Shown here: in pieces, positions 1-64,000 of the stretch
Layout: every line of letters begins with the position of its first letter
Numbering within the stretch: position 1 is the first letter of the stretch
Assembly: GCA_036023115.1 (NCBI GenBank)
Contig: JAYKKT010000064.1
Span: forward strand, 8,440,501-8,504,500
Reading direction: 5' to 3'
Source of the DNA: Brasenia schreberi
Taxonomy: Eukaryota > Streptophyta > Magnoliopsida > Nymphaeales > Cabombaceae
DNA: 64,000 nucleotides
Notes under the pieces: generated by a model
What the model saw: the letters and a program-made list of their open reading frames with translations, nothing else
Databases searched by the model: none
What the model was told of the DNA's origin: nothing
Translations under genes and position numbers: made by a program

Positions 1-615
1 CTAACAGATATTCTTCTTTTCTTGATAATGGAAAAATGTCCAATATGGTGCTTTTATTTGGGACCAGTTTCTGTACATATATTGCATCATAGAGGTTTTG
101 TTAATATTACCAACTAATTTTGACGAGTTTCTTGTACATGCCTATGCTTGAGTTACTACTTTCTTTAGTTTAACAGCTAAAACATTCTGAATGATGTAGA
201 GGATTCAATAAGAAGTCTCTGCTGATTGAATTTATTGTGTTTGAAAATTGCATGCTAGCGGAAAAAGGTAGAGTTCTGAAAACAATTGTATAGTGAGGTT
301 GGTTCCTTTTGCATTTTTTTTTTGGATTATTTGGAGGGAAAATAATAGAAGGGTGTTCGATGGGACAGTGAGATCCTGTACTGAGCTGCTGGAAAGTTGG
401 AACACTCTTTTGTTTTTTGCATAGAGATAGCCAGTTTGGAATCTCTTGGCATTTGTAGAGTTTACAGGAGTCCTGTAATAATCAGGATTTTGATGCTGGA
501 AGAGTATTTCACCTTGGGAGCAACTGGAAATGTGGAACTTATTCTTTTCTATCTAAGTTGTTGATGGTCTATTATGTGTCTGACTTTTCTGCTTTTATTA
601 TCCTTTGGCGTTCAG
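1..615 (+). other. 5' flank or first intron of the NPF8 gene
   Basis: AT-rich sequence before the first recognisable NPF8 exon. It ends in a pyrimidine-rich tract and a TTCAG acceptor at 611-615. The short exon that normally encodes the first 20 or so residues of this family is not recognisable here and probably lies to the left of the window. Apart from a LINE remnant at about 320-440, I see no other feature in it. Confidence 0.6.
320..440 (+). mobile_element. Remnant of an L1-type LINE (end of the reverse-transcriptase ORF)
   Basis: Reading from about 324, one frame gives WIIWRENNRRVFDGT followed by about 25 further residues before in-frame stops. This resembles the conserved W-x-x-W-x-x-R-N-x-R-x-F segment near the C-terminal zinc-binding region of plant L1 LINE polyproteins. 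Only about 40 codons survive, so this is an old fragment. It differs from the RTE LINEs elsewhere in the window. The identification rests on a short motif and is tentative. Confidence 0.45.
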
Positions 616-721
616 AATACAAGTGATGGACCATACACAGGAGATGGATCAGTTGATATCCATGGAAATCCTGTTCTGAAGCATAACACTGGCAACTGGA
701 GGGCTTGCCCTTTCATTCTTG
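616..721 (+). CDS. NPF8 exon, N-terminal cytosolic segment
   Basis: The exon opens after TTCAG with [19 protein letters not shown] and closes with [10 protein letters not shown], splitting a glycine codon (phase 1), before a GTATTC donor. The GSVDxxGxP and GNWxACPFILG blocks are the standard lead-in to TM1 of NPF8 proteins. No ATG of the expected type lies in frame within the exon; the true start is upstream. Confidence 0.88.
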
Positions 722-3700
722 GTATTCTGCTTTTCAGCCTTTTTTGTCCTTTTTCTGTTTTGACGATTTTTTCATAATGCATTTCTTGAGAGGGTTCAAT
801 ATTTTAGCAGCCTTGTGTTTATAGTGAACTATAAAATGCAGGTACTGAATGTTGTGAGCGTTTGGCATACTATGGTATTGCCACTAACCTCGTCACATAT
901 CTCACAAAAATACTCCACCAAGGGAATGCCTATGCTGCTACTAGTGTTACCACCTGGTCAGGCACCTGCTATCTCACACCGCTCATTGGAGCTATTTTGG
1001 CTGATGCTTATTGGGGAAGATACTGGACAATCGCAGTATTCTCTTCAATTTACTTTATTGTAAGCACAGAATTTTTTGGCAAATGAAATTGTTTGTCCTC
1101 TTTCTTTTGGTGATTTTGTTTGTGCTCTTCCACCATACAAGCATATCATAATTTTGCTTTTCTTTTCTCGCATTATCATTATCATTTTAGCTTTTTCTTT
1201 TCAAGTAGATCTTCACATACCGCTTGTTTTGATTTCTAGGGAATGGGTACCTTGACTCTTTCTGCTTCAGTTCCTGCATTCAAACCTCCCTTTTGTGTTG
1301 GGGATGTTTGTCCTGAAGCAAGTGTTGCACAGTATGCCATATTCTTTTTAGGTCTCTATCTGATTGCATTAGGAACTGGCGGCATCAAGCCCTGTGTCTC
1401 GTCATTTGGGGCAGATCAGTTTGATGATACCGATGCAACTGAGCGAGTGCGGAAAGGTTCCTTCTTTAATTGGTTCTACTTTTCTATCAACCTTGGAGCT
1501 CTTGTTTCAAGCAGTTTGATTGTATGGATACAAGAGAACGCTGGCTGGGGCTTAGGGTTTGGTATCCCCACATTGTTCATGGGACTTGCAATTGGGAGCT
1601 TTTTCACAGGCACATCACTCTACAGGTTTCAAAGGCCAGGTGGAAGCCCTTTGACTAGAGTTTGCCAGGTTATTGTTGCTTCTGTGCGGAAGTGGAATGT
1701 CACCGTCCCTCTTGATAGTTCACATTTACATGAAGTAGAGGATAAAAACTCAGCCATTGAAGGGAGTCGGAAATTGGAGCACACAGACGAATTCAGGTAC
1801 TCTTTAAATTTCCTGGTTGTGGATGCATGACCATCCTATTACCTTCTGCTTGAAAAGATTGTTAGAAACGTGGTTGCACAACGGATAATCAATAGTAAAA
1901 AACATGAACAAAAAGATAAGAGGAAAAATATGGAGATCGGAGGAGGGCGCGGACCTCCAATGGAGGCCGCCCCCCCCTCTTTCTCTCTCTTTCTTAATCT
2001 CAGCAACTTAACCCTAATTACAACTTATCAGCCCTTATATAAGGAACTGTAAAACATAAAATGACTAAAATACCCCTAGTACAGAAAATTACCAAAATGC
2101 CCTTACGACTTCGGACAATTACAATAATACTCTAAACATCAATTTTACTGTCTTAAGACATTATATGTACTAAAACTGACTCTAAACTCATTCTTCAACA
2201 CCCCCCTCAAGTTGGGAGTGAGATACTTCGAACTCCAAACTTGCCAAAAATCTTCATCTGTCTGCAACATTCTTCATCTGTCTTCATCACTGGTTTAATC
2301 TTCAACAGCTTCTTTGGCTGCAATATCTTCAACTCAGCCTTCTTGGCTGATCATATCAAGCAGCATCTCAAGCAGCATCTCTGGCTGCAACATCAACTCA
2401 GCCATTCTTGCTTATCATCTCAAGCAGCATCTCTGGCTGCAATATAAACTTAGCCTTCCTGGCTAATCATCTCAAACAGCATCTCTGACTGCAACATCAA
2501 CTCAGCCATCCTGGCTTATCATCTCAAGCAGCATCTCTGGCTGCAACATCAACTCAGCCCTCCTGGCTGATTATCTCAAGCAGCATCTATGGCTGCAACA
2601 TCAACTCAGCCTTCCTGGTTTATCATCTCATGACTTTCTTCATCACACGTGTACTAGTAATTTCTTCGAGGCTTCTGTAAAACAACTTGAACAATTAAGA
2701 ACACATGGGTAACACCCGACCCTTTTATGGGTGTCGGTTGCTCCCCCTCTCTTTCTTTTCTCTATAAAGTGATTTGAAAGCTACACTTAAAAAAACATGT
2801 TTCTTTTGCTCTTGAGAAAGCTGATCTTTTGTGATAGGAGGTACTACTCCACCATACACACTTCACACGGCTTTTTCTACGCCCCTTCACATGGTGGCTG
2901 CAGCCGGTGTCTTGGTTGGGTGCCCTCTCTCTACCACTCAAATAGCAGAATACAGACATCTGCTTATAGTAGTCGGTCTGCGCCCCTTCACATGGTGACT
3001 GCAACCGCTTTTACAGCCCTCCTGGCTGTTTACTTCAGCAACCCAAGTTCTTAACTTTCATGATTATTGGTAATACTGCCACATTCTATATCAATAAATT
3101 CTTCTGGCCTCTTCAATGATTTAATTTTTCATGCATATGTAGTGAAAAAGACTGATTTTCTGTATTTTTCTGATTTTTTTTTCCAGCACCTTGGCTGTCC
3201 ATTTTTAAGCAGCCTTCCTTGCTGCAACACTTTTTCAGCAACCTTCACGGTTGCAATATCTTCAGCAGCTTCATGGCTGCGATAATTTTCACCAGCTTCT
3301 TGGCTATAACAACTCTTCAATTCAGCCTTTATGGCTGTCTTTTCCAGCAGCTTTTATAGCTGTAAATTTCTGCAACTTCAATGACTACAAATAATCATCG
3401 TTAACATGCTTTTCAGACACCTGAAATAATAATTCTTCTAACAATCTTTCTCTGGCATACAAGTCTTTTATAGATGTCACTCAGCACTATCGCATCCTGC
3501 AAGAAGCTCTTTCAGAAGTTGCACATATTCCCCTCCATTCGGCTGGAGCTTCTCTCGTCTTTGGAAGGTCGATAGAAGTTTGTCAATGGATTCTTGAATT
3601 TCCTGCTTGACAATATAAAATGGGTCTTGTGCTGATGACATCATTTCTTCCTTTTCACCATAAGTAATTGACTGAAAACTTCTGCAAGTTTCTGAAATGT

Positions 3701-6700
3701 ATTGTTGTAGTACTTAATCGTGGTGCATTGCCACCAGTTGCAAGCATTTCTCGAACACTTGGCATGCAACTTCTAATTCCCAGAAGGATCCAACAAGTCA
3801 CAGTAGGATTCTGAAAAGAACGTGGGATCGTTCTCCTGTTTAATCTAGCTCATCTCTTTCATGTTCCTCTTGAATTCTTTGAATCGAATTCCAATTTCAT
3901 GGATTCACCTAATTCTGCAATATGAAGAAACGGGAAGTGGTGGATCTAAAATCCCGTTTAAGGAAACCTCTTTTGCTTATTGCTGGCGAAAGAATTATAA
4001 GATAAACTGGATTTCAGCAGACCCCAACTCAACTAGATCCAGATGCATCCAGAAAAAAAAAATCAGAATGTTCATAAATATGTTCCCTACAAAAGCCATG
4101 ACAATGTCAGGACTTCCATGTTTTTGCAGTTCCTTAACCCAATATTGTGCTTTATGGATTGTATCCATGCTTGTTATGTCATAGACAATTATTGCAATAG
4201 CTGCTCCATGGTAGTATAGAGGGGCCAGTGCTGCATACCTTTCCTGACCAGCAGTGTCTTAATGCATTTGGTCCTCCAGTGGATCTACCTGACATTGATG
4301 CAGAGCCCCACCAGGAATAGCATATTTCCAAGAGAATCATATTCTCCTTCATCCAACAACTCACCATCTGCATCATCACCTTATGCTGTGCTAGCAGAAT
4401 ACCTGTATTTCCTTTATCTGTAGTAACTACTTTATTTATGTGGATAATGGATAGCAGTTAGAATAGCAGTTACCATTTTCCTTTCCCAAAAAACGTGGGA
4501 ATAAGAAAGTGACAATACGGCTTGTTCAGATGCATAAAATCCTGAGACATTAAATATTTCAAACATCATCTGAATTAATTTCTCCCAAACAACCTTTGGT
4601 GTTGCAATAGGATCTGTAAATAAAATCTGCCCCTCATTGCCCTCTTCCCATTCAAAACCAGTGTAGAGAACATAACGTAGCAAATCTTCCATAGCATCCC
4701 AGTCTTTTATAAAACCCCTAATGACTGAATCAACTGTGACATCATCATAAGCTAATGTATCAACAGGTTGGCCATCTTAGTAGGAATAATCAGGGAGGGT
4801 TCCTGTAACTCAATCACACGTCTGATTACTTGCCTCTGGGAGCTCCATGATTTTGATCCTCCTTCCTTGTTGAAGCAGATGCATCCTTCTTCAAAATATC
4901 CCTCTAGAGAAACCACTCTTTTGTTCTCTATTGCTTTTCTCTCCATTCATAGCCGATGAACCTGCAGGGCACTCTCTCGTCTTCTACTTTAAGGTGAATT
5001 ATCCATACCGCATAGCTCAACTAGGCTTTCACCAAGTTCATTATCTTCAGACACACCGGCTGAAGTACTAGTTAATGCTGGATCATGTATTGCTTGCAAT
5101 AATGTTTTCCATGTTGGCAAGGGTGGAACTTATAGAAGATAATCTCTCATGTCCCTCGAGATGATTCTGGTTAATCCTTTTCCGGACATTGCTAACAAAA
5201 GAACTATCCCATGAGTCACTGCCAGCACCGCTATCCTGTGAATGGACATGTCCTCTCCGCGTGGTTGTCATTGGAACTCGTGAACAACTAGCAGAAAACC
5301 TGAGTCGTCCATAAGGATGATACCATCCTTGTGCAAAGTATCTTCTGAAAGACCTTACTCGCTGTTGAGTTTGAGCGATACCTCGGTCACTATCCACACC
5401 ATACTGGCTATGGATCCCATTGAGAATTTCATCCAAATGAAAGTTAGCATCTTCCGGCCTTCTTGACATGAGCATTCTCTGCCGCAATACCCATATGATG
5501 TCTTCTTTTTTTCTTCACTTCGGTCGATCTTCTAAGGTTTAGGCTCTGATACCATGTTAGAAACGTGGTTGCACAACGGATAATCAATAGTAAAAAACAT
5601 GAACAAAAAGATAAGAGGAAAAATATGGAGATCGGAGGAGGGCGCGGACTTCCAATGGAGGCCGCCCCCCCTCTTTCTCTCTCTTTCTTAATCTCAGCAA
5701 CTTAACCCTAATTACAACTTATCAGCCCTTATATAAGGAACTGTAAAACATAAAATGACTAAAATACCCCTAGTACAAAAAATTACCAAAATGCTCTTAC
5801 GACTTCGGACAATTACAATAATACTCTAAACATCAATTTTACTGTCTTAAGACATTATATGTACTAAAACTGACTCTAAACTCATATTCTTCAACAAAGA
5901 CTACTAATAAATGACATTCATATATATGTCGCAAAGTTTCCCTAGACTCGGATTATGATTCAGATGTTATTCTACCATGGGTTTTTCAAATACGGTCAAC
6001 TATCTTATACTCATGTATGCCCATTTATGTACTTCGTTCTTCTTTAGGTTTCTTGATAAATCTGCCACATTGGTTGATATGGAGGTAAAAAGCAATAACT
6101 TTACCGACCGGTGGAGACTCTGCACGGTGACACAAGTTGAGGAACTGAAAATTCTGGTCCGAATGTTTCCTATCTGGGCTACTGGGATAGTATTTTCTGC
6201 TGTCTATGCACAGATGTCTACCATGTTTGTGGAACAAGGGACGACCATGGATACCTCTCTTGGTTCATTTACTATTCCCCCTGCATCCTTATCAGTGTTC
6301 GATGTATTGAGCGTGATTATCTGGGTCCCGCTTTATGACCGCATACTTGTCCCCATAGCGCGAAAATTGACAGGGAAGGAGAGAGGATTTTCTGAGCTGC
6401 AAAGAATGGGTATCGGCCTCTTCATATCCATATTGGCCATGACTGCAGCTGCATTAGTGGAAATCAGGCGCTTGCAAATTGTTAAAGAACTTGGTTTAGA
6501 GCACGATGCATCAACAACTGTGTCGCTGAGAATATTTTGGCAGATACCACAGTATTTCTTGATTGGTGCAGCAGAAGTATTCACTTTCATTGGCCAGCTC
6601 GAGTTCTTCTACGATCAGTCCCCCGATGCAATGCGGAGTCTGTGTAGCGCATTTTCCTTGCTGACAACTGCACTTGGTAATTACTTGAGCACCTTCATAG

Positions 6701-6873
6701 TAACTGTTGTAACTGCGGTGACAACACGGGGTGGGAGTGCTGGCTGGATACCAGATAACTTGAATGAGGGTCATCTCGACTATTTCTTTTGGCTATTGGC
6801 TGGGCTTAGCTGGTTCAATCTCTTGGTTTATGTCACCTGCGCTGGTCGATACAAATGCAAGAAGGCCTCCTGA
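616..6873 (+). CDS. NPF8-type (PTR family) proton-coupled peptide transporter, four exons, 5' partial
   Basis: Four exons (616-721, 842-1059, 1240-1796, 6048-6873) with GT-AG borders join in frame to 568 codons plus TGA. This is about 20 residues short of the usual length of roughly 580-590. The product closely resembles Arabidopsis PTR2/NPF8.3: a twelve-helix major-facilitator carrier that imports di- and tripeptides with protons, at the plasma membrane or tonoplast depending on the member. Visible hallmarks are the ExxER proton-coupling motif in TM1 (ECCER), the PTR signature around [33 protein letters not shown], and [14 protein letters not shown] with [19 protein letters not shown] in the C-terminal half. 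The frame is unbroken. Intron 4 (1797-6047) holds a 4-kb retrotransposon that must be spliced out. Substrate and exact subgroup cannot be told from sequence alone. Confidence 0.93.
842..1059 (+). CDS. NPF8 exon, TM1-TM2 with the ExxER motif
   Basis: The exon follows AATGCAG and reads [16 protein letters not shown] at its start, which includes the ExxER motif of proton-coupled oligopeptide transporters. It continues through [15 protein letters not shown] and [11 protein letters not shown] and ends at a phase-0 GTAAGC donor. The start codon of the carrier is not here; the alternative upstream ATGs belong to other frames. Confidence 0.92.
1240..1796 (+). CDS. NPF8 exon, TM3-TM6 and start of the central loop
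   Basis: Starts [15 protein letters not shown] after TTTCTAG and ends in the cytosolic loop EHTDEFR, splitting the arginine codon at a GTACTC donor. It contains the PTR signature with [17 protein letters not shown], the [16 protein letters not shown] helix, [15 protein letters not shown], and the RFQRPGGSP loop typical of NPF8. The following intron is the one that received element T1. Confidence 0.94.
1860..2200 (-). repeat. T1 3' LTR (left copy)
   Basis: Bounded by TG and CA on the plus strand (TGTTAGAAAC to TTCTTCAACA). On the element's own strand it contains a TTATATAAGG TATA box. It matches the copy at 5555-5896 almost base for base. Confidence 0.95.
2330..2640 (-). repeat. 52-bp tandem repeat with paired hairpins inside T1
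   Basis: GGCTGCAA or a one-base variant occurs at 2383, 2435, 2487, 2539 and 2591, a strict 52-bp period over about five and a half units. Each unit contains two short inverted repeats: GCAGC-ATCTCTG-GCTGC and AGCC-ATCCT-GGCT. The units vary at several positions, so they are not a very recent expansion. The array lies just inside the 3' LTR. Confidence 0.85.
2641..3380 (-). repeat. Irregular continuation of CAGC/GCTG hairpins in T1
   Basis: Beyond the strict array, similar short inverted repeats continue at irregular spacing, for example ACAGCC-CTCCT-GGCTGT near 3013 and a run from 3190 to 3360 in which CAGC and GGCTG blocks alternate every 30-40 bases. Reading frames through this part are short and of low complexity. 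I see no captured gene here. Confidence 0.6.
3477..3644 (-). pseudogene. Captured fragment of a SYP61-like syntaxin gene (N terminus)
   Basis: On the minus strand an ATG at 3641 opens [20 protein letters not shown] and continues for about 54 codons to a TGA at 3477-3479. SYP61 is a Qc-SNARE of the trans-Golgi network, and plant SYP61 proteins begin [24 protein letters not shown]. The TGA stands where SYP61 has the tryptophan after a CDSAE-like stretch, so a TGG-to-TGA change probably closes the frame. Only the N-terminal helix start is present; the SNARE motif and membrane anchor are absent. The fragment is in the sense direction of T1, and a few codons upstream of the ATG are also open. Confidence 0.85.
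4089..4257 (-). pseudogene. Captured fragment of an ARA6/RABF1-like Rab GTPase gene
   Basis: About 56 minus-strand codons are open: [18 protein letters not shown], then [11 protein letters not shown], then [17 protein letters not shown] and MAFVGN. This is the G3/switch-II to G4 part of a Rab GTPase. The wording, especially [20 protein letters not shown], matches the plant-specific Rab5 relative ARA6/RABF1, which acts on endosomes. Similarity stops abruptly at GN, just before the K of the NKxD motif, and begins just at the DTAG motif. Both ends may therefore be exon borders or capture breakpoints. No P-loop or C-terminal part is present, so no GTPase could be made. Confidence 0.88.
4505..4825 (-). 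pseudogene. Captured fragment of an ARP7-like nuclear actin-related protein gene
   Basis: The minus strand reads [14 protein letters not shown], then after a frame change near 4783 [59 protein letters not shown] and [19 protein letters not shown]. This is the N-terminal third of a plant ARP7, an actin-related subunit of SWI/SNF-type chromatin-remodelling complexes. [13 protein letters not shown] and [17 protein letters not shown] are typical of ARP7 rather than of conventional actin. Similarity ends after AVLSL. The frame is open for about 90 codons apart from the one shift. As in the other captures, it is colinear with the T1 transcript. Confidence 0.87.
5083..5487 (-). CDS. Open frame of unknown origin in the T1 leader
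   Basis: 134 codons on the minus strand, starting 68 bases inside the 5' LTR. The product is hydrophilic and rich in Arg, Ser and Gln, with [20 protein letters not shown] near the start and [13 protein letters not shown] in the middle. It has no membrane segment and no gag, zinc-knuckle or protease motif. Near the end, a shift of frame continues plausible coding sequence ([20 protein letters not shown]), which suggests a longer original exon with a frameshift. I do not recognise the family. Since the rest of T1 consists of host gene pieces, this may be another captured fragment, but that is inference. Confidence 0.5.
   Translation of the reverse strand: MRQRMLMSRRPEDANFHLDEILNGIHSQYGVDSDRGIAQTQQRVRSFRRYFAQGWYHPYGRLRFSASCSRVPMTTTRRGHVHSQDSGAGSDSWDSSFVSNVRKRINQNHLEGHERLSSISSTLANMENIIASNT
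5542..5554 (-). other. T1 primer-binding site
   Basis: Minus strand TGGTATCAGAGCC, directly internal to the 5' LTR. This is the usual plant copia site paired with the 3' end of initiator tRNA-Met. It fixes the orientation of the element. Confidence 0.9.
5555..5896 (-). repeat. T1 5' LTR (right copy, promoter LTR)
   Basis: Repeats 1860-2200 with three base changes, one fewer C in a C-run, and an extra AT near the end. As the 5' LTR on the minus strand it should start the element's transcript, reading away from the last NPF8 exon. Confidence 0.95.
6048..6873 (+). CDS. NPF8 terminal exon, TM7-TM12
   Basis: Begins [14 protein letters not shown] after TTCTTTAG, completing the arginine codon, and ends GRYKCKKAS with TGA at 6871-6873. 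It includes [52 protein letters not shown], the conserved [19 protein letters not shown] and the final helix. No stop or frameshift is seen in 275 codons, in contrast to every transposon frame nearby, so purifying selection is likely. Confidence 0.95.
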
Positions 6874-7350
6874 GTAAGTTTCCTGCAAATTAGGAAACGG
6901 GCACAGTTCAGTGAACCAACAGATCCTGTATATAACCGTGCAATACTTTCATACATAGAATCTGTATTATTTCCTCTTACACTCGGAAACGAATGGCAGC
7001 ATGTACTGTTGTTACTTGTATTTGCTTTATTATTCAACGGTGCGAGATTTCCAACATAAGTGATTTCCACCCAAGAATTGAATATCTGTATTGGACTTGG
7101 CAAGCTACCGAGGGTGCCACCAAATACAAGGATCAATCCTTGCTTGATTTGTGAATTTTCTATGTAACTTAACACACAAGTGGATGCAAAGGGAGACATT
7201 GAAGGTGTATTCGGTGACCTAGGCCTGCATTATAGAATCTTCCTGCAATGTCATCGATGTATTTGAAACATAGAAATCTCCAACCTGTGTTGGTTACTTT
7301 TATGCGGCATGAATATTAACTGGATCTATGTCTCATTGGTGCTACTGCAA
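6874..7350 (+). other. NPF8 3' untranslated region (approximate)
   Basis: Sequence following the TGA of the transporter. It has no reading frame resembling a protein family and grades into AT-rich intergenic DNA after about 7400. No single polyadenylation site can be chosen with confidence. Confidence 0.45.
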
Positions 7351-9489
7351 GTACGGGCACGTTTGCAGGTGCTGAGAGAATAGCTTTTGAAAATATGGAA
7401 GTTTATTACACGCCCTTTTTACTATCCACACTTGTTTTTAAAAATACTAAGTATCTCTCGTCACTTTGTGTCCTCTCACCTAATTTCTACAAGGGTCTTT
7501 CGTCGGATCTCTTTATTTCTGTGACCAATATTTCATTAGTTTTTAACCTTGTTTTTTTGTAGCTAGACAACACATACTCTTATGAATCTTGTAAAAAAAA
7601 AGTAAGCATATATAAATTTTGTCAAAAAAAGTAAGGAGAAAAAAAGAAGAAACAAAAAATATGAAAAATAAAAATATTAAGTTACAAATAGAGAGATGCA
7701 ACTAAGCTACATCCCTTATCAATAGAGAGACATGACTGAGGCGTTGGGAGATGCGTCTAAAGTCAAGAACTTGATGTCGTATTTGAGTTTTGATTATGAT
7801 CGATGACGAAGTCAATATATCAAATAAACACTAAAAAATGTATCAAATCAACAAAATAACCCACCAAATCATTGAAACCCTCTTCTAATCGACCCCTTCT
7901 ATGTTTCTCTTCTTTTTCCTCTCATTCTTCTTCTTCATTTTTCAATCGGATTTGAATTACTATGGGATTGTGGATACTTCAATATCATGCATTGAATCAA
8001 GCTTCGAGTCGTGGGTCATTGGAGAATTAGTGTGAGACGATTGATGTCAATGTGAAAACCTACAGAGAGAGAGAGTTTTAGACAATGAAGGGCATTAAAA
8101 TAATTTCCATATTTTAGCATGAGCAGAATTAGAATCACAATAAAAAAGGGATGCGGATAGTAAAATGGATATGTGCATATCAATTCTACTTATTAAGTAC
8201 TTTAATAAGTCAATTTAAGCTTGTTTCTACTAGTATTCTTTTACTAAAATATACTCTTTTTATCATTTTTTTGAAATTATCCTTTTTCATTTCTCTCTCT
8301 TCTATTACCTCGTTGTGCACACCATTTTCTCAAAAAAAAAAGATGAGCCCAATGCACGCTACCCTTAAAACAGAAACATGCCCAAGGTGCATCTATCATT
8401 TTAATATAATGCAGTTTAAGAGCATTTCATCAATCGACATGAAAAGGGATTTGATTCACTCGCATCATCTTTAGGATAAAGACACACTTGCAACACATTT
8501 TTCATCAAAAGTGACGCGTTGTAGGTGCATTTATTCCTTAAGTAAAATATGTCTTAGGCACGTCTCATTGCTAGTTGCCGGATTCCTTTCTTGTCAGAAA
8601 CGTTTGTTCATGATTGATGATTTAAAACTCTATTTTCTATCGATTTTTCATGAGATTTATGTTTAGATCGAGTTAGAGATTAAAAATGATAGACAAAGAA
8701 GTCCGAAAGAGGTTGATAAAAAGGTCAAAAAACTCATTTATGAAAGCTTTAAAAAAAGAGTTAAAAAAGAAAATTTAAAGAGAAATCAATTAATTAAGAG
8801 AGACAATCACATTAAAAGAGATTGTCGGATAAAGGAAAATCGAGAAGGGTTGTTGTAAAGAAAGGAGAAGCCAATAAACCTTTGAAGAGAAGGATAAACC
8901 GGCAATAAAGAAGAGATGAGAGAAAATTTGCAGTAAGAGTAATTTGAGATTTTTGTAAAAGAAGGTGTACGAATAATAATTTTATGTTTCATAATTGCTA
9001 TTCATACACTATGCACCAGTATCAAACCATCGAGCCGGTTTCGAACTTCCTAATAAAAATAAGCAAAAACTGAAACCTTAGGTGCCCGTCGCAAACAAGT
9101 AGTTAGCCGTGTGTTTCCCTCAATAAAGAAGGAAAACAAGGAGAGGGAGTAAGGCATAAAGTCAACTGTGGATACCGTCAGCAGCTGGAAGGCACAAAAG
9201 TAACGCGTTGAGACGAGAGAATCCCAACCGAAGATCGGCGAGCATCAAGTTGTTTCGCTTAGGACTGCGTGAGTGATGTACCTTCTGAACCACGCAGAAA
9301 AGCGCGAGCGTTTCGGACAGGAAGGTGCGTTTCTTCAGTCAACAAAAGCAAGCTAAGTGCGATTATTCTTTTTAAAGGTTTCTCGAAGCAAGGCAGAAGA
9401 GGGCGCGGTGGGTGAACGACTGAAAGTGCCGTTTGTCGTCCGTTCCAAGGAAGCTTCGTTCTTACCCGGAAGGGGGGAAACACAGCGCA
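7351..9489. other. Intergenic region between the NPF8 and CNGC genes
   Basis: AT-rich, with A/T runs near 7580-7680 and 8640-8800 and no convincing coding frame on either strand. From about 9040 to 9490 the composition is richer in G and C, as expected near a plant promoter or start region. I see no transposon ends or RNA gene here. Confidence 0.5.
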
Positions 9490-9618
9490 TACAGAAGAGC
9501 TACCACCTTCCTTTCTAGTTTAATTCTCCTGAGTTTTGCACGTTTTAGCTTCTTCGTTCTCGTTCTCTGAACTCTCGTCATTGTAAGAAGACGAAGAGTC
9601 GTTTTTCAGAAACTCTTG
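9490..9618 (+). promoter_or_regulatory. Possible 5' untranslated exon of the CNGC gene
   Basis: A stretch rich in CT and CTTCTTCG, typical of plant leaders, ends at a possible TCTTG/GTACTC donor at 9618/9619. A clear acceptor (GTTACCTCAG) at 11701-11710 lies seven bases before the CNGC start codon. A leader intron of about 2.1 kb would join them. Transcript data are needed to confirm this; it is inference. Confidence 0.35.
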
Positions 9619-10579
9619 GTACTCTCTTTCTCTATCATTACCATCTATTTTGCAAAATTGGTTCATGGCAGTTTTTCGCGATTCGGAGATGATGGAAATA
9701 AACTAATGGCGTGACGCTTCAGCTCATTGATGTTTTTCTTAGTGTTTTAGATCGAGTAATTGATTTTCATATTGGAGATTGTCTCAACTTTTTGATGATA
9801 TGCATGTTTTGGTTAGTATTGGAAGATTATTCACCTCGGCTATGGCTGTTTTGAACACTATTCATCATATAGGCAGCTTTGTCCTTTTTCCTCTTGACTT
9901 TGCTTTTCCTCTTGGTAGCTTCAGTTGCGTTATGCTTGATTCATGCAAAGCTTCATGACATAAGCAATGTTGCTTTCTGATTCCATTCTTTACTCTAAGT
10001 TTCAATTCTCGTTTCTATTTAGATGTTGGGTGGGTGGGAAGGATATCACTGGGCTGACCGAACGTTTCGGTAAACGAAACGAAGTTCATTACAACTAGAA
10101 GCCGGATTTGGTTTTACGTGCTGTTAAGAGTGAGTGAAAAATGGGTTGAGTGCCCTGCAAGTTTGAAAGCATTTATACTATTCCAAAAGTAGCACAGTGG
10201 TATGACATGTTCAAAGTTCAAACACAATTGGGTAACTTGAAATTCTGCCTGAAGCATGGGTGGAGCTTTCTTGGAGTCTTGTTACGTCCTTTGTTGGGGA
10301 CTGGCATGATCAGTTTTTCTTTGTGAATATTACTGGCACGATTACCTGTTCTTCTTCGTTGTTTCCATAGTTCAAACCTATGTTAGTGCAAGCACTTCTA
10401 ATAGGCCGTCATACCTGTCTAGGACACACTGACACTGATACCTCTATCTCTGACACAGCAATACCTATTTTCATAATAACTCATGAAAAGTGATTTTTTT
10501 CTTTTAGTTTCTTGATATATATACACATACATACATAAATTTATGTATGTCTGTATGTATATATATATACTGTTGTATC

Positions 10580-10920
10580 ATCACTCCCATGAATTTTGAA
10601 TTTCTTTACCTCACACCAGCACCAACACCCAAACCCTTGTGACATAGGTTACAACTATGAGTATATTTTCAAAGCATTTATATTATTCCAAAAGTGGATC
10701 ACACAGAGTGTAACTTGAAAATGTGCTTCAAGCATGCATAATGTTGTGTTGTCACACTCATGAATTTTGAAATTACTTTACCTTGCACCAGCACCCACAC
10801 CTGTACCCTTGTGACATAGGTTACAATTGTAGATGTATTTTCAAAGCATTTATGTTGTTCCAAAGGTGAAGCACTCAGCGTAATTTGAGATTGTTCTTCA
10901 AGCGTGGCTGGTTTTTTCTT
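10580..10920. repeat. Two-unit tandem repeat of 171 bp in the CNGC leader
   Basis: The block around GAATTTTGAA (10591 and 10762) is repeated with a 171-bp offset. It includes CACCAGCACC, CCCTTGTGACATAGGTTACAA and TTTTCAAAGCATTTAT in both copies. A third, partial and more diverged relative of the second half is visible at about 10160-10260. A TATG/TATA microsatellite (10520-10570) precedes it. Confidence 0.75.
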
Positions 10921-11716
10921 GCTGTCTGCTATGTATTTCATTGTGGCAAAGTTACCGATAGGCTTTTTCTGGTGTGGCTTCTTTTGTTTCTTGTTTCTTT
11001 ATGAAGGCTTATTTAACCGTTGGAAAGATCTATAGCCTCAGTGTGGCTGAACATTTCTACTATTAAAGATAACAAGTACTTCACCGCCAGCCCTCATGGT
11101 GTAGTTGGAGTGAGAAGATACAAGATATGCCATTGAAGATTTGTGAATATCTGGGGCGTACTTTTCCACTAGAAATATAAAGTGCTAAATTGCTGGGTCT
11201 AAGTTTTCCCTCATGTCTGTTCATCTTTGTTGATATGTAAAAACACAGTGTTCTGGTAGACTCTTGCATTCATATGGTCATTTTATCATTTATGTTGACC
11301 TTGTATACTGTGTATATCACATGTAGTTCTAGTCTTAACATTTAAGTTTAATGAGTGCTGTATATATTTACAATACCTAAGCAAAAAGGCCAAAACTGTA
11401 AACGTTTCTTCTCTTCAACAATGATTAGCATGCTACATGAGCTTTACTTTCTGCTTGTGTTGTTTTTTTTAATCCAAAGTATATGAAAGCATCCATTTCA
11501 GGAAAATGCGTTGCCTTATACCAATTCATGTATTTGAGCATGATTTGGCTTACCATATATTTCTAGAGTTTGGTATCTCCCACCCTTTTCATTAATTTGA
11601 TGTTTTGGTAAAGGTAATTATAGGCTGAGGCTCATGTTCCAAATCCAAACTACTTACGTATGACAAACTTCTGATTGTTGAGCGTATAATTCGTTGGTTG
11701 GTTACCTCAGGCCTAT

Positions 11717-12268
11717 ATGGATAGCAGTGAAAAGGATGATGTGCCAATTCTGAGAAATGCTCGGCATCAATCGTCAGATGCAAAAGTTAGTGCTGGAGCC
11801 CGGCGATTCAACTATAGCAGAAGCACATCAATGTTTATACCCCCTGCTGGTGCAATGTCTTCATATACAAGTGGAGAAAGTCTTGTGTCTCACACAGGCC
11901 CTTTAAGGAACGAGAGAAGAGATCCTCTTGTTCCTAATAGTGGTCCATTGTATATTGATAGAAGATCGGAAGCTTTCCTGCCTCACAGTGGTCCTTTATA
12001 TATGAACCAAAATTCTGAAAATGCAATTGTCCCTACAAATAGATTGTTAAGTAGTGTGGCCTCTGGAATCAGGGCTAATGAACTTCATCAAGCTGATGGC
12101 ATGACTCAGAGAGACGATTCAGAAGACAGCTATGCTGCAAAAAATAAACATCTAATGAAATCTGGGTTATTGGGAAGATGCAATGATCCATTCTGCACCA
12201 CATGCCCTACTTATTATGATGTGCCAAAGAGAAGGTATTCAAAAGCTTCATCTGTTTTTGATGCCAAG
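11717..12268 (+). CDS. CNGC exon 1, cytosolic N terminus
   Basis: ATG at 11717 opens [18 protein letters not shown], seven bases after a CCTCAG acceptor. There are 184 codons up to an AAG/GTACAT donor. The GPL repeats ([29 protein letters not shown]) and the motif [18 protein letters not shown] are characteristic of CNGC19/20. The cysteine cluster is specific to this group. The start is chosen because it aligns with the family's M-x-x-x-E-x-DD-x-P start and nothing upstream is open. Confidence 0.9.
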
Positions 12269-15200
12269 GTACATCTCTTCCTTAACGAGTAAAGATCCTT
12301 GGTCTTTATTAGTAGATTTTGAGTTAGATCATTTTTGTCTTTTTGGCTGTGTTTGGCACACACTTACTTTGATAGTGTTTCGGCTGACTTTGTAGTAAAG
12401 GGATATGAATTTTGGGAATTTTTCTATTGCTTCTATTCAACAACAACAACAACAACTAACACTTTTCCCATACTAGATGGGGTCGGCTACATGGATTGTG
12501 TTTCCATAGAGCTCGATCATGTGCCATACTAATAGGTAACTCAACATAAGTTAGATCATTCTTTATTGTTTCCTTCCCAGTGAGCTTTCTCTTCTTCTTT
12601 TAACATTATCTCAATCTAGTTTCTTATACTTTCTTACGGGAGCTTCCTTCGGTCGTCTTTCTATGTGTCCAAACCATTTTAAATGATTTCCCTTCATTTT
12701 ATCATCTATTGGTACCACCAATTTGTTTCTAGTAACGTCATTATTTAGACGGTCTTTCCTTGTATGACCACTCATCCATCTTTATTTCTGCCACAAACAT
12801 CTTTTGTACATGTTGATGATTAACTGCGTAACACTCGTAACCATGTAATATAGTGGATCTAATTGCTGCTCTATAATATTTACCTTTCATTGCAACATAA
12901 AATACCATATGCACATTTCCATTTTAACCAACCTTAATTATACATAACATCTCCATCAAATTTTCTTTCGTTCTAAAAAACTAGCCTTAGGTATTTCAAT
13001 CTTTCCTAATGAGAGATGCAATGTGTGTCAATCTTAAACCTTAAGTGTGTATACCGAAAGTTTTTCCAACAAAAAAATAAACCTTGGATCTAACAATGAC
13101 TTGGTAAAGAAATTTGTCAGATGAAGTTCCGAAGGCACATAGCATAAGGTCAACTTTTTCTTCAAACATTCCTCTCTAATAAAGTGGCAATCCATCTCGA
13201 TGTGCTTGGTTCTTTTATGAAAGGTATTGTTGGATGCTATGTTAATCACACTCTTCTTGTCATAAAACGTAATAGAGGATTGCTCAAGAATGACTCCCAT
13301 GTCTCTCACACCTCAACAATCCATGAAATATCAGCGACAACAGTTACCATTACGTAGTATTCTACTTATGTTGAAGACAAAGACACCTTTTCTTGCTCCT
13401 TGCATATTCAGGAGATCAAAGATTCACCTAAAAATACACAAAAACTGGGGGTGGAGTGTTGATTATTCACATATCCACCCCATTCAACATCAACATATAT
13501 AGTCAAATCAAGAGAAGATGAAGAAGTTAGAAACACCCCCTTATCTATAGAGTCCTTAATGTATTTGATGATTCTCATGACCGCACTCATGTAAGCACTA
13601 GTAGGTATTTGATGAAACTGGCTTGCAGTGTGAACAACATGTGATATATTGGAACAAGTGATAGATAGATAAGTCAAGGCCCCTATTAGCTGTCTATATG
13701 GTATTGGATCTTCTTATTTCTCTCCTTCCGTTGCTCTCAATTTTGTTCTAAGTAGTTCGGGTGTATCTACCTTCTTCTCATCAGTTAGTCCTGACTTGTT
13801 AACAATATCACTTGCAAATTTTGTTTGAGACAAAATATCTTCTATCACTATGATTTCAATTTCCAACAAATAACTAATCAATCCAAGATCTTTCATTTCA
13901 AATTCTCCGCGAAGATCCTTTTTTACTTAAGGATACCATCTTCATCACTTTAAGTGATGATCATGTCATCAATATATAAAAGAAGAATCATTATACCTGT
14001 AGTGAAGTTTCTTGCAAATAAAGCTGTGTTAATATATCAGGATACAAACTTATGCAAATGCATGAAACTTTCAAATTTATCAAACCAGACCTTAGGGGCT
14101 TGCTTAAGACCGTATAAAGCCTTTTTTAATCCAAGGACATGGTTTTTCGAAACATTGTCCTTGAGGAGAGATCATATATAACTTTTCGTTTAGCTTACCA
14201 TTCAAGAAGGCATTCTTAACATCTAATTCAAAGATTTTCTACTTTCTAATAACACTAAGGGTTATAATCTAAGGACATGGTTTTTCGAAACATTGTCCTT
14301 GAGGAGAGATCATATATAACTTTTCGTTTAGCTTACCATTCAAGAAGGCATTCTTAACATCTAATTCAAAGATTTTCTACTTTCTAATAACACTAAGGGT
14401 TACTAGGATTCTTATGGTACTCGTTCTGGCAACATGAGAAAACGTTTCCTCATAGTCTATTTCATATTCTTCGGTATAACCTTTAACTATTAGTCTAACT
14501 TTATATCTTTCTATGCTGCCATCGCTATGAGATTTTACCTTGTATACCCATCTACAATCAATAAATTTCTTGCCCATAGGTTAAGTATACTTTCCTAAGT
14601 ATGAGCTTTATCTAAGGCAACTCCGCCCATGTAAGGGATCACCCTTGCATTGTTGGTCCCAAGCTCGGATAAAGGAGGAGGGTTGTGTTAGGCTTCCGAC
14701 AGCCAGCGTAAAACTTTGTCAGATTTTTATAACATGGATTACAAAAATTATGAGCATTGCTTTAGGGCATCCTCACCTAGCGACGTACATCAGAGCCCGA
14801 ATGCAGTAATAAGTAAGCAAGGGCTACTACATTTTCGTCCGAATGTAGTGAATCAATTGCAGAGAGGGTTCCCACATCATGGACGAGTGTGGGTAAAGAA
14901 GTTAGTCCCGCTACATTGCTGCCCGAATATAGTGAATACTTTTCAGAGAAGGTCTTCGCATTTTGATTATGGACGGATGCTGGGGGTAAGGAAGCTAGTC
15001 CTAGATAATAAGATTCGTATTGGTTCTTGGAATATCGGAACATTATCTGGTAAGCTAATAGAGGTGGTAGATACTACGATTCGGAGAAAGATTCATATTC
15101 TATGTTTACAAGAGACAAAATGAGTTGGAGAAAAAGCAAAGGAGATAGAGGATATAGGTTTTCAAGTCAGATTTTTACAACATGGATTACAAAAATTATG

Positions 15201-18200
15201 AGCATTGCTTTGGGATGTCCCCGCCTAGTGACGTGCTGCAGAGCCCGAATGCAATAAGAAGTAATCAAGGGCCACTACATTTTCGCCCGAATGTAGTGAA
15301 TCAATTGCAGAGAGGGTTCCCACATCATGGACGGGTGTGGGTAAAGAAGTTAGTCCCGCTACATTGCCGCCCGAATGTAGTGAATAATTTGCACAGAGGG
15401 TCTCCGCATTTTGATTATGGACGGATGCGGGGGGTAAGGAAGTTAGTCCTAGATAATAAGATTCGTATTGGTTCTTGAAATATCGGAACATTATCGGGTA
15501 AGCTAATGGAGGTGGTAGATACTATGATTCGGAGAAAGATTCATATATCTATGTTTACAAGAGACAAAATGGGTTGGAGAAAAAGCAAAGGAGATAGAGG
15601 ATACAGGTTTTAAATTATGGCACTCAGGTAAAGAAAAGGCTCGAAACGGAGTTGGTATTATCATAAATAAAGATTTAAAGGAGAGTGTAGTAGACATACA
15701 ACGATATGGTGACCGAATCATGACGTTGAAATTAGTGTTAGGAGCAGAGGTTTTGAATATAGTTTGTGCTTACGCACCCCAAGTAGGATTAGAAGATAGT
15801 ATAAAGACAGTTTTTTGGGAAGAGTTAGATTAGGTATTTCAAAAGATTCCATAAAGGGAGATGATTTGTTTAGGAGGAGATTTAAATGGACATGTCGGTA
15901 AAGAGGCATTAGGATATCAAGGGATTCATGGAAACTTTGGTTTTTGGGGATATAAACGAGGAAGGTAGGGAGATTTTAAATTTTGCTATGTCATTTGATC
16001 TCTTTATAGTTAATACAATCTTCAAAAAATGAGATGAACATTTAATTACTTATAAGAGTGGCTTATCACAAACAAAAATTGATTACTTTATTTGTAGAAA
16101 AAAAGATAGATCGTGTTGTAAACATTACAAGGTAATTCTCGAAGAAAGCCTAACCACCCAAAATCGACTTTTAGTTATAGATTTACAAATAAAAAAATGG
16201 ACAAAGAAGAAAAGAGTGCATCGAGCTATTCAGACTAAATGCTGGAACCTCAAAAGCGAGAAAGAAGATATATTTCAACAAAAAGTCCTTAAGGAGATGT
16301 TTGGAATTATGTTGGTACACCCTGTGATATGTGGAACAATATGGCTATACATATTAGGAAAGTGGCAAAAGATGTGTTAGGTGTATCTAATGGATGTGTA
16401 CCGGCACAAAAAGAAGCTTGGTGGTGAAGTGAAATAGTGAAAAATAAAATCAAGGCATAGAGGGCATGTTACAAATTACATTATGGTAAGAAAACTAGTG
16501 AAACTTTAGAAGCTTATAAGAAAGCAAAGAAGGAAGCGAAAAAAGCCGTCAATGAAGCAAAAGCTAAAATTTGGGAGGATTTATATAAAAAACTCAACTA
16601 AAAAGAGGGTGAAAGAGATATTTTTAGAATAACTAGGGCTAGAGATAAGAAAACTAAAAATCTTAATTATGTTAGATGCATCAAAGACGAGGATGAAAAA
16701 ATTCTAGTGGCAAATGATGATATAAGAAATAAATGGAAAAACTATTTTTATAAGCTTTTTAATGAAAATAAAGATGTTAGTATTAGCTTAGGAGAGTTAG
16801 CCAAATAAGAAAAGTATATAAACCACAATTTCTACCGACGTATTCAAAAGAATGAAGTCAAAGAATCTCTTAAACATATGAAGGGTGGTAAATCGGTAGG
16901 ACCAAATAATATTCCTATAGAAGTTTGGAAAATACTAGAAGAAATAGGAATCACTTGGCTCACAAGACTAATGAAATAATGAAAAACCAAAAGATGCCTC
17001 AGGAATGGAGAGCAAGCACACTTATACCCATATATAAGAACAGGAGAGACATTCAAAATTGTGCGAATTATCGAGGTCTCAAGTTAATGAGCCATACTAT
17101 AAAATTGTGGGAAAGAATTATCGAACATAGGTTAAGACAAGTATTACAATAGAGAACCAATTTGGATTCATGCCAGGCAGATCTACAGTTGAAGCAATTC
17201 ACCTTTTTGAGACGTCTTATGGAACATTTTAGACCGAAAAAGATAGGGTACCGAGGGAGGTTCTTTGGAGAACTTTGGAAAAAAGAGGTATCCCATTGAC
17301 ATACATTAACCTTATAAGAGACATGTATGATGGTGCAAAAACATGTGTGAGGACTCGTGAAGGAATGACAAACTTCTTTGAAGTTAATATTGGGTTACAT
17401 CAAGGATCAACTTTTAGTCCATACTTATTTATAATGGTGATGGATGAGTTAACAAAACATATTCAAGATGAAGTACCTTGGTGTATGTTATTTGCAGATG
17501 ACATTGTATTAGTGGAGGAGTCTAAGGAAATTTATTAGAAAATTGTAACTATGGAGAGTAACATTAGAAAGCAAAGGCCTCCGACTTAGTAGAACAAAGA
17601 CAGAATATATGGAATGTAAGTTTGATAAATTGGTTACTTGAGAGGACATAAAAATTTAAATTGGCACACATTGCATCTCCCAAAAGGAAAGTTTTAAATA
17701 CCTAGGGTCAATTTTTCAGAGTGATGAAAGAATTGATGGAGATGTTACGCATAGAATTAGTGCTGGTTGGTTAAAATAGAGAGGGGCATCAGGTATTCTT
17801 TGTGATAAGAAGATACCATTAAAGTTAAAATGTAAATATCATAGAGCAACAATTAGGCCTGCCATGTTTTATGGTGCTGAGTGTTGGACAGTTAATCATC
17901 AACATGTATAAAAGATGTCTTAGACAAAAATTCTTAATCTTGTCTGAAATTAGTGCTGGTTGGTGAAAACTTATCATTCTTGTCTGTATATACAAAACAT
18001 CTACACCCAAAAATTCTTAATCTTTCATAATTCAGATTAAGACCAAACAAATTTTCAAAAAAAGAAATATCATTAAGTTGGGAGAAAGCCATCCTATTTA
18101 TTAGGTATATGGCGATTTGGGTAGCTTCCACCCATAAGTACTTTGATACTTTACTAGCAATCAAAAGAGTTCTAGTGGTTTCTATAATGTGTCTATGTTT

Positions 18201-21200
18201 TCGTTAGGCCAAACCTTTTTGCTTTGGTGTTTTTCTCGAAGATTTTTGATGCAAAATTACATGTGTTCTCAAATAATTTTGAAATTCTTGACATATATTC
18301 TCCACCGAAATCCAATCTCAAAATTTTGACATATATTCTCCACCGAAATCCAATCTCAAAATCTTAAGGGTCGTGTTTAATTGATTTCTAATCATGTTAT
18401 GAAATATCATAAAGTTTCTAAAGACTTCTGATTTATGTTTTGAAAGATATATCCAAGTATATCTACTAAAATCATCTATGAAGTTATATAATATCCTACT
18501 CCTCCTTTATATATAATAGGAGTCATTCCCCAAACATCAGAGTGTACCAACTCAAAAGGTTTACTTGGAATGCAATTTCTCACTAAAGGGTAAATAATGC
18601 TTCTTTTTAAGAATACACTCTTTGCAAAAAAATCTTTAACTTTATTATCATTCAACAAAGGATGGTTACACAATTTGTTCATATCCAAGTGACTCAAGAC
18701 CCAATCTTTTGTGCTAAAGAGTTAGGTCATGAACCACATCACAATTTTCAAAATTTGTTACAACCAAATTTTCCATTTTGTACAATCCATTTTCTCTATG
18801 ACCTCGCCGATCACCTTATTCGATAGATGATCCTGTATTACACAAATTTTGGTTGAAAAAGTGACTATACAACCATTATCACAAATTTTAGCAACATAAA
18901 GTATATTAAGATTGAGTTTTGGTACAAAACTCATATTGAGAACTTTGAAATCCTTATTTTAGAACTTCTAATTTCCTCTACTTGAAGTCTTTATGATCGG
19001 CCATAAAAACATGCTTACTTTAAATCTTTTGGCAAGTGTTTTTCAAAAAATCTTTTTTGTGTGTCATGTGAAAGGATACACCCAAATTTAAAAACAAGGA
19101 CATACCTTAAGCAAAGGTTGATAGCACGTTGCTTGCCTTCTCTTTGAGTATCTCTTTAATGTCTGCCTTGATTTTAGAAGGTAGCACTCCTTCCTCTTTA
19201 TCCTCTAACACAACCACATCGCTGTTTCTCCTCATCAAGAGTGGGCAATTGGTCTTGATGTGTCCATTTTCTTTGCAATAGTGACAAATGATTTGTTGGG
19301 CCAAGGGGTCGTGGTGGGCCTCATGTGATATTTGGCTTACCTTTCAATATTTTTGATATGTGGGGACTTCTATAACTTTAGATTGGCCCTGGGTCTAGAT
19401 GTGGCAAGAACTGTCTCCTTAAAAGTATTAAGAACTTTCAATATAGTTTCTTGCAAAACTAGATCAACAAGAAATCCATCCCCCTAGGGTCTCAGTTTTC
19501 TATCTATTAAGAATGATCTAATATTTTCAAATTCCTCTTTAAGACCCTGCATAAATAAGAAGAAATATTGGTTATATAAATATTCTTGAAATTCATTCAT
19601 CTTTTTTTGTTTTTCAAATTTATCAAAGCTTCGAAGTTGATTCCACAACTCAAAAAATTCATTATGGTAACCTTCGAAGTGAAAAGTTATTTTTTTCCAT
19701 ATTTTAAAATCTTGTTTGTATTTTTCTTGAGCCTTAATCATTTCATCCTTATCAAGTCCATTAAGAAGCAAGTTATGTTCTTAAATAGAACTATCAACAT
19801 AATCCCAATAATCTTTGGATATAAAGTACTTTTCATTGTTCGAGCCCAACTTTAAGATAAATTTGGATCAAGCAAACAATAAAAAGTTCATTTTTGCTTT
19901 TCATTTTGGATAAACAAGTTTTTAAGAGTTACCTTAACCTTGAAATAATGAAAATAACAAAGCATGGTTTTTCTAATCTTCCTTAAGTCAACATGTTTTC
20001 AAATACAGTCATATCCAAATTCCAACGATTTGCTTCCGAGTAGGCTTTGATATCATGTAAAAAACAACTCTTCAACTTTCTTGAAGAGTCTACGCCAAAT
20101 CATAAACCAAGAATCGCCAAGAGATCAATACGACAAATACACCAAACACTCGGTATTCAAACATATAAACCCAGTCAAGAAAAGAACCAACAAATCAAAC
20201 GAATAACCGAGATGATTCTCCAAATCAAGGAAGATTTATTAAGGTAGATTGAGGCTCTATTTATAGAGCAATAATAGATATTTACAACAATAAGGGAGAA
20301 GTGCGAGAGAGAGGAGTGTCATTGGGGGCTCCCTTGGTTACTTTAACTAGCCGTTGGGGCCCAGCTGCTGGCCCCCAACTGTTAGTTGGGGGAACCCCCC
20401 AACAGCCCCTTGGGCCCAGGCTATGGGGACTAAGACCGTCGAGCCCTAGGGGCCTGTTCCCTATTACACTTTAACAACTAATAAATGTTTTTGTACCATT
20501 ATATATGTCTTTATAAGATTGATATATGTAAATGAGATACTCCTATTTTCTAAAGTTCTCTGAAGAATATCTCTTCGCATCCTATCATAAGCTTTTTTTA
20601 CATCGATAATTTTTTCATCTATTTTTGATATCCTCATTTACCACTAGAATCTTCTCATCCTCATCTTTGATATATCTAATAAAAGCAAGATCCTTAGTTT
20701 TTCTATCCCTAGACTTAGCTATCATAAAAATATCTCTTTTCACCTTATTTTGATTTAGGGCACAATCTGAAGGGTCACATATATGCACAAGGAGTGATGC
20801 ATGCCTCAAAGTAGAACAAAACAAGAGTTAAGTACATGTCTTGCTATTGAACTCCAAAGGGAGGGAAGCTTGTTGAAAAATTGACAGCAGGGAGAAAGCA
20901 TATTCCATTTCCAAGTATAGAAGTCCATAGAGGCAATTGTTTCGCCTCAGATTTCCTTATTTGGTGATTCACATAAAATAAAAAAAAATTGTGCACATAA
21001 GACAACATTAAGATACTTGTAATCTTACCGGAAATAATGGAATAGTTGCATAAGTAGTTAATCAGGAAAGTCTAATGTACGTGAAGACTGGAACCTTAAG
21101 TCAGATGAATATATAGAATCAAAGATTGTCGGTGTTGGAAGAGTTGCCATTCATGTCACCAGAGTCAGAAAAGGACCCCGGTTTTTCCTATAAGACCTAA

Positions 21201-24200
21201 GATCGCCATCCTTCATATACCTCCATATGCTCCATGTTCGTCATAAACAAAACAAACTTGAGCCTTAACTAATTCTTGTGGAAAAGATTGGACTTTCAGG
21301 TGCTAGCTAGTTACACTAAATGTTTACTATCACAGCACCTTTTAAATTGGAAAGAATGCATGCTATTGACATCTTTTGCTGCAAACTCCACGAGTAAACC
21401 AATCCAGGTTACATTTATTTTAACATTTGTTCAGGACTCTGGGCTGTTGCATAACATGTCATTTGGTAGATGAAAGATAGGATGTTTTTGTTAGGCTACC
21501 ACTTGTATTCGGGATTGTGGTGTATTCATGAATCAACTAAAATTACATTAATGTTAAATTAGCTTTCTTTAACTTTATTTACTGATCTTAATATCTATAA
21601 AGTTGCTATTGAGATTTGAGGATTTCATTTATGATTTTTATGCTTGCATTTCAACAAATGCCAAGTATAGTGTGATTTTTAATTTTTGCTAGTGATTTGG
21701 CTTAGAGTTCTTTATATTTCCTTCATTTTCACCACCCAGTTTGTTCAACTCTTTCTGTGTTTTGCAGTTCCATAGTGCATACGGTGATGCCAAGAATTGG
21801 GTTACCAGATCCCTATCTTTCATCCGATCACATATTCCAGGTGTCATGAACCCTCATGCCAAGGTCGTGCAACAATGGAACAAATTTTTTGTTATCTCAT
21901 GCTTGGTGGCTGTATTTACAGACCCATTATTCTTCTTTCTGTTGTCCGTGCATGAGGTATGGTTCTAAATCTTCTCTAAGAAATCATTACTTGTTTCATT
22001 CAAATTTCAGCATATTTACCTTTTCATCACGATCCTAGAATTGTTGTACCATTGATTTGTATTTCATGTACTGGTGACCCTTGAGATTAAACCTTGATTG
22101 GATCGTACTGATATGTCGGCATATGATCATGAAAATGTAATGATATTATTTTGCTGTTGTTCATGCTAGACCTTGTCAGTTTCAACTGTGGCAGGGTTTG
22201 TGTGTCAGCTTTACTACTAGCTTCATGCATCTTATTAGAGGAACATATTATGGGTGACATAGTTTATCCAAAGAATTCTGCTTACAAGATGGCACTTCTA
22301 CAATAGGTTGTTTTGACAAAGTCCATATGAGTGTTATTGATCAGATACTTTCTTTGATGACATATTTTTGGCAGTTTTGCTGATTTAGAAGAGGGATATG
22401 GTTCGTATAAGAATCTCCATCTCTCCATTTCTTGTTTGGTTTATGGTTTGGTAAATGTTATCTTTGGATTAATGGAAAAACAACTTTGTTAATTGATTTT
22501 TGTGAAAGTGAATGGTAATAGTTACATTTTATCCATGTTATGGAAAATGCAACCAAAGTGAGGGGGCTTTGTGTGTACCTCCATAAGAACCAAAATGTGT
22601 CCAATGTCAACAAGCCTAAATAAATACTGGCTTCCATTTATAATTCCCTTTAGTAATAATATTAATCTATTAGGTGTACCCAAGTTTATCTTTACTTTTC
22701 AGTTGGGACCATAGATATGTCTCAATCCTTGAGGTATTTCCATTTATACCTCTTCACTAAGATCTCCTTATAAGAATGCATTCTTAACATTAAGTGTCAC
22801 ATTTTTCATCCCTTATTTGTTGCTAGATTGATAAATATTTATACCATGTTAAACTTTATTGATACACCCATCTATAGATTACATAATTTTTGGTTGGAAG
22901 TAATCTCTCCACCATAGACACCACCATCGACTTCTCTATGCCCTCCTGGTTGCTGCGGATTTTTTCTTTTTTTAACCCTAACTAATGCTATTACTTATAC
23001 TATCTTATAACCTAAATGACTAATCTACCCTTACTTAACCATACTTAACAATCAGATACACGTGGATCCAATATTGGACCCGATACCACTTCTTAACAAA
23101 AGTCTTTCATGACTAAGTTGGGTATAGAAACTGCAGTTTTATTCCCTTTAGTGCGACAGTAAAGCTACTATCAAGTTGCCCCTCACCTAGTGTATCATGG
23201 AAGGACAAAGTACATTGAAATGGATTGTCACTTCATCTGTGAGATAGTTGTCAACAAAATATTTTAGGTGATTTACATTGTGTCTGAAGAACAATGTGCA
23301 TATTTTCTTACCAAGACTGTCAACAAATCCAACCTTGTGAATATCCTCATCTAGTTGAGCGTTTTCAACATCTTCCTCCCAACTTGAGGGGGAGTGTTAA
23401 GAAGTAATGGTGGATTAGTTCTGGACCCCTAGTCCTATTATTAGTCTTTTAGTATAACTTGTTAATTATTTTGTTAGTATAAGGGTAGATTAGTCATTCA
23501 AGTTTGAACACGCTTATATAAGGGGTCATTAAGAAAACCTAAATGAATAAGAGAGAAAAGTGTGCAGTTGCAGAAGTGTGTGTGTGGCTGATGTAAGGGT
23601 GACCTCTCTAGAGGCAATCCCACTTCATGTAACAGGCAAATACTCATCAATAAAGGTTACTTTATAACAAAGATGACCCACTTACGGGCAATTGGTGTTC
23701 GTTTACACATTCTAACATTCTTTTAACTACATAAAGTGGTCAGTCTGTAGCAATTTCCTGGTGAACAATTTTGGACAAGTATGAACTTGACATTTTTCTT
23801 TTTGGAATCGTTGCCCGTCATTTCCAGATAATGATTTTGGTAGTGCTAAGTTTGTCTTATTCTTGTTTCTCACTGAGACCTTTCATTAATGATAAGAGTT
23901 ATTGCATTGTGATATTTGGTAACACCTTAAAATTCTCTGAATCCTTGATTATTTTGTGTTAATGTTACTTGTTCCTTTTTTGTAGAAGAACAAATGTATA
24001 ATTCTTGATTGGACCTTGGCTACTGTAATTGCATGTGTGAGGAGTATGACTGATTTTATTTATTTGCTGCACATGCTTCTGCAGGTATGTCCTACTTATA
24101 ATTGACTTCCTCTTGTGAATATATTTCTACCTGTTCCTTGCTTCCTCTTTGTTCAATAATAGAAGTCTTCACTTTTATTTGGAGACTGGATGAGTATATG

Positions 24201-27200
24201 TTCCATAATAAGGTTAATGGAGAACATGAACAGTAATGACAAAGGTACCGCAATTTAGGTTTTTGAACTTGGATTCTATGGCTTTAAGGTTTCCAATTCT
24301 GATCTACAGTTGGCTGCCTGTTTGAGACTTTTAGACTTTTCATACAGTTTCCAAATGTATCTAAATAAGGAACTTTGCAATCCCATGTCAATGCTTAGGT
24401 TGAACTCTTTTCCTTGAAATACTTCTGTATTCCTTTCCTTCTAGATATGCTACCTTGCCAGAAAGACCACCAAAAGCTAATCATCCCTCAATTCAAAACT
24501 AATCATCCCTCAATTCCTACCGTTCCTTTTTGTTAAGAAAATATATAAGACTTATTTATTTACTGGCAGGACAGTTCATGGCCATACAAGGCACTTGGAG
24601 ACAGGTTGAAGAAGATGCGTCTTGCAGCTCCTTCTCTCTTCTTTTTATTAATCTCAACCTTAGGGTTACAAAAGAAGTAATTACGGCATATATAAAGCCT
24701 TTTATAACTTGAAAGACTAAAATGCCCTAATTACAATACATATAATACATGATTAAGGCTTTTCTTAAATTGATTCAGTTCTGAAACAGATCCAGGCATA
24801 AATCAATTGGAATTCCTTGTGGCAACTTTTTCTCTTATGAAGTGACAATCAACCTTAATATATTTGGTCCTTTCACGATAAATTGGATTAAATGCATTCT
24901 GAATAACAACTTTACTATCATAGTAAAGTGGATGAGTATCTCCTATCTTCATACCCAACTCTTTCATCACAGACTTTAACCATAGTCCCTGACCTATATT
25001 GCACGGGTACGCCCAAACGGACAACATACCTGTATTGTAGATTTTGTATCTAGGGAGAGCTCAATATCAAATAATATGCATCAACAGTAAACACAAATGC
25101 AGAAATAGAGGTCAGCGACCTCTTGGCTGCCGCAACCTCTCTCTGATTCTTTTATTCAATCATTCTTAACGCACCCTAAAACATGTTTAGGGTTTTATAG
25201 TACAGAGGTTCTAACTTAAAAGACTAATTTGCCCTTACTTAAAGGCACTAATTAGACCCGATTCCCAATGGATCAGATTATGATCCATTGGGATCCACAT
25301 TATTTAAGACATGAGATAAGTACAGAAATAGAAATCTTCAATCTTCATCGTCTACTTGATCTCCAACACGCCCCCTCAAGTTGGGTCTTAAAGACTTGAA
25401 ATACCCAACTTGGCAAGAGTCTTATTTAACCCATTAACAGAAATTGGTTTTGTTAGAATGTCCACCAGTTGATCCCCAGAATGTACGTAAAGAAGGTTGA
25501 ATATTCCTTAAGAAACTTTCTCTCCAATAAAATGACAATCTATTTTAATGTGTTTGGTACTCTTATGAAAGATTGTATTAGATGCCATTTGAAGATTTGT
25601 TTACTGATAGTGAAAAAATTGATTGAAGTCTTCTTTTTTAGACTTATTTCATCAAAAAGTGATATTATCCATAGTCCTTCACACATGCCAAGGGCGATAG
25701 CACGATATTCAGCTTCTGCACTTGACTTGGTCACCACAGACTCTTTCTTACTTTTTCAAGATACTATATTACCTCCTAGACATACCATATAACTAGACGT
25801 TGACTTTTTATCAACTTTGGAACCTGCCCAATCAACATCTGAATAAATCTCTATATTAAGTGAGGAATAAAGAGTATATAATAAACCATAGGTAATAGAA
25901 GATTTAGGTATCTGATGATATGAAACAGTGTACTCATATGATGTTTAGATGGGGAATGCATCCATCTACTAACATATCCAACTGCAAAACTCACATCTGG
26001 TCTTGTGATGGTAATATAGATTAGTTTTCCCACCAATCGCTGATATCTACCAACATCTTCATATGGTTTAGCTGAATTAACATTCTCCTCTTTTGAAATT
26101 TCAATTGGAGTAGAACATATCTGACAATCCTCCATTTTAGTTTCTTTCAATAAGTCTTCAATGTATTTTCTTTGACTTAAGAATAGACAATCTTTGCTTT
26201 GGATTATTTTAATGTCCAAGAAATAGTGTAATCTACCCAAGTCCTCTAAGTCAAACAATGCACTTAGTTGTTTTTTCAGAATAGCTATGCCTTCTGTATC
26301 ATCACTTGTAATAATTATGTCATCTACATATACCAATAGTAAGATAGTTATCTTCCCTTTGTTCATAAATAATGTATGATCACTAACACACCAGTTGAAG
26401 CGCAAACTCATAACACCATTACTAAATTTATCAAACCATACTCGTAGAGATTGTTTTAAGCCATAAATTGATTTCTTAGTTTGCAGACTTTGTTTGACAT
26501 TTGTCCATGGTCATATCCACGTGGTAGGTCCATATATATATCTTCCAGAAAGTCACTCTGAAGAAACACATTCTTCACATCCAATTGCCATAAGTTTCAT
26601 CCTTTATTGACGGTTACACTTAGGATAATTCTGATAGTGTTCATTTTTGCCACCGGTGCAAAAGTTTATGTATAGTCAATGCCATATGATTGATTATAAC
26701 CCTTAGCCATTAGTCTCTCTTTGTATCTTTCTATATTCCCATAAGCTTTGTACTTTACTGAATACACCCATTTGCATCCCACAGTTTTTCCCTCTGGTGG
26801 TAAATCAACAAGTTCAAGTGTTGTTTCTTTCTAATGCTGCAATTTCTTCTTTCATTGCTGCTCTCCACTTTAACTGTTGTTCTGCTTCTACAAATGTTCT
26901 GGGAATATAAGTATTATCTGCATTCATCACAAACAACTGATACTCCTTTGGATAATTAGTAAATGAGACCAATTTTTGTAAGAAATATCTTGCAGTTTCA
27001 CGTTTCCCTTTTTGAAGAGCAATAAACAAATCATCAAGTACAATAATAGAGTCTTTTACCTAAGAAGGAGTTAAATCTGATTTAGGGTGAGGATTTTGAT
27101 TCGAAGTAGTAGACTGAAGGCCTTCCTCTCACCTTTAGTATAAACTTGCCATTCCTTTTCTTGTGGAGGGTACATCTCCTCTTCTTCCCTTCCAAGCTCT

Positions 27201-30200
27201 GGTTGATTTTCAAGTGGTAGAATTGGTGTCACATTAGGTGAATAAATATCTAATTGTTGACCTTCTTGTTTGCTATAAAATGGTGTATCTTTATGGAAAG
27301 TAACATCTATAGTAACATATGACTTTCTTTTGATAGGATCATAGCATTTATACCCCTTCTAAGTAGCAGAATACAATAACAACTATGCCTTTTCCCATTC
27401 TAGACGGGGTCAGCTACATGGATTCTTTGTTTTCATGATCCCTATCTTGTTTCATGTTAGCAATTAACTTATAATAAGCTAGATCATTCTTTATCTGAGT
27501 AGCAGAATATCCCAAGAAAATGCATTTAACAGCTCAAGCATCTAATTTATCTCTCATACCATAGTATATATGAACAAAGCAAGTACACCCAAACACTTTT
27601 GGTAGTAAATGAAATTGTTTTTGAGCAGGACATAAAGAACCCTGCTTGGCATACGGTTGATAAGATACACAACTGTCAATACGGTTGATGGAGATGTTAC
27701 ACATAGAATTAATGCTGGTTGGTTAAAATGGAGAGGAGCATCAGGTATTCTTTGTGATAAGAAGATACCATTAAAATTAAAAGGTAAATATTATAGAGCA
27801 GCAATTAGGCCTGCCATGTTTTATGGTTCTGAGTGTTGGGCAGTTTATCATCAACAGGTACAAAAGATGTCTGTGACAGAAATGAAGATGTTGAGATGGA
27901 TGAGTGGTCATACAAGAAAAGACCATATACATAATGAGGTTATTAGAAACAAATTAGGAGTGGCACCAATAGAGGATAAAATGAGAGAACATCGTTTAAG
28001 ATGGTTTGGACATATAGAAAGAAGATCAAAAGAAGAACCTGTAAGAAGGTTAGAAAAACTAAATTTGGAAAGTATTAAAAGAGGTAGAGGACGACCACAA
28101 AAGTGTTGGAAAGAAACAATAAAGAATGATCTAGCTTATTGTTAGTTAACTGCTAACATGGCACACGATAGGGATCTGTGTAAACAAAGAATCCTTGTAG
28201 CCGACCCCGTCTAGTATGGGAAAAGGCTTAGTTGTTGTTGTTGTTGTTTGTTGTAAATCTATAACTAAAAGTCGATTTTGGGTGGTTAGGCTTTCTTCGG
28301 GAATTACCTTGTAATGTTTATAACACGATCTATCTTTTTTTCTATAAATAAAGTAATCAATTTGTGTTCGTGATAAGCGACTCTTATAAGTAATTAAATG
28401 TTCATATCATTTTTTGAAGATTGTATTGACTATAAAGAGATCAAATGCCGTAGCAAAATTTAAAATCTCCCTACCTTCCTCATTTATATCCCCAAAACCA
28501 AAGTTTCCATGAATCCCTTATCCTAATGTCTCTTTACCAACTTGTCCATTTAAGTCTCCTCCTAAACAAATCATCTCCCTTTGTGGAATCTTTTGAATCA
28601 CCTTATCTAACTTTTCCCAAAAAGTTGTTTTTATACTATCTTCTAGTCCTACTTGGGGTGCGTAAGCACAAACTATATTCAAAACCTCTACTCCTAACAC
28701 CAATTTCAATGTCATGATTCAGTCACCATATCGTTGTATGTCTACTACACTATGCTTTAAATCTTTATTTTTGATAATACCAAATCCGTTTCGAGACTTT
28801 TCTTTACTTGAGTACCATAATTTAAAACATGTATCCTATATCTCCTTTGCTTTTTCTCCAACCCATTTTGTATCTTGTAAACATAGAATATGAATCTTTC
28901 TCCGAATCATAGTATCTACCACCTCCATTAGCTTATCGGATAATGTTCCAATATTCAAAGAACCAATACGAATCTTATTATCTAGAACTAGCTTCCTTAC
29001 TTCCCGCATCCGTACATAATCAAAATGCGGAGACCCTCTCTGCAAATTATTCACTATATTCGGGCGGCAATGTAGTGGGACTAACTTCTTTACCCACACC
29101 CGTCCATGATGTGGGAACCCTCTCTGCAATTGATTTACTACATTTGGCCGAAAATGTAGTGGTCATTGCTTACTTATTACTGCATTCGGGCTCTGAAGTA
29201 CGTCGCTAGGCGAGGATGCCCTAAAGCAATGCTCATAATTTTTGTAATCCATGTTATAAAAATTCGACGAAGTTTTACGTTGGCTGTTGAAAGCCTAACA
29301 TAACCCTCCTCCTTTATCCGGGCTTGGGACCGACAATGCAAGGGTGATCCCTTACACGGGCAGAGTTTTTTGTGTACATGTATTTAAAATTTTCTCATCA
29401 CATGTCATGTGAAATGAGGTCCCAGAATCAAGTAACCATGAATTCATACCTTGTCCTTGGAGGTGGTGGAGCATAATGCACCAATAGATGTCTTTTCCTT
29501 TAATTCAACCTTAAGTTGCTTCATCTTTTCTTGAATTGCAAGGAGGTTGAAAGTTTGAACTACTTCTCCATCCATAACGGCTACCTTTTTCTTCAATTTT
29601 GGACATTTCTTCATAATGTGACATTTCTTTACAATAGAAATATACTTCTTATTTGTATTATTAGTCCCTCTTGTTTTAATTGCAGGGGTCAATATGGTCT
29701 TATATTAGTCCCCGACCTAGATGCAACCAATGTGGAATCCTTTTGGACTCTGACTTCATTAAATCTTGTTTCCGCTATTCAAAGATCTAAAAGTAACTCT
29801 TCTCTTGTTGCGAATGACTTCTGGTATATAAGAGAGGACCACACTCTTTCAAACTCTTCTTTCAAGCTTCTAAGTAATTGATAGAAGAAATCTTCATTTT
29901 GTTTGCATTGCCTTACGTCAAGACAATGTGTATACTTTCTTTCGTATCCACGAAGTTGGTTTCAAATATTTGAAAATTCACTATAATATTCTTTTATTTC
30001 CTTATCTAAGAGATGAAAGCTTATCTCAGAGGGCCGTTAGTATGAGCCAATCACTTTGAACATGAGCTCTTTTCAAATAATCCCATGCATCTTTTACACT
30101 CATAAATTTCGACAAGGCATCACGTGTTGTTCCAAAGTAACGCTTGTGGATGACTCTATTTTGGTTCCACTAATATAGCTCCATAGTTTTATGAAATATA

Positions 30201-33200
30201 GGTAGTTTTTTGGGCTCTCTTTTTATAATTCGAGTTAGTCAAACGGAAATTAAATCCCTTTTCTTCCACAAAAAACCTTAAATCAAACTGTAGACTTGAT
30301 TGAAGTATCTTAAAACAAAGAGTATTCTTACTTAAATCGGTGAGAAAACAATCCACAAGAGAACAAAGTGTCTTCTTTTCCTTTGCAGATAATTTCTTCT
30401 ATGTGATCCGCTTCCCAATGCAACCGTGAGAGCGATTAGCGCTCTAATACCATGTAAAGAATCAGCACGTCTAGTGCTTTGCCAATAACTGCCACAGTCA
30501 ACCACTTGGATTATCAAGAGATTAGTCACTAATGTGACTGCAAACAGCTTTAAAGGAAAGCAGCTTCAAAGGAAATATAAATCACAGCAAAATTGCTCGC
30601 AATTGAATACCCTTTGAATTCAATTGAATTAATCAGTCACCAAGGCTTAGATCAATTGTATGTAGCCTTAAGTTGTACTTAAGGGGTAGCCGGCAGCAAG
30701 CAGAGGCTACTAGCCCTTGGGAACTGAGATCATGTTCATTGGTTGCATTTGCATACCATCCCTTGGCTTGTGATTTTGTCTCTGATGAAATTCTTCCTGA
30801 TGTTTCATTCATATGACTTTCTTAGTAGTTTCTTGGGCTATAGCGGTTCCTTTAAGCCTTTCAAGGAAAGAATCATGTATAATTTTTGTGATTCGTGTTG
30901 TCTAATTAGATTCATATTGCCGGTTCCAAGCCCATTTAAGGGATCATCCTTGCGTTGTCGGTCCCAAGCCCGGATAAAGGAGGAGGGTTGTGTTAGGCTT
31001 CCGATAGCCTAAAACTTCGTCGGATTTTTACAACATGGATTACAAAAATTATGAGCATTGCTTTGGGGCATCCTCGCCTAGCGACGTACATCAGAGCCCG
31101 AATGCAGTAATAAGTAAGCAAGGGCTACTACATTTTCGTCCGAATGTAGTGAATCAATTGCAGAGAGAGTTCCCACATCATGGACGAGTGTGGGTAAAGA
31201 AGTTAGTCCCGCTACATTGCCGCCTGAATATAGTGAATACTTTTAAGAGAAGGTCTTCGCATTTTGATTATGGACGGATGCGGGGGGTAAGGAAGCTAGT
31301 CCTAGATAATAAGATTCGTATTGGTTCTTGGAATATCGGAACATTATCTGGTAAGCTAATAGAGGTGGTAGATACTATGATTCGGAGAAAGATTCATATT
31401 CTATGTTTACAAGAGACAAAATGAGTTGGAGAAAAAGCAAAGGAGATAGAGGATAAAAGTTTTAAATTATGGTACTCTGGTAAAGAAAAGGCTCGAAACG
31501 GAGTTGGTATTATCATAAATAAAGATTTAAAGGAGAGTGTAGTAGACATACAACGATATGGTGACCGAATCATGACGTTGAAATTAGTGTTAGGAGCATA
31601 GGTTTTGAATATAGTTTGTGCTTACGCACCCCAAGTAGGACTAGAAGATAGTATAAAGGCAGTTTTTTGGGAAGAGTTAGATAAGGTGTTTCAAAAGATT
31701 CCACAAAGGGAGGTGATTTGTTTATGAGGAGATTTAAATGGACATGTCGGTAAAGAGGCATTAGGATATCAAGGGATTCATGGAAACTTTGGTTTTGGGG
31801 ATATAAACGAGGAAGGTAGGGAGATTTTAAATTTTGCTGTCATTTGATCTCTTTATAGTCAATATAATCTTCAAAAAATGATATGAACATTTAATTACTT
31901 ATAAGAGTCGCTTATCACAAAAAAAATTGATTACTTTATTTGTAGAAAAAAAGATAGAGCGTGTTGTAAAGATTGTAAGGTAATTCCAGAAGAAAGCTTA
32001 ACCACCCAACATCGACTTTTAGTTATGGATTTACAAATAAAAAAATGGACAAAGAAGAAAAAAGTGCATCGTGCTATTCGGACTAAATGGTGGAACCTCA
32101 AAAGCGAGAAAGAAGATATATTTAAACAAAAAGTCCTTCAAGGAGATGTTTGGAATTATATTGGCACACCCTGTGATATGTGGAATAATATAACTATACA
32201 TATTAGGAAAGTGGCGAAAGATGTGTTAGGGGTATCTAAGGGAGGTGTACCGGCACAAAAAGAATCTTGGTGGTGGAGTGTAGTACAAAATAAAATCAAG
32301 GCAAAGAGGGCATGTTCCAAATTATATTATGCTAAGAAAACTAGTGAAACTTTAGAAGCTTATAAGAAAGCAAAGAAGGAAGCGAAAAAGGCCATCAATG
32401 AAGTAAAAGCTAAAATTTGGGAGGATTTATATAAAAAAATCAACTCAAAAGAGGGTGAAAGAGATATTTTTAGGATAGCTTGGGCTAGAGAGAAGAAAAC
32501 TAAAGATCTTAAATATGTTAGATGCATCAAAGATGAGGATGAAAAAATTCTTGTTGCAAATGATGATATAAGAAATATATAAAAAATTGATTTTTATAAG
32601 CTTTTTAATAAAAAGAAAGATGTTACTATTAGCTTAGAAGAGTTAGCCAAGTCAGAAAAGTATAAACCACAATTTCTACCGACGTATTCAAAAGAATGAA
32701 GTCAAAGAGGCTCTTAAACATATGAAGAGTGGTAAATTGGTAGGACCAGATAATATTCCTATAGAAGTTTGGAAAATACTAGGAGAAATAGGTATCACTT
32801 GGCTCACAAGACTATTTAATGAAATATGAAAAAACCAAAAGATGCCCGAGGAATAGAGAGCAAGTACACTTATACCCATATATAAGAACAAGGGAGACAT
32901 TCAAAATTGTGCGAATTATCGAGGTATCAAGTTAATGAGTCATACTATGAAATTATGGGAAAGAATTATCGAACGTAGGTTAAGACAAGTATCAAGTACA
33001 ACAGAAACCAATTTGGATTTATGCCAGGTAGATCTACTATTGAAGCGATTCACCTTTTGAGATGTCTTATGGAACATTTTAGAGCAAAAAAGAAAGACCT
33101 TCACATGATATTTATTGAATTAGAAAAAGCTTATGATAGGGTACCGAGGGAGGTTCTTTGGAGAACTTTGGAAAAAAGAGGTATCCCATTGACATATATT

Positions 33201-36200
33201 AACCTTATAAGAGACATGTATGATGGTGCAAAAACATGTGTGAGGACTCATGAAGGAACGACAGACTTCTTTGAAGTTAATATTGGGTTACATCAAGGAT
33301 CAACTTTAAGTCCATACTTATTTATAATGGTGATGGATGAGTTAACAAAACATATTCAAGATGAAGTACCTTGGTGTATGTTATTTGCAGATGACATTGT
33401 ATTAGTGGAGGAGTCTAAGGAAAAAGTTAATAGAAAATTGGAACTATGGAGAGAAACATTAGAAAGCAAAGGCCTCCGACTTGTTTGAACAAAGACATAA
33501 TATATGGAATGTAAGTTTGATCATTTGGCTACTTCAGAGGACATAGAAATTAAAATTGGCACACATTGCATTCCCCCAAAAGAAAGTTTTAAATACCTAG
33601 GGTCAATTTTTCAAAGTGATGGAAGAATTGATGGAGATGTTACACATAGAATTAATGCTGGTTGGTTAAAATGGAGAGGAGCATCAGGTATTCTTTGTGA
33701 TAAGAAGATACCATTAAAATTAAAAGGTAAATATTATAGAGCAGCAATTAGGCCTGCCATGTTTTATGGTTCTGAGTGTTGGACAGTTAATCATCAACAT
33801 GTACAAAAGATGTCTGTGACAGAAATGAAGATGTTGAGATGGATGAGTGGTCATACAAGAAAAGACCGTATACATAATTATGTTATTAGAAACAAATTAG
33901 GAGTGGCACCAATAGAGGATAAAATGAGAGAATATCGTTTAAGATGGTTTTGACATATAGGAAGAAGATCAAAAGAAGAACCTATAAGAAGGTATGAAAA
34001 ACTAAATTTGGAAAGTATTAAAAGAGGTAGAAGATAATAGAAAAATAATCACATTCATTAAGATAACCAAACTTACAAAATATGGTAGATTGGAGGCATT
34101 CCTCCAATCTGCCCCCAAAAGGAAGAAGTCGGCTCTCACAGCTGCCGCTCAACCACTATGCTTCTTAATGCACTAAACCCTAATCACTACTACTTATACC
34201 CTATCTAACTTGAATTCCTAAACTACTCCTAATTATTATTAATTACTACTAAAGCGACATGAACCTTACATAACGTGACATACATAAGAAAACGTGAAAT
34301 ACATATCTTTAACACTCCCCCTCATTTTGGGTGAAGGATGTTGATAACACCGAACTTAAATAATGTCTCCTTTAGTTGCTTGCTTCTAGTTGCCTTTGTT
34401 AAGAAATCAACCCTATGTTTCATGGATTGAACATATTCAGCTTGAATTCTTGATTAGCTATCTTCTCTCTGATAAAGTAACAGTCAATTTCTATATGCTT
34501 TATCCTTTCATGATATACTGGATTAGAAGCCATCTGAATATGCTGCACTACTGTCACAGTATAGTGGTATAGAAAGATTAGAAGGAAATCCCAGTTCTCT
34601 GATCAAAGAAGATACTCATTTTTCTTGACACATGGCTTGTGCTATGGCTCTGTATTCGGCTTCTGCTGTTGATCTGGCAACCACTGTCTGTTTTTTACTT
34701 TTCCAAGAAATAATATTGTCCCCTAGTAAAGTAACATAACCTGTAGTTGATTTTCTGTCATCACGTGAACCTACTCAGTCTGCATCAGAATAAAGTTCAA
34801 TGTATAGATTTGATGACTTTGAATAAAGCAACCCCATTCCTTAAGTGGATTTTAGGTATCAAAGAATTCTGTACACTGCACACATGTGATTCTTGGTAGG
34901 AGAATGCATATATCTGCTCACAACACCGACTGCATAGGTAATATCTGGATGTGTGATAGTCAAATATATGAGTTTGCCAACCGACTTATGGTATTTGTGA
35001 ATGTCTTTAAATTTTTCACTATCACCACTGAATAATTTCTGATTTACTTCCATAGGAATGTCGCTCAGTTTACATTCGAGCATATGTGTATCTTAAAGAA
35101 GATCCATTAAGTATTTACGCTGCGTCAGGAAGATACCTCGGTTAGAATAGAGAACCTCTATGCCCAAAAAATAGTGTAGCCTACCCAAATCTTTAAGATC
35201 AAATAATGCATGAGGATTATGCTTTAACTTGGATATTTCTTCAAGATCATCTCCTGTGACGATTATGTCATCCACATAAACAGCAAGTATCGATATTTTG
35301 GTTCCTTTCTTGAAGAAGATTGTATGATCATTGAGGCTACTGCTGTATCCTGGACTGCACACTGCCTTACTGAATTTATCAAACCAAGCTCGGGGAGACA
35401 GCTTTAACCCATAAATTGCTTTATTGAGTTTACATGCTTTATTGGCAGACATTTTTATATCCATGCCTGGAGGAATCTCCATATAAACTTCTTCATTTAA
35501 GTCACCTTGTAAGAAAGCATTTTTAACATCTAGTTGCCATAGGTTCCATACCAAATTTGCTGCCATACTGAGAAGTATTCTGATTGAGGTAAGTTTAGCA
35601 ACTGGTGCAAAAGTCTCTGTATAATCAATACTATATGACTGACTGTATCCTTTGGCAACCAATCTCGCTTTATATCTCTCCACAGTTCCATCTGCCTTAT
35701 ATTTAATGGTAAATACCCATTTGCATCCAACAATATTCCTATCCAGAGGTAGCTGTGTGATGGTCCATGTATTATTTCTTACAAGAGCATTCAATTCTTC
35801 TTCAATTGCAGCTTTCCATAGAGAGCACTTAACTGCTTCTTCAAATTTTGAAGGAATCTTATGCTTCTCAGCATTCATAACAAATCTCTGATAAGTCTGA
35901 GAGGTATGACCATATGAAACATAATTAGAAATAGGATAACGGGCACAAATACGTTTACCTTTGCGAATAGCAATAGGAATTTCGAGATCTTCTCTTCCTT
36001 CCACAATAGGATCTGAGTCAGGGGAAATATCTTTGGTGCTTGTATATGGTGCTGGTTCTTCTTCAGTGTAGATAATATTTCTCAACCCTTTCTTATACCT
36101 TAATATCTCTTCTTGCTTACTGTCCTTATTTCTATTATCATCTGCATTCTCTTTGGCATCGCCTGGGACTACTGGTAGGACATATGAGGAAATTTGCTTA

Positions 36201-39200
36201 GATGTAATTGACTCCCCCTGAGAAGTATAATAGGGAATAGATTCAGAGAAGGTAACATCCATGGAAACATATAGCTTCTTGGCTAGAGGATCATAACACT
36301 TATAACCTTTTTGGGAGTTAGAATAGCCAAGGAAAATGCACTTAACAGACTTAGGGTCTAATTTATCACGATGAGGTAAATGGATATGTACAAAACAAGT
36401 ACAACCAAAGATACGAGGAATCAAATGAAAAGGTTTTGATTCCTTATCCAGACACTTTAATGGACTTTCACCACAAAGTACTGTACTGGGCATTCTATTG
36501 ATCAGATGAACTGCAGTAAGAACGGCTTCTCCCCAATAGAATTTAGGAACATTGTTCTGAAGTAGAAGGGTCCTGGCTACTTCTAGAATATGACGATTTT
36601 TTCTCTCAGCAATTCCATTTTGTTGGGGAGTATAAGGACAGGAGGTCTGGTGAACTATTCCATGTGTCTGTAAATATCCAGCTAATTGTTTGCTAATGTA
36701 TTCCCCCATTATCTGAACGCAGAATTTTTACTGGAGTATTGAATTGGGTGAGAATGAATTTATGCACAATTGAAAAAATAGATGAGACTTCTGACTTTGA
36801 TTTCATTAAATATAGAATTGTAAGACGAGTACAATCATCAATAAAGGAAACAAAGTATCTCTGACCAAACAGTGACATAACAGGACTAGGACCCCAAATA
36901 TCTGAATGAAGGAGTTCAAAAGGCTGAGATCGTCTAGAGTCACTCAATGGATAAGTGACTCTTTGATGTTTCTCAAGCTGACATACTTCACATTCAAACT
37001 GAAGTTTATTGACTCTAAGATGAGGTAGAACATAAGGAAGTTTTGACACAGGTAAATGACTAAGACGATAATGCCAAAGGCAAATCTCTGAATCTTGAAT
37101 TATTGCTGAAGAAGCTTTATACGAGGTTCCATGTTGAGGATGATCTTCCAAAATGTATAAGCCCCTCTGTAGTCTACCATGACCAAAGACTTTCCCCGTC
37201 TTCAGATCCTGAAACACACAATCAGTAGGAGTAAAGGTTATGCTGCATTCCATGGTGCGAGTCAACGAGCTGACAGGAAGTAAATTTATTGGAAAGCTGG
37301 GAACATGATAGACTGATGTTAAATTAGCAAAACAAGTGGGTACACTTCCCTGTCCAACCATATATGCTAACTTAATAGGTTCTTGTTTTGAGAGATGTCT
37401 TTACTCTGAAAAATAAGATGATTCTCCTACCATAAGATATGTGGTACCTGAATCAATAATCTAAATCTTTGAATTAGAATAAGAGGTGTTACCCTTTACT
37501 GTGTGAGTGGCCTGAGCTACCGAGACTTGAGAGGTAGATGGTTGAGACTGTCCAGATTATCTTGTCTCTAGTCCTTCTATTCTCTTAATAAGATCCAACA
37601 TTCCATCTGCATTAGATGTAGTACTATTCTTAGCTGAATGAGCAGAATGATTTCTGTTTTTATAATATTCGGGTTTGCCATGTAATTCCCAACAATATTC
37701 TTTGGTGTGTCTCGATTTTCCACAATGAGAACAGATGAGTTTTTCTTTTTCATGAGGCTGAACTCTTTCACGTCCTCGTCCACGACCTTAATATCCTCTT
37801 CTTCTGCGATAATATGAATTTTCTACTCTGGTTTGGAGTGCATGTTGATCAGTAATAGGAGCATTATTCTTCTTAATATTTCTTCTATCTTCTTCTCTGA
37901 TCAATAATGAGTATACTATTTCCAATGAAGGTAATTCATCTCTTCCCAAGACATTGAACTTTATTGATTAATATTCTGAATTTACACCCCATAGTAAGTC
38001 AAATACCTTTTTCTTTTCTGTCTCTTCATTTCTTTTTGTTTGATATGAGAGGCACTTGATATTAGTATAGTACTGAAGTTAATCCCAAAGTCCCCGAATG
38101 TCTGCATAATAGTCACTGATAGAACGCGAGCCCTGTTTACAATTTCTTATTCTTTCCAAGATTTCATATTCTTTTGCCACATTCTTCTTTATAGAATAAG
38201 CTTCTGACATCGCACACCAAATTTAATACGCTGATTCAAGAAACATGAATGTCTTTGCTATTGATGGATTCATAGACTGCAATAACCAAGAAGAAATCAG
38301 CGCATCTTCTCGTCTCCAAACAGGGTAGAGAGAATCGTTTATGTCTGGAGTAGGTTTCTGACTGATAAGATGAGTCCATCTCCCCCTTGTTATAATCGCC
38401 AGTTTCACAGACCTACACCATTCAAGATAATTTCTGTTATATAATTTTGTTGTAATCTGAAAACCTTCCCCCTTTTCATTCACTGCTTATTCAGACATAG
38501 TGACGGAAGTATCAATTGCCTTACCTTTACTTGCCATAGAAATGCAAGTAATATGAGATCAAACTTGATTTTCACCGCCAATATTAATCTCCCAAATTTG
38601 AAAATCGGCAATATGAAAATCAAAACTATATGATTTTCCCAAATCTGAAAATCGGCAACAAAATGATCAAGGCAATACGATTTTTCCAAATCTGAAAAAA
38701 AAAACTTCCTCCAACTGATAATACCTTGATAATCCAACGTAGTCTATGTGCTTTCAACCAAAAAATCTGAAATTTCTCACTTAATAGGCTCTGATACCAT
38801 AATAGAAAAATAATCACATTCATTAAGATAACCAAACTTACAGCTGCCGCCCGGCCTCTATGCTTCTTAATGCACTAAACCCTAATCACTACTACTTATA
38901 CCCTATCTAACTTGAATTCCTAAACTACCCCTAATTAGTATTAATTACTACTAAAGCGACATGAACCTTACATAACATGACATACATAAGAAAATGTGAA
39001 ATACATATCTTTAACAGAGGATGACCACAAAAGTGTTGGAAAGAAACAATAAAGAATGATCTAGCTTATTGGTAGTTAACTGCTAACATGGCACACGATA
39101 GGGATCTGTGGAAACAAAGAATCCATGTAGCCGACCCCGTCTAGTATGGGAAAAGGCTTAGTTGTTGTTGTTGTTGTAGTTGTTGTCGTGTTGTCTAATT

Positions 39201-40375
39201 AGTTTTATAATTTGAATTTGTTATTTGTTTGGTTTATGCAACTCAACTTCTCCAACTGGATGAATGTTCTTTGCAATTGAAAATTTCTCACATGACATGG
39301 TTCAGGTTCATTGAGGATGCTCTCATTTGTTACACGAGATCTACTGCTTGGACAAAAGCACACATGTTGGATACTGTTTTATTTGTAGGAATGATTTACT
39401 AGGAGTAAAGTAACAGAACAGTTCTAATAAGAGGTTAGAAGCTGTTACAGTAGCATTCACAGGTAGTCATATAAAATGGTTAACCCGCATAGTGACCCCA
39501 TTTACCTTTTGTCAGAAGGCGACAGTAGACTGAGTCAGAGAGAGAATGAACTGTAAATGAACGATCTCTGGTTGTAAACCCATGATATCCTGGCCAGTTC
39601 ATCTAGGAGCCTAAAATCCTGTGAGCACCACATGAGATTGAACCAATTCAAAACTTCATAGTCCATTAAGTTTTTTTCTCAAACCACATTTCGAAGACCT
39701 GCGGAAGACCAAAAGGAATCTGCTAAATTCTTGTTGCTGATCAGAATAAAACCATGGGAACCTCTGTGCTGTAGAACTTCCTTGACCAAGTTACCCAGAA
39801 AACATGAATCAAATCCATTTCTCAAAAAACAAACAGGCTAGACCTATAATGGAATCTAAAAGTCTACTGCATCACTTCGGAGTCCACAACTGTTGTCCAA
39901 CTCAGGTTTTGAATTCAAACCTTGGGGACTCTTCCAGCCATGATTTTAAGCTTTTGGAACTTGATTCACTGCTGCAACTTTATGAAACTATGTATCTAAT
40001 GCATCACCGTGATGTTGAAAAGTAGTGGCTACAATGGGCGGCCTTAGCCTCAAACAATGACTTTTGGAATTGACCAGTCAATGTGTTGACAACGAATTTT
40101 GCTGCACATTGTATAATTTGTGTTCTAAGTAGCATAGCCTAGAAGCTGTAGCTTGGGCTTCTTGTGTTTAGTCAGTTCATGTTTGGCAAATAGTTTCTCA
40201 ATATAGTGTGACCACCAATGATTCGCTTTTACAGTTCAGATTAGCATATGTTGCTCCTGAATCTCGAGTAGTTGGTGCTGGAGACTTGGTTGATCATCCA
40301 AAAAAGATTGCTCGCCACTATTTTTTCAGCCGATTCTTTTGGATTGATCTGTTTGTTGTTCTTCCACTGCCCCAG
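11717..40375 (+). CDS. CNGC19/20-like cyclic-nucleotide-gated ion channel, first four coding exons (3' partial)
   Basis: Exons 11717-12268, 21768-21956, 23986-24084 and 40235-40375 are all phase 0 with GT-AG borders. They join to 327 uninterrupted codons, somewhat under half of the usual 700-odd residues. The product matches the plant group IVa channels CNGC19 and CNGC20, plasma-membrane calcium-permeable channels used in immune and stress signalling. Seen here are the long cytosolic N terminus with the cysteine motif [13 protein letters not shown], then S1, S2 and S3. S4, S5, pore, S6, the cyclic-nucleotide-binding domain and the IQ motif are not found. Introns 1 and 3 are 9.5 kb and 16.2 kb of mostly transposons, and no fifth exon appears in the remaining 23.6 kb. 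The gene is either very long or has lost its 3' half. Confidence 0.88.
12438..13032 (-). mobile_element. LINE-0: 5'-truncated RTE-type LINE, 3' end of ORF2 and tail
   Basis: On the minus strand it ends with the family's tail: CATGTAGCCGACCCC, then (TTG)n, seen on the plus strand as (CAA)n at 12438. Upstream are degraded parts of the C-terminal ORF2 region, including a KIDTHCIS / LKYL / GD-V stretch equivalent to the intact frame in LINE-3. Several stops and substitutions place this among the older copies. It borders the end of copia A. Confidence 0.8.
13033..14621 (-). mobile_element. Copia A, 3' part: RNase H and reverse transcriptase (broken)
   Basis: Minus strand. The RNase H block reads [20 protein letters not shown] and [14 protein letters not shown] (13034-13309). 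The reverse-transcriptase C-terminal block (13408-13677) includes [19 protein letters not shown]. The catalytic segment [10 protein letters not shown] is near 13960-14000, with a stop shortly after. The N-terminal RT block [18 protein letters not shown] is at 14377-14577. No 3' LTR is found; the element meets LINE-0 at 13032. It is inactive and sits inside CNGC intron 1, antisense. Confidence 0.85.
14133..14402. repeat. 138-bp tandem duplication within copia A
   Basis: The segment starting AAGGACATGGTTTTTCGAAA at 14133 is repeated from 14271 with essentially no differences. It covers RT codons upstream of the YIDD motif. The near identity means the duplication is much younger than the surrounding degenerate element. 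Confidence 0.9.
14622..17930 (+). mobile_element. LINE-1: nearly full-length RTE LINE with a duplicated 5' region, 3' end missing
   Basis: Starts ACTCCGCCCATGTAAGGG, as LINE-3 starts in its own insertion. It carries the apurinic-type endonuclease ([20 protein letters not shown], then ILCLQETK) and reverse transcriptase ([34 protein letters not shown]). Stops are present at 15121, 15477, 17525 and elsewhere. The sequence breaks off within the C-terminal region (ATTGGACAG...AATCATCAACATG) at about 17915-17930, without the CATGTAGCCGACCC end or (TTG)n tail. The copia A segment between RT and integrase is also missing, so the LINE 3' end and copia DNA were lost together in one deletion. Confidence 0.88.
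14719..15617 (+). repeat. 449-bp tandem duplication of the LINE-1 5' region
   Basis: CAGATTTTTATAACATGGAT at about 14719 and CAGATTTTTACAACATGGAT at about 15168 open two copies of the same segment, which spans the leader and the endonuclease start up to GGAGATAGAGGATA. The copies differ by several substitutions. LINE-3 has the segment only once. Confidence 0.88.
17931..20055 (-). mobile_element. Copia A, 5' part: integrase and gag (broken)
   Basis: Minus strand. Integrase C-terminal residues [15 protein letters not shown] are at 17934-18164. The integrase core with the first catalytic aspartate ([10 protein letters not shown]) is at 18476-18697. Gag has a zinc knuckle of form CX2CX4HX4C ([14 protein letters not shown], 19107-19304), and an upstream gag block with [10 protein letters not shown] is at 19484-19771. 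A directly repeated segment of about 43 bp (TATATTCTCCACCGAAATCC, about 18283-18365) is a local duplication. The primer-binding site (minus TGATATCAAAGCC) is at about 20043-20055. Confidence 0.82.
20056..20468 (-). repeat. Copia A 5' LTR
   Basis: About 413 bp from TGTAAAAAAC to CTATTACA, immediately after the primer-binding site. It contains CTATTTATAGAGC, a TATA-like element also found in the copia G LTR (53119-53525). The partner LTR on the left is missing. Confidence 0.7.
20469..20756 (-). mobile_element. Internally deleted RTE LINE fragment
   Basis: The minus strand reads [20 protein letters not shown] and [16 protein letters not shown] (pre-RT region). It then jumps directly to [16 protein letters not shown] and [10 protein letters not shown] (reverse transcriptase), skipping about 500 bp present in LINE-3. 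Its left end touches the copia A LTR. It has no tail. Confidence 0.75.
20757..21767 (+). other. CNGC intron 1, host part
   Basis: No transposon protein or terminal repeat is seen here. The sequence is AT-rich and ends with the pyrimidine tract and TTTTGCAG acceptor of CNGC exon 2. Confidence 0.55.
21768..21956 (+). CDS. CNGC exon 2, S1 helix
   Basis: 63 codons between TTTTGCAG and GTATGG. They include [19 protein letters not shown], the conserved N-cap before S1, and the helix [19 protein letters not shown]. This is a standard exon of the CNGC19/20 group and is free of lesions. Confidence 0.92.
21957..22560 (+). other. CNGC intron 2, host part
   Basis: Starts at the GTATGG donor after exon 2. 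AT-rich, with no coding frame or repeat ends seen. Confidence 0.5.
22561..23096 (-). mobile_element. Copia remnant in CNGC intron 2 (minus)
   Basis: A short block with ATGCATTCTTAACATTAAG (22774-22792) is the antisense of the copia NVKNAFL motif. It is followed by LTR-like sequence ending CCACTTCTTAACA at 23096, which is the reverse complement of the TGTTAAGAAG start of the LTR at 23395. The two LTR-like ends therefore face opposite ways. Boundaries are approximate. Confidence 0.5.
23097..23394 (+). mobile_element. Copia 3' end: RNase H remnant (plus)
   Basis: The plus strand reads [20 protein letters not shown] after a degraded LGMETAV-like stretch. It ends with the polypurine tract CAACTTGAGGGGGAG just before 23395. 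This is the usual copia RNase H terminus, with several stops. It lies in CNGC intron 2, sense to the gene. Confidence 0.75.
23395..23717 (+). repeat. Copia 3' LTR in CNGC intron 2
   Basis: 323 bp from TGTTAAGAAG to CATTCTAACA, directly after a polypurine tract, with a TATATAAGG box near 23515. No matching 5' LTR in the same orientation is present, so it is the tail end of a truncated element. Confidence 0.7.
23986..24084 (+). CDS. CNGC exon 3, S1-S2 loop and start of S2
   Basis: 33 codons between TTTTGTAG and GTATGT, reading [20 protein letters not shown] and ending [10 protein letters not shown]. The KCI-x-x-DW block and the MLLQ end align with the corresponding exon of CNGC20. The next codons of S2 resume 16.2 kb away. 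Confidence 0.88.
24085..24530 (+). other. CNGC intron 3, host part before the transposons
   Basis: Begins GTATGT after exon 3. A short direct repeat (CTAATCATCCCTCAATTC twice) lies at about 24478-24520. No coding signal. Confidence 0.45.
24560..25029 (-). mobile_element. Copia B remnant: LTR-like sequence and RNase H
   Basis: 24560-24790 resembles a copia LTR (CTTATTTATAA-type AT-rich promoter region and a TCTTTTTATTAATCTCAACC block). It is followed on the minus strand by RNase [21 protein letters not shown] and [19 protein letters not shown] (24803-25027). There is no RT; the rest was lost or displaced by copia C. Confidence 0.65.
25030..25368 (-). repeat. Copia C 3' LTR (left end approximate)
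   Basis: Ends at TGATCTCCAACA (plus strand), just before the purine tract CGCCCCCTCAAGTTGGG. It contains an imperfect palindrome, CAATGGATC...GATCCATTG, that recurs in the copia I LTR. The left end is not sharply defined. Confidence 0.65.
25369..27660 (-). mobile_element. Copia C: RNase H, reverse transcriptase and integrase end (broken)
   Basis: Minus strand, 3' to 5': RNase H with [20 protein letters not shown] (25540-25737). The RT C-terminal half is one frame of 186 codons (25851-26411) with the catalytic [26 protein letters not shown] and [22 protein letters not shown]-terminal remnants lie at 26420-26810. The linker has [20 protein letters not shown] (26814-27029), and a degraded integrase C terminus lies at about 27500-27650. 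Stops and shifts separate these. It is close in sequence to copia I at the right edge of the window. A short LINE tail interrupts it at 27374-27497. Confidence 0.85.
27374..27497 (-). mobile_element. 124-bp RTE LINE tail with its own target duplication
   Basis: Minus strand end of the LINE family: AGCTAGATCATTC and CCATGTAGC, then ATGGGAAAAGGC and a short degraded TTG tail. It is flanked by AGTAGCAGAATA at 27362-27373 and again at 27498-27509. It is a complete, extremely 5'-truncated insertion into copia C. Confidence 0.85.
27683..28252 (+). mobile_element. LINE-2a: RTE LINE 3' part with (TTG)n tail
   Basis: The plus strand carries the C-terminal ORF2 segment [20 protein letters not shown] through [18 protein letters not shown] to [18 protein letters not shown]. 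It is almost free of lesions up to the TAG near 28143. Then come CCGACCCCGTCTAGTATGGG and (TTG)n ending at about 28252. Its left junction is a short ATACGGTTGAT repeat. It abuts LINE-2b in the opposite direction. Confidence 0.88.
28253..29370 (-). mobile_element. LINE-2b: RTE LINE 5' half, inverted relative to LINE-2a
   Basis: The minus strand from 29370 carries the family's 5' leader, then the endonuclease: [37 protein letters not shown], and further in [20 protein letters not shown] and [17 protein letters not shown] (28518-28715). It stops at 28253 within the region that in LINE-3 follows CGACTTTTAGTTATGGATTT. The sequence then passes directly into the tail of LINE-2a. Together the two pieces lack the middle of the LINE. 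Confidence 0.88.
29371..30452 (-). mobile_element. Copia J: gag region (broken)
   Basis: The minus strand has a degraded zinc-knuckle region ([20 protein letters not shown]) at 29444-29692, and upstream gag blocks separated by stops and shifts to about 30300. It resembles gag of copia A and H. The primer-binding site, minus TGGTATTAGAGC, lies at 30441-30452. Integrase, RT and RNase H are absent; the left border is LINE-2b. Confidence 0.7.
30453..30731 (-). repeat. Copia J 5' LTR (right end approximate)
   Basis: Starts TGTAAAGAATCAGC right after the primer-binding site. The other end is uncertain; after about 30730 the sequence reads like CNGC intron DNA and continues across LINE-3 into 39203. 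Confidence 0.5.
30893..30909. repeat. Left target-site duplication of LINE-3
   Basis: TCGTGTTGTCTAATTAG, repeated exactly at 39186-39202. A 17-bp duplication is typical of target-primed reverse transcription. Confidence 0.92.
33021..33488 (+). pseudogene. LINE-3 reverse-transcriptase core frame
   Basis: 155 open codons from [14 protein letters not shown] through [20 protein letters not shown] to the active-site segment [14 protein letters not shown]. The first catalytic region reads [11 protein letters not shown], where the copy in LINE-4 has [11 protein letters not shown]. The expected metal-binding Asp is thus Glu, which alone would be expected to inactivate it. Confidence 0.88.
34035..34314 (-). 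repeat. Copia K 3' LTR (left, 280 bp)
   Basis: Runs from TAATAGAAAAATAATC to ATCTTTAACA on the plus strand, followed by the purine tract CTCCCCCTCATTTTGGG. The outer terminus is TA rather than the usual CA in the element's orientation, in both copies. Confidence 0.9.
35093..36709 (-). pseudogene. Copia K integrase C terminus and reverse transcriptase frame
   Basis: The longest open frame in the window, 538 codons. It contains the third integrase catalytic residue (E in [11 protein letters not shown]), [39 protein letters not shown], then [76 protein letters not shown] and the active site [12 protein letters not shown]. It ends at a stop just after QRKYLMDLL, before the RT-RNase H connection. 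The upstream integrase half is in another frame (36693-37361). Confidence 0.93.
36693..37361 (-). pseudogene. Copia K protease end, GAG-preintegrase and integrase core
   Basis: 222 codons: [20 protein letters not shown] and [12 protein letters not shown] precede the zinc-binding HHCC-like segment ([11 protein letters not shown] ... [15 protein letters not shown]). The catalytic core then has D in [23 protein letters not shown], and D in LRSDNGG. It ends immediately at the frameshift that separates it from the 538-codon frame. Confidence 0.9.
37577..38510 (-). pseudogene. Copia K gag (broken)
   Basis: Begins near 38510 with an MASKGK-like start. It includes [50 protein letters not shown] and FMFLESAY (38223-38483). 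Further in are [19 protein letters not shown] residues and a damaged zinc knuckle near 37700-37740 ([13 protein letters not shown] in the main frame). Stops interrupt it several times. It is the UBN2-type gag of plant copia. Confidence 0.8.
38800..39016 (-). repeat. Copia K 5' LTR (right, 217 bp, internally deleted)
   Basis: Matches the left LTR but lacks about 63 bp, from AATATGGTAGATTGG to the base before GCTGCCGC. The deletion joins ACTTACA to GCTGCC across a short CA/ACA microhomology. It otherwise has only a few substitutions. Confidence 0.9.
39017..39185 (+). mobile_element. LINE-3 3' end and (TTG)n tail
   Basis: Resumes GAGGATGACCACAAAAG exactly where copia K broke the LINE and runs through TAGCCGACCCCGTCTAG to (TTG)n. 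Confidence 0.92.
39186..40234 (+). other. CNGC intron 3, host part after LINE-3
   Basis: Opens with the right LINE-3 target duplication and continues the intron sequence that was cut at 30909. AT-rich and without transposon proteins. Ends at the TTTTACAG acceptor of CNGC exon 4. Confidence 0.6.
40235..40375 (+). CDS. CNGC exon 4, end of S2 to S3
   Basis: 47 codons between TTTTACAG and [26 protein letters not shown], then HPKKIARHY and [14 protein letters not shown]. This is the S2-S3 linker and S3 of the channel. It is intact in spite of the transposon load on both sides. It should be followed by the S4 exon (usually ILILLVIP-like), which I cannot find before the window ends. Confidence 0.9.
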
Positions 40376-41699
40376 GTACGCTGGACATTGTTCTCATATA
40401 AACAGTATGCTACTTCTGGAATTTGTTCTTCAAAATGTTTTAGTGGTGTAGTTGTAACAGGAATAATTAGATCAGCTGTGCAATGAGAAGACATGCATTT
40501 TCTTTCTTTTGTTCTCTCTCTCTCTCTCTATGTGTGTGTGTGAGTACATGTGCACATCTTGGCACATGCATTCCCATGCTGACCATTGTTTGCAGTTTGA
40601 CTTTCCTTTTGTCTCATGCACTTACACTTGGAACATTGTGGTGTGGCACCCTAGTAGAAGTGTATGTAACATAGTGTGAGATAGTTATCCTATATACTTT
40701 TCTCCAGTCTAGTAACATTGTGGTTCTTTGTTTTTCCCGTATCCCTTTACCATTGTTATTTAATAGGTGCATTATGACCACTAAAATCGTGCATCTATTG
40801 GTGATTGTATCTTGTATATGTTATGAGAAGATAGGGCTTGCACCTGCGTCAACACGCAGATCCACCTCCATAAGACTGAAACCAAGCAATCACTAATCAG
40901 TATATATCGAGATACCAGAACTAACTGAAACCCAAAACAACCCATATTCAGTGTATACACAGGCAGGTTTGAATTTCAAGCAAAGAGAGTGATAGTTGTT
41001 GGATCAGCATTCAGGATTTTCATTGTGATCCTTTTCGTTCTTATTTAGGCTTTATGATTTTGGAGTCTTCTCATCCTTGAGTTTTTGAACTGGAGTTCTA
41101 CAATTGGGCAATTTCACTGGGTAGGGGTTAGAAGATACTTTTGAGGAGTCAAGTTTCAATCTTGGGAAGTTTGTGAAGGCTGGCAGTAAATCCTCTTGCC
41201 TGATGGTCACATTTAAAGTGTATTGGAATTTGGATTCAATGTTGTGGGTGCTAGTGGCCACTATCTTCTGGGCACTTGCTATAGGGGTGATCTGTGCAAA
41301 ATAAACTTTGGAGGTGACCTGGGCAGCGCTTCATCAGATTGTGATTATATATCCTCAGAAGTCAGAATGATCTTTTAAGATATTGGATGAACATATACAT
41401 TGTCTGTGTTATGATTTTTAAGATATTGCATTCTTTACTTCCAAGTGCCATCCATTAGACATGAGAAACCTTCAAGGCTTCAACATTGAGGTGATAGAAT
41501 CAAACTCTGTTTGTGGGATGAAAGAAGTAGGAGTCTAGGACAACTGAGACATGTCCTAGATATTGATGTTCTCAAATACACAAGGAGTAGATTCTTCTCC
41601 TGACCAGGTTGCTATATCTAGAACAACTCAGATATGTCCTGGATACTGAGGTGACTCAAATACACAAGGAGTAAATTCTTCTCTGGACCAAGTTGCTAT
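40376..41699 (+). other. CNGC intron 4, first part
   Basis: Begins GTACGC. Contains a CT/TG microsatellite at about 40510-40545. An imperfect direct repeat of about 95 bp at about 41535-41700 carries TCAAATACACAAGGAGTA and AGTTGCTATA in both units. No exon with the expected S4 sequence was found. Confidence 0.5.
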
Positions 41700-41993
41700 A
41701 ATATTATTAGTAGATTTGATGTGATCGACGACAAAAGAGTCAATACACCGGAAGTTCTAAATGCAAATATGAGATTCATTGATAGGGAGAGCCTAGAGGA
41801 TCCCACACATTATCGCCAAATTATTGGTGCTTCCACATATTAGATTGTCTCTCTTATAGATACAGCTCATGCATTGCACTTTATAAGTCAATTTCCATAC
41901 TCACACATGTTCATGTGAGTGCTGCAAGGTGAAATATCGGATACACTAGACTAGACATACAATTGACATAGGAGTGCTCTGATCTTATTCCTG
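41700..41993 (+). mobile_element. Copia F, left remnant (RT end)
   Basis: The plus strand reads EDPTHYRQIIGAST, then damaged HALHFISQF and HMFM segments, equivalent to the DPTRYRQLVGAL-TYLT-TRPD-SYAVH-VSQFMH part of copia. Several stops and shifts are present. Cut off at 41993 by copia D. Confidence 0.65.
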
Positions 41994-42282
41994 TTCAGCA
42001 GATTTGAGACATCTCATCCAATCTGCCAGATACATGGAAGACGACGCCCACAGTCGACTGCCTGTCTCTCTACCAGATACATGAAAGATGGCGCTGACAG
42101 TCGGCTGCCTTTCTCTCTACTTCATGCTATCTCTAAACATAACCCTAATCTCTTATTTATAATGACAATCTAACTTGAATGACTAATTTACCCCTGTTAC
42201 TAATTAAGTACTACTGATAAGACATAAAACATAAAATAGATCAGAACGTGTCCACTTTGGGACCCGATTTCAAACTATAACA
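41994..42282 (-). repeat. Copia D 3' LTR (left)
   Basis: Matches 52015-52282 from TTCAGCAGATT onward and ends CTATAACA before the purine tract CTCCTCCTCAAGTTGGG. It contains an extra tandem copy of about 48 bp (CCAGATACATG ... TCTCTCTA), which the right LTR has only once. Confidence 0.85.
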
Positions 42283-42343
42283 CTCCTCCTCAAGTTGGGT
42301 GAAAGATATTAAGAACACCCAACTTGGACAATTTGTCTCTAAG

Positions 42344-45300
42344 TTATCTACTGGTAATAGCTTTAGTAAGAAAGTTAGTCGTTTGTTTTTCAGATTTGAC
42401 ATATTCCAGTTGGAATTCTCGGTTGGAAATCTTCTCCCGAATGAAGTGACAATCAATCTCTATATGTTTAGTTCTTTCATGATAGACTGGATTGGAAGCC
42501 ATTTGAATAGCTGCACTGTTGTCACAATATAGATGTATAGGTTGTGTAGAATGAAAATCCAACTCACATATTAAGGAGGAAACCCACTTTCCTTCACAGA
42601 TAGCTAGAGCTACAACTCTCTATTGTGCTTCTGCTTTAGATCGAGCAACAATTTGTTTTTTACTCTTCGAAGATATAAGATTACCACTAAGTAGTGTAAC
42701 ATAGCCTCTAGTAGATTTGCGATCATCTTTCGATCCAACTCAATCATCATGAGAATAAAGTTCAATACTAAAGTTGCAGAATTTGGAATAATGAAGACCC
42801 ATGCTAGGTATAGACTTAAGATATCTGAGAATGCGATACACGACTTCGATATGGTTCTTGGTTGGTGAATGCATAAACCTGCTCACAATACTCATAACAT
42901 AAGTGATATCTGGATGAGTATTAGTAAAATAAATAAGCTTACCAACCAATTGTTGATATTCTGCGAGTATCCATGAAATCTTCACTATATCCAATGAACA
43001 ATTTTTTATTAACATCCATAGGAGAATCACTTTGTTTACAATCAAGCATATTTGTTTCTTGTAGTAGATCCATTGTATATTTTCTCTGAGTTAGAATAAT
43101 ACCTTGGTTGGAATATAGTACCTCATTGGCCAAAAAATAGTAGAGTCGCCCGAAGTCTTTGAGGTCAAATAATTTGTGAAGATTTTGTTTTAATGCAGAT
43201 ATTTCTTCTATATCTTCACCTGTTACAATGATATCATCTACGTAAACGGCAAGAACCGATAACTTTATACCCTTTTTAAAGAATAAAGTATGATCGTTTA
43301 TGCTTCTTTGATATGCCAAGCTGCATACTGCTTCACTGAGCTTTTCAAACTAGGCTCTTGGTGACTGTTTCAGTCCATAGATAACTTTGTTTAGTTTACA
43401 AACTGTACCATCTCTTTCCTTAATATTCATCCCTTGAGGAAGTTCCATAATTACTTCTTTATTCAGATCTCCCTAGAGAAAAGTATTTTTCACATCTAGC
43501 TGCTATAGATCACATCCGAAATTTGTTGTCATACCGAGGAGCATTATTATGGAAGTAAGCTTTGCTATAGGTGCGAAAGTTTCATTGTAGTCAATCCCAT
43601 ATGATTGACTATAGCTCTTGGCAATAAGTCTTGCTTTATATCTTTCAATAGTGCCATCTGCTTTGTATTTAATAGTGAAATCCCCCACTTGATCCCTCAA
43701 TATTTTTGTTATGAGAAAATTTCGTGATCGTCCAAGTATTATTCTTAGTAAGTGCATCCAATTCTGCTTCTATAGCATCTCTCCATAAAGGGTACCTGTT
43801 GGCTTCTTCAAAACTTGAGGGAATCTTATTTTTATCAGCATTTGTAACAAGAACTTGATAGTATTCTGAGGTATTAGTAAATGACACATAATTACAGATT
43901 GGGTACCGTGCACAAGATCTTTTACCATTGCGAATGGCAATTGGAACTTCAAGTCTTCTTCCATAGCTAATTGCGGATCTAAATCAGGGGAATAATCTTT
44001 GGTTGTTGGAGTTTGTGTGGTCTACTCTTATAATGAACTACCTTTCTTGGTCCCCTCTTATACACCGTGATTTGTTTTGGTTCTGGTTGAACTTCTTCTT
44101 TTCATTTACACCTGTGAGATCTTCTGTTTTATTGGGAATTATGTGAAGCACATGAGGGAAATTGTTTTGAGAGATGACTGACTCCCCCTTAGTGGAATAA
44201 GAGAGAGTAGATTTGGAAAACGCGACATCCATGGATACATATAGTTTCCTTTGAATTAGATCATAGCATTATTAGCCCTTTTGAGTTTTAGAATACCCAA
44301 GAAAGATAAACTTTACAGTTCTAGGGTCTAGTTTATTACAACCAGGTAAATGAACATGAACAAAGCAGATACATCCAAAGATATGAGGAGTGACATGAAA
44401 GAGTTTAGAGCCCTTATCAAAGACATTTTACAAGACTATCTCCCTTGAGAACACTACTAGGGATCCTGTTTATTAGATAGACTGGAGTAAGAACAACTTC
44501 TCCCCAATTAATTTTAGGTACATTGTGTTGAACAAGAAGAGTTCTGGCTACTTGAAGAATATGTTGATTTTTCCTTTCAACTATGTCATTTTGCTGAGGT
44601 GTACACGAGCAAGATGTTTGATGAAGTATACCATTTGCATGTAGGTATTTTTGCAATTGCCTATTAATATATTCACCCTTATTATTGGAATGAAGAACTT
44701 TGAAAGAAATTTTAAATTGAGTGAGAATAAATTTATGAACAATAAGAAAAATAGAAGAGACCTTAGCTTTTTATTTTATTAAGTAGACAATTATGATACA
44801 CGTACAATCATCAATAAAGGAAAGAAAATACTTTTGACCAAACAAGGATGAAACAGGACTGGGATCCCATATGTCAGAATGTAGGAGTTCAAAAGGTTGA
44901 GATCTTCAAGACTCACTTGAGGGATAAGGTGCTCTTTGGTGCTTCCCAAGTTGACACACTTCACATTCAAAAAGAAATCTGTTTGACTCTACTCTCAGTT
45001 TTGGAAAAACATAGTGGAGCTTGGACACTAACAAATGACTATGCTAAAGTTGGATCCCCCCGTCTTAAGCAATTGAAATAGTACCAAAAGAAGCAGAATG
45101 TTGAGATTTGTCTTCTAGAATATATAATCCTACCACGACCAAAGATTTTTTCCGTCTTCAGATCTTGAAAAATACAGCCAGAGGTATCAAATGTTGTACT
45201 ACAATTTAATATACGTGTTAAGGAACTGATTGACAAAAGATTTACCGGAAAGCTAGGAACATGGTAAATGGACTTTAAATATGTAGGACATGTGGGTACA

Positions 45301-45404
45301 CTTCCCTGTCCAATCATGTAAGAGAGTGAGCCATCAACCAACATGATTGGCTCCTGTTTTTGAAGTAGATGATATTCTGAAAAATATAAAGACTCTCCTA
45401 CCAT
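42344..45404 (-). pseudogene. Copia D pol (RNase H, RT, integrase, preintegrase), broken
   Basis: Minus strand: RNase H with [20 protein letters not shown] and [16 protein letters not shown] (42344-42562). RT C terminus with LIYFTNTHPDITYVMSIVSR (42740-43045). RT active site [17 protein letters not shown] (42939-43319). RT N terminus [20 protein letters not shown] (43503-43757). Integrase C terminus QQNDIVERKNQHILQVARTL (44417-44656), where the catalytic E remains but the usual GVAE reads DIVE. GAG-preintegrase/protease end [20 protein letters not shown] (45039-45404). Many stops show age. Confidence 0.85.
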
Positions 45405-45438
45405 ATGGTTTGTAGCCCCAGAGTCAATAATCTAAGTT

Positions 45439-46500
45439 TTAGAATGAAAAAAAAAAGAATTGTTTACCCTTCATCGTGTGAGTAACATGCGCTAAAGTAG
45501 CATGAGAAGTAGATGAATGCTGGTTTTCAGATAATTCAGTTTCTAACCCTTCAATCCTCTTAATAAGTTCTTCAATACCGTCTGTATTAGGCGTGAAACT
45601 TTCGGTAATATGAGCAGAATTATTCCTTGGTTTATGAAATTCTGGATGCATATGTCATTCCCAACAATTTTCTCTTTAATGTCAATATTTTCTACAATGA
45701 GAACATACCATTTTATCCTTCTCATCGGAATGAAAATGTTCTTGTCCACGTCTTCTATTGCGTTGCCCACCTCTTCCACGATATTTTGAGGTTTCTCCTC
45801 TACTTTGCAGTGCACGTTATTCGGTAGTATTAATATTATCCTTCTCTACATTTCTGTGATCTTCTCTAAATTTCAAGAAACTTGCTCTATTAGTGAGTAT
45901 TATGCGGATCTTCGGGGATTATGGGATGAACTTCTCTTTTATACCAATATTAAGTGTTCATCGTGTTATGCAGAAAGAATTTTGGAAAATGAGAAAGAAG
46001 AATTTTTTTGACTTTTTGTGGGGTGTAAATCCTGAATTTGAGTCTATAATCCTCGAAGATCCCTTAATACTCACTAATAGAGCGAGTTACTTGCTTGCAT
46101 TTCCTAATTTTTTACAAGGTTTAATATTCCTTCGCTACATTCTTTTTTCTCGAAGAAGCTTTAGAAACTGCACACCAAATTTCATGTGGAGATTCAAGAA
46201 ACATAAATGTTTTCGCTATTGTTGGAATTATAGATTGAAGTAACGAAGATAAAATCAACGCATCTTATCTACGCCAACTAGTATACTGTGAGTAATGTGT
46301 GGCTAGACATGGAATTTGTCCTATAAGATGAGCCCATCTCCTATTTGCTATTACTGTCAACTCCACTGACCTAGACCACTCCAAATAATTTCTGCCATCT
46401 AATTTGGTGGATGTGATCTAAAAATTTTCCACTTTGTTGTTTGTGGAATGTTCAAAATTTTTGAAAGATGTTTCAATCCCTTTTCTTTTATTCGCCATTT
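45439..46500 (-). pseudogene. Copia D gag (broken)
   Basis: Minus strand from about 46497 (MANKRKGIETSFKNF) through [38 protein letters not shown] and an ISEYYADLRGLWDELLFY-like block, to a damaged zinc knuckle near 45700. The middle part, near 45850-46150, is heavily frameshifted and appears to include a local inverted or duplicated stretch. A UBN2-type gag. Confidence 0.7.
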
Positions 46501-46661
46501 GTATATAAATCTGTTAATAAAGGAATTTACTGCTTGTAGGCTGCCATACACGAAATCTGTCTTCACAAAGATATTTCAGAATTTTCTGGAATAACTTTCA
46601 CTGTCTTTCACAAATTGGTAAAGCTTGTGAGCTGAACGTTTGAATCTATCAATAAATGGCT

Positions 46662-46859
46662 TCAGAAAAGTTCTTCCAAATTGAATTTGTTCCAGGCTTC
46701 CTTAAGCAGGTCAAAAGCTTTCTCAGCGGTATACTTTTGCTGAATGGTTGCACCTTTCTGCTGCACCCTATCAGGATGTATGCACAAAGTTGCCTTCGTA
46801 TAAACTTTCTTTGTAGAAGCAATAATAATCAAATCAGTCAAGGATACAGGTTGTTAGCA
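46662..46859 (-). pseudogene. Captured C terminus of an auxilin-like J-domain protein in copia D
   Basis: 63 open minus-strand codons ending in a natural stop (LEELF then TGA, 46662-46664): [58 protein letters not shown]. This is the J domain that ends plant auxilin-like and JAC1-type proteins, which recruit Hsc70 to uncoat clathrin vesicles. The HPD tripeptide is intact. The codon before QPVS, where the family has GW, reads TAA in a TGC-TAA context, consistent with G-to-A changes. Copia E starts at 46860, so the upstream part of the capture is cut off. The fragment is 160 bp outside the gag start, in D's leader. Confidence 0.87.
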
Positions 46860-47132
46860 TGAAAAATATTTATTTAATCAAATAGAAACCACTTACAAAA
46901 TACCGCAGATTGGAGGCATTCTTCCAATCTGCACAAGAACTAAAAGTCGGCCCCCTTGTGCTGCCATCCTGCACTTTTCCTTATTGATTCTAACTAAACC
47001 CTAATCACCTATTTATACCCTATCTAACTTAATTTCCTAATCTACCCTTAGTAAGTATTAACTATTTCTAAGATGACATAGGACTCAAAATGACATGAAT
47101 ATGTATCTACACGACCCGACTTTCATTACACA
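46860..47132 (-). repeat. Copia E 3' LTR (left)
   Basis: 273 bp from TGAAAAATATTTATT to CATTACACA. It shares the segment CAGATTGGAGGCATTC-TCCAATCTGC with the copia K LTR, itself an inverted repeat. The purine tract that follows is damaged (ACTTTCCTTAATGTTGGG). Confidence 0.8.
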
Positions 47133-47163
47133 ACTTTCCTTAATGTTGGGTGGAAAATGTTAA

Positions 47164-50100
47164 TTACACCCAACTTGATAATGTCTCCTTTAATTGTCTG
47201 CTGGTAGTAGCTTTAGTTAATAAATCAGCCCTCTGTTTGATAGACTGAACAAATTCCAACTTGAATTCTTGATTAGATATCTTCTCTCTGATGAAGTGGC
47301 AGTCAATTTCTATATGGTTGGTCCTTTCATGATATACTGGATTTGATGCCATCTGAATTGCTGCACTGCTATCACAATATAGTGGTATAGGATGGTTAAG
47401 TAAATAACCCAATTCACTAATCAATGAAGATATCCATTTTCCTTCACACATAGCTTGTGCTATAGCTTTGTATTAAGCTTATGTTGTAGATCTCTATAGC
47501 TTTGTATTAAGCTTCTGTTGTAGATCTCGCAACCACTGTCTATTTTTTACTCTTCCAAGATATAATATTACCACCAATTAAAGTAACATAACCTGTAGTT
47601 GACTTCCTGTCATCATAAGAACCAGCCCAGTCAGCATCAGAATAAAGTTCAATGTTCAAATTTATTGATTTCGAATAGAGTAAACCCATTCTCGAAGTTG
47701 ATTTAAGATACCGAACTCCGCATCCATATGATTTTTAGTTGGTGAGTGCATATATCTCCTCACAATCCCAACTGTATAAGTAATGTCTGGTCGAGTAATA
47801 GTCAAATATATGAGCTTATCAACTAGCTTATGATATTTGTGGATATCTTTGAACTCTTCATTGTCACCGTTAAAAATTTTTTGGTTTACCTCCATAGGAA
47901 TATCGCTAAGTTTACACTCAAGCATTTGAGTTTCTTCAAGGAGATCCATTAGGTATTTGTGCTGAGTTAAAAAGATACCTTTGTTAGAATAGAGGACTTT
48001 TATGCCCAAGAAATAGTGGAGCCTACCTAAATCGTTAATATCAAATAATCTATGAAGATTCATTTTCAACTTTGATATTTTTTCAAGGTCATCTCCTGTA
48101 ACAATAATGTCATCAACATACACAGCGAGAAAAGATATTTTTGTCCCTTTCTTAAAGAATATTGTATGATCATTAAGACTTCTGCTGTATCCCAGACTGC
48201 ACACTGCTTTGTTGAATTTATCAAACCAAGCTCTTGGAGACTTTTTCAGCCCATATATTGCTTTGTTGAGTTTACACACTCTATTAGAAGATGACAAATT
48301 TTTGGTCATTCCTGGAGGTAGTTCCATGTACACTTCTTCATTTAAATCTCCCTGTAAGAAAGCGTTTTTAACATCCAATTGCTATAGATCCCATTCCAAG
48401 TTTGCTGTCATACTGAGAAGTATTCTGATTGATGTAAGTTTAGCCACGGGTGCAAATGTTTTTGTATAATCAATGCCATATGACTGACTGTATCCTTTAG
48501 CAACCAATCTGGCTTTATATCTCTCCACTGTTCCGTCTGCCTTATATTTAATAGTAAACACCCACTTTCATCCTACAATATTCGTATTAGAAGGCAACTG
48601 TGTGATGGTCCAGGTATTGTTTTTTACCAGTGCATTTAATTCTTCTTCAATTGCAACTTTCGATAAGGGGCACTTAATTGCTTCTTCAAACTTCGAAAGG
48701 ATCTTATGTTTTTCAGCATTCATAATGAAGTTTTGATAACTCTGATAAGTGTTGGCATAAGAAACATAATTAGAAATTGGATATCTTGCACATGTACGCT
48801 TACCTTTACGAACAACAATAGGAATCTCAAGGTCACTATCCACTTGCACTTGAGGATCTGATTCAGGGGAAATCTCTTTAGCACATGATTCTTCTTGAGA
48901 GTACACAATCTTCCTTTGTCCTTTCTTGTACGTCAGAATCTCTTTTGATTGTTGTGTTTTCTCACCCTAATGATCAACTGTCTCATTATACTCCCTCTCA
49001 CTAGGAACTAGTGGAAGGACAAAAGATGGAGTTGTAGTGGACTCCGTGGGAGGAGGGTAGTAAGGAGTAAGTTCAAATAAAGTGACTTCCATGGAAACAT
49101 ATAGTTTTTTAAGCAGAGGGTCATAGCATTTATATCCTTTTTTAGAGGTCGAATAGCTAAGAAAAATACACTTATTGGATTTGGCATCGAGTTTATCACG
49201 ATTAGGAAGATGAATATGTACAAAACAGGCACACCCAAAGATATGAGGAACTGGATGAAATGGTTTTGATGTTTTATCAAGACTATGAATAGAACTCTCC
49301 TCTTGAATGGTATTACTGGGCATTCTATTTATAAGATACACAGCAGTAAGGACAACTTCTCCCCAATAGAATTTTGGAAGATTACTTTGAAGGAGAAGAG
49401 TTCTTGCTACTTCCAGAATATGACGATTCTTCCTTTCAGCAATACTATTCTGCTGAGGTGTATACGAATATGTAGTCTGATGAACAATTCCCTGTGCTTG
49501 TAAATAATTTTCTAACTGAGTCCCAATATATTCTCTCCATTATCGGACCGAAGAATTTTAACAGAAGCATTGAATTGAGTTTAAATAAATTTATGCACAA
49601 TGGGAAAAATAGAGGAAAATTCAAACTTTGTTTTCATTAAGTAAACGATTGTAAGACGAGTACAATCATCAATGAAAGAGACAAAATACTTCTGACCAAA
49701 CAAAGAGCTGACTGGACTTGGACCCCATACATCAGAGTGAATAAGTTCAAAAGGTTGAGATCGTCAAGAATCACTTAAAGGATAAGATGTCCTTTGGTGT
49801 TTCCCAAGCTGACAGACTTCACATTTAAACTGAGATTTATTTGACTGGACTCTAAGTTGAGGAATAACATATGGAATTTTTGACACTGGGAGATGACCAA
49901 GACGATAATGCCAAAGACGAAGATCTGCATCTTGAACAGGTGCTGCTGAAACGGTGTAAGAGGTTGAAGGCTCAGAATAATCTTCAAAAATTTATAATTC
50001 TTTCTATAATTTACCATGTCCAAAGATTTTCCCCGCCTTCAGATCCTGAAATACACAATCAGTAGGATGAAAAGTTACACAACAATCCAAGTCACGAGTT

Positions 50101-50222
50101 AAGGAGCTGACCGAGAGAAGATTTATCAGAAAATTGGGAACATGATATACTGATCGTAAATCTGAAATACATATAGGTACACTTCCCTGTCCAATCATAT
50201 AAGTGAAAAAACCATATGCCAA
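47164..50222 (-). pseudogene. Copia E pol (broken)
   Basis: Minus strand: RNase H with [20 protein letters not shown] (47164-47451). A 35-bp tandem repeat (TATAGCTTTGTATTAAGCTT) follows at about 47460-47530. RT with [20 protein letters not shown] and [17 protein letters not shown] in one 238-codon frame (47662-48378). Linker [20 protein letters not shown] (48568-48906). Integrase C terminus RDKLDAKSNKCIFLSYSTSK (48967-49341). Preintegrase and protease end GQGSVPICISDLRSVYHVPN (50004-50222). Stops separate these blocks. Confidence 0.87.
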
Positions 50223-50440
50223 TTTAATTGGTTCCTGATCTTTAAGAGTCTTGTAAGCTGAAAAATATGATAATTCTTATACCATATGATCTGTAGCTCC
50301 TGAATCAATTATCCAAGTTTTAGAGTGAGAAGGAGAGGAGTGGTTACCCTTTACGGTATGTGTAGCCTGAGCCACTGTAGCTTGGGTGGAGGAAGCAGAG
50401 GATTTTTCAAAGAATCCCTGTTCAAGACCTTCTATTCTTT

Positions 50441-51389
50441 TTATAATCTCTTGAATTCCATCGGTGCTGGAACTTTCTGCAGAATGAACTGAGGTATTAC
50501 GATTTCTATTGTAATCTTGTTTACCATGTAGTTCTCAACAATGATCTCTGGTATGACGCGATTTGCCACAATGAGAGCAAACAAGTTTTTCTCTGTCATC
50601 TGAATTAAATCGATCATGGCCACATCCACGACTCTGGTGTCCCCCTCTGCCACGAAAATGAGAACAGTCTCCTCTTACCTGAAGAGCATGCTGATCTGTA
50701 CTAATAACATGTTCCTTCTCAAGATTCCTGCGATCTTCTTCTCTGATTAATAAGGAATAAACAGTACCCAAGGAAGGAAGCTCTTCTCTGCCTAAGATAT
50801 TCAGTTTTACTGATTCAAATCCTAGATTCACACTGCACAACAAATCAAATACTTTCTTCTTTTCAATCTCAGCGTTTCTTTCATTATAACAAGCATAACA
50901 CTTGATATTCATATATTAGAGTAGTTCATCCCAAAGACCTCGGATATCTGCATAATATTCACTGATAGACCGATTGGCTTGTTTGCACTTTCTGATTCTT
51001 TCCATTATTTCATATTCTTTCGCAACATTCTTCTTTCGGGAATAAGCCTCAACTATTGCACACCAAATCTCATGGGCAGATTCTAAAAACATAAAAGTTT
51101 TAGCAATTGATGGAATCATGGACTGTAGCAACCAAGATGATATGAATGCATTTTCTCTTTTTCAGGTAGGATAAAGAATGTCATGAGGCTCTGGAATTGG
51201 AGTATGACCCATTAAATGTGCCCATCTCCCCCTTGCAACAATCGCAAGTTCTACAGATTTTGCCCATTCCATATAATTTTGACTATCTAATTTAGTCATT
51301 GTAATCTGAAGATTTTCTGTTTTTTCTAATAAGCGAGATTGTTCGCCTGTATGAATGGAACTGTCAATACCTTTACCTTTTTCAGCCAT
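50441..51389 (-). pseudogene. Copia E gag (broken)
   Basis: Starts MAEKGKGIDSSIHTGEQ at 51389. It includes [79 protein letters not shown], and a zinc knuckle [14 protein letters not shown] of CX2CX4HX4C form near 50540-50580. Two or three stops or shifts split it. This is the best preserved gag in the window. Confidence 0.87.
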
Positions 51390-52001
51390 TGATCAGAAAA
51401 TCTGAAACACAACTTAATTAAGTCTGAAATATGAATCTAGTACTTTGACAAATCAGAAGGGGAGAAGGTCTTCTTCAATGTATAAAAAATAGAGGCTGAA
51501 AGCTATATCCTTGCAATGAAGATACCCAAAAATTCAGTTTTGTGACATATGCACCAGTCGCACACACTGATTTCAAACAAGAAAGTCTCTTGAATGGGGC
51601 GATTGCATCAATATATACAAAGATGACTTGAAGCAGTCCACGTGATGTAAGAAATAATCCACAACGGGCCAGCCGATTGAATCAATATCAACGATCCACT
51701 TGATTTTAGCAAAAAAACGATTCACTATTAATCAATAGATCAATATGCTCCACCCGATTGTTCCTAAGTTCACTCCTTCAATAAAAGATTCTGAAATAAT
51801 CCGATGCACAAATCAATTCTCTGAAATAATCAGATTCATAATGTCTAATGTCAAGTCTTCAAGGATTCAATAGTAGATTCACGTTGATTGAAGAACCCAA
51901 AATCGAATTTCTGTCGAAGTGCTTCTATAAAACTCTGTCACGCTTTCCTTGTGCATTCACACACGTATGCTTGCTAAAGAACTCCACTTTATTGCCTTAT
52001 A
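51390..52001 (-). other. Leader between copia E gag and the D-type primer site
   Basis: No recognised protein on either strand. Includes repeated GATTCA / AATCAATA motifs near 51690-51860. By position it is the 5' untranslated leader of E, of D, or of both fused. Confidence 0.5.
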
Positions 52002-52014
52002 GGCTTTGATACCA

Positions 52015-52282
52015 TGAAATAGATTAACAAAATATTGAGTATTTACAAGATTCAGCAGATTAGAGACATCCCATCCAATCTGCCAGATACATGGAAGACT
52101 GCGCCCACAGTCGGTTGCGTCTCTCTACTTCTTGCTATCTCTAAACATAAACCTAATCTCTTATTTATAATCACAATCTAGACTAATTTACCCCTATTAC
52201 TAATTAAGTACTACTGATAAGATATAAAACATAAAATAGATCAGAACGTGTCCATTTTGGGACCTGATTTCAAACTCTAACA
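52015..52282 (-). repeat. Copia D 5' LTR (right)
   Basis: 268 bp from TGAAATAGATTAAC to ACTCTAACA, directly after the primer-binding site at 52002-52014. It matches the left D LTR. Confidence 0.87.
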
Positions 52283-52602
52283 CCTAGGAGGTAATATTGT
52301 CTCATGGAAAAGTAAGAAACAATCAGTGGTAGCCAAATCTAGTGTTGAAAAAGAGTATCGTGCTATTGCCCTTCATATGTGTGAGGGTTTATGGATTTTA
52401 TTGCTATTAGAAGAAATTTGCTTGAGAGGTTCTTTCTAATTAATTTCTGATAGTAAAGTTGTAATTCAAATGGCTTTTAATTCAATCTTCCATGAGAAGA
52501 CAAAATATATTGAAGTTGACTGTCTTTTCATTAGAGAGAAAGTTTCCCAAAGAATTTTTAACATCATTCATGGTCATTCTTAAGACCCAACTTAAGGGGG
52601 TG
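52283..52602 (+). mobile_element. Copia F, right remnant: RNase H and polypurine tract
   Basis: The plus strand reads LGGNIVSWKSKKQSVVAKSS, EYRAIALHMCEGLWILLLLE, SDSKVVIQMAFNSIFHEKTK and YIEVDCLFIREKVSQ, then the purine tract CCCAACTTAAGGGGGTG. This continues the copia whose RT end lies at 41700-41993, with some 60 codons missing at the D insertion. Confidence 0.82.
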
Positions 52603-53085
52603 TGTTGAAGATTACATATTTCTGTAATTTGTGTTTGTGCATTATCGTTTATAATTAGGTTTAAGTTAGAAATCTAAATAAGTAATGCCCTAAGTGTAAT
52701 CGTGTAATGCTAAGCAAGAGAGAAATAATAGAGAGAGGGTGTGGCAGCTCATGGAGACGCCGACTCCCTCCTTGCTTACCATTGATGTTGTTTCTTCTTG
52801 ATTTGTCATTGATCTTATTCGGGTTATTTTTGAACAATTAGCTGTCCACTTAGATGAGTGTCTTGTCATTTTATTTTTAAAGTTATCTTAAAATTCCTTT
52901 CGTTAATGACAATGTTGTAATATATTAGAATATTAGAATGTGGGCTGGTTATAAAAGGGCAATTAGGCTGTATCATTATCATTAAGAGAATAAAAAGGAG
53001 AGAGAAAGAGTGTGGCGGCACACTCTATTCATCCATTAATATGAGTTTCATCTTCTTAATCTTGATTCTTGCCTGGAATTTAACA
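52603..53085 (+). repeat. Copia F 3' LTR (right end approximate)
   Basis: Starts TGTTGAAGATTACAT after the purine tract. A TTATAAAAGGGC promoter-like box lies near 52953. A plausible end is GGAATTTAACA at 53085. No partner LTR is in the window. Confidence 0.65.
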
Positions 53086-53118
53086 ATTTATTTGCAACCT
53101 CCACCTTTAGAAGAGCAT

Positions 53119-53525
53119 TGTGACAACTTATTCCAGCCATTAATTGTAAACAATTGTCGATATTCGTATTTGGAAGCTGCCCGATCATATATCATCAAGT
53201 ATCAGACAAATAAGTCAAATACAAACATATCTGAGAAAGGGTATTTCGAGTCCAGAACAAGCCAATATCACAAGTTAAACTAAATATCATAGAGCTGCAG
53301 TTACAACTTAATTTATTTATGGAGGAAGGCTTTATTTATAGAGCAATATTTACAACATTTACATCATGGAGAGACAAGAGAGGAGCTGCCCTGCCGAACG
53401 GCTGGTTGGGATCAACAACTAGTTATCAACAACTAGTTGGGATCAATAATAGTAATTGGTCCTGACCCTAGTGGCCATGCCAGTTGGTCCAAGTTCGACG
53501 GGCCCTAGTGGCCATGCCAGGTGCA
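53119..53525 (-). repeat. Copia G 3' LTR (approximate)
   Basis: From TGTGACAAC to CAGGTGCA, with GCTTTATTTATAGAGC as in the copia A LTR and short direct repeats (CAACTAGTTGGGATCA and CCCTAGTGGCCATGCCAG, each twice). RNase H sequence starts directly after it on the minus strand. Confidence 0.6.
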
Positions 53526-55367
53526 TTATGATGTAACATAACACAAACTAATCTTTTTCTTCAAGCATTCTTTATAAATAAAACGACAGTCTATCTCAAT
53601 ATGTTTCGTACATTCATGAAAAGTGTTGTTGGAGGCGATATACGTGACACTTTTATTATCACACAACATGGTGGATGGTTGTCGTAACATGATTCCCATA
53701 TCTCTCAAATACTTCTGTAATCCAGAAGATTTCTGTAGCAATGGTAGCCATAGCGTGGTATTCCGCTTCGGTGGAGTAAAGTGAAACCTTTTGTTGCTTC
53801 TTATACTTTAATGAAATTAGTGATTCACCTATAAAATACAGAAACTAGTAGTAAAATGCCTGTTATTGATATCTTCACCCCAATCAGCATCTGTATACAT
53901 AGATAAATCAAAGGATGAAGAAGTTAAGAGTATCCCATTGTTTCTAGAACTCCTTACATATCAAATAATTCTCATACACTCATATAAACAATAATAGGTG
54001 CTTGTTGAAATTGACTAGCTGTATATACTGCACGAGAGATATGAGTTCTAGTGATAGTGAGATAGGTGAGGGCACCTATCAGTCTTGTCTGTAGAGAGTT
54101 GGGTCTCCTAATTTTTCTCCGTCTGGAGCTCTTAACTTGGTGCCAAGGACCTGAAGGGTATCAACTTTCTTGTTGTCAGTGATCTCAGACCTAAAATTAT
54201 TTCATTTGCAAGCAAACTTGGTTTGTCACATAAAATATCCACGATTGTTTCTAACAATCTTGATACCTAAAAAATAACACAGAAGACCAAGGCTTTCATA
54301 TCAAATTCATGATGAAGATTATGTTTAACCTTTGCAATTCCTCTTTCATTACTTCCAATAATGATCATATCATCTATATACAAGAGTAAGATAACAATGC
54401 TTAAGTCAGATTTTCTTATAAACAATGCAATATCACTATAGCAAGAAACAAAGTGATGTAAATGCATGAATTTTTAATGCAGTATAGGTATAGCAAGAAA
54501 CAAAGTGATGTAAATGCATGAATTTTTCAAACCGATCAAACTAAGCCTAGGGGCTTGTTTCAAACTATACAAAGCTTTATGAAGTTTAAGAACATGATCT
54601 CGCCGAATGTCAAGTCTAGGAGGAGGAGTTATATAAACATCTTCACGTAAGTTTCCATTCAAAAAGGCATTTTTAACACAAAGTTGATAAATATCCCATT
54701 TTTGGATAGCACTAAGGGTTATTATAGAATCCTAATAGTGGTCATCCGAGCAACATGGGTAAATGTTTCATCATAATCAATTCTATGTTCCTGAACATAA
54801 CCCTTCACTACCAATCTGGCTTTATATCTTTCTATATTACCATTACTATGCGCTCTAATTTTGTAAACCCATCTACATCCAATAACTTTTTGATCCTTGG
54901 GCTTGAGAACAAGGACCACATTTGAGCTTTATCCAAGGCATTGAGCTCCTCTAATATAACATTCTTTGTTCTAGAATACCCTTGGCTTGATGATAGAATT
55001 TTAGCTCTTTTACTTGTCAATAATTGCAATCAAGTTTTTTCATTGGGGTTCAAAAGAATCATATAAGAGAAAGCATTGAGGAACTTTTGAAACTCTAGGT
55101 GTCAATCATGAGATGTTTTGTTCCCTAGATCTTCTACTATAGTGCAAAGGAAAATGTTTAAGGATAGGTTATGTGTTAAACCTAGGAAAGTGTTTAAGAA
55201 TAGGTTGTGTGTTAAACCTTTCACAGCAAAATTATTATTTGTATTATATGAGGTAGTATGAAGATTGTCTTCAAGATCACTATCATCAATTTCACTATCT
55301 TCTAGATTGATAAACATTTGAGAAGTTGATTCTTTATTATTTTCAATAGGACTAGATTTATATTAGT
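53526..55367 (-). mobile_element. Copia G, first part: RNase H and reverse transcriptase (broken)
   Basis: Minus strand: RNase H with [20 protein letters not shown] and KHIEIDCRFIYKECL (53526-53741). RT active site [17 protein letters not shown] (54267-54467). RT middle NGNLREDVYITPPPRLDIRR (54474-54662). RT N terminus GCRWVYKIRAHSNGNIERYK (54722-54919). A direct repeat of about 53 bp (TATAGCAAGAAACAAAGTGA) lies at 54437-54530, and a 38-bp one (TTTAAGAATAGGTTGTGTGT) at 55160-55220. Same family as copia A. Confidence 0.85.
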
Positions 55368-55385
55368 AGTCATTTTAAAAAAAAA

Positions 55386-56397
55386 GGTATCAAGTTAATG
55401 AGCCATACTATGAAATTGTGGGAAAGAATTATCGAACGTAGGTTAAGACAAGTATCAAGTACAACAGCGAACCGATTTGGATTCATGCCAGACAGATCTA
55501 CTATTGAAGCGATTCACCTTTTGAGACGTCTTATGGAACATTTCAGAGCAAAAAAGAATGACCTTTACATGATATTTATTGATCTAGAAAAAGCTTATGA
55601 TAGGATACCGAGGGAGGTTCTTTGGAGAACTTTGGAAAAAAGAGGTATCCCATTGACATACATTAACCTTATAAGAGACATGTATAGTGCAAAAAATGTG
55701 TGAGGACTCACGGAGGAATGACAGACTTCTTTGAAGTTAATATTGGGTTATATCAAGGATCAACTTTAAGTCCATACTTATTTATAATGGTGATGGATGA
55801 GTTAACAAAACATCATGTGTGATGGATCAATTTTTGAGAGTGATGGAAGAATTGAGGGAGATACTACGCATAAAATTAATGGTGGTTGGTTAAAATGGAG
55901 AGGAGCATCTGGTATTCTTTGCGATAAGAAGATACCATTAAAGTTAAAAGGTAAATATTATAGAGGAGCAATTAGGCCTGCCATGTTTTATGGTTCCGAG
56001 TGTTGGGCAGTTAATCATTAACATGTACAAAAGATGTCTGTGATAGAAATGAAGATGTAGACCGTATACATAATGAGGTTATTAGAAACAAATTAGGAGT
56101 AGCACCAATAGAGGATAAAATGAGAGAATATCGTTTAAGATGGTTTGGACATATAGAGAGAAGATCAAAAGAACAACTTGTAAGATGGTATGAAAAACTA
56201 AATTTGGAAAGTATTAAAAGAGGTAGAGGACGACTACAAAAGTGTTGGAAAGAAAGAATAAATAATGATCTAGCTTATTGTGAGTTAACTGCTAACATGG
56301 CACATGATAGGGATATGTGAAAACAAAGAATCCATGTAGCCGACCCTGTCTAGTATGGGAAAATGCTTAGTTTTGTTGTTGTGGTTGTTGTTGTTGT
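55386..56397 (+). mobile_element. LINE-4: 5'-truncated RTE LINE in copia G
   Basis: Starts GGTATCAAGTTAATGAG in the RT domain and ends with (TTG)n. Flanking duplications are AGTCATTTTAAAAAAAAA (55368-55385) and AGTCATTTTCAAAAAAAA (56398-56415). The RT part carries [20 protein letters not shown], with the catalytic Asp present. An internal deletion removes the FADD region and the segment up to SIFESDGRIEGD, so no active RT could be made. The C-terminal block [20 protein letters not shown] is complete. Confidence 0.92.
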
Positions 56398-56415
56398 AGT
56401 CATTTTCAAAAAAAA

Positions 56416-57015
56416 TTATATATTTAAAAATATAAAGTTTATCATTGACAGGGTCAAAATATCTCTATCCTTTTTTGTCGATTCCGTATAAAAAAATACA
56501 TTTAATAGCTGTAGGAGATAATTTGTCATTCTTATCGGTATAATCAAAACATCTATAACAAAAAAAACCCTTAGTCTTTCATAATAAGGAGAAATATTAT
56601 ATAATTTTTCAAAAAGAGAAACATTTTCAAGACGGTTTGAAGGCATTGTATTAATAAGATATCCGGCGGTAAACTTAGCTTCTGTTCATAAAAACTTAGG
56701 AACATTAATAGCAACTAAAAGTATTTTATAACTTTTTATATATGCCTATGTTTTCTGTTTGGTAACCCGTTTTCTTGTGGGGTGTTTGTGCTTTATGTAA
56801 AATCTATTTTTTCAAAATATTTTCAAAATATTTTAATAAGTATTCTCCTCTTGAATCTGATCCAAAAATCTTGACGATAGAACCAAATTGATTCTTTACC
56901 ATATTGTGAAAGGTCAAATATTTTTAAATACTTCGGATTTATGTTTTAGAAGATAGATCCAAGTAAATCGAGTAAAGTCATCTATAAATGCTACATAATA
57001 GTGTACTCCTTTGGA
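56416..57015 (-). mobile_element. Copia G, second part: integrase (broken)
   Basis: Minus strand: NRLENVSLFEKLYNISPYYE and RLRVF, the integrase C-terminal side, preceded by the damaged QNGVAERKN region near 56740-56790 and by GVHYYVAFIDDFTRFTWIYL-like core residues near 56950-57010. Ends abruptly at about 57015, where the TTCGAA-rich sequence of copia H begins. Gag and 5' LTR are missing. Confidence 0.75.
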
Positions 57016-60000
57016 AACAGCAGGGGTAGATCAAGACAGGCACATTAAGAGGGGCGGTTGTCGAATAAGAAGGGGCTTATTCGAATAGCGAGAAAGGAGT
57101 AGAGAAGGAGGCAGTAAACACGAGGTTTTGGTTATTCGAATAAAGAAGAGCTATTCGAATAATGAAGACGAGAAAACACAGGTGTAAGCAAGAGTGGAGT
57201 TTATTCGAATAAACTAGGTTTTATTCGAATAAAGGCGATGGCTACGTATATTAACGGCGACGAAGAAGGTTATTCAAGTGATGGCGTACTTGTTCGAATA
57301 AAACTAACACGGAGGCATATGTTTATAACATTTTAAAGCATATGATCATATGAACACAACCGGCAATCAATCATACAATTTAAACATTAGATTGATCAGT
57401 GTACTTGATTCTCCTCGAATATAAAGAGAATGCTTCTTTTGCTAAGGGTTTTAGTGAAGATATACTACAGAGTCGCTTAGATGTTTCAACATGAATTCAA
57501 GAATGCAATCCGCACTTGTACGTGATCTACGATAAAGTGATGTCTTATCTCTATATGCTTTGTTCTAGAATGCTGATATGATGATTCTTAGAGATATTTA
57601 TTGCACTAAGAAGTGCTATCCGCGACCTTACCTGGAGATGTGATCAAGCCGAAGGCACCGTAGTCTAACAAGTATGTTTCATCCATAGGATTTGAGCACA
57701 ACAACTCCCTGGGCCGTATAACATATTCAGCCCTATTGAGTAGATGTAAAGTCACACTATTTTGTTTCTTACTATGCCAAGAAACTAAAGAACTACCAAG
57801 CAAAGGGCATGTCCCACTAGTACTTTTTCTCGTCCAATTTGCACCGAAGCCAAAATCAGTAGGTCGAATAACCTATTAGAAGTTACAAGAGGCACCCTTA
57901 GGGTACCACAAGCCCACGTTTTGAAGTGCCTACTAGGTATTTTTCATTATCGTTTAACAAAGACTTAAGTGAGATCTGCTTAGGTTTGTCTCGATATCTA
58001 GCACACATGCATACACTAAACATAATATCTAGCCCTACTAGTAGTAAGATAAAGGAAGATAGACAGGAGAGATCCAATCATACCTCTATATTTCGTTTAT
58101 TTCTACCTGATTTACCTCGGCTTCATCTTTGTCCAAGTAGCAAGGCGTGCCCACTCGAATTGGCCATGTGTTTAGCGTTTTCCATTTTGAATCTCTTGAG
58201 CAATTCCTCGGTAGTATTTGGTTTGACTCTATGAGCAAGTCCCTTCGTAGGTCAGATTTGTTTGATTTGAAGTCCGAGAAGTTAAGTTCAATTCTCCTAT
58301 CATCGACATTTTCAAATTCATTCACGCATTGACTTACTTAAAAATCCTCTTTGCAAAGGGATTCATTAGTAGCACCAAAATATAATATCATGCATATATA
58401 CTTGCACAAGAAGAATGTCATGCTTTTTTATTTTTAATAAAAGAAAGGTAAGGTATCGACTTTTCCTTCAAAAAACCATTTTCTAAAAAGAAACTTACTC
58501 AACCTTTCATCACGCCAAGCTCTGGAGCTTGCGTTTTAAACCATATAAAGCCTTTTAAGTTTAAAAACATGGTCGAGCAGTTCATGATTTTCAAAACCCT
58601 ACCCGGGAGGTTGTTCAACGATACCTCCTCTTGAAATAAACCATTTAGAAAAGCACTTCTTGACATCCATTTGATATAATTTGAAATCCATGATGCAAGC
58701 ATAAGCAAAGTAATATCTAATAGCTTCTAGGTCTATTTCTGAGTTACGCATAGGTTTCTTCATAATCTATACCTTCTTCGACATACCCTTTTAGCAACCA
58801 ATCTAGCTTTATTTAGTTATTAATCCATTTTCATCAAGTTTGTTTCTAAAAACCCATTTAGTTCCAATATAGGGTGATTATTAGTTCAGTAACTAATTCC
58901 CAAAACTTGATTTCTTTCAAACTGATTTAATTCCTCATGCATAGCTAAGATCCAATGTTCATCATCAAAAGCTCTAATTAAATCTCAGTTCAATTTCCGA
59001 AAACAAAAGCTAAGTGATTACAAGTATTTCTGAGTTACAGTACTTACACCTTTAGATACATCACCGATAATTTGATCAAGGGAGTGATATTTTGAAGTTC
59101 GCCATTCTTTTTCGGGGAAGTTCCAAAGCTTAAATCTTCACAGATCTCTTAGTATAATGTTGATAAAGGTGTAACAAGGTGTCTTGAAGTCACATGAACT
59201 AACATCATCCATGCCTTTAAAAACATATTTATTTTCAAAAAATTTTGACATCTCACGATATATAAAGCTTATCATTTTTACAATCATAACACCTATACTC
59301 CTTTTTAGTTATTCCATATCTAGAAAAACACATTCTATTTTACGAGATGATAGTTTATCGTTTTTGTCAATATAAACAAAACATTTACATCTAAAAATAC
59401 GAAGTCTTGAATATTTGGGAGAAACTTTAAAGAGTTTTTCTATAGGATACAAATTTTGTAAAACCGAAGTGGGCATCCAATTAATTAAATAGAAAGTAGT
59501 AATAATAGCTTCTGCCAAGAAATTCTTAGAAACACCACTTGATGAAAGCAAGGTTCTTATGGTTTTCAAAATATGTCTATGTTTACGTTCGGAAATACCA
59601 TTTTATTGGGGAGTCTTAGAGGAAGAAGTTTGATGTATAATTCCAAACATATGGAGATGATTTTTAAAATTCTTTGACATAAACTCTCCTCCTAAATCAG
59701 ATGTAGAAATCATGATTTCGTAATCAAATTGATTTCTTACAAGGTTATGAAAGATATATTTTTTTTAAAAGGCATCGGATTTTGTTTTTAAAAGATATAC
59801 CCATGTATACCTAATAAAATCATCTATAAAAATGACATAGTAAGAAAGAGCTCCTTTAGACAAAACGAGTATCGGTTCCCATACATCCGAATGAGCTATT
59901 TCAAAGGGTCTTGTGGTAACAATTGTTTTGTTTGAAAATGAAAGATGTTGCATTTTACCAAGAACACAATCTTTGTAAGAAAAATATTTCTTAGACTTTA

Positions 60001-61447
60001 TTCCAAGAGGACATTGATATAATTTTTGAGCATTGAGATGTTCTAGTCTCTTGTGCCATAAAAGGGTATCATTTTTAAAACATTAACATATCCTATACTA
60101 TGCAAATAGTTTTTAATATAAAGTCTGCCCTTTCTATGGCCACCACCAATCACCTTCTTCAAGAGGCGATCCTGTACAATATATCTCATGGATGAAAATG
60201 TTACAATACAATTTTTATCCGAAATTTGACATATAGAGAGTAAGTTTAAATTTAGTTTTGGAACAACACTAATTTTGAAGATTTCAAAATTTTTATTTTG
60301 TAAATCACCAATTTTATCTATATCTAATTTTGTTCCATCCACGGTATAAATACAAAATAAAGATTTTTTAACACATGAGTTGAAAATTCTTTCATTAGAA
60401 GTCATATGAAACGAAGCACATGAATCAAAAATCGAAGAGGTAATACCTTGAATTTCATTTGTTTAAGAAGAGCAAACCGAACCAACTATTGCTTTCTCCT
60501 TCATGTCAGATAAGTTGCTTCACTTTTTCTTTTGCAATGATGGAAGATAAAACATGTTCTTCCACCAAGGCCACATTCTTTTTCAATTTAGGGCAATTTG
60601 TCTTTATGTGCTCAGCTTCTCTACAATGATGACAAATGGCATATTTTCTTGCTTCGCTTGATCCTTCATTTTTAAAATAAGGAGGACGATAAACCTTCAT
60701 ATTTACTCCGGGTTTAGATGCGGTAAGTGTGGTATCTCCTTAAAGCCTAGCTTTATTCATTATTGTTTTCGCCATTTGAAGATCGGTAAATACCTCTTCT
60801 TTGGTAGGAAACGACTTCATGAATAAGAGATGACCTAATTTCTTCAAATTCTTCTCGGAGACTTCGTAGAAATTGATATACAAAATCTTCATTGTCTTCT
60901 CATTATCTTTTAGGCAATGTGTACATTTCTTTCTATAGCCATGGTTCCAAATATTCACCAAACAAATCATTTACCCCTTTATCTACTTGTATAAGGGAGA
61001 CCAATTTGTCTCTGAATGCAATTTTATGAGCAACATCACTTTGAACATGAGATTTTTTTAAATATTCTCATGCTTCTCTTGCATTAGTGAAGTCGGCGAA
61101 AGTGTCCTTAGTGTGCTCATTTATATTATTCACGAGCACTCATAGGACCGTTCAATAACCTTTCATATTCTTTATTTTGCTCAAGCATAACATTAATGGA
61201 GGGTTCTACCTTCAAACCACTTACGTAGCCCAATAATTTTTTGAAATATAGGTAATTTTCTATAGTTTGGGTCAATGTTTTGTAGTTTAAAGGTGTTAAA
61301 CGGAAATTAAATCCTCCCTTTTCGTCCATATTATAAGGAAAAAAAAATTATAAAGAGGTAAACTTTCAACAAAATCAAGAGCACTATCAAGACGCTTCTC
61401 GATGCGATAATCAATGTTTAAATGATCGAAAATGACTCTGATACAAT
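57016..61447 (-). mobile_element. Copia H: RNase H to gag and primer site (broken)
   Basis: Minus strand: RNase H with LGSSLVSWHSKKQNSV (57606-57803). RT fragments: a KSAFLNGLFQEEV-like block (58499-58708) and NFSDFKSNKSDLRRDLLIES (58086-58325). Integrase C terminus RLRIFRCKCFVYIDKNDKLS (59309-59569). Integrase core FEIAHSDVWEPILV, FIDDFIRYTWVYLL (59765-59953). Preintegrase PKLNLNLLSICQISDKNCIV (60043-60405). Gag zinc knuckle CHHCREAEHIKTNC (60506-60700), and gag N terminus MDEKGGFNFRLTPLNYKTLT (61126-61329). Primer site, minus TGTATCAGAGTC, at 61434-61445. Stops throughout. Confidence 0.83.
57043..57310. repeat. Cluster of TTATTCGAATAA palindromes
   Basis: The 12-bp perfect palindrome TTATTCGAATAA occurs at 57132, 57201 and 57221. 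One-base or half-site variants lie at 57061, 57077, 57150, 57270 and 57291. Spacing is irregular (about 16-50 bp). The cluster lies where the 3' LTR of copia H is expected, next to its RNase H end, so it is probably part of that LTR. Confidence 0.8.
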
Positions 61448-61468
61448 ATAATAAAGATGATACTTCAA

Positions 61469-61855
61469 TGTGACAACGGTGTTGAAGTTATACAGCAAAA
61501 TCATCATTTTATTGATAACAACCAGAAACTAACATATGGAGGAAGGAGGAGCAAAATAACATATGGAGGAAGGAGGAGTAGGTCAGCGTCCCTTGGCTGC
61601 CGCAGTCTGCATCTCACGGTTTCCACACTCACTAAACCTAATTATAAAACATGATTTTATACTAATCATTCTAACTTAAAAGACTTTACTACCCCTAATT
61701 AGTGACTAATATACCTAAGCTCGCAATGGATCAGATTATGATCCATTGGGATCCAAATTACATCTAACTAAACCTATTTACAATATAACGACTTTAAACT
61801 TAAACTTCTTAAAACAATAAGAACGATAAAGATGGTTTCGACTTGATCTCCAACA
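61469..61855 (-). repeat. Copia I 3' LTR (left end approximate)
   Basis: Ends TGATCTCCAACA before the purine tract CGCCCCCTCAAGTTAA, exactly as in copia C. It contains the same palindrome CAATGGATC...GATCCATTG. A short direct repeat, ACATATGGAGGAAGGAGGAG, occurs twice near 61532-61580. It truncates the 5' LTR of copia H. Confidence 0.7.
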
Positions 61856-64000
61856 CGCCCCCTCAAGTTAAATCTTGAAGACTTCTAATTCTCAACTGAG
61901 TAAGCGCTTTCTGAAGGCTATTGATTGAAACTGTTTTGGTGAAGATATATGCTAATTGATCTTCTGAACGTACATGGATTAGGTTGAATATGCCTTGGGA
62001 AATCTTCTATGATAAAGTGACAATCTATTTAAATATGTTTTGTTCTTTCACGGAAGATAGGATTCTGAGCTATTTGAAGGGCAACTCTGCTGTAAGTAAA
62101 GAAATTGATTGGAGTATTTCCTTTAAAACCAAATTCTTCTAGAAGTGATATAATCCATTGATCTTCATACATGCCTAGGGCAATAACACGATACTCTGCC
62201 TCTGGACTAGACCTAGCCACCATAGACTGCTTCTTAATTTTTTAAGATATGATGTTGCCTCCCAAACACACAACATACCGTTGATTTCCTATCTGTTTTT
62301 TTGCCTGCCCAATCTGCATATGAATATATCCTTATATTGAGTGATGAATATGGAGTATATAGCAAGCCATAGGTTATTGAGGATTTCAAGTACTTGATAT
62401 ACTGTACTCATATGATGTTTAGATGGACAATGCATCCATCTACTCACATATCCAACTGCAAAATTGATGTAAGGTCGCGTAATACTAACATATATCAACT
62501 TTCCCACTAATCTCTGGTACTTACCCATACCTTCATACGGTTCGGTGGTCATATTACTATCTTCTGTGGGTACCTCCATAGGAATAGAGCATATGCGACA
62601 ATCTTCCATTTTTGTCTCTTTCAATAAGTCTAATATGTATTTCCTTCAAGTCAAGTAGTATGTTTAGTTTCTTCTTCAAATCGATTATGCCTTCAGTATC
62701 ATCACCTATGATGATAATATCATCAACATATACTAATAACACAGTAGTTTTTTGATCTTGTTTGATAAACAATGTATGATCACTAATGCACTTCTTAAAG
62801 CCCAGATTTATGACACAATCACTGAATTTTTCAAACCATGCTCTTGGGGATTGTTTCAAGCTATAAATTGATTTCTTTAACTTACATACCTGGTCCAGCT
62901 TTTGGTGATGAACATATAGATCCATATAAATGTATTCCATAAGATCTCCTTGAAGAAAAGCATTCTTAACGTCAAATTGCCATAATTCTCATTTTTTATT
63001 TATTGTCAAACTTAAAATGATTCTGATGGTGTTCATCTTTGTCACTGGAGCAAATGTCTCTTTATAATCTATGTTGTATGACTGGCTGTAACCTTTAGCT
63101 ACTAGCCTTGCTTTATATCTTTCTATATTTCCATCAGCTTTATACTTTACCGAGAAAACCCACTTGCATTCCACTGTCTTTCTTCTAGAAGGTAGGTCTG
63201 ATTCTGGTGGAGGATTATGATCAAGGGTAGTCGACTGATGTGGAAGAAATGCCTTTCTGTCACCTCTGGTATATACTTGCCATTGCTTCTCTTGAGAAAG
63301 TATCATTTCTTCGCCTTTATTTTCTTATACAGACTGAATTTCAATTGGTGGAAGATGTATTACATGTGGTGATTGTATATCTGATGGAACAGTTTCTTCT
63401 ATATTATAAAACGGTGTATCTTCATGAAAGATAACATCCATTGTAACATATAGAAGAGTATCGCAGAAAGATATATCTTATCGATCTTGTATCTAATTTA
63501 TCCCTTAAGCCATGATGAATGTAAACAAAACATATGCAGCCAAACACTCTCGGAAGAAGATGAAATTGTTTCTGGGAATGACATAATAAATGAAATGGAG
63601 TATTCCCATAGAGGATTCTGCTTGACATACGATTTATAAGAAAAGCTGCAGTTAACACTGCTTCACCCCAATAATATTTTGGTACATTACATCCAATTAA
63701 AAGAGTCCTTGCTACTTCTAGAATATGCTGATTTTTCCTTTCAGCAACACCATTTTGTTGAGGAGAGTAAGCACATGAGGTCTGGTGTAAAATTCCATAA
63801 TGTAAATATGAGTGAAACGATTGAGACATAAACTCACCCCATTATCACTGCGAAAAACTCTTATCGTATGCTGGAACTAAGTCTGTACAAACTGACAATA
63901 TACAGGAAGAATGTTCTTCACTTCATCTTTAGTTTTCATGAGATATATTATAGTGAATCTAGTACAATCATCAATGAATGAGACAAAGTACTTATATCCA
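61856..64000 (-). mobile_element. Copia I: RNase H, reverse transcriptase and integrase, continuing past the window
   Basis: Minus strand: RNase H with SSPEAEYRVIALGMYEDQWI (62029-62223). RT C terminus [20 protein letters not shown] (62289-62624). RT active site [17 protein letters not shown] with SIYSLKQSPRAWFEKF (62557-62940). RT N terminus CKWVFSVKYKADGNIERYKA (62989-63306). Integrase C terminus with the catalytic E in [20 protein letters not shown] and [20 protein letters not shown] (63422-63829). The integrase core continues to the right edge. Sister of copia C, with fewer lesions in integrase. Confidence 0.87.

Follow-up and report, generated by a model that had tools for sequence, protein, structure and literature searches.

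A young, non-autonomous LTR retrotransposon in a transporter gene intron, with fragments of three unrelated plant genes in its interior

Maize Bs1 is an LTR retrotransposon that has incorporated parts of host genes for an H+-ATPase, a xylan endohydrolase and a beta-1,3-glucanase, three in all, and its chimeric gene is reported to be transcribed and translated (PMC13317346). Maize, rice and sorghum are also reported to contain full-length LTR elements whose interior includes sequence from host genes (PMC2774510, PMC3726574). Among intact maize LTR elements, a survey reports 425 with gene fragments and, under the survey conditions, not one with fragments from two or more standard nuclear genes (PMC2774510). 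Pack-MULEs and gene-carrying Helitrons are likewise mobile elements with host gene pieces, but are DNA transposons. TRIM and LARD elements possess LTRs, a primer-binding site (PBS) and a polypurine tract (PPT) without retroviral genes, and are not defined by host gene pieces. TRIMs are much shorter than the element described here, and the LTRs of LARDs measure several kb.

The element described here, T1, resembles Bs1 in being an LTR element with segments of three different host genes, but the genes are others and so is the host lineage. It is full-length with internal host gene sequence, as are the gene-capturing elements of the three grasses; whereas none of the 425 in maize is reported as multi-gene under the conditions of that survey, T1 has three genes (PMC2774510). 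A sequence-only reading of this DNA had cited Bs1 as a single-gene capture, which the published account of Bs1 contradicts (PMC13317346), and had judged a three-gene capture unusual, with which the maize survey, as far as its reported conditions extend, agrees (PMC2774510). Since that survey reports no multi-gene element and yet Bs1 carries three segments, T1 appears to be a rare case of a known pattern. Like TRIMs and LARDs, T1 has LTRs, PBS and PPT and no recognised retroviral gene; unlike them, it is marked by its host gene pieces. Literature searches on LTR gene capture, water lily genomes and the gene names, with subscription literature mostly outside their scope, found no LTR element with SYP61, RABF1 and ARP7, which is no proof of absence.

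T1 is a whole LTR retrotransposon of 4,037 bp occupying 1860..5896, on the minus strand of the window (the 64-kb stretch of DNA that was analysed). Its LTRs are direct and near-identical with TG...CA termini. The 5' LTR (5555..5896, minus strand, 342 bp) reads TGTTGAAG...TCTAACA and contains a TATATAAG motif; the 3' LTR (1860..2200, minus strand) has 341 bp. Immediately downstream of the 5' LTR, the PBS TGGTATCAGAGCC (5542..5554, minus strand), read from the sequence, is presumably of the initiator-Met tRNA type. The PPT CTTGAGGGGGG (2201..2211, minus strand) adjoins the 3' LTR. Direct sequence comparison bears out the earlier description of LTRs, PBS and PPT as intact. The putative target duplication is near-perfect but not exact: the left copy AAGAT (1855..1859) and the right copy AAGAC (5897..5901) match at four of five positions, and the chance of at least four of five is 0.016. 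Over 340 aligned sites the LTRs differ by three transitions and no transversions, with two further indels (K2P 0.0089), which agrees with the claim that T1 is young and moved recently.

The interior was also said to lack any retroviral gene, and nine interior frames and ten further pieces scanned against Pfam gave no match to a retroviral domain. Ty1/copia elements are marked by integrase ahead of reverse transcriptase in pol and by their reverse transcriptase sequence; T1 being without a recognised pol, such a placing would have the style of PBS and PPT to go on. At 4,037 bp, T1 is too long for a TRIM. Elsewhere in the window there is no match of at least 60 bp to the LTRs or the interior. 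No known RNA family scored above threshold in 1501-6300. The LTR/PBS junction was not found in viral contigs, a result with little bearing on a plant and from a search that perhaps excluded the window's own records.

T1 has inserted into part of a PTR2/NPF transporter gene (1240..6873, plus strand). Stop-to-stop frames at 1240-1830 and 5959-6873 flank an intron of about 1797-6047, whose splice sites were read from the sequence and which contains T1 in antisense. Outside T1 this intron amounts to 214 bp. The transporter profile is matched at positions 14-173 upstream of T1 and at 172-392 downstream.

Between the LTRs, pieces of three unrelated host genes were identified by Pfam, PDB and protein database searches and by pairwise comparison. 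All three are in sense with the transcript strand of T1, as had been claimed. The first, at about 3480..3645 (minus strand), is a fragment of syntaxin-61 (SYP61) comprising the start codon and the N-terminal 54-55 residues. It matches Pfam STX6_10_61_N (E 6e-7), scoring 30.4 bits where the cut-off is 29.4, and this domain is present in 58 of 58 database matches, headed by Nymphaea colorata syntaxin-61. PDB matches are weak, with an unrelated entry first (E 0.027) and syntaxin-6 second (E 0.056). Among the 58 matches the double-Met start is common only to the piece and Nymphaea colorata syntaxin-61. Overall identity does not single out Nymphaea, as 40 of 54 residues are identical in each of three tied proteins.

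The Rab GTPase fragment (4082..4258, minus strand) runs for 59 codons, DTAGQE...VGN. It matches Pfam Ras (E 2.6e-16), and Rab5-family chains head its PDB matches (best 60 of 256). It shares 47 of 59 residues with a reference sequence of Arabidopsis ARA6/RABF1 and 36 of 59 with one of a RABF2. Of the original RABF1-like assignment, the Rab identity is confirmed by Pfam and PDB; comparison with these two reference sequences supports a RABF1 type, rather than another Rab, as the probable identity.

The third piece, at about 4507..4802 (minus strand), covers residues ~23-127 of the 361 of actin-related protein 7 (ARP7), with a frameshift near its start. It matches Pfam Actin (E 2.3e-12), and its top match is Nymphaea thermarum ARP7 (best 120 of 400 matches). 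Both SYP61 and ARP7 were thus correctly named, the respective proteins being the top database matches. Both matches come from Nymphaea, which makes a water lily the probable host. For ARP7 the comparison set was the 90 proteins of 350-365 residues among the best 120 of 400 matches. Outside the frameshifted stretch, 79 of 92 residues are identical to Nymphaea ARP7, against at most 73 for any other of the 90. Five rare residues are common to the piece and Nymphaea ARP7, and at most two to the piece and any other of these proteins. The sequence TTACAG immediately precedes the piece; if it is an intron acceptor, the source would be unspliced RNA or genomic DNA rather than a spliced message.

Decay was gauged for the ARP7 and SYP61 pieces. 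The ARP7 piece alters 5 of 55 columns conserved at 95% or more in the 90 homologues and has four residues absent from all of them; one homologue likewise has four private residues. The SYP61 piece has four private residues, where the homologue maximum is five, and is altered at a single one of 24 columns of high conservation. By this measure, decay does not exceed what is seen in intact genes. The reference sequences are from named Nymphaea species, possibly not the host, so divergence from the genes of the host itself may differ.

The interior measures 3,354 bp, and 627 bp of it, about 19% (from rounded intervals), are recognised host coding sequence. Of the description of T1 as built almost entirely from fragments of at least three host genes, three genes are therefore borne out; more than three are not shown, and 'almost entirely' is overstated. 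A stop-free frame at 5083..5514 (minus strand) spans 143 codons, 134 from its ATG, and has no assigned origin. It had been called unrecognised, and Pfam and protein database searches indeed found no relatives, the PDB match being at chance level (E 1.2). Its length is unexceptional, since shuffling yields a stop-free run of 143 codons 72 times in 500 for the whole interior and 19 times in 500 for the half with the gene pieces, and length was dropped as evidence. Short coding-like stretches were also seen in other minus-strand frames, for example at ~5090-4989, 4910-4830, 4385-4261 and 3860-3660. These are not claimed as further gene pieces, the submitted stretches being blank in Pfam and protein searches. 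The 3' ~1.2 kb of the interior is repeat-rich DNA. It includes a tandem array of a 52-bp unit (2302..2630, minus strand; 5.1 copies by TRF over 2364-2630), and degenerate relatives of the unit occur at about 3014-3037 and 3203-3367. A special RNA structure for the array was rejected (z -0.43; 33 of 100 shuffles fold equally well or better).

The data support T1 as a structurally intact, young, non-autonomous LTR element bearing pieces of three unrelated host genes. We propose that it was mobilised in trans and that its host-gene captures arose by template switching and are older than the present insertion, an account to which we give a probability of about 0.72. The LTRs, PBS and PPT would supply the cis signals for transcription and reverse transcription. 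As no retroviral protein is recognised in T1, replication must have relied on proteins supplied in trans, most likely those of copia-type elements. Pieces of SYP61, RABF1 and ARP7 message (or gene), together with sequence of no assigned origin, occupy the usual place of retroviral coding sequence. Capture would most likely have occurred through jumps of reverse transcriptase to co-packaged cellular RNAs, perhaps over several rounds. This would account for the sense orientation of all three pieces, although three of three is weak evidence (random orientations would give it one time in eight). The inexact target duplication also tells against the account. The captures probably predate the insertion, since the pieces have diverged and the ARP7 one carries a frameshift, yet the LTRs differ by three substitutions. 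The chimeric element was then probably mobile before this copy landed in the NPF intron and may have moved more than once.

A DNA transposon (Pack-MULE, CACTA or Helitron) might instead have gathered the pieces before inserting into, or recombining with, an LTR element that itself captured nothing by reverse transcription. In maize, captures of gene fragments are reported mostly for DNA transposons, with 1,194 captures by Helitrons and 462 by other DNA transposons against at least 189 by LTR elements (PMC2774510). The shared orientation of the pieces with the LTR transcript speaks against such an origin, and no inverted repeats were found framing the gene-piece block. One 15-nt inverted pair (3504-3518 and 5342-5356, 93% complementary) does span much of the block but does not frame it, beginning within the SYP61 piece and ending within the 143-codon frame; other inverted pairs around the block are just 11-19 nt (no shuffle comparison). 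No Helitron end (CTRRT plus a perfect hairpin stem of at least 6 bp) was found on either strand of 3300-5554. Owing to its strictness (a background of 0.04-0.08 for each strand of 2,255 bp), that scan could overlook a decayed end. T1 thus has LTRs, PBS and PPT, with the ends of Pack-MULEs and Helitrons undetected at the sensitivity used, and we regard this origin as unlikely.

Most likely the pieces have no function and are mere passengers. An active regulatory chimera, in which LTR transcription against NPF pre-mRNA gives dsRNA across the captured pieces and the resulting small RNAs target SYP61, RABF1 and ARP7, seems very improbable. The antisense position of T1 in its host gene makes convergent transcription geometrically possible, and unique small RNAs are reported at 85 of 672 LTR-captured genes in rice and 812 of 1,343 in sorghum (PMC3726574). 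However, protein identity to the nearest references is 74% for SYP61 (40/54), 80% for Rab (47/59, Arabidopsis sequence) and 86% for ARP7 (79/92). At such values, extended stretches of perfect identity with the parent genes are doubtful, and so is efficient sequence-specific silencing. Trans-silencing of host genes by T1, including the idea from the sequence-only reading that one transcript could affect three host loci, is unsupported. We consider it just as far-fetched that T1 stems from a still-mobile water-lily family adding host exons serially by template switching, whose antisense insertion in the NPF intron yields dsRNA over the three genes as a natural multi-gene silencing cassette. Whereas Bs1 is reported to express a chimeric gene (PMC13317346), each identified piece of T1 lies in a short frame of its own, that of ARP7 with a frameshift, and no joined frame was seen. 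That the LTRs are secondary, two same-family copies or a recombination event around a host locus already holding the pieces, fits the lack of a second interior copy within the window but is highly improbable, as PBS and PPT placed exactly at the inner LTR edges, LTRs with three substitutions over 340 sites and a 4/5 target duplication within the transporter intron are the outcome of a single integration.

Records of several genes captured by a single LTR element are scarce, Bs1 being the three-gene example named in a review (PMC13317346). Water lilies branch off close to the base of the flowering plants. As a case outside the grasses, probably in a water lily, T1 would mean that Bs1 is no oddity of maize. 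Should its genome also contain relatives with fewer pieces, these would reveal directly in what order and by what mechanism the pieces were captured.

The LTR retrotransposon T1 (1860-5896, minus strand) was delimited by sequence reading, a listing of repeats and frames, and LTR alignment. In that alignment its LTRs measure 342 bp (5′, 5555-5896) and 341 bp (3′, 1860-2200), and have TG...CA termini. Over the 340 sites aligned they show three substitutions, all transitions, and there are two indels besides (K2P 0.0089). TGGTATCAGAGCC adjoins the 5′ LTR immediately after its end and CTTGAGGGGGG abuts the 3′ LTR immediately before its start. The sequence-only reading of T1 as a young element is supported. 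Plant substitution rates of 1.3e-8 and 6.5e-9 per site per year give an age of about 0.34-0.68 My, a range with a large error since it rests on three differences. The target duplication described earlier would be the AAGAT and AAGAC flanks, an imperfect pair that agrees at four of five positions. At all three substitutions the 5′ LTR has A or T and the 3′ LTR G or C, as decay of methylated cytosines would give.

Plus-strand frames on both sides of T1 match the POT/PTR2 family (profile positions 14-173 and 172-392), and splice sites identified by eye end one exon at CAG|GT (1796/1797) and restart the next after AG (6047/6048). This places T1 within a single intron of a transporter gene of NPF type, to which it is antisense; apart from T1, the intron has 214 bp. 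Elsewhere in the window, three related stretches (34071-38461, 42141-45865 and 46891-51310) have roughly 69-75% mutual identity. RVT_2 matches in minus-strand frames at 35093-37400 and 47662-48381 indicate copia-type elements nearby; the former frame also matches SH3_retrovirus, gag_pre-integrs and, below the cut-off, rve. Long repeats at 14619-17931, 28251-29367, 30930-34034 and 55385-56398 (83-97% mutual identity, both orientations) are apparently several copies of another mobile element.

The T1 interior contains pieces of three host genes, all in sense with the element, as had been claimed. The suggested effect of one chimeric T1 transcript on three host loci is hypothetical. Pfam matched three minus-strand frames to Actin (2.3e-12), Ras (2.6e-16) and, barely over the cut-off, STX6_10_61_N (E 6e-7). 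Comparison with PDB was clear for the actin and Rab pieces and weak for the syntaxin piece (syntaxin-6 at E 0.056, below an unrelated entry at 0.027). Searches with concatenated pieces placed ARP7 and SYP61 first: Nymphaea thermarum ARP7 came top (170 bits vs 158 for the next) among the best 120 of 400 matches, and in a second search Nymphaea colorata syntaxin-61 did (68 vs 63), with the syntaxin 6/10/61 domain in all 58 matches. Among 90 ARP7 proteins of 350-365 residues drawn from those 120 matches, the ARP7 piece (about 4507-4802) has 79 of 92 residues in common with the Nymphaea protein and no more than 73 with each of the rest; for its rare residues the counts are five and at most two. 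The SYP61 piece (about 3480-3645) is less telling, as three of the 58 proteins match it equally well, at 40 of 54 residues; its double-Met start recurs only in the Nymphaea protein. The Rab piece (4082-4258) agrees with the proposed RABF1 type, being closer to ARA6/RABF1 (47/59 residues) than to RABF2 (36/59) in a comparison with one sequence of each. Mainly on the ARP7 evidence, a water lily is the probable host.

"Built almost entirely" from host genes was, however, an overstatement, as recognised host coding sequence covers only about 627 of 3,354 bp. No gag, integrase or reverse transcriptase was matched in the nine frames and ten pieces scanned, in line with the reported lack of a retroviral gene. 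For the 143-codon frame at 5083-5514, searches of proteins with 79-250 residues and, within a concatenated query, with 239-761 residues gave no relative, Pfam gave no match and the PDB only a chance-level one (E 1.2); when the interior was shuffled 500 times, 72 of the shuffles had a stop-free run as long. Between the pieces lie short coding-like stretches whose minus-strand frame shifts (3860-3660, 4385-4261, 4910-4830, 5090-4989) and which may be further captured fragments; those submitted to Pfam and protein searches gave no match. Repeats are abundant in the 3′ interior, where a 52-bp unit has 5.1 tandem copies and degenerate relatives (2302-2630, 3014-3037, 3203-3367). These variants of short CAGC...GCTG inverted motifs occupy much of the 3′ interior toward the polypurine tract, and RNA folding of this part showed nothing unusual.

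Having cis signals and no recognised proteins, T1 must be mobilised in trans. We propose that proteins so supplied moved it, and that its pieces would have been taken up when reverse transcriptase switched templates to cellular RNA. The sense orientation of all three fits this, although three of three is weak evidence. Signs of capture by a DNA transposon were sought and not found: no inverted repeats frame the gene-piece block (longest pairs 15-19 nt; the arms of one, 3504-3518/5342-5356, lie inside the SYP61 piece and the 143-codon frame), and a strict scan found no Helitron-type end. The ARP7 piece is frameshifted, and protein divergence from the nearest Nymphaea references, which may not represent the host species, is 14% for ARP7 and 26% for SYP61, against less than 1% between the two LTRs. 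Capture would on this evidence be older than the present insertion, with T1 descending from an ancestor already chimeric. The ARP7 piece departs from its homologues at five of 55 highly conserved columns. Private residues number four in the ARP7 piece (homologue maximum four among the 90 proteins from the matches listed) and four in the SYP61 piece (maximum five, n=58), within the range of intact homologues.

Bs1 of maize had been cited as a one-gene precedent. This is wrong: PMC13317346 describes segments of three host genes taken up by Bs1, so a three-gene precedent for T1 exists. For maize, PMC2774510 counts 425 intact LTR elements that contain gene fragments and traces them to at least 189 independent captures; under the survey conditions none carried more than one standard nuclear gene, in contrast to the three of T1. 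The view that three genes in one element are unusual is thus upheld, and on these accounts T1 is rare, though of a type already known. It represents a rare multi-gene case in a lineage probably far from maize.
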